Positions 1-44,585 of a DNA stretch of 44,585 bases are shown piece after piece (within the stretch, counting starts at the first letter, position 1; each line of letters starts with the position of its first letter). Made by a program: the position numbers and the translations under genes. Source of the DNA: Opitutales bacterium (GTDB taxonomy: Bacteria; Verrucomicrobiota; Verrucomicrobiia; Opitutales; Oceanipulchritudinaceae); assembly GCA_020831585.1 (NCBI GenBank), contig JAFIGE010000026.1, positions 1-44,585 of the forward strand. The letters run 5' to 3'. The notes under the pieces were generated by a model, which was not told the origin of the DNA, did no database searches, and saw only the letters and a program-made list of their open reading frames with translations.

Positions 1-39
1 GCGCGGATGCGTGGGGTGTTGTCGAGGGCGCGCGGTGGT

Positions 40-110
40 CGCTCGCTGAAGCTTCGCGCTACGAAAAGAGCACGGCGGGTGCGTCCCGTAGGCTGAAGCT
101 TTAGCGAGGC
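40..110. repeat. AAGCTT-centred REP-like inverted pair (site 1)
   Basis: Two 24-bp elements lie at 40-63 (form A, CGCTCGCTGAAGCTTCGC...) and 87-110 (form B, GGCTGAAGCTTTAGCGAGG core). B is nearly the reverse complement of A, so together they can fold into one long hairpin with a loop of about 23 nt. Each is also a short palindrome around AAGCTT. The same pair recurs at 4943-5166, 30002-30181, 33421-33565 and 44437-44567. Here it sits at the 3' end of the minus-strand gene 101-1378, whose stop codon lies inside form B. A terminator or mRNA-stabilising role is possible but not shown. Confidence 0.85.
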
Positions 111-1378
111 CGGGTTGGATGCGGCGCTCCCGAGGCCGCAAGGCGCTCTTGAAAGCGCACCTCTTGCAGGACGAGGCCGTAGCGGGTGCCGGGGGGGTGC
201 ACTTCAATGCGTTCGCCGTTCCACTCGGGCGCGAAGTTTCCCGAGTAGGCGATCCACAGGCTTTCGGAATCGGGGCGGAGAAACTTGGAGGGGATGTTCA
301 CAAAATAGGCCTGCTGGCCGAAGTTGCGGAGATAGCTTACCATCCGCCAAGGCCCCGTGAGCGCCTCCGCCTCCAGAAAGTAGGTGTGCATGTGCGAGCA
401 GGTGTTGCCGCCGTCGGTCACGCAAAGGATGAAGCGTCTGTGTGCGGGCAGCCAGGTTGCGGTCACACAGCCCATGCGGCCTTTCCATTCGAGAAGCGGT
501 CGGATTTCCCGAAAATCCCCCGACCAGCGCGGACGGGCCGCTTCGTCCTGCCCGGCGTAGAACTCGTAGGCGCCGGGATCGTTGATGGTTTCCGGCGTCG
601 GGCGGACGCGCAGGAGATAAACCTGGTCAGCGGTGATCCAACTCAGGTGCCCGAAGCGGCTTCCGGGCTGGAGGGCGAGGTCGGAGCCTTGCGCGACCAG
701 GTAGGCGAAGCCATCCGGCGAATGTTCCATATTCCGTCCGAAATCGACGAAATGGGGAGCGCCGATTTTGACAGGGTAGCCGCAGAGCCCGCACTCGCCG
801 AAGAGCGGCCGGGCGGGTGTGTGCGGGGTGTCGACCCAGGTGCGCCCGTTGTCGCGGGAGATGCGGAAGCCGACCAAGGGTCCGAGGTGTGGCCAGTTGT
901 AGAGCTGGCCGCCGTAGGGCGTCTCCGCGTAGGGGGAGAGGCAATACGTCCCGTAATACCACACGCCCTCGTGGTGCAGGCTTCCGCAAGGATACCGCCC
1001 GCCGTAGGGGTAGGGATCCGCCGCATGCAGACCAATGGGTTCAATGCGCAGGTTGAGGGGATCATCGCCGACGAGGCGGGCATGGCCGGTGGTGGCCCGC
1101 CGGGTGAGGAAACCGCCGGTGAATTGCGGATTGTCCACCGGTTCCCCTCCCTGCACAAAACCGGAGGACCAGGAGAAGAGGCCGTCCACGGCCCCATCGG
1201 TGAAGGGCGAGTAGAGCACGTCGTCCGCGCCCCAGGTGGGGTAGAAGGTGTCCCCGACCCGATAGTCGCTGCACCGGCCCATGAAGCGGATGCCGCGCCA
1301 GAGCGGGGACGGGGGAAAGGGGCAGTCTTCGGGAGTTTCCGAAGGCCAATCGAAGGGGGTGAAGGTGATCGCTGTCAT
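101..1378 (-). CDS. Predicted beta-propeller glycoside hydrolase/sialidase-like protein
   Basis: This 425-residue protein has no signal peptide or membrane segment. It is rich in Trp, Tyr, Gly and Asp, as in five- or six-bladed propellers. One sialidase-type Asp-box (SRDNGRTW, residues 174-181) is visible, together with repeated blade-like segments ending in W or Y. That supports a GH43-, GH33- or DUF4185-like fold, but I cannot assign catalytic residues or a substrate. It lies 36 bp downstream of the sulfatase 1415-2929 and probably shares its transcript, suggesting that it acts on a sulfated glycan fragment. The stop codon TAA (101-103) is inside a copy of the AAGCTT repeat, so the C-terminal tail may differ in relatives. 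Gene reality is certain; function is only a fold-level guess. Confidence 0.8.
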   Translation of the reverse strand: MTAITFTPFDWPSETPEDCPFPPSPLWRGIRFMGRCSDYRVGDTFYPTWGADDVLYSPFTDGAVDGLFSWSSGFVQGGEPVDNPQFTGGFLTRRATTGHARLVGDDPLNLRIEPIGLHAADPYPYGGRYPCGSLHHEGVWYYGTYCLSPYAETPYGGQLYNWPHLGPLVGFRISRDNGRTWVDTPHTPARPLFGECGLCGYPVKIGAPHFVDFGRNMEHSPDGFAYLVAQGSDLALQPGSRFGHLSWITADQVYLLRVRPTPETINDPGAYEFYAGQDEAARPRWSGDFREIRPLLEWKGRMGCVTATWLPAHRRFILCVTDGGNTCSHMHTYFLEAEALTGPWRMVSYLRNFGQQAYFVNIPSKFLRPDSESLWIAYSGNFAPEWNGERIEVHPPGTRYGLVLQEVRFQERLAASGAPHPTRPR

Positions 1379-1414
1379 GGAATATTGGATACGTTTGGGT
1401 TTGAGTTGGCTGCC

Positions 1415-2929
1415 TCAATCAACGGGGAAGCGGTCGAGCAGACCGGGGCCGATGAGTTCGGGGCCGCCGGCGCGGGCATGCCGCCAACCGGGAAAGCCCT
1501 CGCCCGTCGGCGGGTTGCATTTGTAGGCGGCGGTAGCGTGGGCGCTGCGGGCGAGCCATTCAAGGGCTTGGCGGGTGCATGCGTCGCGGCGGGTGGCGTG
1601 GCCGGGGTCGCTCCAGAGGTTCCGCCGCTCTTCCGGGTCTTCGTCGAGGTTGTAAAGCTCGCCGGGGGTGCCATCGAGATAGTGGACGAGTTTCCAGCCG
1701 TCGCGGCGGCGCATCATGAGTAGGTAGTTGTCTTCGCAATACACGGCTTCGCGGGGAGCGGGCGGCGGGTGGTCTCGGAGGCAGGGCAGGAGCGAGCGCC
1801 CCTCGAAGCGGGAGGGAAGGGGAAGACCGGCCATTTCGAGGAATGTCGGGGCAAGGTCGATGAGCGAGGCGAGTTCGCCGACAGTGGTCCCCGCCGCCGC
1901 GCCGCCGGGCGGCACAATGATGAGGGGCACGCGCACGGTGCCCTCGTGGAGAATCCATTTGTAGGAGAGGCGGTGGTCGCCGAGGTTGTCGCCGTGGTCG
2001 GAGCTGAAGACGATCCAGGTGTTGTCGAGCATACCGAGGTCGCGGGCTTCGTCGAGGAATCCGCCGATGAGTTCGTCGAGGTAGGAGACTTTGCCGTAGT
2101 AGTGCGCCCGCATCCGGCGGATATCTTCGAGGGTGGCCCCGGGCATGTTGATGCGCGACTCGGCCCCGCAGTTTGCAAAAAAGGCCTGGTGGGCGGCATG
2201 CTGGGGAGGCTTTTCCGAAAGATCGTCTTCCCACGCCACCGGGGGCGGCAGATCGTCGGCGCGCAGATAGGGTTGGGCCCACCGGGGCGGCGGATCGTAG
2301 GGCTCGTGGGGTCCGGGAAAACCGACTTCGAGAAACCAGGGCTGCGCCGGATCATCGCGCGTCTCCAGGTGATTGCGCAGCCAGGCCCGCGCGCTCTTGG
2401 CAACGAAAGCGTCGCTGTGGAGGTGTTCCTCATCCGTCCACGGAACCGCCTGGAACTTTTTCAGCCAGTCCGGGTCGGTCTCGTGGCGCATGTTCTCGCG
2501 CGTGCGTCCGTGGAAGGACAGGTAACGACCCCAATCGTCGTCACCATTTCCGCCCCATTTGGTCGTGCCGGAAGGGTTTTCGACAATCACGCGTTCGTGG
2601 AACCCCCCGCTCACATCGCGCGGTTGGAAATGCATTTTTCCGATACTCGCGCACCAGTAGCCGGCATCCGCGAGGTCTTCGACAAAGGTGCGGTGGTGGC
2701 CCCAGTTCTGAAAGGAATAGACGCCGGTGTTGTGGGCGAACATGCCCGTGAAGACGGCGGCCCGCGAGGGCACGCAGGTCGCACCCGCACAGTAGGTGCG
2801 GGTGAAGGCCGTGCCCCGCGCGGCGAGGGCGTCGAGGTGGGGTGTTTGCATCCACGGCGCGCCGAGGGCGCGGATGGTGTCGTGCCGCTGTTGGTCGGTG
2901 AAAATGAAGAGAATGTTGGGACGTTGCAT
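1415..2929 (-). CDS. Sulfatase (type I, formylglycine-dependent)
   Basis: This is a 504-residue arylsulfatase-superfamily hydrolase that removes sulfate esters, probably from an algal or animal glycan. The sulfatase signature is CVPSR with Cys52, the residue converted to formylglycine. Metal-site motifs are TDQQ near residue 11 and SSDHGDN in the second half. The start at 2929 was chosen because MQRPNILFIFTDQQ matches the usual N-terminus; an upstream in-frame start would only add a proline-rich, unlike-family extension. There is no signal peptide, so the enzyme looks cytoplasmic unless it is exported another way. No formylglycine-generating enzyme is encoded in the window. It lies between the SSS symporter upstream and the propeller protein downstream, all on the same strand. 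Confidence 0.95.
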   Translation of the reverse strand: MQRPNILFIFTDQQRHDTIRALGAPWMQTPHLDALAARGTAFTRTYCAGATCVPSRAAVFTGMFAHNTGVYSFQNWGHHRTFVEDLADAGYWCASIGKMHFQPRDVSGGFHERVIVENPSGTTKWGGNGDDDWGRYLSFHGRTRENMRHETDPDWLKKFQAVPWTDEEHLHSDAFVAKSARAWLRNHLETRDDPAQPWFLEVGFPGPHEPYDPPPRWAQPYLRADDLPPPVAWEDDLSEKPPQHAAHQAFFANCGAESRINMPGATLEDIRRMRAHYYGKVSYLDELIGGFLDEARDLGMLDNTWIVFSSDHGDNLGDHRLSYKWILHEGTVRVPLIIVPPGGAAAGTTVGELASLIDLAPTFLEMAGLPLPSRFEGRSLLPCLRDHPPPAPREAVYCEDNYLLMMRRRDGWKLVHYLDGTPGELYNLDEDPEERRNLWSDPGHATRRDACTRQALEWLARSAHATAAYKCNPPTGEGFPGWRHARAGGPELIGPGLLDRFPVD

Positions 2930-3009
2930 GGCGCGGTTATTCGGGGTTGGTTCGCGTGGATTGGGGCGCGGGGGTGTGATTAAAACGGCGGGTTTGATCA
3001 AAAGTGGAA

Positions 3010-3054
3010 GCGGCATCTTGCCGCTATTTTATGTGGGAAGCGGCTGGAAGCCGC
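3010..3054. repeat. Tandem pair of short hairpins between symporter and sulfatase
   Basis: Two perfect stem-loops sit side by side: GCGGCATCTTGCCGC (3010-3024, 5-bp stem) and GCGGCTGGAAGCCGC (3040-3054, 6-bp stem). They are separated by an A/T-rich stretch and preceded by similar GGAAG or GTGGAAG sequence. The look is that of a dispersed REP-type element. It lies just after the symporter stop codon on the minus strand, where it could terminate or stabilise the transcript, but neither has a clean U-tract on that strand. Confidence 0.6.
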
Positions 3055-3077
3055 TGCTGCTTTCCCCGCAGTTTTCA

Positions 3078-4835
3078 TCACACCCTTGGCGCGGGCCCGG
3101 CGGCAAAGCGAAGCAGGGCACCGACGGCGAGGACCATGGCAGCCACAGCGAAAACGAGCAGGCGGTCGATCCACGGATTGGGCACGAAGAGCAGAAGGAG
3201 CAGGAGCGTGCCCATGGCGAGGACGGACCGTCCAAGAATGATGGCCTGGTCCCGTTCGCGGTGGACGCCGATTTCCTTCTCAAAGTCCACCGGGGTCGCC
3301 ATGCGCTCGAAAAATGCGCGTTCGCGCTCCACGTGCGCGGGCGAGGAGTAACGGTTGAACCACCAGGCGGTGAAAACGGCCACCGAGCCAAAACCAAGGA
3401 CCCAGAGGGCGCGGGTCTGAATGGTCCACGGGTCGCCCCCCGTGGCTTCGAAGATGACCGAGTAAAGCGCGGGCAGCAGGCTGACGCCGAAAATGAAGAA
3501 GTAGCTCCACGAGGCGAGACGCCGGAAGAGGATGCCCGCGACAAGGGGCAGCATGGTGGGCAGGCCGATGAGCGAGCTGATCGTGTAATAGGCGTCGAAG
3601 AGAATGAAGCGCTGCTGCACGGAAAGCAGAATGCTCAGGGTGATGATGATGCCGCCCAGGGCGACGGTGAGGGAACGGCAGAGGGTGACCTCCACCTCCT
3701 CGCGCAGGGGGGGCAGTCGGAGCGCCGAGCGCGCACGGGGAATGAGGTTGCGCACAAGGGTCGAGGCTTGCGCGGTCAGACCGGTGTCGAGGCTGCTCAT
3801 GGTGGCGGCGAACATGGCCGCGATCATGACACCCATGAGCCCGTTTGGCAGAAGGTTGGCCGCCGCGACGGCGTAGGCGGCCGTGGCGGGGTCGTCGATG
3901 GGGATGGCCAGGACCTCTTCGGCGTAAAGAAACCGCGCCACCATCGGCGGCAAAAACCAGATGAGCGACCCAAAGGCCATAAGGACGAGCGCGAGGAGCG
4001 CCGCGCGCCGGGCTTCGCGTCCGTCCTTCACGGCAAGGTAGCGCACCGCCGTCGTCAGGTGGACCTGCGTCATCATCTGGATGAGAAAGATGGCGATGGC
4101 CCAGCCCCAGGTGAACCGGTCGGCGGGAAATTCGCCCGCCTCATTGATAAAACGGAAACTGGCCGCCACTTCAGGCGCGCGCATTTGCGCGAGAAAGCCC
4201 GAGATCCCGCCCACTTCCACGAGGGCGAGGACGCCGACAAGGATGGTGATGGAGAAAAGGACGATCCCTTGCACGAAGTCCGTCGCGACCACGGCCCACG
4301 CGCCGCCTGCCGTTGAGTAAAACACGCAGATCGCGCCAATGACGATGATCGTCGCCATGAGGGAGAAGCCGAAGACCGAGCTGACGAAGATGGCCAAGGC
4401 CCAAAGCTGGATGGCGGCGATGACCGGCCCGAGAAAGATGCCGAGGTAGATGCTGAACTGTTCCGCCGCCGTGCCGAAGCGCCCGCGGATGACATCCGCG
4501 CCCGTGTAGGCCCGTGTCTGCCGGTACCAAGGGCCGAGGAAAAGCGCCCCGGCGGCGTAGCCGAGAACATTGGCGAGATAAATGATGAGCAGAGAGGGGC
4601 CGGCTTCGAAAGCGGCGGAGGCATTCCCGGTGAAGGTGAAGGCGCTGATGCCCGCCATCGTCATGCTCGTGCCCACCATCCACCACGTGAGCTGCGAACC
4701 ACCCCGGGCAAAATCGCTCAAGGTACGGTTGAGGCGCGCAAAGACGGTGCCCAGCGCCAGAAGAAAACCGAAGTAAATGAAGAGGGTGATGTATTCAAGG
4801 GTCAGCGAATCGGCAACGGGCGGGGCTTCTGGCAT
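3078..4835 (-). CDS. Sodium:solute symporter (SSS family)
   Basis: This 585-residue integral membrane protein has about 13-15 hydrophobic segments and is predicted to be a Na+-coupled importer of the SSS (SLC5-like) family. The N-terminal part LSDFARGGSQLTWWMVGTSM and the following ISAFTFTGNAS stretch resemble the family's TM1-TM2 region, where sodium and substrate bind. The segment AMFAATMSSLDTGLTAQAS matches the conserved TM8 Ser/Thr region that contributes to the Na2 site. Substrate cannot be read from the sequence. The nearby sulfatase and propeller genes point to a mono- or oligosaccharide, or an organic acid derived from it. It heads a minus-strand group and faces away from the fusion gene at 5337, across a 501-bp spacer filled with repeats. 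Confidence 0.95.
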   Translation of the reverse strand: MPEAPPVADSLTLEYITLFIYFGFLLALGTVFARLNRTLSDFARGGSQLTWWMVGTSMTMAGISAFTFTGNASAAFEAGPSLLIIYLANVLGYAAGALFLGPWYRQTRAYTGADVIRGRFGTAAEQFSIYLGIFLGPVIAAIQLWALAIFVSSVFGFSLMATIIVIGAICVFYSTAGGAWAVVATDFVQGIVLFSITILVGVLALVEVGGISGFLAQMRAPEVAASFRFINEAGEFPADRFTWGWAIAIFLIQMMTQVHLTTAVRYLAVKDGREARRAALLALVLMAFGSLIWFLPPMVARFLYAEEVLAIPIDDPATAAYAVAAANLLPNGLMGVMIAAMFAATMSSLDTGLTAQASTLVRNLIPRARSALRLPPLREEVEVTLCRSLTVALGGIIITLSILLSVQQRFILFDAYYTISSLIGLPTMLPLVAGILFRRLASWSYFFIFGVSLLPALYSVIFEATGGDPWTIQTRALWVLGFGSVAVFTAWWFNRYSSPAHVERERAFFERMATPVDFEKEIGVHRERDQAIILGRSVLAMGTLLLLLLFVPNPWIDRLLVFAVAAMVLAVGALLRFAAGPAPRV

Positions 4836-4942
4836 CGATCCAGTGTAACACTGCAGGGCACCGGAGTGGAATGGACCTGTTCGACATTATTCCGAACGGA
4901 ATCGACGGTCGGGTGGAGGGGGATCGCGAGGGGCGCGGGGTT

Positions 4943-5166
4943 CGCTCGCTGAAGCTTCGCGCTACGAATGGCGGGCGCGTCTCGTAGGCTGAAGCTTTAG
5001 CGAGGCTTGGATGCGTGGGTTGCATTCGAGACCGCGCGGCGACGCTCGCTGAAGCTTCACGCTACGGATGCCGGGTGCGTTTCGTAGGCTGAAGCTTTAG
5101 CGAGGCTTGGATATGTGGGTTGCATTCGAAGCCGCGCGGCGACGCTCGCTGAAGCTTCGCGCTACG
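4943..5166. repeat. Tandem array of AAGCTT repeats with 100-bp period (site 2)
   Basis: This is the core of the 501-bp spacer 4836-5336 between the divergent symporter and fusion genes. Form A occurs at 4943, 5043 and 5143 (exactly 100 bp apart) and form B at 4983 and 5083, so about two and a half units ABABA are present. The intervening DNA is also repeated (TTGGATGCGTGGGTTGCATT and its close variant), showing tandem duplication of a 100-bp unit rather than independent insertion. No gene is seen in the spacer; the promoters of both flanking genes must lie at its edges. Confidence 0.9.
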
Positions 5167-5336
5167 GATGGTGGGTGCGCCGGGTTACCCCTCGCGGATT
5201 TCGCGATTCCCTTGCACTCGTTCGACGAAACCTCGCGCGTTTGGCCGCGTGGGTGGATGCTCGAGTCTGAGAATGTTCACTGCGTTCTCACGTTGATAGA
5301 GCGCGCCCGCGCCGCGAAACCGCCCCCCCACCTTTT

Positions 5337-7634
5337 ATGTACGACCACGATCACCATGCCCACGCGGTTCTGACGAAGCCGCCGAAGAAACTCGATTACA
5401 GCCTCACCGGCGAGAACGCCAAGCGCGCCGTGGAGATGGGCCTCGCCGAGGCGGACTGGTATCAAAGCCCCGTGCCGCGGGCGACCATGCGCGCGCTCCT
5501 CGAACGCAAGGATGGCCCCGCGCTGCGGGACAACCTGCTCTGGTTCGCGCTACTTTTTCTCACCGGTTGGGCCACCTATGCCCTGTGGGGAACGTGGTGG
5601 GCGGTCCTTCCGTACCTGATTTACGCCGTTCTTTACGGAACCGCCTCCGATTCGCGCTGGCATGAATGCGGCCACGGCACGGCCTACCGCACGGACTGGT
5701 TGAACAACCTGATCTACGAGGTCTCTTCCTTCATGGTCATGCGCGAGTCGGTCCTCTGGCGCTGGAGCCACACGCGCCACCACAGCGACACGATCATCGT
5801 CGGGCGGGATCCGGAAATCCAGATCCCGCGCCCGCCCGATCTCAAGGCCCTCGCCCTGAGCTGCTTCAACATCCAGAACTATCTGCACTACTTTCCCGGT
5901 CTCCTCCGCCACGCCTTCGGGCGTATGAGTGAGGACGAAAAAACCTTCGTGCCGGAGAGCGAGTTTCCCAAAGTCTACCGCAACGCCCGCATCGTTGTTG
6001 GGCTCTATGCGCCGATCATCGCCTCGGCCCTTATCTGGCAGAGCTGGTTGCCCATTTTCCTCTTTGTTCTCCCGCAGTTTTTCGGGACCTGGCTCATGAT
6101 CGTGCACAACACGACGCAGCACGCCGGGCTGGCGGAGAACGTCCTCGACCACCGCCTGAATTGCCGGACGGTCTACATGAACCCGATCAGCCGGTTCATT
6201 TACTGGAACATGAACTACCATGTGGAGCACCACATGTTCCCGCTCGTGCCCTACCACGCGCTCCCCCGTTTGCACAAAGTGGTGAAGGAGGATTGTCCGC
6301 CGCCGTATCCATCCATCTATGCGGCCTGGCGCGAGATCCTCCCCGCGATTGTGCGGCAGGTGAAGGACCCCACCTACCATGTGAAACGCAAATTGCCCGA
6401 ACCCAAGGCACGCGCGGAGGAAGGTGTGCGCTCGGGTGATGCGCAAGCGGATGAGGACGGCTGGATCGAAGTGTGCGCGGCGGCCGATCTGGGCACCGCC
6501 GATGTGCTCCGCTTCGACCACGGGCACCGCACCTACGCCCTTTACCGCGACAGCGACGGGACGCTCCACGCCACCGACGGCATCTGCACGCACGGAAACA
6601 CCCACCTCGCGGACGGGCTTGTGAAAGACGGCATCATCGAGTGCCCCAAGCACAACGGCCGCTTTCGCCTGGCCGACGGCGCACCCGTCCGGGCTCCGGT
6701 CTGCCGCGCGCTGGCCACGTATCCGGTGGAGGAGCGTGCGGGGCGGCTCTACCTAAACCTTCGGCGACCCGGCGGGGCGGGGGCACGCGAGGAAAAGACT
6801 TGTCGTTTCCGCGTGGTCTCCAACCGCAATGTTGCCACCTTCATCCGCGAATTGGTCATCGAACCCGTGGACGCGGCCAACCGCATTGAGTTCCGGCCCG
6901 GCGATTACCTCCAGTTCGACATCCCGGCCTACGGGGAGATTTGCTTCCGCGACTTTGATGTGCCCGATCCCTACCGCGAGGTCTGGGAGCGGCAGCGCGT
7001 TTTCGACCTCGTGGCGCACAATCCGGAGGCAACGGGCCGCCGCAACAATTACTCACTGGCCTCCAACCCAAGCCTTGAGAGCACCCTTCGTTTCAACATC
7101 CGCATCGCCACGCCGCCGCCCGGCCAGGATTGCCCCCCGGGCGTGGGGTCGGCGCGCATGTGGGCGCTCAAGCCGGGAGACGAGGTCACGGCCATCGGGC
7201 CGTTCGGCGACTTCCACATCAAGCCCACACAAAAGGAGATGGTCTACATTGGCGGGGGCGCGGGCATGGCCCCTCTGCGCGCCCACCTCTCCCATCTTTT
7301 CGAGACGGAGAAGACCGCTCGCAAAGTCAGCTTCTGGTATGGCGCACGGTCCCGACAGGAAATCTTTTACGAGGATTACTTTGAGGAACTCGCGCGCGGG
7401 CACAGCAACTTCTCCTTTCACCTTGCGCTCTCCTCGCCCCTCGAAGAGGACCGGTGGGAGGGGCACGAAGGGTTCATCCATGAAGTTGTTCTCGACCAGT
7501 ATTTGGAAAGCCACCCGAACCCCAAGGCGGTGGAGTTCTACCTCTGCGGCCCGCCCATGATGATCAAGGCCTGCACGAAGATGCTCGCCGACCTCGGCGT
7601 CGAAGAGAGCCAGATCGCCTTTGACGCGTTTTGA
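5337..7634 (+). CDS. Fusion: membrane fatty-acid-desaturase-like hydroxylase + Rieske [2Fe-2S] + NqrF-type FAD/NADH reductase
   Basis: This 765-residue protein appears to be a self-sufficient, oxygen-dependent oxygenase. Residues about 1-350 form a membrane di-iron domain with histidine boxes HECGH (109-113), HTRHH (145-149) and HVEHH (295-299), plus a fourth cluster HNTTQH from 257. Hydrophobic helices span about 60-95 and 220-260. Residues about 380-475 form a Rieske domain with Cys417-Thr-His and CPKH from Cys436. Residues about 485-765 closely resemble the FAD/NADH half of NqrF (NVATFIRELVIEP, GGGAGMAPLRAHL, YLCGPPMM). The plant-type ferredoxin normally fused to NqrF is absent and the Rieske domain takes its place. 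Electrons would flow NADH-FAD-Rieske-di-iron. The substrate is unknown: it could be a lipid, or a small methylated or alkyl compound, given the corrinoid methyltransferase genes downstream. It ends 20 bp before the next gene. Confidence 0.93.
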   Translation: MYDHDHHAHAVLTKPPKKLDYSLTGENAKRAVEMGLAEADWYQSPVPRATMRALLERKDGPALRDNLLWFALLFLTGWATYALWGTWWAVLPYLIYAVLYGTASDSRWHECGHGTAYRTDWLNNLIYEVSSFMVMRESVLWRWSHTRHHSDTIIVGRDPEIQIPRPPDLKALALSCFNIQNYLHYFPGLLRHAFGRMSEDEKTFVPESEFPKVYRNARIVVGLYAPIIASALIWQSWLPIFLFVLPQFFGTWLMIVHNTTQHAGLAENVLDHRLNCRTVYMNPISRFIYWNMNYHVEHHMFPLVPYHALPRLHKVVKEDCPPPYPSIYAAWREILPAIVRQVKDPTYHVKRKLPEPKARAEEGVRSGDAQADEDGWIEVCAAADLGTADVLRFDHGHRTYALYRDSDGTLHATDGICTHGNTHLADGLVKDGIIECPKHNGRFRLADGAPVRAPVCRALATYPVEERAGRLYLNLRRPGGAGAREEKTCRFRVVSNRNVATFIRELVIEPVDAANRIEFRPGDYLQFDIPAYGEICFRDFDVPDPYREVWERQRVFDLVAHNPEATGRRNNYSLASNPSLESTLRFNIRIATPPPGQDCPPGVGSARMWALKPGDEVTAIGPFGDFHIKPTQKEMVYIGGGAGMAPLRAHLSHLFETEKTARKVSFWYGARSRQEIFYEDYFEELARGHSNFSFHLALSSPLEEDRWEGHEGFIHEVVLDQYLESHPNPKAVEFYLCGPPMMIKACTKMLADLGVEESQIAFDAF

Positions 7635-7654
7635 CGCGTTTCCCCCAACGAGCC

Positions 7655-8602
7655 ATGGCACCTTATCTGAATCCCGGCGGCGACGCGCCGCCCTCCCTGC
7701 GGATTTACCTGAATATGGACAACCTCGCCGATCCGCCCGCAGGCGCGGATTGGCCGCGCGCGGAGGATCCCGACTGCTTCGCACGGCTTGCATTGGATGG
7801 TTTTGAGGGCATCCAGTGGACCGGCGCGGACGCACCGCCGAGCCATTGCCGACTGCCGTGGTGTGGGCTCGACCGCGTCAACGCGCCCGCCGAAGCAGAC
7901 GCCATTGTCGCGCGACACGCCGACTGCGGCGACCAGTGCCTGACCCTGCACGCGGGTTGGGGCATCGAGAGCGACGCGGAGGTAGACGCCCTTGTGCACG
8001 CCATCCTTGAGGCCGGGGAGCGCCACCGCCTGCCGGTCTTTATCGAGACCCACCGGGCCACCCTTACGCAGGACATGTGGCGCACGGTCGAGTTGACCAA
8101 ACGCATCCCGGAGGTCCGCTTCAATGGCGACTTCAGCCACTACTATTGCGGGCAGGAGATGGTCTACGGTGGCCTTGGCAGGAAGCTCGATTTCATGGCC
8201 CCGATTTTTGACCGGGTGGGCTTCATGCACGGGCGGGTGGCCGCGCCAGGCTGGATGCAGGCCCCCATCGTTACCGATGAAGCGCGCCCCGCCGAAGCCA
8301 CTGGCGAAATCGATTATTGGGCGGATTTTCGCAGGATTTGGCGCCGCGCGATCCGCGGTTTCCTCACCCACGCCGGTCCCGGAGACGTCCTCGTTTTCGC
8401 GCCGGAGTTGCTCTCGGGAAGGCATTATTATGCCCGTCTGTTTGCCGACGCCGCCGGTATTGTGCGCGAGGAGACCGACCGCTATGCGCAGGCGCGGCTC
8501 TACGCCGGCTGGATTCGCTGCCTCTTTGAAGGGGAACGGGCAGCGCTCGCAAGCCATCCCTCCGCTACGGGCGAAAACCCCGAAGAAGGCCAACTGAAAT
8601 GA
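7655..8602 (+). CDS. Xylose-isomerase-like TIM-barrel protein
   Basis: This 315-residue protein of the sugar-phosphate isomerase/epimerase (AP-endonuclease 2) fold has the family's scattered metal ligands recognisable as IETHR, NGDFSHY, HGRV and FAPEL, in the usual Glu-Asp-His-Glu order. Such proteins isomerise or epimerise sugars, inositols or keto acids; the exact reaction cannot be told. The start at 7655 was chosen because it gives a compact N-terminus; a TTG at 7631 is an alternative. The gene starts 20 bp after the fusion oxygenase and its stop overlaps the next start (ATGA, 8599-8602), so it is translationally coupled with the methyltransferase gene. Its presence between the oxygenase and UroD proteins suggests that it handles the same, perhaps sugar-like, substrate. 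Confidence 0.85.
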   Translation: MAPYLNPGGDAPPSLRIYLNMDNLADPPAGADWPRAEDPDCFARLALDGFEGIQWTGADAPPSHCRLPWCGLDRVNAPAEADAIVARHADCGDQCLTLHAGWGIESDAEVDALVHAILEAGERHRLPVFIETHRATLTQDMWRTVELTKRIPEVRFNGDFSHYYCGQEMVYGGLGRKLDFMAPIFDRVGFMHGRVAAPGWMQAPIVTDEARPAEATGEIDYWADFRRIWRRAIRGFLTHAGPGDVLVFAPELLSGRHYYARLFADAAGIVREETDRYAQARLYAGWIRCLFEGERAALASHPSATGENPEEGQLK

Positions 8603-9591
8603 ACGGATACGAACGCTACTTCGCCACCCTCGACGGTGGCACGCCCGACCACCCCGCCCGCACGCCCATCCTCATGCGCTGGGCGGCGGAACACATTGGC
8701 CAGGCCTACGGGGCATTTGTTTCCGATCACCGCGTGTTGGTCGAAGCCAACCTGCGCTGCGCGCGCGATCTCGGGATCGATCAGGTGAGCGCCATCTCCG
8801 ATCCCCTGCGGGAGACCGCCGGGTTTGGCGGCAAGGTCGCCATCCATCCGCAGACCGGTGCCTCCTGCGAGGAACCACCCCTTGCGGCGGCGCTCGACCT
8901 CGCCCTGTTGCAGCGACCCGATCCGGCTTCCTCCCTGCGCATGCGGGACCGCGTCGAGGCGGTGCGGCTCTTCAAGGCAAAGGTTGGCGGAGAGTATTCC
9001 ATTCTCGGATGGGTGGAAGGTCCCCTGGCCGAGGCGGCCGATTTGCGGCGCATGGACAACCTTTTCATGGACCTCTTCGACGGCGATGAGGAGGTGGCCG
9101 CCCTGCTTGATGTGTGCACCGACGTCGCCATCGATTTTGCCCGCGCCCAAGTGGAAGCGGGCGCGGACACCATCGGGGTGGGGGACGCGGCCGCCAGCCA
9201 GATCTCCGCCGATCTCTACGAAGAGTGGGTGTGGCCGCGCGAGAAGCGCCTCGTTGAGGCCATCCATGCCATGGGTGCGCGGGTGAAACTCCACATCTGC
9301 GGCAACATCACCCACCTGCTTCCCGGCATTGCCCGCCTCGGACTCGATGTGCTCGATGTGGATCATTTGGTCGATCTGGCCACGGTGCGCGCCGCCGTCG
9401 GGCCGAAAGTTGCCCTTGCCGGCAACGTCGACCCCGTAAAGGGCGTTATGCAGGCCCGGCCTGACGCCATCCGGACGGCGGTTGCCGCCTGTCGCGAGCG
9501 CGCTGCCGGGCCCTTTCTCGTCAACGCCGGCTGTGAGATCCCCGCCGGAACCCCTCTGGAAAACCTCCGCGCCTTTTGCCAACCTTTATGA
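8599..9591 (+). CDS. UroD-family corrinoid methyltransferase, MtaA/MtbA-like
   Basis: This 330-residue uroporphyrinogen-decarboxylase-fold protein keeps the zinc site of MtaA/MtbA-type methyltransferases: His232-x-Cys234 in LHICGN and Cys312 in NAGCEIP. Known relatives move a methyl group from methyl-corrinoid protein to a zinc-activated thiol, coenzyme M in methanogens. In bacteria the acceptor may differ, for example tetrahydrofolate. It is too unlike true HemE, and the setting is wrong for haem synthesis. ATGA overlaps at both ends (8599 and 9588) couple it to its neighbours. Of the UroD proteins here it has the most canonical zinc ligands, making it the best candidate for the acceptor-side methyltransferase partner of MtaC at 11952. 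Confidence 0.9.
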   Translation: MNGYERYFATLDGGTPDHPARTPILMRWAAEHIGQAYGAFVSDHRVLVEANLRCARDLGIDQVSAISDPLRETAGFGGKVAIHPQTGASCEEPPLAAALDLALLQRPDPASSLRMRDRVEAVRLFKAKVGGEYSILGWVEGPLAEAADLRRMDNLFMDLFDGDEEVAALLDVCTDVAIDFARAQVEAGADTIGVGDAAASQISADLYEEWVWPREKRLVEAIHAMGARVKLHICGNITHLLPGIARLGLDVLDVDHLVDLATVRAAVGPKVALAGNVDPVKGVMQARPDAIRTAVAACRERAAGPFLVNAGCEIPAGTPLENLRAFCQPL

Positions 9592-10652
9592 CCCCGCACG
9601 AACGCATCCAAGCCATCCTTGCACGCCGCCCGGTCGACCGCATTCCGGTCGATGTCTGGCTCACACCCGAAGTCCTCAATGCCCTCAAGGAAAGCCTCGG
9701 CGAAACCGACGAACTCGCGCTCTACGCGAAGCTCGGCCTCGACAAAATAGTCTGGATTTTCCCCGGCTACGGCACGGGCGTCTACGATCCCAACCGCAGC
9801 GAAGGCGGGCGGAGCCACTGGGGTGTGCCCACGCGCGAAGTGAAGGCGGGGGCGGCCACCTACATCGAACACGGCGAACCGCCCCTCGGCCAAATGGAGG
9901 ATCCCGCCGAACTCGACGCCTATCCCCACTGGCCCGATCCCGACCGCTTTGACTATGCGGGGGCAAAGGAACTGGCCCTGGCCGCCCGCCGACACGGCTT
10001 TGCCACCATCGGTCCCTGGATCTCGCACCTCGAAGTTTATTGCCAGATGCGCGGTCTCGAGAACGCCCTCATGGATGTCGCCGCCGAACCGGATTTCCTC
10101 GATGCCGCCGTCGCCCGCATCGACCGTATCCAAACGGCCATGCTCGACCGCATGATGGACGAACTCGGCGACCTTCTCGACATCGTCTTCATCAGCGATG
10201 ATCTCGGCACCCAGGAATCGCTTCTCATTTCTGTGGATGCGTGGAAGCGGCACTTTGAATGCCTCCTTCGGCGCTGGTGCGAGCGTATCCACGCCCGGGG
10301 CAAAAAGGTCCTCTTTCATACCGATGGGGCCGCCCGGCCCTTCATCCCGCACCTCCTCGACGCCGGCGTTGACATCCTCAATCCGATCCAGCACCGCTGC
10401 CCGACAATGGACCGCGCCGCGCTCAAACGCGATTTCGGCGACCGCTGCATTTTCCACGGAGGTGTGGAAAACCAGGAAGTGCTTCCCTTCGGCACGGTCG
10501 AAGACGTTCGCCGCGAGACCCGCGCCTGCCTCAAAACCCTTGGGGCCGACGGACAGGGATACATCCTTTCCTCCTGCCACAACATCCAGGCCGGGACCCC
10601 TGTGGAAAACGTCCTTGCGATGATCGAAACAGCCCGCGCTTGGCGGCTGTGA
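9588..10652 (+). CDS. UroD-family protein, HTDG subtype
   Basis: This 354-residue uroporphyrinogen-decarboxylase-fold protein opens with TPHERIQAILARRPVDRIP, the usual start of the family. Where MtaA has His-x-Cys, this protein has HTDG (His244), and the downstream region is SSCHNIQAGTP. It shares that feature with the protein at 28738-29829, so it belongs to a different subgroup from its neighbour at 8599. Members of this subgroup are common beside corrinoid proteins and may demethylate a substrate rather than methylate an acceptor, but the reaction is not known from sequence. The ATG at 9588 overlaps the previous stop; an in-frame TTG at 9576 is less likely. The regulator follows after 10 bp. 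Confidence 0.9.
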   Translation: MTPHERIQAILARRPVDRIPVDVWLTPEVLNALKESLGETDELALYAKLGLDKIVWIFPGYGTGVYDPNRSEGGRSHWGVPTREVKAGAATYIEHGEPPLGQMEDPAELDAYPHWPDPDRFDYAGAKELALAARRHGFATIGPWISHLEVYCQMRGLENALMDVAAEPDFLDAAVARIDRIQTAMLDRMMDELGDLLDIVFISDDLGTQESLLISVDAWKRHFECLLRRWCERIHARGKKVLFHTDGAARPFIPHLLDAGVDILNPIQHRCPTMDRAALKRDFGDRCIFHGGVENQEVLPFGTVEDVRRETRACLKTLGADGQGYILSSCHNIQAGTPVENVLAMIETARAWRL

Positions 10653-10662
10653 GGCCCTGGGG

Positions 10663-11868
10663 ATGAGTTTGGACGGGCAGAAAAGATTGGAGCTTTTGCG
10701 AGTCTGTTGGCCGTTGTTCCCCGGCTTGCCCGATACGTTGGATTTGCCCGAGGGGCTGGGGTTGCGCCTGGTTGATTCCTCCGGCGTGGTTTTTGCCGTT
10801 CTCAGAAACGGAGCGGGTTTTGGGCCGATCTCCCGCTCCGAGCAAAAGGAAATGGTCGAGGAGGCCCTGCGCTGGGGCGATCCCTGCTACCGGTGGTGCG
10901 ATGACGAGAACATCGCCATTGCGCTCCCCTTGACCTGGAACCAGACTCTTCTTGGAGGTCTGTTGGCTTTGGTTCCCTCCAGTCTCACCTCAAATGGGCA
11001 GGGCAACGGTGCATCGCCGCCGCGTGAGATCGCCCAACGGTTGATGGACTTCCTGGGCCAATGCAACTGGCTGAACCTCGCCTTGATGGCGGATCACCGC
11101 GCGGCGGCCGAGCGGGAGCGACTGCGTGCGGAAGCCATCCATGAGGCGAAGACGCGGGGCGAGGGGCCCTGGCAGGCGAGCTATTCGTATTGGGAACCGG
11201 AGCTGTTCCTCGCCATGCGCCGCCGGGAACGCTCCGAGGCCAGGCGTATCCTCAACCGCATTCTTCTCGCTCTCTACAGCCTGGGCATGGAAGATCTCGG
11301 GCGAACGAAAGGATTCGTCCTCGACCTGGTAACGATGATGGCACGAACCATGGTCGATTGTGGCGCGGACCCGGCCGACACCCTTGGGCGGGGCATGGAA
11401 CGCCTGAACCAACTTGACGCGCTGGAGGACGAGGAAACCCTCGGCCGATGGGTCGCCGACATTCTTGAACGATTGATCGATGCCGTAGAAAAGACCACCT
11501 GCCCTTCGGAGGACTTTCGCATGAGCCTCGCTTTGAAGTACCTTCGTGAGCACTGCGAGCAACCGCTTTCCCGCGATGAAGTGGCGGCCAAGGTGGGGCT
11601 TTCCCCGGCGCACTTTTCCCGGCTTTTTTCAGCTGCGGTCGGGCGTTCCTTCAGCGATGAGTTGCTGCACATTCGTCTGGAGAAAGCCATCCGACTGCTC
11701 GGTCGGAGCGATGCGCCGATTAAGGAAATCGCCGGGTTGTGCGGATTTTCCGACCAGGGATATTTCACGCGGGTGTTTCGCCGGAAACTGGGCCGGACCC
11801 CCGGTGCCTACGCCGCCCTCTCGCCCCACCGCACGAAAGTCCTACAAACCGAACGAATGTCCCAATGA
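10663..11868 (+). CDS. AraC-family regulator with PocR-like sensor domain
   Basis: This 401-residue transcription regulator has about 150 N-terminal residues resembling the PocR ligand-binding domain (RVCWPLFPGLPDTLDLPEG, Cys in DPCYRWCDDENI). In other bacteria this domain is found in sensors linked to corrinoid and one-carbon enzymes. A helical middle follows, and a double helix-turn-helix of AraC type occupies about residues 290-390 (LSRDEVAAKVGLSPAHFSRL, then IKEIAGLCGFSDQGYFTRVF). It starts 10 bp after the UroD gene and is followed by an 83-bp gap before mtaC-like 11952, the most likely place for a regulated promoter. Local activation of the methyltransferase operon is inferred from position. 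Confidence 0.88.
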   Translation: MSLDGQKRLELLRVCWPLFPGLPDTLDLPEGLGLRLVDSSGVVFAVLRNGAGFGPISRSEQKEMVEEALRWGDPCYRWCDDENIAIALPLTWNQTLLGGLLALVPSSLTSNGQGNGASPPREIAQRLMDFLGQCNWLNLALMADHRAAAERERLRAEAIHEAKTRGEGPWQASYSYWEPELFLAMRRRERSEARRILNRILLALYSLGMEDLGRTKGFVLDLVTMMARTMVDCGADPADTLGRGMERLNQLDALEDEETLGRWVADILERLIDAVEKTTCPSEDFRMSLALKYLREHCEQPLSRDEVAAKVGLSPAHFSRLFSAAVGRSFSDELLHIRLEKAIRLLGRSDAPIKEIAGLCGFSDQGYFTRVFRRKLGRTPGAYAALSPHRTKVLQTERMSQ

Positions 11869-11951
11869 CAAAAGCGGGACGGACGGGTAGAATGCATGAG
11901 ACGTGGAGAACGCCTCCCCACAAAATTTCAACCCCCAACACCTATCAGTAA

Positions 11952-12587
11952 ATGAATCAAAATCTCACACTCCTTCAATCGGCCATTGAAGCCGGCAAAC
12001 GCAAAGATGCCGTTGCTCTCACCCGCAGCCTCCTCGACGAAGGGATGGCCCCGCTTGACGTTGTCGAACAGGCCCTTGTTCCGGGAATGAGTGTCATCGG
12101 CGAGAAGTTCAAGCGCAACGAAGTCTTCGTTCCCGAAATGCTCATTGCCGCGCGGGCGATGAAGGAGTGCATGGTTCTTCTTGAGCCCCTTTTGGTTGCC
12201 GCCGGGGTCAAACCCAAGCACACCGCCGTCATCGGCACCGTCCAAGGCGACTTGCATGACATCGGTAAGAACCTTGTCGCGATGATGCTCAAGGGAGCGA
12301 ATTTCGCCGTGCATGATCTGGGAACAAATGTGCCTACGGAGAAATTCGTCGAAGCGGCCCGCGAGCATGGTGCCGAGCTTGTCTGTCTCTCGGCTCTTCT
12401 CACCACCACCATGCCCGCGATGCGCGAGGCAGTCGGGGTCATCCGCGCGGCGGCTTTGCCGAAGGTGAAGATTCTGGTGGGAGGTGCGCCGATCACCCAG
12501 GAGTTCTGCAACGAAATCGGTGCCGACGGCTATTCTCCGGATGCCGCCAGCGCGGTCGACAAAGCGAAGGAAGTGCTCTCAGCCTAA
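11952..12587 (+). CDS. mtaC: Corrinoid (cobalamin-binding) methyltransferase protein, MtaC-like
   Basis: This 211-residue two-domain corrinoid protein has an N-terminal helical cap (about 1-85, B12-binding 2 type) and a C-terminal Rossmann-like cobalamin domain. The cobalamin domain carries DxHxxG as Asp100-Leu-His102-Asp-Ile-Gly105, where His102 is the lower axial ligand of cobalt. Other B12 contacts are SALLTTTMPAM and GGAPITQEF. It would carry the methyl group between MtaB and a UroD-type transferase while cycling between Co(I) and methyl-Co(III). MtaB follows after 11 bp. The symbol rests on adjacency to MtaB; by sequence alone it could equally be called MtbC or MttC-like. Confidence 0.93.
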   Translation: MNQNLTLLQSAIEAGKRKDAVALTRSLLDEGMAPLDVVEQALVPGMSVIGEKFKRNEVFVPEMLIAARAMKECMVLLEPLLVAAGVKPKHTAVIGTVQGDLHDIGKNLVAMMLKGANFAVHDLGTNVPTEKFVEAAREHGAELVCLSALLTTTMPAMREAVGVIRAAALPKVKILVGGAPITQEFCNEIGADGYSPDAASAVDKAKEVLSA

Positions 12588-12598
12588 CACCACCGACC

Positions 12599-13978
12599 AT
12601 GCGAAAGTTCACCAAACTCGCGGTCGATGATCCGCTCCAACTTATTTTCGGGCAGGCTCCCCATCCCGTCAGGACCCGCGCGGGCCTTGAGATTGGCGGT
12701 GGTCTTGTGTATCCGGAGATCAACTTCACCCTTCCCTCGTTGACGATCGACGCCGGGGGGCTTCCCGGCATTTGCCGGAACTATGAGCAAATCATCCAGG
12801 GAACGCTGAGGCGGGCGGCGGAGCTGGAGGTTCCCGGGGTTGTGGTGGAGTTTGAGACCCTGCCCCCTATGACGGAGCACCCGGATTGGGGTATGGCCAT
12901 TGTCGACATCCTTCTTAACGGCATGGCGGAAGAGGCGGATCGCAGCGGCTTGAAGAGTGTGTTGCGTATGACTCCCAACGACAACCGTGAGTTCGAGCGG
13001 CCTCCGCTCATGCGACGGGGGCGGTATTGGGAGGCGATGCTCGAGCTTTTTGAGCGCAGTTCGGCCGCCGGGGCGGAGCTGCTCAGTATCGAGTCGGTCG
13101 GGGGTAAAGAACTGCATGACGACGCTCTCCTCAACGGCGATTTACCCGCGAGCATCTTTTCCCTTTGCATCCTTGGCGCGCGTGACATGGAGTTCCTATG
13201 GAACCACATCCACGGGATCACCTCCCGGCACGGGGCCATCTGCGCGGGCGACACTGCCTGCGGCTTTGGCAACACCGCGATGGTCCTCGCCGAGCAAAAA
13301 ATGATTCCGCGCGTCTTTGCCGCCGTCGTTCGCGCCGTTACCGCCGTGCGGTCGCTGGTGGCCTATGAGTGCGGCGCTGTCGGTCCGGGCAAGGACTGTG
13401 GCTATGAAAACCCCATCCTCAAAGCCATCACCGGGTTCCCCATGGCCATGGAAGGAAAAACAGCCGCCTGCGCGCACTTCAGCCCGATGGGCAACCTTGC
13501 CGCCGCCTGCTGCGACACATGGAGCAACGAGAGCGTACAAAACATCAAACTTCTCGCGGGCATGGCTCCCACCTGCTATATGGAGCAGCTGGCTTATGAT
13601 TGCCGCCTGATGAACCAGGCGCGTTCGGAAGGTTCGACCGCCGCCGAAACCCTCCAACGCTGGCTCGTTAATTCCGATGCTGCGCTCGATCCGCAGGCCT
13701 ACATTATTTCGCCCCACTCATCCATCGAGTTGGCGCGGGTCATCGTGGCCGAGGATTCTCCCTACAAAGCGGGGGTGGCGGTCGCGCGAAAGGCCATCGA
13801 CATCCTGGAATCGGCTCACCATGGGGGCAAACTCCGTATCGCTCCAAACGAAGTCGTGTGGTTTGACCGGCTTCGTGATGAACTCGACGACCTCCCCGGG
13901 GATGAAGGCGATTTCATTTCCCAGCGGCTCAGCCTGGCCGATTCCACGAAATTCCTCCCGGCGGAATACGGACTCTGA
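12599..13978 (+). CDS. mtaB: Methanol:corrinoid methyltransferase, MtaB-like
   Basis: This 459-residue protein shows the whole MtaB pattern. MtaB activates methanol on zinc and passes the methyl group to the corrinoid of MtaC. The predicted zinc ligands are Glu165 (SIESVGGKE), Cys221 (GDTACGFGNT) and Cys267 (GKDCGYENP), within one or two positions of Glu164, Cys220 and Cys269 of the Methanosarcina barkeri enzyme. Length also fits. The conserved ligands argue for methanol or a very similar methyl donor, although MtaB relatives acting on other O-methyl compounds cannot be excluded. It sits 11 bp after the corrinoid protein. The next gene starts 145 bp downstream; nothing convincing was found in that gap. 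Confidence 0.95.
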   Translation: MRKFTKLAVDDPLQLIFGQAPHPVRTRAGLEIGGGLVYPEINFTLPSLTIDAGGLPGICRNYEQIIQGTLRRAAELEVPGVVVEFETLPPMTEHPDWGMAIVDILLNGMAEEADRSGLKSVLRMTPNDNREFERPPLMRRGRYWEAMLELFERSSAAGAELLSIESVGGKELHDDALLNGDLPASIFSLCILGARDMEFLWNHIHGITSRHGAICAGDTACGFGNTAMVLAEQKMIPRVFAAVVRAVTAVRSLVAYECGAVGPGKDCGYENPILKAITGFPMAMEGKTAACAHFSPMGNLAAACCDTWSNESVQNIKLLAGMAPTCYMEQLAYDCRLMNQARSEGSTAAETLQRWLVNSDAALDPQAYIISPHSSIELARVIVAEDSPYKAGVAVARKAIDILESAHHGGKLRIAPNEVVWFDRLRDELDDLPGDEGDFISQRLSLADSTKFLPAEYGL

Positions 13979-14123
13979 ACCTCCCGCACAACGCTCCCCC
14001 GAACCGTCTGAAAATCCACAAGGAGCGCATTCTCCGTGCCCTTCATCATCTCCATCGCTTCAATTTCAAGTGCCGCCGCTGCCGTCGACCCGATCGACGC
14101 CAAGCGGGAACCCCATCAATCTT

Positions 14124-15533
14124 ATGAATAACCTCACGCCATCCAAAAACGGACGCGAACTCCTTCTCTGCGCCCTTCGTTGCCAGCCGGTCGAACGCAC
14201 GCCCTGGGTCCCCTTTGTCGGGGTCCACGGGGGCGCGCTCATTGGCGTTGATGCCACTGCGCATCTACAGAGTGCCGACCATATTTTCCGCGGTCTGCGG
14301 GAGGCTGCGAAACGCTACCGCCCCGACGGCCTGCCCGTCGCCTTTGATCTGCAGCTTGAAGCGGAGGTCCTTGGTTGCGCCCTTGCCTGGGCAAAGGAGA
14401 CCCCGCCCTCGGTTGCGAGCCATCCCCTGGGGGCGGACTATGCGACGCAGAAGCTGCCGACATTTTCTGTCGACCAGGGCCGCATCCCCTTCGTTCTTGA
14501 GGCGACGCGCCGGGCCAAGGCGGCATTTGGTGAAGAGATTGCGCTCTACGGTGTGATCACCGGGCCGCTCACCCTCGCCCTCCATCTGCGCGGCGATGAC
14601 TTGCTCCTCGATATGTTTGAGGAAACGGACGAGGTGCCCGAACTCCTCGCTTACTGCACGGAGATCGCCCGGCAAATGGCCGAGGCCTACCTCGAAGCCG
14701 GGGCCGATGTCATTGCCGTGGTTGATCCCATGGTCAGCCAGATCGGACCGCATCACTTTGAGGAGTTCGTCGCTCCTTGCCTCAACCGCATTTTTGATCA
14801 TGTGCGCGACTGCGGGGGCCTTTCCTCACTCTTCGTCTGCGGCAACGCCACGCGCAACCTGGAGGCGATGTGCGCCACACAATGCGACAATATCTCGATC
14901 GATGAGAATGTGAACCTCGCCGATCTTGCCCGGGTCGCGCAGGCGCACGGAAAGTCTTTCGGGGGCAATCTCAAGCTCACCGTGGTTCTCCTCCTCGGCG
15001 ATGAAGACGATACGCGGCGCGATGTGGTGCGCGCGCTTGACCAGGCGGGCACCGCGCCCGGCTTCGTTCTCGCGCCGGGCTGCGATCTTCCCTACGCCGT
15101 GAAGACGGCCAATCTGGAGACCGTTGCCGCCCTCGTCCACGATCCCTATCAAGTCGAGGTCGCACGGCGGCTCCCGGCCAAAGATTTGGATGATGACTTC
15201 GCCGATATCGCCATACCGGAGTATGGGGCGGAGAAATCCGTCATCGTCGATGTGGTCACGCTCGACTCCGCGGGGTGCGCGCCTTGCGCCTACATTTACA
15301 GTGCGGCCATGGAAGCTGCCCGCGCGTTTGAGGGCCCCGTCTCCGTGCATGAGCGCAAGATCACCGGACGCGAGGGCCTTGCCTACATGAAGAAACTGGG
15401 GGTCTCGGCCATTCCCAGCATCTGTGTGGACGGGCAGGAGCGCTTTGCCTCCATTATCCCCGACCGGCGTGAACTCATCCAGGCTCTGAGCGACGCGGCC
15501 ACCGCCAAGGGCACCGGCCGCGCCTCCCCGTGA
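14124..15533 (+). CDS. UroD-family methyltransferase fused to a thioredoxin-like domain
   Basis: This is a 469-residue protein. Residues about 1-365 are an MtaA/CmuA-like uroporphyrinogen-decarboxylase fold, with Cys239 (FVCGN) and Cys320 (APGCDLPY) at the zinc-site positions. The His of the usual His-x-Cys is replaced by Phe. Residues about 374-460 form a thioredoxin/glutaredoxin-like domain with the redox motif C385-A-P-C388 and a cis-proline-like segment VSAIPSIC. The start at 14124 was chosen because the family begins near this LTPSKNGRELLLCAL stretch; upstream in-frame sequence is low-complexity. The stop overlaps the GTG start of the CobW gene. The fused disulphide centre may supply or protect thiols at the zinc site, or be a route for reducing the corrinoid; both are inference. 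Confidence 0.9.
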   Translation: MNNLTPSKNGRELLLCALRCQPVERTPWVPFVGVHGGALIGVDATAHLQSADHIFRGLREAAKRYRPDGLPVAFDLQLEAEVLGCALAWAKETPPSVASHPLGADYATQKLPTFSVDQGRIPFVLEATRRAKAAFGEEIALYGVITGPLTLALHLRGDDLLLDMFEETDEVPELLAYCTEIARQMAEAYLEAGADVIAVVDPMVSQIGPHHFEEFVAPCLNRIFDHVRDCGGLSSLFVCGNATRNLEAMCATQCDNISIDENVNLADLARVAQAHGKSFGGNLKLTVVLLLGDEDDTRRDVVRALDQAGTAPGFVLAPGCDLPYAVKTANLETVAALVHDPYQVEVARRLPAKDLDDDFADIAIPEYGAEKSVIVDVVTLDSAGCAPCAYIYSAAMEAARAFEGPVSVHERKITGREGLAYMKKLGVSAIPSICVDGQERFASIIPDRRELIQALSDAATAKGTGRASP

Positions 15534-16453
15534 GCCCCCCGGTCTTGATGGTCCCGCTACCGGTTCTTCTTGTCACGGGTTTCCTCGGGAGTGGAAAGAC
15601 GACCCTGCTCCAGCGTCTGGCGGAGGTCCGGCCGCACGCGCGGATGGCGTTTCTCGTCAATGAGTTTGCCGCGACAGGGGTGGACGATGTCCTTCTTGAG
15701 GGCCGGGCCGCCGCAACGCACCGGGTGGTGGGCGGGAGCCTCTTTTGCGAGTGCAAAGCGGGAGAGTTTATCCGCATCGTCTGCGAGGAGGTGCTTCCCC
15801 ACCACTCGGTGAAACCCTTCGACGTTCTCGTCATCGAGACCACCGGCCTGGCCGATCCCGAGTCGATGGGCACCCTCGTTGCGGCGCATCCAGCCCTCCG
15901 GGCGCTTCGCATAGCCTCAAGGGTCACCGTGGTCGCCCCGCGACAATTTGCCACTTTGCTCGAAAGCCTTCCCGTCGTGAGAGCACAGATACAATCGGCC
16001 GATACGATCATTATCAACAAAACCGATCTCGCCGATGCGGCCTGCCTCGACTCGGTGTCCGCGCTCATCCGCGCGATCAATCCCGCCGCGGGTATTCTCT
16101 GCGCCCGCTATTGTGAGGTGCCCTTGGACTGGAGGGAAATCGCCGGTCCTTCGCCCGCTCAGCCACTCAGCACCTGCGAAGCCAATCCCTTTTCCACCGC
16201 CGAGGCCAACTTCGGACCGGAGGTCGATTTGGAGACGCTGCGGCAGCGGCTCCGGGCGCTCCCCCCGGAGATTCTCCGGGTGAAGGGAACTCTCCGCTCC
16301 GCTGGAGAGACCTGGGCGATTAACCGGACGGTGGATGATCTCGACATCCGGCAAACCACCGCCGAGGCTTTGGGTAAGCTCGTTCTCATTGCCCACGACA
16401 AAGACGAAGCTCTTCTTGAACAAGCCTGCCATGGCCTTACCGCCGCCAGCTGA
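15530..16453 (+). CDS. CobW/G3E-family GTPase (metallochaperone-like)
   Basis: This 307-residue P-loop GTPase of the G3E class has Walker A GFLGSGKTT, a switch region ending IETTGLADP, and the guanine-specificity motif NKTDLAD. A CobW C-terminal domain is likely over about 210-300. The CxCC metal motif usual in CobW proteins is not seen; the equivalent region reads GGSLFCECKAGEF. The family inserts or delivers metals, chiefly zinc or cobalt. Here it may load zinc into the methyltransferases or help corrinoid assembly, judging by its position between the UroD-thioredoxin gene (4-bp overlap) and DUF1638. The start is the GTG at 15530; an ATG at 15548 is possible. Confidence 0.9.
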   Translation: MSPPVLMVPLPVLLVTGFLGSGKTTLLQRLAEVRPHARMAFLVNEFAATGVDDVLLEGRAAATHRVVGGSLFCECKAGEFIRIVCEEVLPHHSVKPFDVLVIETTGLADPESMGTLVAAHPALRALRIASRVTVVAPRQFATLLESLPVVRAQIQSADTIIINKTDLADAACLDSVSALIRAINPAAGILCARYCEVPLDWREIAGPSPAQPLSTCEANPFSTAEANFGPEVDLETLRQRLRALPPEILRVKGTLRSAGETWAINRTVDDLDIRQTTAEALGKLVLIAHDKDEALLEQACHGLTAAS

Positions 16454-16463
16454 AGCCCCGGAG

Positions 16464-17180
16464 ATGACCGGACACGCGGTCATTGCCTGCGATGTCTTTG
16501 CCGAAGAATTGCGCCTATTGGGGGGCGAGCACCCACCGTGGAGGGTCCTCGAACTCCTCGAAATGGGTTTGCACGACCGGCCCGATGAGCTCCGTCGTGA
16601 AATTCAGAATACAATCCACCGTCTGGAGAACGACCCCTGCGTTGGGACCGTTCTCCTCCTCTATGGCCTCTGCGGCAACGGACTTGTGGGTGTGCGCCCG
16701 GGGCGGGCTCGTCTGGTTCTGCCCCGCGCGCACGATTGCATTTCCATTCTTCTCGGCGGTTGTGAGCAGCACAGCAAAGTCCTCGCCGGGGAACCCGGCA
16801 CTTACTTCTACAGCCCCGGCTGGATACGGGAAAAACGCGTTCCTGGTCCAGACCGCGAAGCCCACCTGCGCAAGCATTATGGCGAGCGTTTTGGCGATGA
16901 TCCGGAGATCATCGAAGACCTTCTCGAAGCGGACCGTGAGGCTTTCTCGCACCATAACCGGGCGGCCTATGTGGACCTCTTTCCCAACGATGAGGCGGAG
17001 GCTTATAGCCGCGCCTGCGCGCACTGCATGGGCTGGCGCTTCGAACGCCTGCGGGGCGATCCCGCCCTCCTCCGGGGGCTCTTTGCGAAGGAGTGGGATC
17101 CCGCCCGCTACCTTCTGGTCGAGCCTGGCCAAGCCATTACCCTGGCGCACGACGGCACTCTCGTGCAGGCGCGCCCATGA
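16464..17180 (+). CDS. DUF1638 family protein
   Basis: This 238-residue protein matches the uncharacterised DUF1638 family, recognisable by LYGLCGNGLVGV and LPRAHDCISILLG, with further cysteines in GGCEQH and ACAHC. The many conserved Cys and His residues suggest a metal site. Such genes are often found next to corrinoid methyltransferase and RACo genes, as here, so a role in the same methyl-transfer system is likely, but the reaction is unknown. It starts 10 bp after the CobW stop, and its own stop overlaps the RACo start (ATGA, 17177-17180). An alternative start at 16431 would overlap the CobW gene. Confidence 0.85.
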   Translation: MTGHAVIACDVFAEELRLLGGEHPPWRVLELLEMGLHDRPDELRREIQNTIHRLENDPCVGTVLLLYGLCGNGLVGVRPGRARLVLPRAHDCISILLGGCEQHSKVLAGEPGTYFYSPGWIREKRVPGPDREAHLRKHYGERFGDDPEIIEDLLEADREAFSHHNRAAYVDLFPNDEAEAYSRACAHCMGWRFERLRGDPALLRGLFAKEWDPARYLLVEPGQAITLAHDGTLVQARP

Positions 17181-18769
17181 ACGACTCTGGCTCCATCCCC
17201 GTGCGCGTTCCGGGAAAGGGGGAACGAACTCTTCTTCGGAGCGGAGAGGAGCCGCCCCCGACATCCCTCGCGGATTTTCTCGAAGAGCATCAATGCCCGC
17301 TCAACACCCGTTGTGGGGGCCGCGGCCTCTGCCAGGGCTGCCGCGTGGAGCTGACCAGGGGCGACGGCGGGAAAGAGAACCTCCGCGCCTGCCAAACCAG
17401 ACTTGCGGACTTGCCGAAGGACCTGCGGCGCGTCGACATTCCGGAAGCTTCCTGGCGCGATCATTCGCTTCATGGCGTGAGCGTATTTGAAATCCGAACA
17501 TCGCTGCCAGCCCCGGACCCGCGGGCCGCAGGTCACGGAATTGCCTTGGACGTCGGTACGACAACAGTCGCTGCCGCCCTTTGGGATTTGGCCACGGGCC
17601 ACTGTTTGGGCCATGCTTCCATAGCCAACGCACAATCCCGCTATGGCGACAACGTGCTCGCACGGATCCAGCATGCTGTGGAAAAGTCCGGTGGGATTCG
17701 GGATCTGCAATCCCGGCTGGTCGCGAAGAGCCTGGTTCCCCTCATCCGCGATCTTTGCGGGCGGGCCGGGATCGAGCCGTCAAACCTTCGCATGGGCACC
17801 GCCAGCGGCAACACCGTGATGCTCCATACCCTCGCGGGAGAGCCTCTGGATGGTCTCAGCGTCTATCCCTTCCGCCCCGTCTTTCTTGTTGAGCGGATTT
17901 TCGAGGCGGGGGCTCTCTCTTCCAAGCTGCCTTTTCCCCTCCGCCTCTTGCCGGGCCTGGGGCCATTTGTGGGTGCGGACATTGCCGTGGGCGCGCTCGC
18001 CTCCGGCATACTCGAAGCCGAAGCCCCCGTCCTCCTCATTGATTTTGGCACGAATGGAGAAATTCTTCTTAAATCGGGAGACGGTTACCTGGCCACGGCC
18101 ACGGCGGCCGGACCGGCTTTTGAAGGTGGACGCCTCACTTGTGGAGCGACTGCGCGAAAGGGAGTGATCGCCTCGCTCCGGCGCGACCGGGGGACATGGG
18201 CCTGGAGCCTTGTTGGGAAGGTGGAGCCCACCACCGCCCCCGTCGGCATCTCCGGTGCGGCCTACATTGATTTCCTGGCCCTCGGCCACGCCGAGGGGCT
18301 CCTCAACGATTTTGGCCGCTTCGCGACGGGTCACCCGGAGGTCGCCGAGCGCCTGGATGCCGATGGTGATCGTGAGCGTTTCATCCGCCTCGGCCCGAAT
18401 CTTGTCATCACCGAAGGCGACGTGGCGGAGCTTCTCCAGGCCAAAGCCGCCATCGGGGGTGGGGTCGCCACCCTGCTCGACGAAGCGGGTCTACGCCCAG
18501 GCGACCTGCGTGGTGTGTATGTGGCCGGAGGTTTTGGCTACCACCTGCACCCTGGGCACGCCTGCCACATTGGCCTCTTGCCGGATGTTTTGCTGGAAAA
18601 GATCGAGACCGTGGGTAACGCCTCGCTCGCGGGAGCGTCGTTTTGCCTGCTCCACCCGTTCCCGCAGGCCCTCGCGCCTCTCGTCCAAGCCGTTCGGGTA
18701 ATCGAGCTGAACCAGGTGCCCTCCTTCGAAGACCACTTCACGGATGCCCTGCGTCTTGTGCCGGAGTGA
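17177..18769 (+). CDS. Reductive activator of corrinoid proteins (RACo, RamA/AcsV-like)
   Basis: This 530-residue ASKHA-type ATPase restores corrinoid proteins whose cobalt has slipped to the inactive Co(II) state. The N-terminal [2Fe-2S] ferredoxin domain has ligands Cys46, Cys52, Cys55 and Cys72 (RCGGRGLCQGC). It is followed by a linker and an ATPase domain with ALDVGTTTVAAALWDLATG, IDFGTNGEILL and VYVAGGFGYHLHPGHA. This is the RACo family of acetogens and related bacteria; DUF4445 is its C-terminal part. Together with MtaB, MtaC and the UroD proteins it strongly supports an active corrinoid methyl-transfer route. It is the last gene of the island; a repeat and transposase block follows. 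Confidence 0.94.
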   Translation: MNDSGSIPVRVPGKGERTLLRSGEEPPPTSLADFLEEHQCPLNTRCGGRGLCQGCRVELTRGDGGKENLRACQTRLADLPKDLRRVDIPEASWRDHSLHGVSVFEIRTSLPAPDPRAAGHGIALDVGTTTVAAALWDLATGHCLGHASIANAQSRYGDNVLARIQHAVEKSGGIRDLQSRLVAKSLVPLIRDLCGRAGIEPSNLRMGTASGNTVMLHTLAGEPLDGLSVYPFRPVFLVERIFEAGALSSKLPFPLRLLPGLGPFVGADIAVGALASGILEAEAPVLLIDFGTNGEILLKSGDGYLATATAAGPAFEGGRLTCGATARKGVIASLRRDRGTWAWSLVGKVEPTTAPVGISGAAYIDFLALGHAEGLLNDFGRFATGHPEVAERLDADGDRERFIRLGPNLVITEGDVAELLQAKAAIGGGVATLLDEAGLRPGDLRGVYVAGGFGYHLHPGHACHIGLLPDVLLEKIETVGNASLAGASFCLLHPFPQALAPLVQAVRVIELNQVPSFEDHFTDALRLVPE

Positions 18770-18784
18770 GGGGAGGCTCCCCCC

Positions 18785-19408
18785 GGTGGAGCCTTGAAAG
18801 GGCGAGGGGTCTGAATCGTCCTGTGAACGGGCATTGCCTTCCGCCCCTTCAGGGCGGCTGCGTTGGATGGCGGGGTCCCACGGCTTCGCCGCGGGCTATC
18901 GCCTGTCGCCGCGTTGCGGCTGGGAGGATCCGGAGCCGCTGGCGGGTTCGGAATGGGGAAGGCCGGGCGTGCGCCAGCCCCGAACACGGCGCGAGTTCCG
19001 GGTTTCACGAGCCCCGAATGGGGCGGGAGGCGATAGCCCAGGGCGGAGCGCAGCGCCGCCCTGGGTCCATGACGCCCCAACCGGTGAGCCCTGAAGGGGC
19101 GGTAGGTGCCAATCGTCCTGTGAACGGGCGTTGCCTTCCGCCCCTTCAGGGCGGCTGCGTTGGATGGCGGGGTCCCACGGCTTCGCCGCGGGCTATCGCC
19201 TGTCGCCGCGTTGCGGCTGGGAGGATCCGGAGCCGCTGGCGGGTTCGGAATGGGGAAGGCCGGGCGTGCGCCAGCCCCGAACACGGCGCGAGTTCCGGGT
19301 TTCACGAGCCCCGAATGGGGCGGGAGGCGATAGCCCAGGGCGGAGCGCAGCGCCGCCCTGGGTCCATGACGCCCCAACCGGTGAGCCCTGAAGGGGCGGT
19401 AGGTGTCA
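18785..19408. repeat. Two tandem copies of a 297-bp palindrome-rich repeat
   Basis: The unit recurs with a 297-bp period (the same AATCGTCCTGTGAACGGGC block begins at 18814 and 19111) and is almost identical between copies. Inside each unit the outer arms CCGCCCCTTCAGGG and CCCTGAAGGGGCGG are inverted, as are the inner arms GGGCTATCGCCT and AGGCGATAGCCC, so nested hairpins can form. Both strands stay open for long distances, giving false ORFs. A third, shorter copy lies at 19978-20213 on the other side of the transposase gene. With that gene it fills the space between RACo and rhaA, which converge here. No other gene is seen in 18770-19417. Confidence 0.92.
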
Positions 19409-19417
19409 CCTCCCCGA

Positions 19418-19870
19418 TCAATCCCAAACGTAATTCTCGTCGAAGGGGATCTCATATCTCGTCAACAACCTTCGATACTCCTCTTGAAACGTGACGGTCC
19501 GGTGATGTTCGGTTTGGTTGGCAAGATAGGCCTCGACAGCCTTTCGATGCGAAGGGCTGATGGAAAAAATCCCATACCCGCTCTGCCAGGAGAACTCCGG
19601 ATAGTGGGATCCCTTTGTTTTGATCCAACGGGAGCTACCTGTTTTTATGGCTTGGACAAGATCGGCGGGCGCAATCGTACGCGGATGGGCGATGAGTAGG
19701 TGGATATGATCGGCGACTGAACCTGCCTTGAGGAGGCCACCTTTGTGGGCGTTGATGATTCCACCAATGTATCCATGCAGGTCGTCGCGCAGGTCATCCT
19801 CGATGAACGGTTGGCGGTTCTTCGTGGAGAAAACCAGATGCACGAGCATTTGTGCCAGAGATTGGGGCAT
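19418..19870 (-). CDS. IS200/IS605-type Y1 transposase, REP-associated (RAYT-like)
   Basis: This 150-residue HUH nuclease has the divalent-metal motif His55-Ile-His57 (ADHIHLL) and the likely catalytic Tyr115 in VEAYLANQ. Family hallmarks are HLVFSTKNR near the start, WQSGYGIFS near residue 95 and YVWD at the very end. Y1 enzymes nick and join single-stranded DNA at hairpins. The start at 19870 was chosen because the open frame upstream runs into the repeat DNA and is not protein-like. Copies of the 297-bp repeat flank it on both sides, and the gene is visibly lower in GC than its neighbours, pointing to acquisition. It looks intact. Confidence 0.92.
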   Translation of the reverse strand: MPQSLAQMLVHLVFSTKNRQPFIEDDLRDDLHGYIGGIINAHKGGLLKAGSVADHIHLLIAHPRTIAPADLVQAIKTGSSRWIKTKGSHYPEFSWQSGYGIFSISPSHRKAVEAYLANQTEHHRTVTFQEEYRRLLTRYEIPFDENYVWD

Positions 19871-19977
19871 GGTGGGTTGGAAATGGATGTTTACCGCGTA
19901 AAGAACTCTTGATTTGAATGATTGATGGAGGGTTGCTGGCAACGCAAATCCGGAAGAAATTGTGGAATCAGGCCATT

Positions 19978-20213
19978 TGGGCGTTGCCTTCCGCCCCTTC
20001 AGGGCGGCTGCGTTGGATGGCGGAGTCCCACTTCGCCGCGGGCTATCGCCTGTCGCCGCTTTGCGGCTGGGAGGATCCGGTGCCGCTGGCGGGTTCGGAA
20101 TGGGGAAGGCCGGGCGTGCGCCAGCCCCGAACACGGCGCGAGTTCCGGGTTTCACGAGCCCCGAATGGGGCGGGAGGCGATAGCCCAGGGCGGAGCGCAG
20201 CGCCGTCCTGGGT
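19978..20213. repeat. Third, shortened copy of the 297-bp repeat
   Basis: This copy has the same order as 18785-19408, beginning GGGCGTTGCCTTCCGCCCC and ending CGCCGTCCTGGG. It has a few base changes and a small deletion near 20030 (CACTTCGCC against CACGGCTTCGCC), and it lacks the 3' arm with CCCTGAAGGGGCGG. It runs to within 6 bp of the stop of rhaA. The 107 bp between the transposase start and this copy are AT-richer and may hold the transposase promoter; no gene is seen in 19871-20218. Confidence 0.88.
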
Positions 20214-20218
20214 GGGTG

Positions 20219-21478
20219 TTACCCGCGCCGCCTGAGGGTAGATGCTTCGTAAGCGCGCACCGGGCCTATCCAGGCACCGTCGCCGGGGGCATCGTGGCGT
20301 CGACAGAACTCCTCCCAGACGAGGCCCCAGGGGAGAGACTTGGTGTCTTCCAGAAGAGCCAGGCGGGCCGTGTGATCGCCGCGTTCTTCCGCTGCGCGGA
20401 GGGCTTCCCGTGGGCGGAGGAGGCCGAGGAGGAGGGCCTTGCGGGTATTGCGTGCGCCGATGGTCCAAGCGGCCAGGCGATTGATGCTTGCGTCGAAAAA
20501 GTCCATGCCGATGGACACCCGGGGAAGGATTTCCGGATCGGCGACCTCGGCGAGCATCTCTTTCGTGGCGTCGTCGAGGTTGACGACGTGGTCGCTGTCC
20601 CAGCGCACGCCCCGCGAGACGTGCAGGAGCAGGTGGGGGACAAAGGGAAGCACGGCGGAAATTTTGTCGGCGACGGATTCCGTCGGGTGAAAGTGCCCGG
20701 CGTCCAGGCAGAGCCCGATCTGGTGCTTCGCGGCAAAGGCGAGGTAAAACTCGTGCGAGCCCACGGTGTAGGATTCCACGCCGATGCCGAAGAGCTTGCT
20801 TTCGACGGTGTCGATGTTCCATTCCGTCGCTATCGGGGCGGCGAGGATTTCCTCAAGGGATTGGAGGAGCCGGCGGCGGGGGCCGCTGCGGTCGGCCGGG
20901 GTGTCTTTGTAGCCGTCGGGTATCCAGATATTGGTGACGGTGGGGGTGCCGAGGGTTTTGCCGATTTCCGCCCCAATGCGGCGGGAGGCAATGCAGTGGT
21001 CGATCCAGAATCGGCGGATGCCAGCGTCCCGGTGCGAAAGGGTGAATCCGTCGGCGGCCTTGGGGTGGCCAAAGCAGGTCGGATTGAAGTCGATGCCCCA
21101 GCCGCGCGAGGCCGCCCAATCTATCCACGAGCGGAAGTGGGCGGCCGTGAGGGCGTCGCGGTCGGCTTTGGCGGAATTGTCCGTGGCGTAGCTGGCGTGC
21201 AGGTTCAGCCGCAGAGGTCCCGGAATGAGGCGGGCGACCGCATCAAGGTCGGCGGCAAGTTCGTCGAAATTCCGCGCCTTGCCGGAATAATCGCCGGTGG
21301 CGAGGCAGCCGGAACCGGCATTGCCCGAGCCACTTTCGAAGCCGGCGACATCGTCGCCTTGCCAGCAGTGCAGGGAGACGGGCACCTGACTGAGCTTTTC
21401 GAGAGCGGCTTCCGTGTCGATGCCGGCGGCGGCGAAGCGCTCTTTCGCGAAATTGTAGGGATGGGGGGAGGTTGACAT
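20219..21478 (-). CDS. rhaA: L-rhamnose isomerase
   Basis: This 419-residue metal-dependent isomerase converts L-rhamnose to L-rhamnulose in the cytoplasm. It follows E. coli RhaA closely over its whole length: VPVSLHCWQGDDVAGFE near the start, DFNPTCFGHP, SRRIGAEIGKTLGTPTVTNI, VESKLFGIGVESYTVGSHEF, CLDAGHFHPTE and HVSRGVRWDSDHV. These include the Glu, Asp and His metal ligands. It is the last gene of a minus-strand group with a TIM-barrel epimerase and two zinc dehydrogenases. No rhamnulokinase or rhamnulose-1-phosphate aldolase is in the window, so the rest of the route lies elsewhere or follows a dehydrogenase branch. Confidence 0.97.
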   Translation of the reverse strand: MSTSPHPYNFAKERFAAAGIDTEAALEKLSQVPVSLHCWQGDDVAGFESGSGNAGSGCLATGDYSGKARNFDELAADLDAVARLIPGPLRLNLHASYATDNSAKADRDALTAAHFRSWIDWAASRGWGIDFNPTCFGHPKAADGFTLSHRDAGIRRFWIDHCIASRRIGAEIGKTLGTPTVTNIWIPDGYKDTPADRSGPRRRLLQSLEEILAAPIATEWNIDTVESKLFGIGVESYTVGSHEFYLAFAAKHQIGLCLDAGHFHPTESVADKISAVLPFVPHLLLHVSRGVRWDSDHVVNLDDATKEMLAEVADPEILPRVSIGMDFFDASINRLAAWTIGARNTRKALLLGLLRPREALRAAEERGDHTARLALLEDTKSLPWGLVWEEFCRRHDAPGDGAWIGPVRAYEASTLRRRG

Positions 21479-21509
21479 GGTTGGGAAAGAATGGAGCCAT
21501 TCGAATTTT

Positions 21510-22436
21510 TTAAACCTTCACTTTCGCAAAAGCCTCTTTGATCGCGCGGAGGCTTTTCCGGAGTTCGTCGCCGAGGAGGGGGTCGCTGTAATCGCGCCCG
21601 ATTTTCGGGCCCATGATCTCGAGGTAGCCCACGACATCATCGACGGGCCACTCGGCGGTGTGTTCGAGGCAGAGCTCGCGCAAGGCGGCGAGGTCGACGA
21701 TGCCGCGGGCTTGCTCAGTCTCGTTAAAGCCGAAGGTCGAGCCAAAGATGGCGTCGGTGTTTTTGAAGTGGAACTCGCACATCAAAGGGATGGCAGCGCG
21801 GAAGAGATCCATGTTGGAATGGATGACGCTTTGTTGGGCGTCGCAAAGACCATGGCTGATGTCGCCGCAGAGGTAGGCGGGCACAGTGGAGGCGGGATAG
21901 GCGTTGTGGTGGGCGCGCATTTCGCCGATGTAGTGGCGCATCTCCTCTGGAGTTGTCGGGGGCTCGGCGAGGCAGGACATGGGCTCCATGGTGAGCGCGC
22001 GGAGGCCCAGCTTTTGTGCGCGGAAGGATAACTCCTTGAGGTGGCGGAGGTAGGTGGCAGTGCCGCGGGCCTTTTGTTCGGGCGGGGCGTCGCGGTAGAC
22101 CGCACCGGGGTTGGAGCCCACGTAGTCGGCACCCACGAGAGCACCGATTTCGAGCAAACGGTCGAAGCCACGGCGGGCGACGGCTTCCATGCGCGGATCG
22201 CCGACGAAGAAGCCGCCCAGTTCGCGATGGGCCGTGAAGACACTCTTGATGCGGAGTCCCCGGCTTTCCGCTTTTTCACGGAGGTCGACGAAGTAACTGT
22301 CGTCGAGAAAGTAGAGTTCGTAGAAGGAGCCGAGCTGGACGAAGCGCACGCCCTCTTCGGCGAGCAGATCAAAGAGCCAGTCGAAGCTGTAGCGGGTTTC
22401 AATGCAGTCGGTCTTGAGGCCGATTTGGATGTCCAT
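21510..22436 (-). CDS. Sugar-phosphate isomerase/epimerase-fold protein
   Basis: This 308-residue xylose-isomerase-like TIM barrel has candidate metal ligands in TMEPMSC, CGDISHG and CEFHFKN. Weakly similar proteins act as erythrulose-phosphate isomerases or ketose epimerases; the substrate here cannot be named. The start at 22436 (MDIQIGLKTD) fits the first beta strand, while the longer frame upstream is non-protein-like. It lies 31 bp upstream of rhaA and 58 bp downstream of the dehydrogenase 22495-23553, so all are probably co-transcribed. It differs clearly from the other TIM-barrel protein at 7655. Confidence 0.85.
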   Translation of the reverse strand: MDIQIGLKTDCIETRYSFDWLFDLLAEEGVRFVQLGSFYELYFLDDSYFVDLREKAESRGLRIKSVFTAHRELGGFFVGDPRMEAVARRGFDRLLEIGALVGADYVGSNPGAVYRDAPPEQKARGTATYLRHLKELSFRAQKLGLRALTMEPMSCLAEPPTTPEEMRHYIGEMRAHHNAYPASTVPAYLCGDISHGLCDAQQSVIHSNMDLFRAAIPLMCEFHFKNTDAIFGSTFGFNETEQARGIVDLAALRELCLEHTAEWPVDDVVGYLEIMGPKIGRDYSDPLLGDELRKSLRAIKEAFAKVKV

Positions 22437-22494
22437 GGTGGTTGGGCGGTTGGGCTGGTCGGCGGGATGAAGTGAAGTGGGGTGGGGGCCGTTG

Positions 22495-23553
22495 TCAGGC
22501 CCCGCAAAGATCGGGGCTGACGCGGAAGATGACCTTGTTGTGGTACGCGCGGCGGTGACGGATGCTCTCAAAGATCTTCGGCCCCTCTTCGAGCAGGGGG
22601 GTGTCGGTCACGAGGGGCGCGATCTGGAGCCCGTCGTCCATGAATTTGAGGACGGTGCTCCAGTCGTCCGTCCCACGGGGCACAACTTTGCTGTTCCACG
22701 TGCCGTGGAGGGTGAGTTCGCGCCGGAGGATGCTGGAGAAAGCTTTTTCGCCCAGGCGGAACTCTCCGTGTAGGTTGCCCATGAAAACGACCTCGCCGAA
22801 GGTGGCGGCGCAGGCGAGGGCTTGCGTGAAGGTGACGGGCAGCCCACAGGCTTCCACGACCCGCTCAATGCCGCGCCCATCCGTGGCGTCCATGACCGCC
22901 CGGACGGGATCGCCCGCGCAGGCGTCGATGGTTTCGAAGCCCATTTCGGCGGCGAGTTCGCGCTTGCGCACGTCCACGTCGGAAACGAGGACCCGCGCAC
23001 AACCGTGCAGGCGCAGCCACTGGGCGGTCAGGTTGCCAATCGGGCCGCCGCCGATGACGAGGGCGGTGTCGCCCACTTGGATGCGCAATTTGCGCACACC
23101 GTGGAGGGCGACGGCCGCCGGCTCGGTGCAGGCGGCGTGAAGGAGGCGCACGCGCTCCGGAAGGCGGAAAAGGTTGGCCACGGGCACGCGGAGAATCTCC
23201 TGCATGCCTCCATCGCGGCGGGAGCCAAAGTAGTCGTAGCCCGTGGTCTGCGCGAAATCGCCTGTGTCATAGACCGGCTCACCGGGCTTGGGGATGAGCG
23301 GGAAAACCGCCACCCGTTCGCCTGGCGCGAATCCGTGGCCCGCTTCCTCCACGATTCCGCTGAACTCGTGGCCAAGGACGAGCGGGTAGTGGTAGGCCCC
23401 GCCCTCGTCGAAACCGCGCGGGAGGTCGCTCCCGCAGATGCCACAAGCGGCCACGCGCACACGCAGGCATTGGGAGCCGGGGTTCTCCGTCGGTTCGGGG
23501 CGGTCCGAATGGAAGACAAATTTTCCGGGGGCTTTGAGGACGAGGGCTTTCAT
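22495..23553 (-). CDS. Medium-chain zinc alcohol dehydrogenase, GatD-like
   Basis: This 352-residue NAD(P)-dependent polyol dehydrogenase has catalytic-zinc ligands Cys40 (GICGSD) and His62-Glu63 (LGHEFSG), and a Rossmann motif VIGGGPIGNLTA. YDYFGSRRDGGMQE and ELTLHGTWNS match galactitol-1-phosphate dehydrogenase-like proteins. The four cysteines of the structural zinc lobe are gone: the region reads PLIPKPGEPVYDTGDFAQTT. Likely substrates are sugar alcohols or their phosphates, or a deoxy-sugar intermediate of the neighbouring rhamnose genes. Confidence 0.9.
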   Translation of the reverse strand: MKALVLKAPGKFVFHSDRPEPTENPGSQCLRVRVAACGICGSDLPRGFDEGGAYHYPLVLGHEFSGIVEEAGHGFAPGERVAVFPLIPKPGEPVYDTGDFAQTTGYDYFGSRRDGGMQEILRVPVANLFRLPERVRLLHAACTEPAAVALHGVRKLRIQVGDTALVIGGGPIGNLTAQWLRLHGCARVLVSDVDVRKRELAAEMGFETIDACAGDPVRAVMDATDGRGIERVVEACGLPVTFTQALACAATFGEVVFMGNLHGEFRLGEKAFSSILRRELTLHGTWNSKVVPRGTDDWSTVLKFMDDGLQIAPLVTDTPLLEEGPKIFESIRHRRAYHNKVIFRVSPDLCGA

Positions 23554-23656
23554 GGAAGGTCTACTGATCTCGGGCGCCGTGGTTCAAGCGTAGGCGGGTG
23601 GCCATCTTGGCCCCCGCCCCGGAGGGTGTTTTTGGCCGAGGGCGCGGGGCGATTGT

Positions 23657-23707
23657 CTGCGGCTCCGCAGATGCTCGCATCGCACGCGCTGACCCCAGGA
23701 TGGGGTC
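23657..23707. repeat. Short hairpins between the two dehydrogenase genes
   Basis: CTGCGGCTCCGCAG (23657-23670) is a perfect 6-bp stem-loop, and GACCCCAGGATGGGGTC (23691-23707) is another with a 5-nt loop. They lie in the 207-bp gap after the stop of the upstream minus-strand dehydrogenase. The arrangement resembles dispersed REP elements and may mark an operon boundary or processing site; neither has a U-tract. Confidence 0.5.
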
Positions 23708-23760
23708 GCGCCACGTGGCTGCCCGCGAGTTTGGATGTGGGGGGATGTTTCATCGGCGGA

Positions 23761-24873
23761 TCAGTCCCAGTCGATGATGACCTTGAGGCTGTCGGGATCG
23801 GCCGCGCGGTTGATGGCCTCAAGGATTTGATCGGGGCGGAAGCGTTCGTCGGGGCGCGTCATGCGGTCGAGGAGGGGAAGTTTGCCCTCTGCAAGGAGGC
23901 TGTGCGCGAGGCGGATGCCGTGCATGGAGGAACCGTGGGTGGCCTGGTAGCACTGGAGTTTGTAATGGATGTCGTTGTTCAGGTCCACTTCCTGGGCGAT
24001 GCGCGGCTTGCCCCCGGCCCCTTTCACGCCGGCGTGGGCATCGAGCACGGTGCCGTAGCCGAGTAGCTTCACAGACAGTTCATAGCCCTCGCGGCAAGGA
24101 GCGTTCATCATGACGAAGTGGGGTTCATTGAAGGGGCGGCACTCCGCGAAGACCCGTTCGACGACCGCATCGTCCCAGCGAACGCCGACCACACGGTCGT
24201 CTCCAAAATCGATCAAAACCCGATCAAGTCGGGCGGCTCCCCGGTTCACCAAAATGATCTTGCGCGCCCCCATGGCGCGGGCGCATTGGAGGGCGTAGGT
24301 GCTCTGCGCCCCCGCTCCGATGAGCACGACGACGCGGTTTTCAATGCAGTTGTTGACCCGCGTCATCCCCTCAAGGGTGCAGGCGAGGGGCTCCAGTTGG
24401 CAGGCGTGGTCGGGGTTGAAGCCGGAAGGGAATTTCACAATCGGCCCAAGATCGACAAACCAGTCCGGCAACACGGCGTGGCTGCGCGCGAAGCCTGGGA
24501 ACTCGTGACCGGTGGCCTGCGTGTTCGGGCAGGAGGTCCAGTCGCCCGTGCCCTCGTCACCGCAGTAGATGCATGTGCGGTCACCGCACGGAATGTCGCA
24601 TCCGAGGCCGACGAGATCGCCCGGAGCGAACTTCGTCACGCCCTCGCCCACGGCCTCCACGGTGGCGCTCACCTCATGCAGAATGACGGCGGGCCATTCG
24701 CGGATGCGGGGCAGGCCGACCCTCTGAATGACCACATCGGATTGGCACACGGAGGTCCGCCGCGTGCGCAGCAGGATTTCGCCCGGTCCCGGTAGCGGAA
24801 TAGGTCCGCGCGCGGGGGTAAAGGCTCCTCCGGGGCGGTCGAGGAAGTAGGAAAGGCTTTCGGTGGCAGGCAT
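23761..24873 (-). CDS. Medium-chain zinc dehydrogenase (sorbose-phosphate reductase-like)
   Basis: This 370-residue zinc-dependent oxidoreductase has Cys43 (SVCQSD) and His66-Glu67 at the catalytic zinc. An intact cysteine-rich structural lobe (Cys92, 96, 101, 104, 115) is followed by a Rossmann-type domain with LIGAGAQSTYALQCARAMGA. It resembles L-sorbose-1-phosphate-reductase-like members of the family, but the assignment is weak. It is the first gene of the minus-strand rhamnose group and is divergent from the epimerase gene at 24958, with 84 bp between the starts. That gap contains repeated TTGATT motifs that may be an operator. Confidence 0.85.
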   Translation of the reverse strand: MPATESLSYFLDRPGGAFTPARGPIPLPGPGEILLRTRRTSVCQSDVVIQRVGLPRIREWPAVILHEVSATVEAVGEGVTKFAPGDLVGLGCDIPCGDRTCIYCGDEGTGDWTSCPNTQATGHEFPGFARSHAVLPDWFVDLGPIVKFPSGFNPDHACQLEPLACTLEGMTRVNNCIENRVVVLIGAGAQSTYALQCARAMGARKIILVNRGAARLDRVLIDFGDDRVVGVRWDDAVVERVFAECRPFNEPHFVMMNAPCREGYELSVKLLGYGTVLDAHAGVKGAGGKPRIAQEVDLNNDIHYKLQCYQATHGSSMHGIRLAHSLLAEGKLPLLDRMTRPDERFRPDQILEAINRAADPDSLKVIIDWD

Positions 24874-24895
24874 GGTGGTGGGGGAGGGAGATTTT

Positions 24896-24952
24896 TTGAT
24901 TGAATTGATTGATTGAAGTTGATTGGGTCAAGGTCGAACGATCAAAAATCAA
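24896..24952. promoter_or_regulatory. Candidate operator: repeated TTGATT motifs
   Basis: Four copies of TTGATT begin at 24896, 24905, 24909 and 24919, and an inverted copy AATCAA lies at 24947-24952. They sit in the 84-bp spacer between the divergent dehydrogenase and epimerase genes. A DeoR-type repressor, a family that often binds direct repeats, is encoded two genes away at 25788. CGATCAAA at 24939-24946 recurs at 34654-34661 upstream of the second sulfatase/DeoR pair. Binding is inferred from layout only. Confidence 0.4.
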
Positions 24953-24957
24953 TCATA

Positions 24958-25689
24958 ATGAAATTCCCGGAACTGCCTTTGCGCCCCCTCAGCGTCTCCC
25001 CCTCAATGATGTGCGCGGACCCCTTCGCCCTACGGGAAGTGGTCGACGTGTTTGCGGCGGGAGAGGTCGAATGGCTCCACATCGACATCATGGATGGGCG
25101 CTACGTGCCCAATTTCACACTCGGGCCGGACTATTGCCGCGCCCTTTCCCGGGCTTCCCGCATTCCCCTGGACATCCATCTCATGGTCGAGGAAGCGGAC
25201 CGGCATGCGGACCTCTTCGCGGAGTTCGCGGGTGCCCGTGTGAGCTTCCACCCGGAAACGGTGCGCCAGCCCGTCCGCTTGATCGAGCGGATTCGTGCCA
25301 ATGGCCAGGGGTCGGCCATCGCCCTTGATCCGTCGATGACACTGGAATCGGTGGCCCACCTTTTGCCCCTCGTCGATCAGGTTGTCGTGATGACGGTGAA
25401 TCCGGGCTACGCCGGGCAAAAGCTGCTCCCCTTCTGCCTGGAGAAGATCCGGCAGTGCCGCGAATGGTTCGCGAAGGAAGGGCTCGCGACGGATATTGAA
25501 GTCGACGGCAACGTGAGCTGGGCACACATCCCCGCGATGGTCATGGCGGGTGCGAATGTGCTCGTGGCGGGGACGTCCTCGTTGTTCGTGAACGGGCGCG
25601 TGCGCCCCGCTGACCTTGGGCGCTTCCGCGCGGTGGTGGACGAGGCCAGGAAATCCCCGGTGGGCGAACAATCAATTTTGGCCCGTTGA
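24958..25689 (+). CDS. Ribulose-phosphate 3-epimerase family protein (Rpe/AlsE-like)
   Basis: This 243-residue TIM-barrel epimerase has the family landmarks SPSMMCADP, HIDIMDGRYVPNFTLG, DIHLMVE, VVVMTVNPGYAGQ and IEVDGNVSW, including the metal-binding His and Asp residues. Rpe interconverts ribulose- and xylulose-5-phosphate; AlsE acts on allulose-6-phosphate. The carbohydrate setting, away from central pentose-phosphate genes, favours a specialised ketose-phosphate substrate. The ATG at 24958 was preferred over an upstream start at 24913 because the latter lies in the operator-like repeats. A DeoR regulator starts 98 bp downstream on the same strand. Confidence 0.9.
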   Translation: MKFPELPLRPLSVSPSMMCADPFALREVVDVFAAGEVEWLHIDIMDGRYVPNFTLGPDYCRALSRASRIPLDIHLMVEEADRHADLFAEFAGARVSFHPETVRQPVRLIERIRANGQGSAIALDPSMTLESVAHLLPLVDQVVVMTVNPGYAGQKLLPFCLEKIRQCREWFAKEGLATDIEVDGNVSWAHIPAMVMAGANVLVAGTSSLFVNGRVRPADLGRFRAVVDEARKSPVGEQSILAR

Positions 25690-25787
25690 ACGCCTTTGTA
25701 TCTGCACACCCACACAGGATTTTTAGAGGAGCGCGGCCTTGCGATGGATTTGACGTGCCGGGCAACAAGCCTCCAATCTCCCCACCG

Positions 25788-26561
25788 ATGCGCAGAAAAG
25801 AACGTCAGCGGGCGATCCTCGCCATGGTGAAGGACCGGGGCGAGATCGCCTTGGAGGATGCCTGCCGCGCCTTCCGCGTGTCGCCCGCGACGGGTCGGCG
25901 CGATTTTGCCGAGATCGCCGTCGCCGGGTTGGCCGAGAAAACATGGGGCGGTTTGCGTTCCCGCAGTCTGGCCGACGGCGGCGACATGATCCCGAGCGAC
26001 GAGCGTGAGCGCGCCCGCACCGCCGAAAAGGAAGCCATTGCGCGAGCCGCTGCCGCGCTCGTGGCCGATGGGGACGTCGTCACGATCGACGGGGGGACGA
26101 CGACCGCGTTCATGGCCCCTTATCTCGCCAACCGACCGGTGCGCATCCTCACCAACTCCATTCTCATCGCCCACCGCATCGACCGCCTGCGGACGAAACC
26201 GACTGGTGCTGAGGTTTTCCTCACGGGTGGCTTTCTCTATCCGCGCTCCGGTCTGCTCGTGGGGCCGCAGGCGGTGGAAAGCCTCTCCCAATACCATGCC
26301 GCATGGGCCTTTCTTTCCGCTGGCGGGCTCGATGAGACGGGAGGCACAAATACCAACCAGCTGGTGGTCGAAAGCGAGCGCACCATGATCCGGATGGCGG
26401 AGAAAGCGGTCATTCTCGCCGATGTGTCGAAATGGCGGCGGCGTGAGATGGTGCGGGCCTTCGCCTGGTCCGAGGTGGCCATGCTTGTGACCGACGCCGT
26501 CCCGCCGGTCGGGGCATTCCCCGATCCGGGCAAGACCCGGTTGCTTGTTGCGGGTGAATGA
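25788..26561 (+). CDS. DeoR-family transcriptional regulator
   Basis: This 257-residue repressor-type protein has an N-terminal winged helix-turn-helix at about 1-55 (RKERQRAILAMVKDRGEIAL). A DeoR sensor domain follows, with the phospho-sugar binding pattern TIDGGTTTAFM, LTNSILIAH and GGFLYPRSG. The family usually responds to a sugar phosphate made by the operon it controls. The start was set at 25788 because DeoR proteins begin only a few residues before the first helix. It most likely controls the divergent rhamnose/dehydrogenase genes and the epimerase gene. Confidence 0.93.
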   Translation: MRRKERQRAILAMVKDRGEIALEDACRAFRVSPATGRRDFAEIAVAGLAEKTWGGLRSRSLADGGDMIPSDERERARTAEKEAIARAAAALVADGDVVTIDGGTTTAFMAPYLANRPVRILTNSILIAHRIDRLRTKPTGAEVFLTGGFLYPRSGLLVGPQAVESLSQYHAAWAFLSAGGLDETGGTNTNQLVVESERTMIRMAEKAVILADVSKWRRREMVRAFAWSEVAMLVTDAVPPVGAFPDPGKTRLLVAGE

Positions 26562-26697
26562 AAGGAAGAAAGGATGTGGCGGGCGGACGGGGAGGCCTTG
26601 GACACTTTGTCCCTTGGCGGGAAGGGACAGGAAGGGACGAAAGGGACGGCCCGCCTTCGCTCTGCGGGCGACCGAGCGGTGGGGGAGAGGAGGAGCA

Positions 26698-26741
26698 AAA
26701 GGAAGAGGAAGAGGGAGAGGGAGAGGGAGAGGGAGAGGGGG
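26698..26741. repeat. Purine tract with (AGAGGG)n microsatellite
   Basis: This is an uninterrupted 44-nt purine run on the plus strand. From about 26711 it consists of four to five hexanucleotide units of AGAGGG type. It lies just past the stop codon of the minus-strand gene 26746-28038, in the 184-bp gap after the DeoR gene. Such tracts can change length by slippage and can form triplex structures; no gene is seen here. Confidence 0.85.
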
Positions 26742-26745
26742 CAGG

Positions 26746-28038
26746 CTACGCATCGTCCTCCCATGAGGGGTATTGCTCGGGCGGGGTGCCTTCGGATTCG
26801 ATCACTTCCGCGCGCTTCAACCGATCGTCCACGGGCTCGATACGGAGGAGTTTGAGGTCGAAGCGCCAGTCGTCGCCGAAATCGTAGAGGAGGGACAGGG
26901 TTTGCTTCGGCTTTAGGTCGGCGCTTTTGATCTCGACTTCGTGGGCCATGGGTTCGTCTTCCTCCCATTCGCCCCAGCCGCCGCCGAAAAGTTCCTGGGT
27001 TCCGCTATTGGCACTGCGATACGTGATGCGGTAGAGGTGATCGTCGTCGAAGGCGATGGATGTGAGGCAGGCATCGACGAGGTCGTCCAGCGTAGCGGTG
27101 CCGTTTATGCGGATGACCCGGCGGAAAGGGGCATCTCCGCTCTTTGGGTCCGGCTTGAACTCGAAGACATAGCTGCCGGGGACGGCTTCAATCGTTCTTA
27201 CACGCCACGTCTTTTGGTAGGCGGGTATCCATGCGCTGAGGGTCGGCTGGAGGACCCCGAAGTCGGCGGGGGCATCGGTGTAATCAAAAAGGTTGATCGG
27301 ACCTTGGGCTTGGAAATATTTCAGGAGGGCTCCGTTCAGAGCGCGGCCCCATTGTGTGAGGCGGGCTTTGAGAAGGCGCCACCCGCGGCGACTAAGATCG
27401 GAAGAAGGGTTTTTTCCGCTGGTTGCCTCGATTTCAATGACACCAAAGCGTTTGAGCAATTGGGCGGACCAGTCCGGTATACAGTCATGGAAAGAGCGGG
27501 TGTGCACCCAATCGGGGTAGGTTTTCCATTTGGCTTTCGGGAGTTCGTTGAGGAATTGCAGATGGGTGCAGGAGAGAGGCAGCCTCCCCATGGAATTTTC
27601 CAAGCGCTGGTCGAGCAACTTGGGGTCCGTGTGCCAAAGCCACGTTTCGAAGAGGGTGAAATATTGCTCGGTGGGGCTGAGCGAGTGCCAGGCTTCGAGG
27701 GCGGTGGTGTCGACGTAAACGCTCTTTCCGTTTGTCTCGATGATTTGTAAGGTCCGCAGAAGGAGAAAGACCCCGAGGATGTTGGGGTAATTCATGAGGG
27801 AGGCGCGTTTCAGATCAATCTCGATCGGGTCGGCCATGCGCTCGTTGAGGTCGGGGAGGAGCTTGTTGGGAAGGCTGCCATTCCGGGAAGAAGAGGTCAG
27901 TCCCTTGGTTCCCACCTCGCGCAGGATGATTTCACAGTCCTTGAGGATGCTTCCGGGGCTGTCGGGGCCGATGGGCGTGCTGTGGAAAACCTGTTGGCTG
28001 GCTTCGGTGTCGTCGACGTATTTTTGGAAGAGGTGCAT
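26746..28038 (-). CDS. Plasmid pRiA4b ORF-3/IS1096 passenger-like protein
   Basis: In this 430-residue protein the C-terminal 150 residues carry the pRiA4b ORF-3 (IS1096 passenger) pattern: YVFEFKP...FRRVIRINGTATLDDL, IAFDDDHLYRITYR and SLLYDFGDDWRFDLKLL. The N-terminal 270 residues are of unknown fold and contain a segment like those of mobile-element passenger proteins. The family's function is not known. It stands alone between the DeoR regulator and a damaged toxin locus, and has lower GC and different codon use from the metabolic genes, which fits horizontal arrival. Confidence 0.85.
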   Translation of the reverse strand: MHLFQKYVDDTEASQQVFHSTPIGPDSPGSILKDCEIILREVGTKGLTSSSRNGSLPNKLLPDLNERMADPIEIDLKRASLMNYPNILGVFLLLRTLQIIETNGKSVYVDTTALEAWHSLSPTEQYFTLFETWLWHTDPKLLDQRLENSMGRLPLSCTHLQFLNELPKAKWKTYPDWVHTRSFHDCIPDWSAQLLKRFGVIEIEATSGKNPSSDLSRRGWRLLKARLTQWGRALNGALLKYFQAQGPINLFDYTDAPADFGVLQPTLSAWIPAYQKTWRVRTIEAVPGSYVFEFKPDPKSGDAPFRRVIRINGTATLDDLVDACLTSIAFDDDHLYRITYRSANSGTQELFGGGWGEWEEDEPMAHEVEIKSADLKPKQTLSLLYDFGDDWRFDLKLLRIEPVDDRLKRAEVIESEGTPPEQYPSWEDDA

Positions 28039-28154
28039 GGGTCGATCTTTTTTACTCAGGCAATGAAGTGCGTCACTGAAAAAACGCCCTGTCCGGTTGG
28101 CGGTTAAGACGGATGCCGGAGTGTCTTCGTGCCTTCAAAGCCGAATTTGCTCTT

Positions 28155-28382
28155 TCAGACGGCCAACCAGTTTTCCACTTGCAGATTCGGGACTCGGGAA
28201 AACTCGTCCGTATTCGCCGTCACAAGGGTGAGTCCGAGGGAGCGGATTTCCGCCGCCACCACCACACTGGTGGCCACGGTTTCTTCTCCCTGCTGACGAA
28301 TCTTCTCCGCAACCTTCCCTTGGGGGTTTCGGAGCAACTCGGAGAGGATGTTGGTGTCGAGCAGATGGGTGACGGCCTTCAT
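28155..28382 (-). pseudogene. VapC-like PIN toxin with internal in-frame deletion
   Basis: Only 75 residues remain of a protein normally about 130 long. The N-terminus (HLLDTNILSELLRNP) and the C-terminus (LGLTLVTANTDEFSRVPNLQ) are well preserved and join directly after VVVAAEIRS. Compared with the intact VapC at 36972-37370, about 58 residues are missing, including the third active-site aspartate (PLDTLIAA in the intact copy). The frame is kept, so a short protein may still be made, but nuclease activity is unlikely. It overlaps the antitoxin stop by one base (TGATG). Confidence 0.8.
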
Positions 28383-28648
28383 CAAAGATCAATGGATTCC
28401 GCCGGTGGCAGGGTGGCGTCCACATCCGGCAAGGATTCGTCAAGAGGCTCCATGGATGCCAAGGTTTCCAAGAGAGAAGGCTGCGACGGGAAAGCTTCTA
28501 TGATGAGGCGGTTTCCTTCGCGAATGAGCAGGGCTTCCGAGCTGGGGAGTTCGAACTCCCGCAGTATGCGTAGCGCTTGATTTACCCCATTGCGGAAGAG
28601 GGAAACCTTGCGGCTGTTGGCGGGAATGGGGGAAGGGCTCGGTTGCAT
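28382..28648 (-). CDS. VapB/AbrB-type antitoxin
   Basis: This 88-residue protein has the swapped-hairpin AbrB-like start RKVSLFRNGVNQALRILREF and the following ALLIREGNRLIIEAF. The acidic C-terminal tail would bind the toxin. It is directly upstream of the deleted vapC and shares TGATG with it, the usual coupled arrangement. The start at 28648 places the DNA-binding part near the N-terminus. With its toxin broken, it may now act only as an orphan regulator of its own promoter. Confidence 0.8.
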   Translation of the reverse strand: MQPSPSPIPANSRKVSLFRNGVNQALRILREFELPSSEALLIREGNRLIIEAFPSQPSLLETLASMEPLDESLPDVDATLPPAESIDL

Positions 28649-28737
28649 AGGCTTAACCCCATGCAAGCGTATGGCGGTGTCAAGAGGCCATGGGCGCGCT
28701 TCTGGAAGAGCAGGCGACCGCGAACGCAACAAGCCGC

Positions 28738-29829
28738 TCAGGCGTAATTCCCGTATTTGTTCACCCAGCCGATGATTTTCTGATAGAGGGGCCAGCTCAC
28801 TTGAGGGGGAACCGAATGATCCGAGTGATAGATGTAGCCGTTCCCTTGCATCCCGGCGGCGAGCTTTTCACGGATCTCGTTTTCGATTTTCTCTTCGTCG
28901 CCCGTGATCATGGCCATGACGTCGATGTTGCCGAAGAAAGTGAGCTTGTCGCCATATTGGGGAACGAGTTTGCGCAGGTCCATGCCGGCTTTGCATTCCA
29001 AGGGCTGGAGCACGTCGATGCCCGCTTCGATGTAGAGGTCGAGGACGGCGTTGACGTTGCCGTCGGTGTGGTAAATCAGGGCCATGTCGTGAGCGTGCGC
29101 CCAGTCGCAGAGGCGTTTGTGCTGGGGCCAGATGATCTCTTTGTAAGTCCGCGGGGAGCAGAAGGTCGAATGGTTGAAGGCCATGTCGCCGTAAATCCAA
29201 AAGCCTTCGCAGCGCATCCCCGCCTCCCATAGCCGGTCCATTGCTTTCAAGGTGCGGGAGGTGGTGACTTCGGCAATATCTTCGATCCACTCGGGTTCCT
29301 CCATCAGGTTGATCATGGTCGCTTCGTCGCCGATGAGCTTACGCAGGCATTCGAAGGGCTCGAGACCAATGCAGAAGCGCCATTTCTGTGCCTGCTCCGC
29401 TTCCGCACAGGCTTTGAGAACAGGCCCGGGCTCGATATCGTCGGTCGACTCGACGATCTGGCGACGAAAAGAGCTGTGCCAGGTTTCCGGGCTGTCGCAT
29501 TCCCAGCTAATGTGTTCCGGCGTCGTTTGTTTGTGCTTGAATTGACGGAAGATACCTCCCCAAGGGTCCCGCAGAACCACTGTTTCCTCATCCTCCTGCA
29601 CGCGTTCATAAGTGTTGGCGAAGGGGGCCGGCCAGTGAAAGCCCGAGACTTCGGCCATATCCGCTTCCAAAGCACGGAGCGCACCTTCCCTCCCGCCGCT
29701 GTAACCTTCGGCAAGCCAGCGCTGGACCGTATCCTCCCAAAAGGTCTCGTAGCGGGGCACGCGGTCATGGGGTTGGCGGGCGATCGCGCGCTTTACGCGT
29801 TCGCGGGATGTCAGGGTGGTTTTGCTCAT
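28738..29829 (-). CDS. UroD-family methyltransferase-like protein, HTDG subtype
   Basis: This 363-residue uroporphyrinogen-decarboxylase-fold protein opens with TSRERVKRAIARQPHDRVPR. It carries HTDG where MtaA has a His-x-Cys zinc motif, and YHSDHSVPP at the position of the third MtaA ligand. It is therefore a relative of the protein at 9588-10652 rather than of 8599-9591. It stands alone on the minus strand, upstream of the VapB antitoxin and downstream of the repeat block 30002-30181. Corrinoid-linked demethylation is possible, given the C1 island in the same window, but no substrate can be named. Confidence 0.9.
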   Translation of the reverse strand: MSKTTLTSRERVKRAIARQPHDRVPRYETFWEDTVQRWLAEGYSGGREGALRALEADMAEVSGFHWPAPFANTYERVQEDEETVVLRDPWGGIFRQFKHKQTTPEHISWECDSPETWHSSFRRQIVESTDDIEPGPVLKACAEAEQAQKWRFCIGLEPFECLRKLIGDEATMINLMEEPEWIEDIAEVTTSRTLKAMDRLWEAGMRCEGFWIYGDMAFNHSTFCSPRTYKEIIWPQHKRLCDWAHAHDMALIYHTDGNVNAVLDLYIEAGIDVLQPLECKAGMDLRKLVPQYGDKLTFFGNIDVMAMITGDEEKIENEIREKLAAGMQGNGYIYHSDHSVPPQVSWPLYQKIIGWVNKYGNYA

Positions 29830-30001
29830 GGTGTGGCTTCGGTTGATCTTTTCACGCTCAGGTTTCCAGAGTTGTTGTTTTTAGCCAACGGTGCGCTCCT
29901 GTGCGACGAACGGCGAGGATATACCCCTGAATCCATTATGACCATAGCCTCATCCGTTGAATGAATGCAATGCGTCGATACGCGCCGCGAACCGACGACC
30001 G

Positions 30002-30181
30002 GCCTCGCTAAAGCTTCAGCCTACGGGGCGCGTCCGGCGTGCTCAATTTGTAGCGTGAAGCTTTAGCGAGCGTCCGCGGCTCAGGCTTCGACGGCGCCAA
30101 ACGACGACCGGCCTCGCTGAAGCTTCAGCCTACGGGGCGCGCCCGGCGCGCTCTAATTGTAGCGTGAAGCTTCAGCGAGCG
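30002..30181. repeat. AAGCTT repeats, reverse orientation (site 3)
   Basis: Reading the plus strand, reverse complements of form B (30002-30025 and 30111-30134) alternate with those of form A (30049-30072 and 30158-30181). The period is 109 bp. The array fills the second half of the 360-bp gap 29830-30189, ending 8 bp before the stop of the minus-strand gene 30190-30981. The other half of the gap, 29830-30001, probably holds the promoter of the UroD gene; no gene is seen in it. Confidence 0.9.
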
Positions 30182-30189
30182 TCTGCGGC

Positions 30190-30981
30190 TCAGGGCACGA
30201 AGCCGGGCCAGTGAGCGGCGGCGCGCTCCGGACTGGGTACCCACATGACGGCTTCGGGATCCTCAAGATACTGCCGCCAAATGGGCACGCGGGGGCGGAG
30301 ACCAAGGGCGGTGTAGGGCTCGGGCGTCTTCTCGATGAGCGGGCGCGAATGGGGGTAGCGGGGGTTGCGTTCCCAGCGGATGCGGTCGCCTTCGAGGAGG
30401 GGAAACCAGGCGAGGCCGCCGTGCGCGCGCACCCCCGTGTAGTCGAAACCGAAATCGCGCACGCACCATGCACCGAAGACCAGAGGGTGGTGGGGATCGG
30501 CGCTGATGGTGGCGTGTGCCCAGGCGGGGGGCACGACGACGGTTTCCCCGGGGCTGGCGGCGACGGCGAAACACCGGCCCGGATCGTCGCCATCGCTTTC
30601 CTGCATGAGGATGATGGCACGTCCGCTCCAGATTTCGTAGAGTTCGGCCGTGGATGCGCCGCAGCTTGGGCTGATGGCGTGCACGTGGCCCTGCGAGCGC
30701 ACGGGTTCGTTGCCGAGGCGTCCGGCGGCGTAGGCCACGGCTCCGTAGAGGAGGTTGCGCTCAAGGAGATCGGCTCGCTGGGATTCCGTGCCCACGTCCA
30801 TGGCGATGGCATAGACCGGGTCGGGGCCCGCGCAATCAGGATCGCGCAGGCTTGGGCGAATGGCGTCGAGGCGGCGGGTTTCGCATTCCGGACCGAAGAC
30901 GCCCGGACCGTAGGTGAAGCCCAGCGGGCGCAGGGTCGGCCGGATGTCGAATCCGGGATCGAAGAAGGCGGGCGCGCTCAT
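30190..30981 (-). CDS. Cupin-type phosphoglucose isomerase family protein
   Basis: This 263-residue protein of the archaeal-type (cupin) glucose-6-phosphate isomerase family has metal ligands suggested in RSQGHVHAI, AELYEIWSG and PPAWAHATI (His, His, Glu, His). It is longer than the typical 190-residue enzyme, with about 65 extra N-terminal residues and a C-terminal tail. The ATG overlaps the stop of the mannose-6-phosphate isomerase gene by 4 bp (30978-30981), so the two are translationally coupled. With the paralogue at 32812 it makes two cupin isomerases in one operon. It may use a different hexose phosphate. Confidence 0.85.
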   Translation of the reverse strand: MSAPAFFDPGFDIRPTLRPLGFTYGPGVFGPECETRRLDAIRPSLRDPDCAGPDPVYAIAMDVGTESQRADLLERNLLYGAVAYAAGRLGNEPVRSQGHVHAISPSCGASTAELYEIWSGRAIILMQESDGDDPGRCFAVAASPGETVVVPPAWAHATISADPHHPLVFGAWCVRDFGFDYTGVRAHGGLAWFPLLEGDRIRWERNPRYPHSRPLIEKTPEPYTALGLRPRVPIWRQYLEDPEAVMWVPSPERAAAHWPGFVP

Positions 30982-32786
30982 GTGGGGGCGTGGGCGCGGA
31001 CAAAGGCTTTCATGGTCGCGAGTTCGCCCTGGCTCCCGCCCGTCGGGCGGACGGTGTAGGGACCGACGGCGGCGGGAACAACAAAGGTCTCGGCGTAGTG
31101 CACGAGGAAGGGCTCGAAGGCACCGTCGGGGCTTTCGACAAGGGCTTCGGTGCCCTGCACAAGATTGAGCACGTTGACGCTGCCGTTCTCCATGCCGCCG
31201 GTGTGGTGGGGCGTGGGCGCGTTGAACCAGTGGCGGCGGGTCTCGATGAACTCGGCGGGGTGCAGGCCGGTGCGCTCCTCGCGCCAACCGTCGCCCGATC
31301 CGAGCGCTTCGAAGCGGTTGACGAGGTGCTGCCGCGCGTAGGTGGCGTCGCGGTCCCAGCGGATGACTTCGGCCCCGCGGGCGATGTTCACCGGGCGGGG
31401 TTTGCCGTCGAGCCCGAGGCGGTCCCAGTCCCAAAGCTTGAAGGTCGTCATGTAAGGCGTGGCGCTGATTTCGAGGACCATGGAGTTCGTCCCCGAGCAA
31501 TGGAGGGTGCCGGAGGGAATGAGGAAATGGTCGTGCTTACGCGCGGTAAAACGGGCCGCGAAGCGCTCGGCATCGAAGGACTTTTCACCTGCCTGGGCGG
31601 CGCGCAGATCGGCGAGCATGTCCTCCGGGCGGGTCCCGTCGACGCAGCCGAGGTAGACTTCGGCCCCCTCGGCGGCATCGAGAATGTAGTAACTCTCGTC
31701 CTGCGTGTAGGGCAGACCAAAATGGCGCTGGGCAAAGGCCACGTTGGGGTGCACCTGGAAGGACAAATTACCGCCGCCCATTGTATCCAAAAAGTCGAAA
31801 CGGATGGGAAAATCCGGGCCAAATCGCCCGAAAACAGGGTCGCCAAGCAAGGCGCGCGGATGGCGGAAGACGAGGTTGATGGAGGGGATCTCCACGGTGA
31901 TTCCCTTGGCGAAAGCGAGGAGAAGGGAGTTTTCCTCGGGCACGCAGTCAAAGCACCATGCGTAGTTGGGCGGGCCGTCGGGGAGGTCGCAGACCTCCCG
32001 CATCCACTGGCCGCCCCAAGGTCCCGGATCGAAAAAGGGAACAAGGCGGAAGGGGCGGTGCGCGGCGGCGGCAAGGGCGGCGAGGTGGGCCGCGCCGCTG
32101 ATGAGTTTGGGTTCTCCTGCGGTGGTGGTGTCGAGAAGGAAATCCCATTCTTCCATGGTGTCGCTCTTGAGGCGGTCGGCCACGCGCCAATCGAGAAAGT
32201 AGGAGCGCTTGTATTGCAGGGAAGCCTTGAGGCCGCGGTTGCGCGTGCCGAGATTGTCGGCCTCGCCGCGCCGCTGGCGCAACTGGCCCTCCCAGCGGGG
32301 CATGTCGGCGTAGACTTTCACCGCTGCTTCCGGGGCGGCGAGAAAAGCGCCCGGTCCAATGATAAGGCGGGGACCGGGGGCGGCCGCGCGGAGGCAGCGC
32401 ATCTCCTGCGCGATGTGCCCGGGGTCGAAGAAGTCGGACATGTTCAACGTCGTGCAATGGTAGCCGAAGACGGGGTCGTCGCCTCCGAGGAAGGGCGCGG
32501 CCATAGCCTCAATGGCGGCCGTCGGCTTGTGGGCGCGGCGTGTGTCGAAGACGCTGGTCGCTCCGATGGCCGGGGCCAGGGCGGTGGTCACGGCATCGAT
32601 GTCCACACCCGGATAGGCCTCCACTGCGACGAGCGGGGAGGGGTGGCCTGCGGTAGCTTCGCGGAGGCGGTGGCCGATCGCTTCCCAGCCGGGGTCGACG
32701 GCATTCGCGTGCGGCGAGGGCACAGGCACGGAGGGAAACTTATCGTAGTTGGAGGCGCGCAGGCCGAGACGGGAAAGGTAACTCAT
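30978..32786 (-). CDS. Class I mannose-6-phosphate isomerase with large N-terminal extension
   Basis: This is a 602-residue protein. The class I phosphomannose isomerase core begins near residue 245 (FDPGPWGGQWM) and has zinc-ligand motif QVHP at 344-347, QDESYYIL soon after, and SGTLHCSG further on. The core interconverts mannose- and fructose-6-phosphate. The first 240 residues do not belong to the core; they begin with NYDKFPSVPV and include VAVEAYPGVD, a possible nucleotide- or kinase-like strand-loop. Standard enzymes are about 320-420 residues, so this is a two-domain form. It follows the cupin isomerase 32812-33402 by 25 bp and overlaps the next gene by 4 bp. Confidence 0.88.
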   Translation of the reverse strand: MSYLSRLGLRASNYDKFPSVPVPSPHANAVDPGWEAIGHRLREATAGHPSPLVAVEAYPGVDIDAVTTALAPAIGATSVFDTRRAHKPTAAIEAMAAPFLGGDDPVFGYHCTTLNMSDFFDPGHIAQEMRCLRAAAPGPRLIIGPGAFLAAPEAAVKVYADMPRWEGQLRQRRGEADNLGTRNRGLKASLQYKRSYFLDWRVADRLKSDTMEEWDFLLDTTTAGEPKLISGAAHLAALAAAAHRPFRLVPFFDPGPWGGQWMREVCDLPDGPPNYAWCFDCVPEENSLLLAFAKGITVEIPSINLVFRHPRALLGDPVFGRFGPDFPIRFDFLDTMGGGNLSFQVHPNVAFAQRHFGLPYTQDESYYILDAAEGAEVYLGCVDGTRPEDMLADLRAAQAGEKSFDAERFAARFTARKHDHFLIPSGTLHCSGTNSMVLEISATPYMTTFKLWDWDRLGLDGKPRPVNIARGAEVIRWDRDATYARQHLVNRFEALGSGDGWREERTGLHPAEFIETRRHWFNAPTPHHTGGMENGSVNVLNLVQGTEALVESPDGAFEPFLVHYAETFVVPAAVGPYTVRPTGGSQGELATMKAFVRAHAPT

Positions 32787-32811
32787 GGTGGTTATGCGGT
32801 TTCGGTTGAAT

Positions 32812-33402
32812 TCAAAGGCTGTCGCGGTCGACGAGCGCGGGAACACCGGCGCGCTCGAGAACGACCTTGTGGAAATTGCGTTCGGCGATGCTGGCGTAGT
32901 CGTGGCCCGCGTTGGCGGGATAGACGCCGATGTAAACGAGTGGTTCCGCCCCGGTGTTCACGGTGCGGTGGGCGGTGTGGCCGGGCACATAGACAATCCG
33001 TCCTTTGCCGAGCGGAACGAGGCGCGAAGCGCCCGTGGCCTCGTCCTCAAGGAGCATGGCCCCTTCACCGGCGAGCCCGATGTAAACTTCGGAGGCGGGC
33101 CGGTGGGCGTGGAGGTGGCCCTTCGTGAGATAGTATTCGGACCCCACTTTTCCCGGATAAAGGATGCCGAGCCCGTAGTGAAGCTGGCCGTCCCCCTCCG
33201 CCGCTTCCACGGCGCAGACTTCGTAGAGGAGCGGGTTGCCCGTGGCGAGCGCGCCCGAAAAGGCGGCCTCGTCGGCGAAGCAACCGCGCAGGTCGGCAAG
33301 GTGGCGCCGCACCACGGGGCGGTCCCCGAGGCGCACGTCCGTGAGTCCAAAGGCCACGGCAAGGTCCTCCGGGCGGATTTGATCGATGGGTGATGGTTTC
33401 AT
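32812..33402 (-). CDS. pgiA: Glucose-6-phosphate isomerase, archaeal cupin type
   Basis: This 196-residue cupin metalloenzyme interconverts glucose- and fructose-6-phosphate. It closely follows the Pyrococcus-type enzyme: GSEYYLTKGHLHAHRPASE with metal ligands His, His and Glu, VYVPGHTAHRTVN with the fourth His, and YPANAGHDYASIAE near the end. Length is normal. In bacteria this type is uncommon and usually acquired. It is the first gene of the three-isomerase group, and the AAGCTT repeat array 33421-33565 lies directly upstream, separating it from the BadF-type kinase. Confidence 0.92.
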   Translation of the reverse strand: MKPSPIDQIRPEDLAVAFGLTDVRLGDRPVVRRHLADLRGCFADEAAFSGALATGNPLLYEVCAVEAAEGDGQLHYGLGILYPGKVGSEYYLTKGHLHAHRPASEVYIGLAGEGAMLLEDEATGASRLVPLGKGRIVYVPGHTAHRTVNTGAEPLVYIGVYPANAGHDYASIAERNFHKVVLERAGVPALVDRDSL

Positions 33403-33420
33403 GTGGAAAGGTGGTGGAGT

Positions 33421-33565
33421 CGTAGGCTGAAGCTTTAGCGAGGCATGGATATGGTGGAGTGGTGGAGTTGTAGAGGCATGGATTTGGTGGAGTGGTGGAG
33501 TTGTAGGCTGAAGCTTTAGCGAGGCATGGATTTGGTCGGTGGAGTCGTGGGCTCTTTAGCGAGGC
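33421..33565. repeat. AAGCTT repeat array with decayed copies (site 4)
   Basis: Form B elements lie at 33421-33444 and 33502-33525, with the unit spacer GGTGGAGTGGTGGAGT. At 33468-33477 a copy has lost exactly the 15-bp palindromic core, leaving TGTAGAGGC. A fourth copy at 33546-33565 has lost four bases. The underlying unit is about 47 bp and no form A partner is present. The last copy contains the stop codon of the minus-strand BadF-type gene (33556-33558). Confidence 0.85.
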
Positions 33566-34551
33566 GGGCCATTTGGTGGAGCCTGGGCAAGGCGATGGGC
33601 GGGGTCTTGGAGGTGAATCTCTTTGCCCCCGCCGCTCATGCGAAGGGCGTTGAGCACGGCTCCATGAAGAGGCGGGTAGAGGGGCTTGCACAGACGTGCG
33701 GAGGGAGCGGCTTTGGCTATGGCGGCCTCGACCATGGCGGTATAGAATCCACCGGGGGCAAGACAGCCGCCGAGAAGGACGACGTTGGGCCCGGTGGGGA
33801 ACTCAAGCTGCCGCGCCGTCGCCGCGACCAATCCGGCAAGAACAGCCGCGCCTTTGCGCAAAACCTGTCCTGCCCCCGCATCACCCTCCTCGGCCAGCCG
33901 GGTAACGACGGGACCGAACGCTGCCACGCGGTCGGGTTGCCATGGGCCTGCATAAAGAGCGGTGAGGAGGGCGTCGGGTTCGCTCACGCCGAAATAGGCG
34001 AGGGCGCTCTCCAGCAAACGCGTGCGGCTTGCACGACCATCGGCGCTGCGCGTTGCCCGCCGCAGCCCCTCCGCCGCAAGACCAAAGCCCGCGCCCTCAT
34101 CGCCCATGAGCCAACCCCAGCCGCCGCACATGCAGGTCGCTCCTGAGGCGTCGCGGCCAAGGCAGTTGCTCCCCGTGCCGGCGATGAGGGCGATGCCGGG
34201 CGCGCCCCCGAGCCCGCCCGCGAGGGCGTTGTGAAGATCGTTCTCAACCCGCACGGCACCCGCCGGGGCGAGGCCCTTCGCTTCGGCGGCGGCGCGTAAT
34301 CGCGCAAAGTCATCCGCCGTCTTTGTGCCCGCCACACCGAGGAAAGCGTGGGTCGCCGGACACGCTTTTTGCCCCGCATCGGCCCATGCCGCGCGCGTGG
34401 CCTCCTCCAGATGCTTTGCCGCCGTGGGTTCGCCCACGTTGTGCGGGTTGCCCGGTCCGGACGCCCCGACGCCGAGAACCGCGCCCTTGTCATTCACGAG
34501 CGCGGCCCGCGTGCGCGTGCCCCCCGCGTCGATGCCGAGATAGACGTCCAT
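33556..34551 (-). CDS. BadF/BcrA-type ATPase, N-acetylglucosamine-kinase-like
   Basis: This 331-residue ASKHA kinase has phosphate-1 motif YLGIDAGGTRTRAAL at the start, IALIAGTGSNCLGRD in the middle and a glycine-rich GGWGWLMGDEGAGFGL loop. All are typical of GlcNAc kinases of the NAGK/BadF family, which phosphorylate N-acetylglucosamine or glucosamine with ATP. A kinase for GlcNAc would fit the GH94 and GH3 genes near 41-44 kb. The ATG at 34551 was chosen; a GTG at 34560 is possible. It is divergent from the leader and sulfatase genes at 34627. Its stop codon is supplied by a decayed AAGCTT repeat, so the last residues may not be ancestral. Confidence 0.88.
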   Translation of the reverse strand: MDVYLGIDAGGTRTRAALVNDKGAVLGVGASGPGNPHNVGEPTAAKHLEEATRAAWADAGQKACPATHAFLGVAGTKTADDFARLRAAAEAKGLAPAGAVRVENDLHNALAGGLGGAPGIALIAGTGSNCLGRDASGATCMCGGWGWLMGDEGAGFGLAAEGLRRATRSADGRASRTRLLESALAYFGVSEPDALLTALYAGPWQPDRVAAFGPVVTRLAEEGDAGAGQVLRKGAAVLAGLVAATARQLEFPTGPNVVLLGGCLAPGGFYTAMVEAAIAKAAPSARLCKPLYPPLHGAVLNALRMSGGGKEIHLQDPAHRLAQAPPNGPPR

Positions 34552-34575
34552 GCACCGCACTCTGTCGTCTTTTCC

Positions 34576-34606
34576 TTGTCTGGGGAGGAAAATAACACTT
34601 TATAAC
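34576..34606 (+). promoter_or_regulatory. Possible sigma-70-like promoter for the sulfatase operon
   Basis: TTGTCT (34576-34581) and TATAAC (34601-34606) are separated by 19 bp in a short AT-rich island of otherwise GC-rich DNA. The leader ORF with a good ribosome site lies just downstream. The spacing is longer than ideal, so this is tentative. Confidence 0.3.
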
Positions 34607-34626
34607 ATAAAGGAGACGGTTCTAAC

Positions 34627-34713
34627 ATGCGCACATCCAGTTCTCCTCAACACCGATCAAATCATTCAATTAACGATATGAAGTTCTCATTCAGCAGAGC
34701 CTCCCATTTATGA
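34627..34713 (+). CDS. Short leader ORF (28 codons) ahead of the sulfatase
   Basis: ATG 34627 to TGA 34711-34713 encodes 28 residues rich in Ser and His (MRTSSSPQHRS...). It has one of the best Shine-Dalgarno sequences in the window, AAGGAG at 34610-34615, 11 nt before the start. Its stop overlaps the sulfatase ATG as ATGA, while the sulfatase itself has no clear ribosome site of its own. This suggests that ribosomes reach the sulfatase by translational coupling. The peptide matches nothing I recognise and may have no function beyond coupling or attenuation. Chance is not excluded. Confidence 0.45.
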   Translation: MRTSSSPQHRSNHSINDMKFSFSRASHL

Positions 34714-36116
34714 ACCTACTCGTTTTCTTGACCGATGACCATGGCCGTTGGGCTTCCAGTGCCTACGGTAACCGTGAGATCCACTCGCCAGTGATGCGCT
34801 GGCTCGCTGAAACCGGGATTCGTTTTGACGCCGCTTACACACCCAGTCCGGTCTGTTCACCCGCGCGCGCCTCCTTTTGGACCGGTCAGATTCCGAGCCG
34901 ACACGGCGTGCATGATTACCTCACCGAGCCCACGGACGGGCCGGGGCACGCGGGCATCGCCGGGATACCCCACCTCGGCGTATTCCTTCGGGAGGCTGGC
35001 TACCGCACGGGAATGATCGGTAAATGGCATGCAGGTACCTACGCGCGGCCGATGCCCGGCTTCGATACCTGGTTCACGAGTTTGCGGGGAACCAACGCCA
35101 GTTTCGCGCGGCAGAGCTTTGTGGATGGCGACGAAACGGTGGAAACCTTTGGCCATCAGGAAACATTTTTGACGGACCGCGCGCTGCGTTTTCTGCGGGA
35201 AGACCCCACCGGGGAACGCCCCTTTTTTCTTTTCGTGGGGTACACCAACCCGCACACGCCGCACAGTGGCGAACCTGCTCCGTTGGAACACCATTACCGC
35301 GACGCCGCTTTCGCCGACATTCCCCGCGAGCGACCTCTGGCGACGAACGGGCATGCGCGCGTGGCCCCGTATAATCCGGACGAAGCGGGGCGGCGCACCC
35401 AACTCGCCTCCTATTTTGCGGCCGTGGAGAATATCGACCATCAGATGCTCCGCCTTGTCGCGGAGCTGGAGAATCTCCGCATGCTCGACAACACCCTCAT
35501 TGTTTACACGGCCGACCACGGCCACATGAACGGCCACCATGGCCTGCACACGAAGGGAAACGCCACCCTTCCGCCGAACTTTCTCGACGAGTCCATCCAG
35601 GTGCCGCTGCTCGTGCGCCCGCCGGGTGGATTGCGGAAAGGGCGGGTGGTCACCCAACCCGTCGATCTCTGCGATCTCTTTGCCACGCTTCTCGATTTCG
35701 GGGGTGCCGATGCCGCTTCCATCATCCGGGCCCAAGGCTCGCCCGGACGGAGTTTTCGCCGGCTCCCCGAGGACCCGTTCCATCCTTGGAGAGCCCTTCA
35801 ATTCTGTGAATACGGTCCGAACCGCATGGCCCGATCAGCCACAGCCAAACTCATCCGGCGTTTTCCGCATCCCTTTGGACCCGCCTATGGGGATGAATTC
35901 TATGATCTCGCGGGCGATCCGCGCGAGACCACCAATCGCATCGACGATCCGGCCTTTGCCCATGTCATCGACGAAATGAGCCGGGCGCTCGATGAACACT
36001 TCTCCCAATATGAGAGCCCCGCCGCTTCCGGTCGCTTGCCGGAGGCGCTTTCCCGTGTGCACAACACATCCGACTCATGGCGCACCGCTCCGGGGAGCGA
36101 TGATCATCGCCAATGA
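34710..36116 (+). CDS. Sulfatase (type I, formylglycine-dependent)
   Basis: This 468-residue arylsulfatase-family enzyme has the modification motif CSPAR with Cys49 as the formylglycine precursor. Metal-site motifs are FLTDDHG at residues 6-12 and YTADHGHMNGHHG in the second half, and IGKWHAG is also conserved. Like the other sulfatase, it has no signal peptide. It is well separated in sequence from 1415-2929, so it probably removes sulfate from a different position or sugar. The gene is coupled to the leader ORF upstream and is followed by a DeoR regulator after 7 bp, which suggests local sugar-phosphate control. Confidence 0.95.
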   Translation: MNLLVFLTDDHGRWASSAYGNREIHSPVMRWLAETGIRFDAAYTPSPVCSPARASFWTGQIPSRHGVHDYLTEPTDGPGHAGIAGIPHLGVFLREAGYRTGMIGKWHAGTYARPMPGFDTWFTSLRGTNASFARQSFVDGDETVETFGHQETFLTDRALRFLREDPTGERPFFLFVGYTNPHTPHSGEPAPLEHHYRDAAFADIPRERPLATNGHARVAPYNPDEAGRRTQLASYFAAVENIDHQMLRLVAELENLRMLDNTLIVYTADHGHMNGHHGLHTKGNATLPPNFLDESIQVPLLVRPPGGLRKGRVVTQPVDLCDLFATLLDFGGADAASIIRAQGSPGRSFRRLPEDPFHPWRALQFCEYGPNRMARSATAKLIRRFPHPFGPAYGDEFYDLAGDPRETTNRIDDPAFAHVIDEMSRALDEHFSQYESPAASGRLPEALSRVHNTSDSWRTAPGSDDHRQ

Positions 36117-36123
36117 CGGCACC

Positions 36124-36900
36124 ATGACCGCCGACCGTCACCAACGCCTTCTTGCCTGGCTCAATGAGCGGGGCTACCTCTCGGTGGGGGAAATCGCCCC
36201 GGCCTTTGGCGTGACGGCCATGACGGTGTGGCGGGATCTGCGAGTGCTCGCCGAGCTGGGGCTTCTTCGGCGGGTGCGTGGCGGGGCGCGAGCCCTTGGC
36301 GTGGCCGCGGAGGCCGGTTTTGAACGCAAGGAGGTCGAGGCGCGCCCGCGCAAGGAAGCGATTGCGGCGGAGGCGGTAAGGGCATTTGTCCGCGAGGGAA
36401 CGGTCATTGTCCTTGAAGGGGGGACAACGGTGGCGGCGATGCTCCCCCATCTGCCCGAGGAGCGTGTTTCTTTGCTCACCAACAGCCTGCCGGTGGCGCA
36501 TCAGGCCCGATTGCTTCGCCCGCGTCTTCCTCTGCGTTTGATCGGCGGTTGGATGAGTCCGGTTTCCGGCAACCTGACGGGGGCGGAGGCTCTACGGGAG
36601 ATCGCGCGGTTGCGCGCCGACCTTTGTTTCCTCGGGGCCAGCGCCTTCGATGCCGAGCTTGGCCCGACTGATCCGAATCCCCTCGAAATCGAGGTAAAGC
36701 GTGCGTTTTCGGCCATCTCCCGCCGCACCATTCTTCTTCTCGACGCGGGCAAGTTCGGTCACCGTGCCGCCGCCGTCACCCTGCATCCCCGCCGTATCAA
36801 CGACTTGGTGACCGATGCGCCACCTCCCGACGACGTGCGTGCCCGCCTTCGCGCCCACGGCGTGCGCCTGCACGTGGCGGTTGGCGACGAGGGGTTTTGA
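36124..36900 (+). CDS. DeoR-family transcriptional regulator
   Basis: This 258-residue protein has a winged helix-turn-helix at about 1-55 (HQRLLAWLNERGYLSVGEIA) and a DeoR sensor domain with VLEGGTTVAAML, LLTNSLPVAH, GGWMSPVSG and LLDAGKFGHRA. The start at 36124 matches the family's short N-terminus; an ATG at 36100 overlapping the sulfatase is the alternative. It is a paralogue of 25788-26561. As it is transcribed with the sulfatase, autoregulation of this operon and perhaps of the divergent kinase gene is likely. Confidence 0.92.
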   Translation: MTADRHQRLLAWLNERGYLSVGEIAPAFGVTAMTVWRDLRVLAELGLLRRVRGGARALGVAAEAGFERKEVEARPRKEAIAAEAVRAFVREGTVIVLEGGTTVAAMLPHLPEERVSLLTNSLPVAHQARLLRPRLPLRLIGGWMSPVSGNLTGAEALREIARLRADLCFLGASAFDAELGPTDPNPLEIEVKRAFSAISRRTILLLDAGKFGHRAAAVTLHPRRINDLVTDAPPPDDVRARLRAHGVRLHVAVGDEGF

Positions 36901-36971
36901 GGAGGCGACGAGGGCCTTTGATCCCGAAGAGATCCCGGGCTGAAGCAAAACCTTTGCCGCGCCCGCAGGCT

Positions 36972-37370
36972 CTATGCCCAATTCTGAATACGAAGTCCGG
37001 GAACCCGCGAGAACTCCGCCACATTATTGGTCACAAGCGTAAAGCCGAGGGACTTTGCGTGTGCCGCAATGAGCGTGTCGAGCGGTCCGATCGGTTTCCC
37101 CAGGCGTTCGAGTTCCGCTCGAATTTCCCCATAGGCAAGGGCCGCTTCCGGTGAAAAGGGAACGATCTCAAGGGGCGAGGTGAATTGCTGAAGCGCTGAC
37201 TCGTTTTGCGCCGGGCGCCGGCTCTTCCGTACGCCGAAGCAGAGTTCCGCATAGGTTATCGAGGAAATTGCGACCTGCCCGACTTCCAGCCGCCTGAATT
37301 TTCGAAACACCTTTTCCGGGCGTTCCTTAATGACATAGATACAAAAATTTGTATCCAGCAGGAACTTCAC
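36972..37370 (-). CDS. vapC: VapC-type PIN-domain toxin (intact)
   Basis: This 132-residue PIN-domain ribonuclease has acidic active-site residues in FLLDTN (near the start), SSITYAELCFG, PLDTLIAAHA and TNNVAEFSRV. VapC toxins cut tRNA or rRNA when freed from their antitoxin. Length is normal. The start overlaps the end of the antitoxin by 4 bp (37367-37370). It is a good reference for judging the deleted copy at 28155, with which it shares the LGFTLVT...EFSRVPGL end. Confidence 0.93.
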   Translation of the reverse strand: MKFLLDTNFCIYVIKERPEKVFRKFRRLEVGQVAISSITYAELCFGVRKSRRPAQNESALQQFTSPLEIVPFSPEAALAYGEIRAELERLGKPIGPLDTLIAAHAKSLGFTLVTNNVAEFSRVPGLRIQNWA

Positions 37371-37594
37371 AGGCCCTCCCTTTGGTCATGTATGCCTTGA
37401 TCCCGCTCAACGAGAAAATCATCGGTGAAGAGGTCGACGCTTTCGACAAGGGCATCCCATGATCCCTCCGACGGCATGAGAAGAACGCCCTTGCCCATTT
37501 TCCGGAGGTAAACGCGGTCCCCTGGGAAACGGTATGCCTTGGGTAATCTCACAGCCTGGCTGCGGCCGTTTTTGAAGAGTCGTGCGGTATCCAT
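37367..37594 (-). CDS. vapB: VapB-type antitoxin
   Basis: This 75-residue antitoxin has an N-terminal AbrB/SpoVT-like DNA-binding part: DTARLFKNGRSQAVRLPKAY then FPGDRVYLRKMGKGVLLMP. An acidic C-terminal half (ESVDLFTDDFLVERD) should occupy the toxin. The start at 37594 gives the canonical VapB N-terminus; upstream in-frame sequence is unlike the family. It is translated with vapC through a 4-bp overlap, and its promoter is probably in the 34 bp before the protease gene's 3' end. Confidence 0.92.
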   Translation of the reverse strand: MDTARLFKNGRSQAVRLPKAYRFPGDRVYLRKMGKGVLLMPSEGSWDALVESVDLFTDDFLVERDQGIHDQREGL

Positions 37595-37628
37595 GGTTTC
37601 TAAAGGAATAGACCAATGGTATCTATTG

Positions 37629-39536
37629 TCAAGGCATTCCCTCATCCGTTTCCTTGATGAGGAGGCGGTGGAAGTGATGGGTGGCGGGGGAGGGTTCGAT
37701 GCGCAGACGGAAGGCACCGTCTGCATGGGCTTCGAAAGCGGCTTCGGCGGAGGTCAATCGAGTCCATGGTGACGAGGGCGAGGGCGCGCTTTCGGGGCTC
37801 AGGTGCAGGAAGGTTTCGCCAGTGGAAAGCGCCAGCGGTGCGCCGCCGTTGACGCGCACAAAACGGAGTGGTCCGCTGGCGCGGGGAAGCCACAGTCGCC
37901 AGCCGTTCTCCGTTGCCGTGACCTCTCCGGCGCGCACGGTACGCGGGGTCCATGGGCCTTGGGGCGCGGCGGCCAGCTCGATGAGGTAGCGCAGGACCTC
38001 CCCGCCGCCGGGATCGGGCCACCAGACATCGTCGCGCGAAATTCGGGACGGGAGTCCGTAGTGGGCGCGTAAGGTGCGGACAAGGTCGGGATCGCCCGCG
38101 AGGCCGGTGTCGGCGATCCGAAGGCGGGCAAGATCGAAGGTGGCCGCCGCGCCTTCCGCCGTCTCCCCACCGAGGCGCAGGCGTGTGAAGGCCGTGTCGG
38201 CGTTGTGCGCGGAGTGGATGACACCACGTTCGATCGGATCCTTGTCGACGACGAGGGCGAGGAATTCGCGTTGGCGTATCCATTCCACCATGACCCACGT
38301 GTCCTCCCGCATGGGCGCGGCCACGCTGCCGCCGAAACCGGTGGAGCGGATCCGTTTGCTGCCGTGGTCGTATTCAAGGCGAAAAGGTTCCTCTGCCGTG
38401 GCGTATTCCATCCGCATGATCGGCGTAAGGCCGCTTTCGCGCCCATGAACCCGCAGGAGAAGGAGAATGCGCGGTTGCTCCGTATTCAATTCGAAGGCGA
38501 AGGCGCGGGCTGTGCCGGTGTGGCGGTTGATGGCGAAGAAGAGGTGGTCGGGGGCAAACCGGAGAAAGGGAAAGGTGTGGTCGTTTGCCACAAGCTGCGG
38601 ACGCTCGGCGGTTGTGCGGGCGATGAGGTGGTGCGCACTGACCGCGCTGCCGATGCGCCCAACCTTGTCGTCCGGATCGACCAACGAAACCTGCCCGCCT
38701 TCCGTGCCTGCGTCCGCCCAGAGCCGCGCATGGCGCGCCGGGTCGAAATCGGCGATGACGCGGGGCAGGCGGTCGAAGACGGTGAGCCGTTCGCCGTCTG
38801 CTTCAACAATCTCGCGAATGGCCTCAAGGTGGCGGGGAACGGACTGGGATGACGTGGTTGTGTAGTGAATGCCGAGAATGAAAAGCTGCCCGCCGTAGGC
38901 GGCGACCATGGGGTGCCCGGAATCACCCTGTGTGGGCGCGGCTTCGTCCGGGCCGCGCCCAAAGAGCGGGTTGTCAACGCCGTCGAAGTCGTGGCGGAAG
39001 AGTTCGCTCCCCGGCTGGGTGCCGCTGTCGAGACGGTTGATGCCGGCCATGCGGCGCATGCCGAAGAGCCCGATCATGGCGGCATCGTAGGAGGGCGGAA
39101 CGACGCGGGCGATGGCGTAGTGGGCGATGCCGTGGTCCTCCGGGATGGGCTCGACGAGACGGCCCACGGTCAGATCGGTCGACGCTTCGATCCGCCGGTA
39201 ACCGGCCACGCGGTATTCCCGCCGGGTGCCGTCGCGGGCAAGAAAGGTGAGGAAGTTCGGATGCGTGCCCGCCGTGTGGGTGGAGGTGACAAAGTGTTGC
39301 CGTGTGATCATCGTCGCGCGCCCCGCGCCCGGCAGGGTGTCCTGGTCGATGGCGATTCCCGAGGGATCGTAGTCGTGGAAAAGGAAGCCCGTGTTCACCG
39401 CTCCCGTGGAGAGGATGCGGTGGTGCCGGTCCTCGCGCGCTTCCCGGATCTGCAGGGCCTCGGCGGGCGGCGGGAGGAGCAGGAGGAGCAGGACCGTGAA
39501 AGCGCACAAGCGGGGTTTTGCGACGTTGCGGGGCAT
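37629..39536 (-). CDS. Secreted trypsin-like serine protease with C-terminal LamG-like region
   Basis: This 635-residue exported protein has a signal peptide at 1-27, with a leucine run at 16-21 and predicted cleavage after AEA. A chymotrypsin-fold protease domain spans about 30-270, with the full triad visible: His87 (FVTSTHTAG), Asp121 (ASTDLTVGR) and Ser206 (TQGDSGHPM). Residues about 330-500 have the alternating beta pattern of a laminin G/concanavalin-like domain (WVMVEWIRQREFLALVVD). The last 130 residues resemble a small beta domain. It may cut or bind glycan-coated protein outside the cell or in the periplasm. It is flanked by two toxin-antitoxin loci and has no obvious partner gene. 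Confidence 0.88.
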   Translation of the reverse strand: MPRNVAKPRLCAFTVLLLLLLPPPAEALQIREAREDRHHRILSTGAVNTGFLFHDYDPSGIAIDQDTLPGAGRATMITRQHFVTSTHTAGTHPNFLTFLARDGTRREYRVAGYRRIEASTDLTVGRLVEPIPEDHGIAHYAIARVVPPSYDAAMIGLFGMRRMAGINRLDSGTQPGSELFRHDFDGVDNPLFGRGPDEAAPTQGDSGHPMVAAYGGQLFILGIHYTTTSSQSVPRHLEAIREIVEADGERLTVFDRLPRVIADFDPARHARLWADAGTEGGQVSLVDPDDKVGRIGSAVSAHHLIARTTAERPQLVANDHTFPFLRFAPDHLFFAINRHTGTARAFAFELNTEQPRILLLLRVHGRESGLTPIMRMEYATAEEPFRLEYDHGSKRIRSTGFGGSVAAPMREDTWVMVEWIRQREFLALVVDKDPIERGVIHSAHNADTAFTRLRLGGETAEGAAATFDLARLRIADTGLAGDPDLVRTLRAHYGLPSRISRDDVWWPDPGGGEVLRYLIELAAAPQGPWTPRTVRAGEVTATENGWRLWLPRASGPLRFVRVNGGAPLALSTGETFLHLSPESAPSPSSPWTRLTSAEAAFEAHADGAFRLRIEPSPATHHFHRLLIKETDEGMP

Positions 39537-39656
39537 GGGACTACGTTGGCCAGGCGGGCCGCGCCCCGCGAATCTTCGGCGAATCTGTGCTTGCTTTGCG
39601 CGAACCCATGAATCTTCGGAGCACCCGTTTCCTGCCAATGGGCACGACGGCCGCAG

Positions 39657-39962
39657 ATGCGGGTTGACTTGGCTACGAATTCCTCTCAACTTGGCCAAGT
39701 GAAAGTGAAAACGGGAAACCTTCGGAATAATCTCAGCCGCTACTTGAAACGGGTTCGACAAACGGGGGAGACCATCGTGGTTCTGGATCGCGAGGAACCG
39801 GTTGCCGAATTGCGCCCTTATGGCGGCACGGTTGCGGAAGTTGCCAAGGATGTTTGGTCGCAGCGCGAACGCCATATTCGGGAAAAAGGTGGTTGGACCG
39901 AGGATTTCGAGTTGCCCACCCGTCGAACCCATGCGCACAAACACGACAATCCTCTTGATTGA
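39657..39962 (+). CDS. Phd/YefM-type antitoxin
   Basis: This 101-residue antitoxin has the Phd/YefM signature GNLRNNLSRYLKRVRQTGE followed by TIVVLDREEPVAELRPY. Its C-terminal part is less conserved and would neutralise the toxin. The first ATG is at 39657, but the family usually starts right before the GNLRNN segment, so a GTG at 39699 may be the true start. The last base of its stop is the first base of the toxin ATG. Confidence 0.88.
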   Translation: MRVDLATNSSQLGQVKVKTGNLRNNLSRYLKRVRQTGETIVVLDREEPVAELRPYGGTVAEVAKDVWSQRERHIREKGGWTEDFELPTRRTHAHKHDNPLD

Positions 39963-40375
39963 TGGGATCTCTCTATTTGCTCGATACCTCCGTCTTCTCT
40001 CAGCCGATTCGCCCCGAACCGGTTCCTTCATGCCAGACCAGGTGGCGGCGGCACGGCGACGACCGCTTGGCTGTTCCCGCCATGGCGATCGCGGAACTGG
40101 AATACGGGCTCTTCCTCAGGAACTCCGAGAAACTTTGGGAGGCTTATCGAAAGATCCTCAAAGGCCGCCTCCAAACTCTTGAGTTCGGGACCCGGGCGGC
40201 TTCGGTCTTTGGCGAGATGAAGGCCCGGCAAAGGCAACTCGGGAAGCCTGTCGACGACTTCGACTTGGCGATAGCCGCTGTCGCGGTCAGTCACGACCTC
40301 ATCGTCGCGACCCTCAATCTGCGTCACTTCAAGTTGATTGCCGGGCTGAAGTGGGAGGACTGGTCGAAGAGCTAA
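39962..40375 (+). CDS. PIN-domain toxin (VapC family)
   Basis: This 137-residue PIN-domain ribonuclease has active-site acids in LYLLDTSVFS, AMAIAELEYGL, PVDDFDLAIAA and the VATLNLRHFK end. It is paired with a Phd-type antitoxin rather than an AbrB-type one, so the locus is distinct from the other two in the window. A TTG three bases upstream is a less likely start. Its stop codon TAA shares bases with the stop of the convergent GH94 gene (CTAA at 40372-40375). Confidence 0.9.
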   Translation: MGSLYLLDTSVFSQPIRPEPVPSCQTRWRRHGDDRLAVPAMAIAELEYGLFLRNSEKLWEAYRKILKGRLQTLEFGTRAASVFGEMKARQRQLGKPVDDFDLAIAAVAVSHDLIVATLNLRHFKLIAGLKWEDWSKS

Positions 40376-42672
40376 CGGCGGGGCAAAGTCATTTTGATGT
40401 GCACTTCCTTTTGCGCGAGGCCATTGGCGGGCACCTCGACACGGGGGTCGGCACGGGTTTTCCCGTCGACGGTAAAGGCGGCGGTGGAACCGCGGCAGAT
40501 GTGGATATGAAAATCGGTCCCGCGAAAGGGGCGGGTGTAGCGGACGCCCTCCCATGCGGCGGGGATTTGGGGCTTGAGTTCGAAGCCCTCGGGCGAGCGG
40601 CGGAAGCCGAGGAGCCGGTCGACAAGGTTGAGCCAGTTCCATGCGACGGTGCCGGTGCGCCATGGGTCTTCGGAGACATGGTGTTCGGCGCGGAGGGCGC
40701 TCGGACCGATGTAGCCGTTGACCTGGGCATAGGGCTCGGAGCGCTCGGGGGAGGGGAGGATGCTCATGAAGGTGTCGAAGGCCTTTTCCGTGCGTCCGGC
40801 TTCGAAGTCCGCCGCGACCTTGAAGGCGGCGGCATGGCAGTAGACATTGCCGTTTGTGAAAAAGCCCGGCGGGGTGCCGCTGAGCTGGCCGATGCCCGGA
40901 TGGTATTGCGTAAAGGCGGGCCAGTTGTGCACCGGGCCGACGGGCGTATCGACAATGGGTTCGACTTTTTGCATAATGGCTTCGTAGGTGGCCGCGTCGA
41001 TGACACCCGAGAGGTGCGCCCATGATTGGGGGTTGAGGAAGACCTTGCCCTCGCTTGCCGTGTGCGTGCCAATGCGGAGCCCGTCGTCGTTGATGGCGTA
41101 GATGAAGTAATCGCCGTCCCAGCCATGTGCAAAGATGGCGTTTTTGAGAACACCGAATCGTTCGTCGCACAAAATGGCGGTGGCCGTATCGCCCTTCCAG
41201 CGGGCGATCTCACCGGTGAGGCGGAGGACGCGTGCGAGGGCGAAGCTCATCCATACGCTTTGGCCGCGCCCGGCCGTGCCCACTTTGTCCATGAGGTCGT
41301 TCCAGTCGCCGTAATGGATGAGGCTCAGGCCATGCGCACCGCGGTCGTTCCAGAGAAACTCCATCGCACGCAGAATGTGTTCCCAGACGGACCCTTCGCC
41401 CTTGTCGGAGTAGGGGACGGTTTCATCGAGGAGGGAAAGATCGCCGGTTTCGCGCAGGAGGGCATCGACCGCATGGCTGATCCACGAGGGTGAATCCGCG
41501 TAGTGTTTGTCGGCGGCCGCGATGTCCATGCTGGCGACTCGGAAGGCGCGCGGACAGAAACCATCGGAGCGCTGGTTGCGGAGGGCCTTTTTGAGGAGTG
41601 TGAGGCCCCGGCAGGGGTCGATGATGCTGATGCCGGCGGCATCCTGGCAGGTATCGCGATAGCCCTTAAAGTAGAAGCGCGCCCAGTCGCCCATGAGCTG
41701 CATCTGATGTTTCATCCATGTGTTGGCGAGGCAATTGAGATCCTTGTTCGGGGAATCGAGGGTGAAGCGCCCGAGCCGTTCCAAACAAGCTTCCCGCGTG
41801 GCCGTGAATTCGCTTTCCACACGGGTTTCGTCGGCGAGGGCGTCGCGCATCGCACGGGCCTCCGCGAGGTCGAGGACGATGCCCTGGACACGGTGGAAAG
41901 CGGCGGAATCGCCCGCGCCGAGAGAGAAATCGTGCTGAAGTGCGCCAACGAGGTGCTCGACGCTCGCCACGCCGTCTCCGAGCAGGCCGTGCTCAACGCT
42001 TTCGGGGCGCTCATAGCAACGGTATTTCCCGACAAAGGCGCGCTTGCCCACTTCCCAATGATCGGGCCGGCGGTCGGCATAGACGAAAGCGCGGTAGCGT
42101 TCGTTGACGACCGTGTGGGTGGTGTTGCTGAAAAAGAAGAGGTGCTCATCGGGCAACGGTTGCGCGCGCAGTCCGCTGATGTAGCCGTAGGGCAGGTTGA
42201 TCCCGTCGAGCATGACGTTGCACGCGGTGAAGACGGAGAGCTCGCGGGGTCGCCCGCTGCGGTTGTGCAGGGTAACACTCCATACTTCGCCGTTGTGATT
42301 CCTTGGCACAAAGATGCGGATGCGGACCTCGATTCCGCGCGAGACCGTGCGCAAAAGGGTGTAACCAAGACCGTGGCGGCATTCGAACTCCTCAAAGTCG
42401 GTGTGGCAGGGGTAGTAGGCCGCGCTCCAGAATTCTCCGGTCTCGCGGTCGCGGATGTAGACCGCGCGCGGGTCTCCGAGGGCGTCCTGTTTGCCGAGGA
42501 AGTTGGTCAGAACCCCGGCCTCGTTCTGGTGGAGCGCATTGCCGTTGAGGTTTTGTGCCACACTGGCAAGGTAGGTGTCGTTCCAGAGGTAGTTGAACCA
42601 GTCGCGCGGTGGGTGCGGCGTTGTGATGATGTATTCCCGTCCATCGGGAGAGAAGTGACCGTAAGCATCCAT
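40372..42672 (-). CDS. GH94 glycoside phosphorylase (cellobiose/chitobiose phosphorylase-like)
   Basis: This 766-residue GH94 enzyme splits a beta-linked disaccharide with phosphate to give a sugar-1-phosphate. The N-terminus (YGHFSPDGREYIITTP...WFNYLWN) and the catalytic region HYGDWNDLMD (Asp456 or Asp459 as general acid) are typical. HHVSEDPWRTGTVAWNW near the end matches the C-terminal lobe. Specificity between cellobiose, N,N'-diacetylchitobiose and others cannot be read reliably. The GlcNAc-kinase-like gene at 33556 and the NagZ-like GH3 nearby favour a chitobiose-type substrate. The start at 42672 gives the family N-terminus; an upstream ATG at 42720 is possible. It has no signal peptide, so is cytoplasmic. 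Confidence 0.93.
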   Translation of the reverse strand: MDAYGHFSPDGREYIITTPHPPRDWFNYLWNDTYLASVAQNLNGNALHQNEAGVLTNFLGKQDALGDPRAVYIRDRETGEFWSAAYYPCHTDFEEFECRHGLGYTLLRTVSRGIEVRIRIFVPRNHNGEVWSVTLHNRSGRPRELSVFTACNVMLDGINLPYGYISGLRAQPLPDEHLFFFSNTTHTVVNERYRAFVYADRRPDHWEVGKRAFVGKYRCYERPESVEHGLLGDGVASVEHLVGALQHDFSLGAGDSAAFHRVQGIVLDLAEARAMRDALADETRVESEFTATREACLERLGRFTLDSPNKDLNCLANTWMKHQMQLMGDWARFYFKGYRDTCQDAAGISIIDPCRGLTLLKKALRNQRSDGFCPRAFRVASMDIAAADKHYADSPSWISHAVDALLRETGDLSLLDETVPYSDKGEGSVWEHILRAMEFLWNDRGAHGLSLIHYGDWNDLMDKVGTAGRGQSVWMSFALARVLRLTGEIARWKGDTATAILCDERFGVLKNAIFAHGWDGDYFIYAINDDGLRIGTHTASEGKVFLNPQSWAHLSGVIDAATYEAIMQKVEPIVDTPVGPVHNWPAFTQYHPGIGQLSGTPPGFFTNGNVYCHAAAFKVAADFEAGRTEKAFDTFMSILPSPERSEPYAQVNGYIGPSALRAEHHVSEDPWRTGTVAWNWLNLVDRLLGFRRSPEGFELKPQIPAAWEGVRYTRPFRGTDFHIHICRGSTAAFTVDGKTRADPRVEVPANGLAQKEVHIKMTLPRR

Positions 42673-42800
42673 AGAGGGCCGGAGTTTAACATTCGCTTTC
42701 GTTAAGGGGAATGGACGCATTCGACAATTCCGCCGCAGGAGTCGACGTAGGCGAGCGAGGGGATTGTCAGGCGAAGCGAAGTTGCCCAACGTGCCTTCCC

Positions 42801-44441
42801 ATGGAGCTTTCTACCCCTGCGGTCACCCTTCCGCCCTGGCAGGATCTCAGCCTGCACGAGCAGGTTAGCCAGTTGGTTGTCTTTCACCTTTCCCACGATA
42901 TCGCGCGATCTCCCGATGTGGCCGCCTATCTGCGCAAATATCCGGTGGGTGCGGTCTTCGCCGGCGGAGAGGTCATTGAAGACGGGACAAACCGCTTCGA
43001 GGCCGTGCGCGCGCTCGTCGACCGCTGCCAGGCGGTCTCGCGCGTGCCCCTGCTCGTGGGCGCGGACCTCGAAAATGGCTGTGGCGATGTTCTCCCCGGG
43101 CTTACCCCCTTGCCGTGGCCGATGGCCCTCGGAGCGGCCAACGATGTTGACCTTGCCCGTCGCTACGGCGAGGTCACCGCGCTCGAAGGCGCGCGCGGGG
43201 GCATCAATTGGGCCCTCGCCCCGATGGCCGACCTCAATCTCCACCCCCTCAGTTCAAACGTGGGCACGCGCGCTTTCGGGGATCGTGCGGAACACGTGCT
43301 TCCGCTTCTCAAGGCCTTTTGCCGGGGCCTGCGTGCGCAAGGGATGGCGGACTGCGCGAAGACCTTTCCCGGAGACGGCTCCGATTACCGCGACCAGCAC
43401 CTCACAACCACGCTCAATCAACTCGATCGCGCGGACTGGGAAGCCTCCTACGGGAGCGTCTTCCAAGGGTTGATCGACGACGGTGTGGAGAGCATCATGA
43501 TCGCCCATATCGGCATGCCGGCTTTTCAGGAGCGCAATGCGCACGACGGCTACGATCCGGCAACGCTCTCGCGGGAAATCATCACCGGCCTGCTCAAAGA
43601 ACGGATGGGCTTCAAGGGCTTGGTCTTGAGCGATGCCTTTGGAATGGGCGGCTTGCTTTCCCACGGCGACCTCACGGAGTCGGCTGTTAAGGCTTTTGCC
43701 TGCGGTATGGACATGGTCCTTTGGCCGGGCGAACGGTTTGTCGACCGCGTCATGGAAGAGCTCCGGAGTGGACGCATTCCCATGAGCCGCCTTGAAGATG
43801 CTCTCGCCCGTATCTGGCGGATGAAGGCGCGCTACGCCGTGACCTCGCGCGACCCGGGTGAGGAAGCAACGATCCGCGCCGAAGCCGTCGCGGCGGAGAC
43901 GGCGGCAAAGTCCCTCACCCTGCTGTGGAACCGTGGGGAAACCCTGCCCCTTAGGCCAGAGCGGGACCGCCGCGTCCTCCTCCTCGGCATCACGCCTTAC
44001 GACAAAGCCTATGCGCGGTTCGAAATCCTTCGCGATGAATTGGGTCGGCGCGGTTTTCTTGTGGAAATGAACCGTCACCTCACACCGGAGGGGCTGGCGG
44101 CCATGGAAGGGGATTTTGATCGTATCCTTGTGTGCCTTGAAAGGCAATTCCACCGCCCGCTCGGGCCGATGGATCTTTTCGGCGAAGACGCGCGCAACCT
44201 TTGGTCGTGCAGTTGCGCAGGCTGGCAGAAAATGGTCGTGGTTGGTTTTGGTTCGCCCTATCTGGTCCCCTGGTATTTCCCGCAGGTCCCCGCCGCCGTC
44301 AATGCTTACAGTGCCGTCCCGGCGGCCCAGCACGCCGTGGCCGCCGCCTTGTGTGGCGAAGCGACCTTTCCGGGAATGAGCCCGGTGGTTTACGAAAACC
44401 GTTTCGGTGTGAGCGATTTGAGCGCATGGCGCACGCCGTAG
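42801..44441 (+). CDS. GH3 family glycoside hydrolase (beta-N-acetylhexosaminidase/NagZ-like)
   Basis: This 546-residue GH3 enzyme has the NagZ-type catalytic segment KTFPGDGSDYRDQH, ending in the Asp-His pair (His200) used in this subgroup, and the nucleophile Asp278 in LSDAFGM. Regions such as GADLENG and MADLNLHP shape the sugar-binding pocket. A C-terminal alpha/beta domain of about 180 residues follows. It probably removes terminal beta-GlcNAc from short glycans in the cytoplasm, since no signal peptide is seen. The start at 42801 was chosen to match the family (MELSTPAVTLPPWQDLSL). It is divergent from GH94, with 128 bp between starts. Its stop codon TAG is the first part of an AAGCTT repeat (44437-44460), and the last codons are duplicated in the following repeat unit. 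Confidence 0.92.
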   Translation: MELSTPAVTLPPWQDLSLHEQVSQLVVFHLSHDIARSPDVAAYLRKYPVGAVFAGGEVIEDGTNRFEAVRALVDRCQAVSRVPLLVGADLENGCGDVLPGLTPLPWPMALGAANDVDLARRYGEVTALEGARGGINWALAPMADLNLHPLSSNVGTRAFGDRAEHVLPLLKAFCRGLRAQGMADCAKTFPGDGSDYRDQHLTTTLNQLDRADWEASYGSVFQGLIDDGVESIMIAHIGMPAFQERNAHDGYDPATLSREIITGLLKERMGFKGLVLSDAFGMGGLLSHGDLTESAVKAFACGMDMVLWPGERFVDRVMEELRSGRIPMSRLEDALARIWRMKARYAVTSRDPGEEATIRAEAVAAETAAKSLTLLWNRGETLPLRPERDRRVLLLGITPYDKAYARFEILRDELGRRGFLVEMNRHLTPEGLAAMEGDFDRILVCLERQFHRPLGPMDLFGEDARNLWSCSCAGWQKMVVVGFGSPYLVPWYFPQVPAAVNAYSAVPAAQHAVAAALCGEATFPGMSPVVYENRFGVSDLSAWRTP

Positions 44442-44567
44442 GCTGAAGCTTCAGCGAGGCCGGTAGTTGTTTGGTGTTGTCGAAGCCGCAGGGCGACCGC
44501 TCGCTGAAGCTTCGCGCTACAAAAATGAGCCGCATGGCGCACGCCGTAGGCTGAAGCTTCAGCGAGG
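44437..44567. repeat. AAGCTT repeats with 107-bp unit (site 5)
   Basis: Form B lies at 44437-44460 and 44544-44567, with form A at 44498-44521 between them. The unit is 107 bp, and it includes the end of the GH3 gene: the text around GCATGGCGCACGCCGTAGG is present both at the gene end and again near 44532-44550. The second unit continues to the window end with the same GGTAGTTGTTTGGTGT text that follows the first. No gene is seen after 44441. Confidence 0.9.
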
Positions 44568-44585
44568 CCGGTAGTTGTTTGGTGT

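Follow-up and report, generated by a model that had tools for sequence, protein, structure and literature searches.

A thioredoxin-fused UroD-type corrinoid methyltransferase with an altered zinc site, and a linked CobW-type GTPase whose metal motif is changed as well

What is the function of a UroD-type corrinoid methyltransferase which has lost the histidine of its zinc site and carries a thioredoxin domain at its C-terminus, and in which direction does it move methyl groups? The locus described here raises this question. It lies in a stretch of 44,585 nucleotides from an Opitutales bacterium (the window, by which the whole stretch analysed is meant). The fusion protein, called UroD-Trx below, has the following neighbours:

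8599 to 9591, forward strand: second UroD protein, with a canonical H-I-C...C motif
9576 to 10652, forward strand: third UroD protein, H-T-D...C, of the carboxylate type which the available part of PMC10418091 reports for O-methyltransferases
10663 to 11868, forward strand: AraC-family regulator
11952 to 12587, forward strand: stand-alone corrinoid protein of the MtgC/MtbC/MtaC type, with a GDLHDIG motif
12599 to 13978, forward strand: MtaB-type methanol:corrinoid methyltransferase (PF12176, 534.7 bits against a cut-off of 25)
14124 to 15533, forward strand: UroD-Trx, a UroD-type corrinoid methyltransferase with a C-terminal thioredoxin domain, 469 amino acids in a single open frame
15530 to 16453, forward strand: CobW/COG0523 G3E GTPase (PF02492), with S70-L-F72-C73-E-C75 at 15737-15754 in place of CxCC
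16413 to 17180, forward strand: DUF1638 protein, whose reading frame may begin at 16335
17174 to 18769, forward strand: RACo-type ferredoxin-fused reductive activase of corrinoid proteins, whose reading frame opens at 17093

The GDLHDIG of the corrinoid protein is presumably its cobalamin motif. The MtaB which the earlier note placed beside the fusion is genuine (PF12176, E 2.5e-160), and it scores 421.1 bits with the NCBI equivalog NF040651, under the cut-off of 720. The DUF1638 and CobW proteins share one frame in one locus (L017).

Within UroD-Trx, the following parts are distinguished:

14151 to 15143, forward strand: UroD (TIM-barrel) domain, residues 10-340 (PF01208 over residues 11-340, E 7.5e-59)
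14226 to 14228, forward strand: H35, a family-specific invariant histidine, aligned with G40 of MtaA (4ay7)
14376 to 14378, forward strand: C85, a family-specific invariant cysteine, from conservation
14583 to 14585, forward strand: H154, a family-specific invariant histidine, aligned with a tyrosine of the plant UROD 1j93
14832 to 14840, forward strand: F237-V-C239, an H-x-C motif whose zinc-ligand His is Phe here, from alignment to MtaA and conservation
15081 to 15083, forward strand: C320, the second conserved barrel cysteine, from alignment to MtaA and conservation
15234 to 15491, forward strand: thioredoxin domain, residues 371-456, with CAPC at 15276-15287 and C434 at 15423-15425

The barrel scores 199.9 bits with PF01208 (gathering cut-off 23.9), a family matched by all 79 aligned UroD-Trx proteins, window included. 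In a fold search it superposes on 4ay8_A with a Z of 43.1 and an rmsd of 1.9 over 330 aligned residues. Among solved structures MtaA (4ay7, E 9.4e-26) comes nearest, and the NCBIfam model that ranks first is MtaA/CmuA (TIGR01463), with 160.7 bits, under its cut-off of 235.4. The NCBIfam thioredoxin families give weak matches only, and among the NCBIfam models listed none is reached at its cut-off by the window protein.

The added redox domain with C385 and C388, proposed from the window alone, is found throughout the family: Thioredoxin_3 (PF13192) is matched at E<=0.01 by 73 of the 79 aligned proteins, the window's among them, and by 34 of 35 isolated domains; all 35 match NF047660 (HUIPC thioredoxin-like selenoproteins) at the same threshold. 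In the window protein the Thioredoxin_3 match covers residues 382-453 with an E of 5.6e-4 and 20.3 bits (23.7 for the domain alone), for a gathering cut-off of 24.8. A profile made from 35 UroD-Trx thioredoxin domains retrieves the archaeal thioredoxins 1nho (6.3e-6) and 1fo5, both at 6-7e-6, and the order of strands and helices in the AlphaFold model of the window protein is thioredoxin-like. The closest families are the MJ0307, MTH895 and HUIPC thioredoxins; the window domain stays under the NCBI cut-offs of all three shown. The domain appears to have both marks of the thioredoxin fold, a CxxC and a cis-Pro, the latter being presumably P431, judging from the alignment. C385, P387, C388 and P431 are invariant in 86 of 86 aligned proteins and a third cysteine, C434, is present in 85 of them; the near-invariant residues flanking CAPC are TLDS, P431, C434, S443 and P446. 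C434, like the family-specific H35, C85 and H154, is absent from the earlier note. By these alignments conservation in the thioredoxin domain is close to that in the barrel, and lower in the linker: the mean fraction of the major residue is 0.67 for the thioredoxin domain, 0.68 for the barrel and 0.44 for the linker, and the mean identity to the window protein is 0.51, 0.58 and 0.33, respectively. C385 is predicted to be the nucleophile of CAPC, which fits the UxxC form under which the HUIPC selenoproteins are tabulated in the available part of a review.

For the window protein and its Mariniphaga orthologue, AlphaFold gives mean pLDDT values of 91.8 and 91.5 and pTM values of 0.90 and 0.88. 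If the barrel alone were placed, its share of the length would give a pTM of about 0.75; the thioredoxin domain is therefore probably docked in a fixed pose. Fold searches with both models gave no thioredoxin chain among the matches listed, where the matches of one domain can fill the list. Two misread genes or a frameshift do not account for the fusion, which is a single open frame aligned across both domains in 79 proteins (the window and 78 others).

How widespread is this architecture? A pattern-seeded scan across 84,980 species genomes found 155 relatives, and the best 80 were retained; all of these best 80 of 155 matches extend to residue 449 or further, that is, beyond CAPC. The hosts belong to the PVC phyla, Hydrogenedentota, Bacteroidota and Neomarinimicrobiota (the record titles name Verrucomicrobia, Opitutales, Kiritimatiellae, Lentisphaerae, Planctomycetota, Hydrogenedentota, Bacteroidota and Neomarinimicrobiota). 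At the level of the class, 6 of 286 genomes, the window's own included, have a UroD-Trx match at E<=1e-40. At the level of the phylum, 83 of 387 genomes have some match at E<=1e-20, and the full-length fusion is present in 32 of the 387 (with an in-frame stop in one, G413); the remaining matches are a few fragments of the fusion and otherwise unfused UroD proteins, with E values of 1.2e-47 or weaker. One of two results that the earlier note had named as jointly speaking against it was a domain present in some orthologues and absent from others, but the best 80 of 155 loci and the 32 phylum genomes all match through the thioredoxin domain. The truncated L110, described below, lacks it. Judged by these alignments, UroD-Trx is a distinct, conserved subfamily of UroD-fold corrinoid methyltransferases.

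The substitution in the zinc site is conserved too. The usual His is indeed replaced by Phe, as first noticed in the window: FVCGN sits on the HICGN of MtaA 4ay7, and Cys239 and Cys320, said to be retained, both align with cysteines of MtaA. The positions of F237, C239, C320, C385 and C388 were all correct on recheck, and these five residues are found in 86 of 86 aligned proteins (4 duplicates among them; L002, of low score, and L001, a duplicate of the window, were left out, and L035, with a stop in the matched range, was excluded from the alignment of relatives, A1). A local mutation is ruled out by the invariance of F237, C239 and C320 across the family, and chance or a reader artefact by the conservation in these 86 proteins and in all 93 distinct fused barrels considered next.

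The barrels of 118 distinct sequences (93 fused and 25 unfused) were compared after dropping rows with fewer than 180 aligned barrel residues. H35, C85, H154, F237, C239 and C320 are present in 93 of the 93 fused barrels. The 25 unfused relatives have His at position 237 in 23 cases, Cys at 239 in 23 and Cys at 320 in 22, and His154 in 2; H35 and C85 each occur once among 27 unfused rows, a set in which duplicates and short rows are still included. Because Phe237 is fixed in the fused proteins and His is found in 23 of the 25 unfused ones, the alignment makes Phe237, together with two histidines and one cysteine, the family mark of UroD-Trx; the His-x-Cys...Cys pattern of the His-Cys-Cys zinc site is absent from it, position 237 being Phe in 93 of 93. 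The unfused L087, which seemed to be of the Phe type, was misaligned (FYHSCG in the raw sequence). In a midpoint-rooted FastTree tree, all fused proteins group with one unfused sequence of the F type, with a support of 0.877. This is L110 of genome G390, a short frame without C320 and the thioredoxin domain, which looks like a degenerate, truncated paralogue.

The position of H35 is presumably in the active-site loop, by comparison with human UROD, and we take the tyrosine of 1j93 which aligns with H154 to have an active-site role. One of H35, H154 and C85 may replace His237 as a ligand, and the three are treated as candidates. However, a lost ligand need not imply a replacement, because zinc-free UroD methyltransferases exist.

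The gene downstream of the fusion carries a change of the same kind. The window CobW is a G3E P-loop GTPase (PF02492, 113.2 bits against 20.7; YjiA 1nij, E 6.7e-17), and in the alignment with YjiA its S-L-F-C-E-C lies opposite C-I-C-C. In the available part of their paper, Haas et al. (PMC2770081) describe a conserved CXCC motif in all COG0523 members, and the consulted portion of PMC7895991 restates that CxCC is in all COG0523 proteins. The CobWs which adjoin UroD-Trx do not have it: all 71 distinct ones (the best CobW match per fusion locus, window included) read GS[ILV]FCxC, or SxFCxC for short. This partner with its matching change is absent from the earlier note.

The link between the two proteins was also examined by genome. 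A CobW at E<=2e-24 is found in 30 of 32 genomes with UroD-Trx (not in G290 and G420) vs 1 of 32 without it (G466), with a Fisher p of 1.8e-14 which is only a guide, since the genomes are related and the controls are non-random (phylum genomes picked because they hold unfused UroD relatives). At E<=1e-5, the counts for the same 64 genomes are 31 of 32 and 6 of 32. In each of the 30 genomes where a strong match accompanies UroD-Trx, the best CobW reads GSxFCxC; in G290 the CobW is split over two short frames and reads SLFGRC, and G420 has UroD-Trx and no CobW match.

The motif type follows the client type. Other CobWs (27 genes in 19 genomes, drawn from the 64 above plus G560 and G562) have CxCC in 26 cases, and the CobW beside MtaB has it in 3 of 3 (G305, G560, G562). 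The lone SxFCxC exception, L171, lies on a 3.2-kb contig without UroD-Trx from G373, a genome which holds UroD-Trx and its own CobW elsewhere. At least 12 genomes hold both types; one is that of the window, where L189 and L191 read GCICC. Sunxiuqinia, for example, has a GGCICC CobW beside MtaB and an NGSVFCVC CobW beside UroD-Trx. With Phe237 in the enzyme and SxFCxC in the linked CobW, a change from ligand to Phe is, by alignment, common to the enzyme and its putative chaperone, and this CobW may serve the metal of UroD-Trx. The fusion, the residue changes and their conservation, and the CobW linkage with its motif are established by the sequence.

Which other genes accompany the fusion? Profile searches of the same-strand neighbours in 85 loci besides the window found CobW in 75, the corrinoid protein in 46, a homocysteine methyltransferase (HMT) in 25, RACo in 11 and DUF1638 in 11. 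Since four of the 85 loci are duplicates, counts are given for 81 distinct loci: CobW 71, corrinoid protein 46, HMT 25, RACo 11, DUF1638 10. Many loci are shortened by contig ends; where at least 1200 nt are available downstream, CobW, the commonest neighbour, is present in 67 of 74. Among the five partner families searched, CobW is the only one in 29 of the 81 loci, and 5 have none. The HMT is MetH-like (1q7m, E 3.1e-54; NCBIfam agrees). The typical order in Bacteroidota is a divergent AraC gene, corrinoid protein, UroD-Trx, HMT and CobW, with exceptions that lack HMT (L062 and L070 among them). In several other Verrucomicrobia loci, another UroD protein, of the H-S-C...H or H-T-D...C type, sits between the corrinoid protein and UroD-Trx. 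The mere co-occurrence of a corrinoid protein was rejected as evidence, being not discriminating: a stand-alone one is found with UroD-Trx in about 30 of 32 genomes, and in about 27 of the 32 that lack UroD-Trx.

The earlier note had proposed a search for the same fusion in other MtaB operons. MtaB adjoins the fusion in the window alone: none of the 85 other fusion loci holds MtaB, which is present in only 6 of the 69 genomes examined (window's included), so that MtaB is ruled out as a standing partner. MtaB and UroD-Trx look instead like methyltransferases that stand in for each other in operons of one kind. G305, which has no UroD-Trx, combines a corrinoid protein, MtaB, CobW (GGCLCC), RACo and HMT in one run. 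Of the five MtaB genes outside the window, three have CobW beside them; the MtaB of G364 has none within the 7.8 kb fetched, where the contig ends nearby, and that of G420 is at a contig end. This comparison favours the idea that UroD-Trx occupies the MtaB slot of modules made of a corrinoid protein, a methyltransferase and CobW.

The direction of methyl flow, the binding of a metal, the docking and role of CAPC and the class of substrate are what we infer from this material. The best explanation, with a probability of roughly 0.42, is that UroD-Trx would be a donor-side methyltransferase (MT1) for a soft-donor substrate, with a centre loaded by CobW and thiols kept by the CAPC domain. It would demethylate a small compound, whose donor atom is most likely a soft one (S or Se), and pass the methyl to the Co(I) corrinoid of the corrinoid protein, which the RACo activase would hold reduced. 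The methyl would then go to homocysteine, through the adjacent MetH-like HMT in most Bacteroidota loci and probably through the housekeeping MetH in the window genome. C239 and C320 would form the metal (or dithiol) centre, in which the lost His237 would be made good by H35, H154 or C85. The linked CobW-type GTPase, with its SxFCxC site, would load or maintain this centre, and the docked CAPC domain would keep the barrel thiols, or a thiol leaving group, reduced.

This donor-side role, feeding methionine synthesis, is favoured because UroD-Trx fills the MtaB slot in the operon comparison, and because Maribellus and Mariniphaga, each with a single RACo, lack MtaB and have just one stand-alone corrinoid protein (E<=1e-10), which adjoins UroD-Trx. 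The substrate class is suggested by the residues reported in the available part of PMC10418091, where UroD S-methyltransferases use His-Cys-Cys and O-methyltransferases have carboxylate or non-ligand substitutions; the methylation of selenide by ClMlp2 is demonstrated in the same paper.

Several facts speak against the donor side. With MtaB, a donor enzyme for the corrinoid protein is already encoded in the window, and wherever another methyltransferase is present (the window and several Verrucomicrobia loci), UroD-Trx would be the constant, acceptor-side part. In the window genome, the sole S-methyl_trans and the sole Pterin_bind matches (E<=0.001) fall in one frame of 1252 amino acids with a B12 domain, which is MetH; this genome has no free-standing homocysteine methyltransferase besides MetH, and a second stand-alone corrinoid protein lies elsewhere in it (C21). 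The named isolates have 4-16 UroD proteins each (HemE and UroD-Trx counted), and the others among these could be the true donors. The partner counts weigh on the same side (CobW alone in 29 of the 81 distinct loci, no partner in 5, HMT in just 25), as do the departures from the CobW pattern in G364, G420, G290 and L171.

These facts lead to the strongest rival, which we consider doubtful but worth keeping in view: MtaB or another UroD protein would methylate the corrinoid protein, and UroD-Trx would act on the acceptor side like MtaA, moving the methyl to a thiol (a low-molecular-weight thiol, sulfide or its own CAPC cysteine). The window order of corrinoid protein, MtaB, UroD-Trx and activase mirrors MtaC-MtaB-MtaA, which we take to be the archaeal order. 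The closest solved relative is MtaA and the closest NCBIfam family MtaA/CmuA, though below cut-off; donor-type enzymes vary over the Verrucomicrobia loci and UroD-Trx is constant; and the only Pterin_bind match of the window genome falls in MetH. However, most Bacteroidota loci already have HMT as an acceptor and no other donor adjoining UroD-Trx, and the like module of G305 has MtaB instead of UroD-Trx, with HMT as the acceptor.

It is unlikely, in our view, that the fusion is an ordinary protective one: a standard methyltransferase with a shifted third ligand, a thioredoxin that only shields thiols in hosts of facultative or aerobic life, and a CobW that delivers zinc in general. Several of the named host isolates are, as we understand it, facultative or aerobic. 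COG0523 genes are known beside mtaA and mtaB, since one subfamily adjoins corrinoid methyltransferases according to the available part of PMC2770081. But the change in the CobW motif goes with the type of enzyme, and the near-invariant flanks of CAPC (TLDS, P431, C434, S443, P446) exceed the apparent need of a generic protection.

Least probable is a metal-free enzyme, in which C239 and C320 would be a redox dithiol/disulfide recharged by CAPC for a new thiol-dependent (de)alkylation or repair on the corrinoid protein: zinc-free UroD methyltransferases such as CdmB, with an aromatic cavity, do exist (available part of PMC13222342) and the thioredoxin domain has three conserved cysteines, but the tight link to a COG0523 GTPase argues for a metal, and RACo genes supply corrinoid reduction in the window operon and in five isolates.

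The earlier suggestion that a disulphide centre takes part in catalysis, in the reduction of the corrinoid or as a thiol methyl acceptor therefore stands in part. A functional dithiol is likely, because the whole family has both the altered site and the CAPC domain. Corrinoid reduction as its main role is less likely, because a RACo-type activase is encoded in the window operon and in the five named isolates (one or two genes in each). RACo adjoins the fusion in just 11 of the 81 distinct loci, which tempers this argument.

The donor-side reading has a far-reaching form, which we hold to be a long shot. UroD-Trx and CobW, both with a ligand changed to Phe, would be a co-evolved pair of client and chaperone; a metal or geometry out of the standard would be filled in by this CobW only, the dithiols would be cycled by the built-in thioredoxin, and the methyl of methanethiol, dimethyl sulfide, dimethyl disulfide or similar methyl-sulfur compounds would go via the corrinoid protein straight to homocysteine, free of folate, in many environmental bacteria.

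UroD-Trx and its CobW offer a testable case for how COG0523 GTPases pick client and metal; a CobW swap experiment is straightforward, because the motif type follows the client type and both coexist in at least 12 genomes. The fusion also bears on the many UroD methyltransferases of non-acetogenic bacteria that await characterisation, and on what becomes of their methyl groups. If the donor-side reading is true, UroD-Trx beside a homocysteine methyltransferase would be a folate-independent route from methyl to methionine, and if the fusion merely guards thiols, UroD-Trx would still be a conserved family that can be named. Folate-free methionine synthases that use corrinoid proteins have been proposed, for other families, in the available part of PMC7857596.

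In the open-licence literature searched, no description was found of the UroD-Trx fusion or of the SxFCxC CobW clade, and the available part of the mec cassette paper (PMC9768040) holds no UroD-thioredoxin fusion. Within this literature, UroD-Trx would thus be a subfamily not yet described within a known enzyme superfamily, accompanied by a metallochaperone-like protein that co-varies with it.

The methylcobamide:CoM methyltransferases MtaA and MtbA (4ay7/4ay8) share the UroD fold with UroD-Trx, at 24-25% identity and with the two barrel cysteines aligned. Unlike them, UroD-Trx has Phe for the zinc-ligand His, the extra H35, C85 and H154, a fused thioredoxin domain and a TIGR01463 score below cut-off. 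The Type 1 mlp clusters of Kountz and Balskus (PMC10418091, available part) also combine UroD methyltransferases, a corrinoid protein and a Ram/RACE activase in a cluster without folate methyltransferase. Unlike UroD-Trx, their Mlps are His-Cys-Cys (several Mlps1 excepted) and 73% of the genera are Firmicutes; the main text of that study mentions neither CobW nor DUF1638, and thioredoxin only within a reference title. The CdmB-type zinc-free enzymes (available part of PMC13222342) are likewise UroD methyltransferases that depart from the zinc site, with haloalkane substrates and a main text in which thioredoxin is absent.

The small thioredoxins MJ0307 and MTH895 (1nho, 1ilo) and the HUIPC proteins (NF047660) have the thioredoxin fold with a CxxC; unlike these, the UroD-Trx version comes with a methyltransferase domain, CAPC and an extra C434 three residues past P431. 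Finally, the MtaB-CobW operons (G305, G560, G562; COG0523 subfamily 13 in the available part of PMC2770081) bring together, as the UroD-Trx loci do, a corrinoid protein, a methyltransferase and a COG0523 GTPase, with an activase in two of the three loci and HMT in one. They differ from the UroD-Trx loci by MtaB in the slot and by a CobW which reads GGCxCC vs SxFCxC.

The commonest neighbour of the UroD-thioredoxin fusion is CobW, a GTPase of the COG0523 family, which in one locus (L017:9510-11114) shares a single frame with DUF1638. This shared frame is a clue that DUF1638 acts jointly with the CobW GTPase. The CobW frames of three other loci (L131, L132 and L133) have 535-548 aa, a likeness to L017 which is one of size alone. 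In genome G290 (L184, contig C23), the CobW of the SxF type is found in two short frames, with the motif SLFGRC, and the UroD-thioredoxin protein is full length.

The UroD paralogue in L110 (genome G390, contig C6), which is of the type with Phe in place of the zinc-ligand His, is truncated, has no thioredoxin domain and carries Phe at the position of Cys320; it looks degenerate. In L100 (genome G481), the frame of the fusion extends about 90 residues past the thioredoxin domain, as judged by eye.

Genome G305, which has MtaB but no UroD-thioredoxin protein, encodes a corrinoid protein, MtaB, CobW, RACo and a homocysteine methyltransferase in one run (L165, 2577-9544), a candidate folate-free route from methanol to methionine. 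Two observations concern contigs C109 and C21 of the window's own genome. At E<=0.001, PF00809 matches nothing in this genome but the MetH frame, and a dihydropteroate synthase match apart from MetH is therefore lacking. The genome also encodes another stand-alone corrinoid protein, its second, at C21:19123-19695.

The setting of the operon in the window is carbohydrate-catabolic, based on the flanking genes:

1415-3016, 20219-21478, 34710-36116 and 40372-44441: two sulfatases (Pfam identifies one, the other is judged by eye), L-rhamnose isomerase, GH94 and GH3

A single protein encoded at 5337-7634 (+) combines fatty-acid-desaturase, Rieske and NAD-binding reductase domains.

In the stretch 18538-20155, near-identical protein-level repeats adjoin an ORF similar to a REP-associated transposase (judged by eye).

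A relative of the 5337-7634 protein is also close to the fusion in locus L012. We take this protein to resemble aerobic O-demethylases of the MocD/MocE/MocF type, whose presence next to corrinoid demethylases would suggest the use of an O-methyl sugar or inositol.
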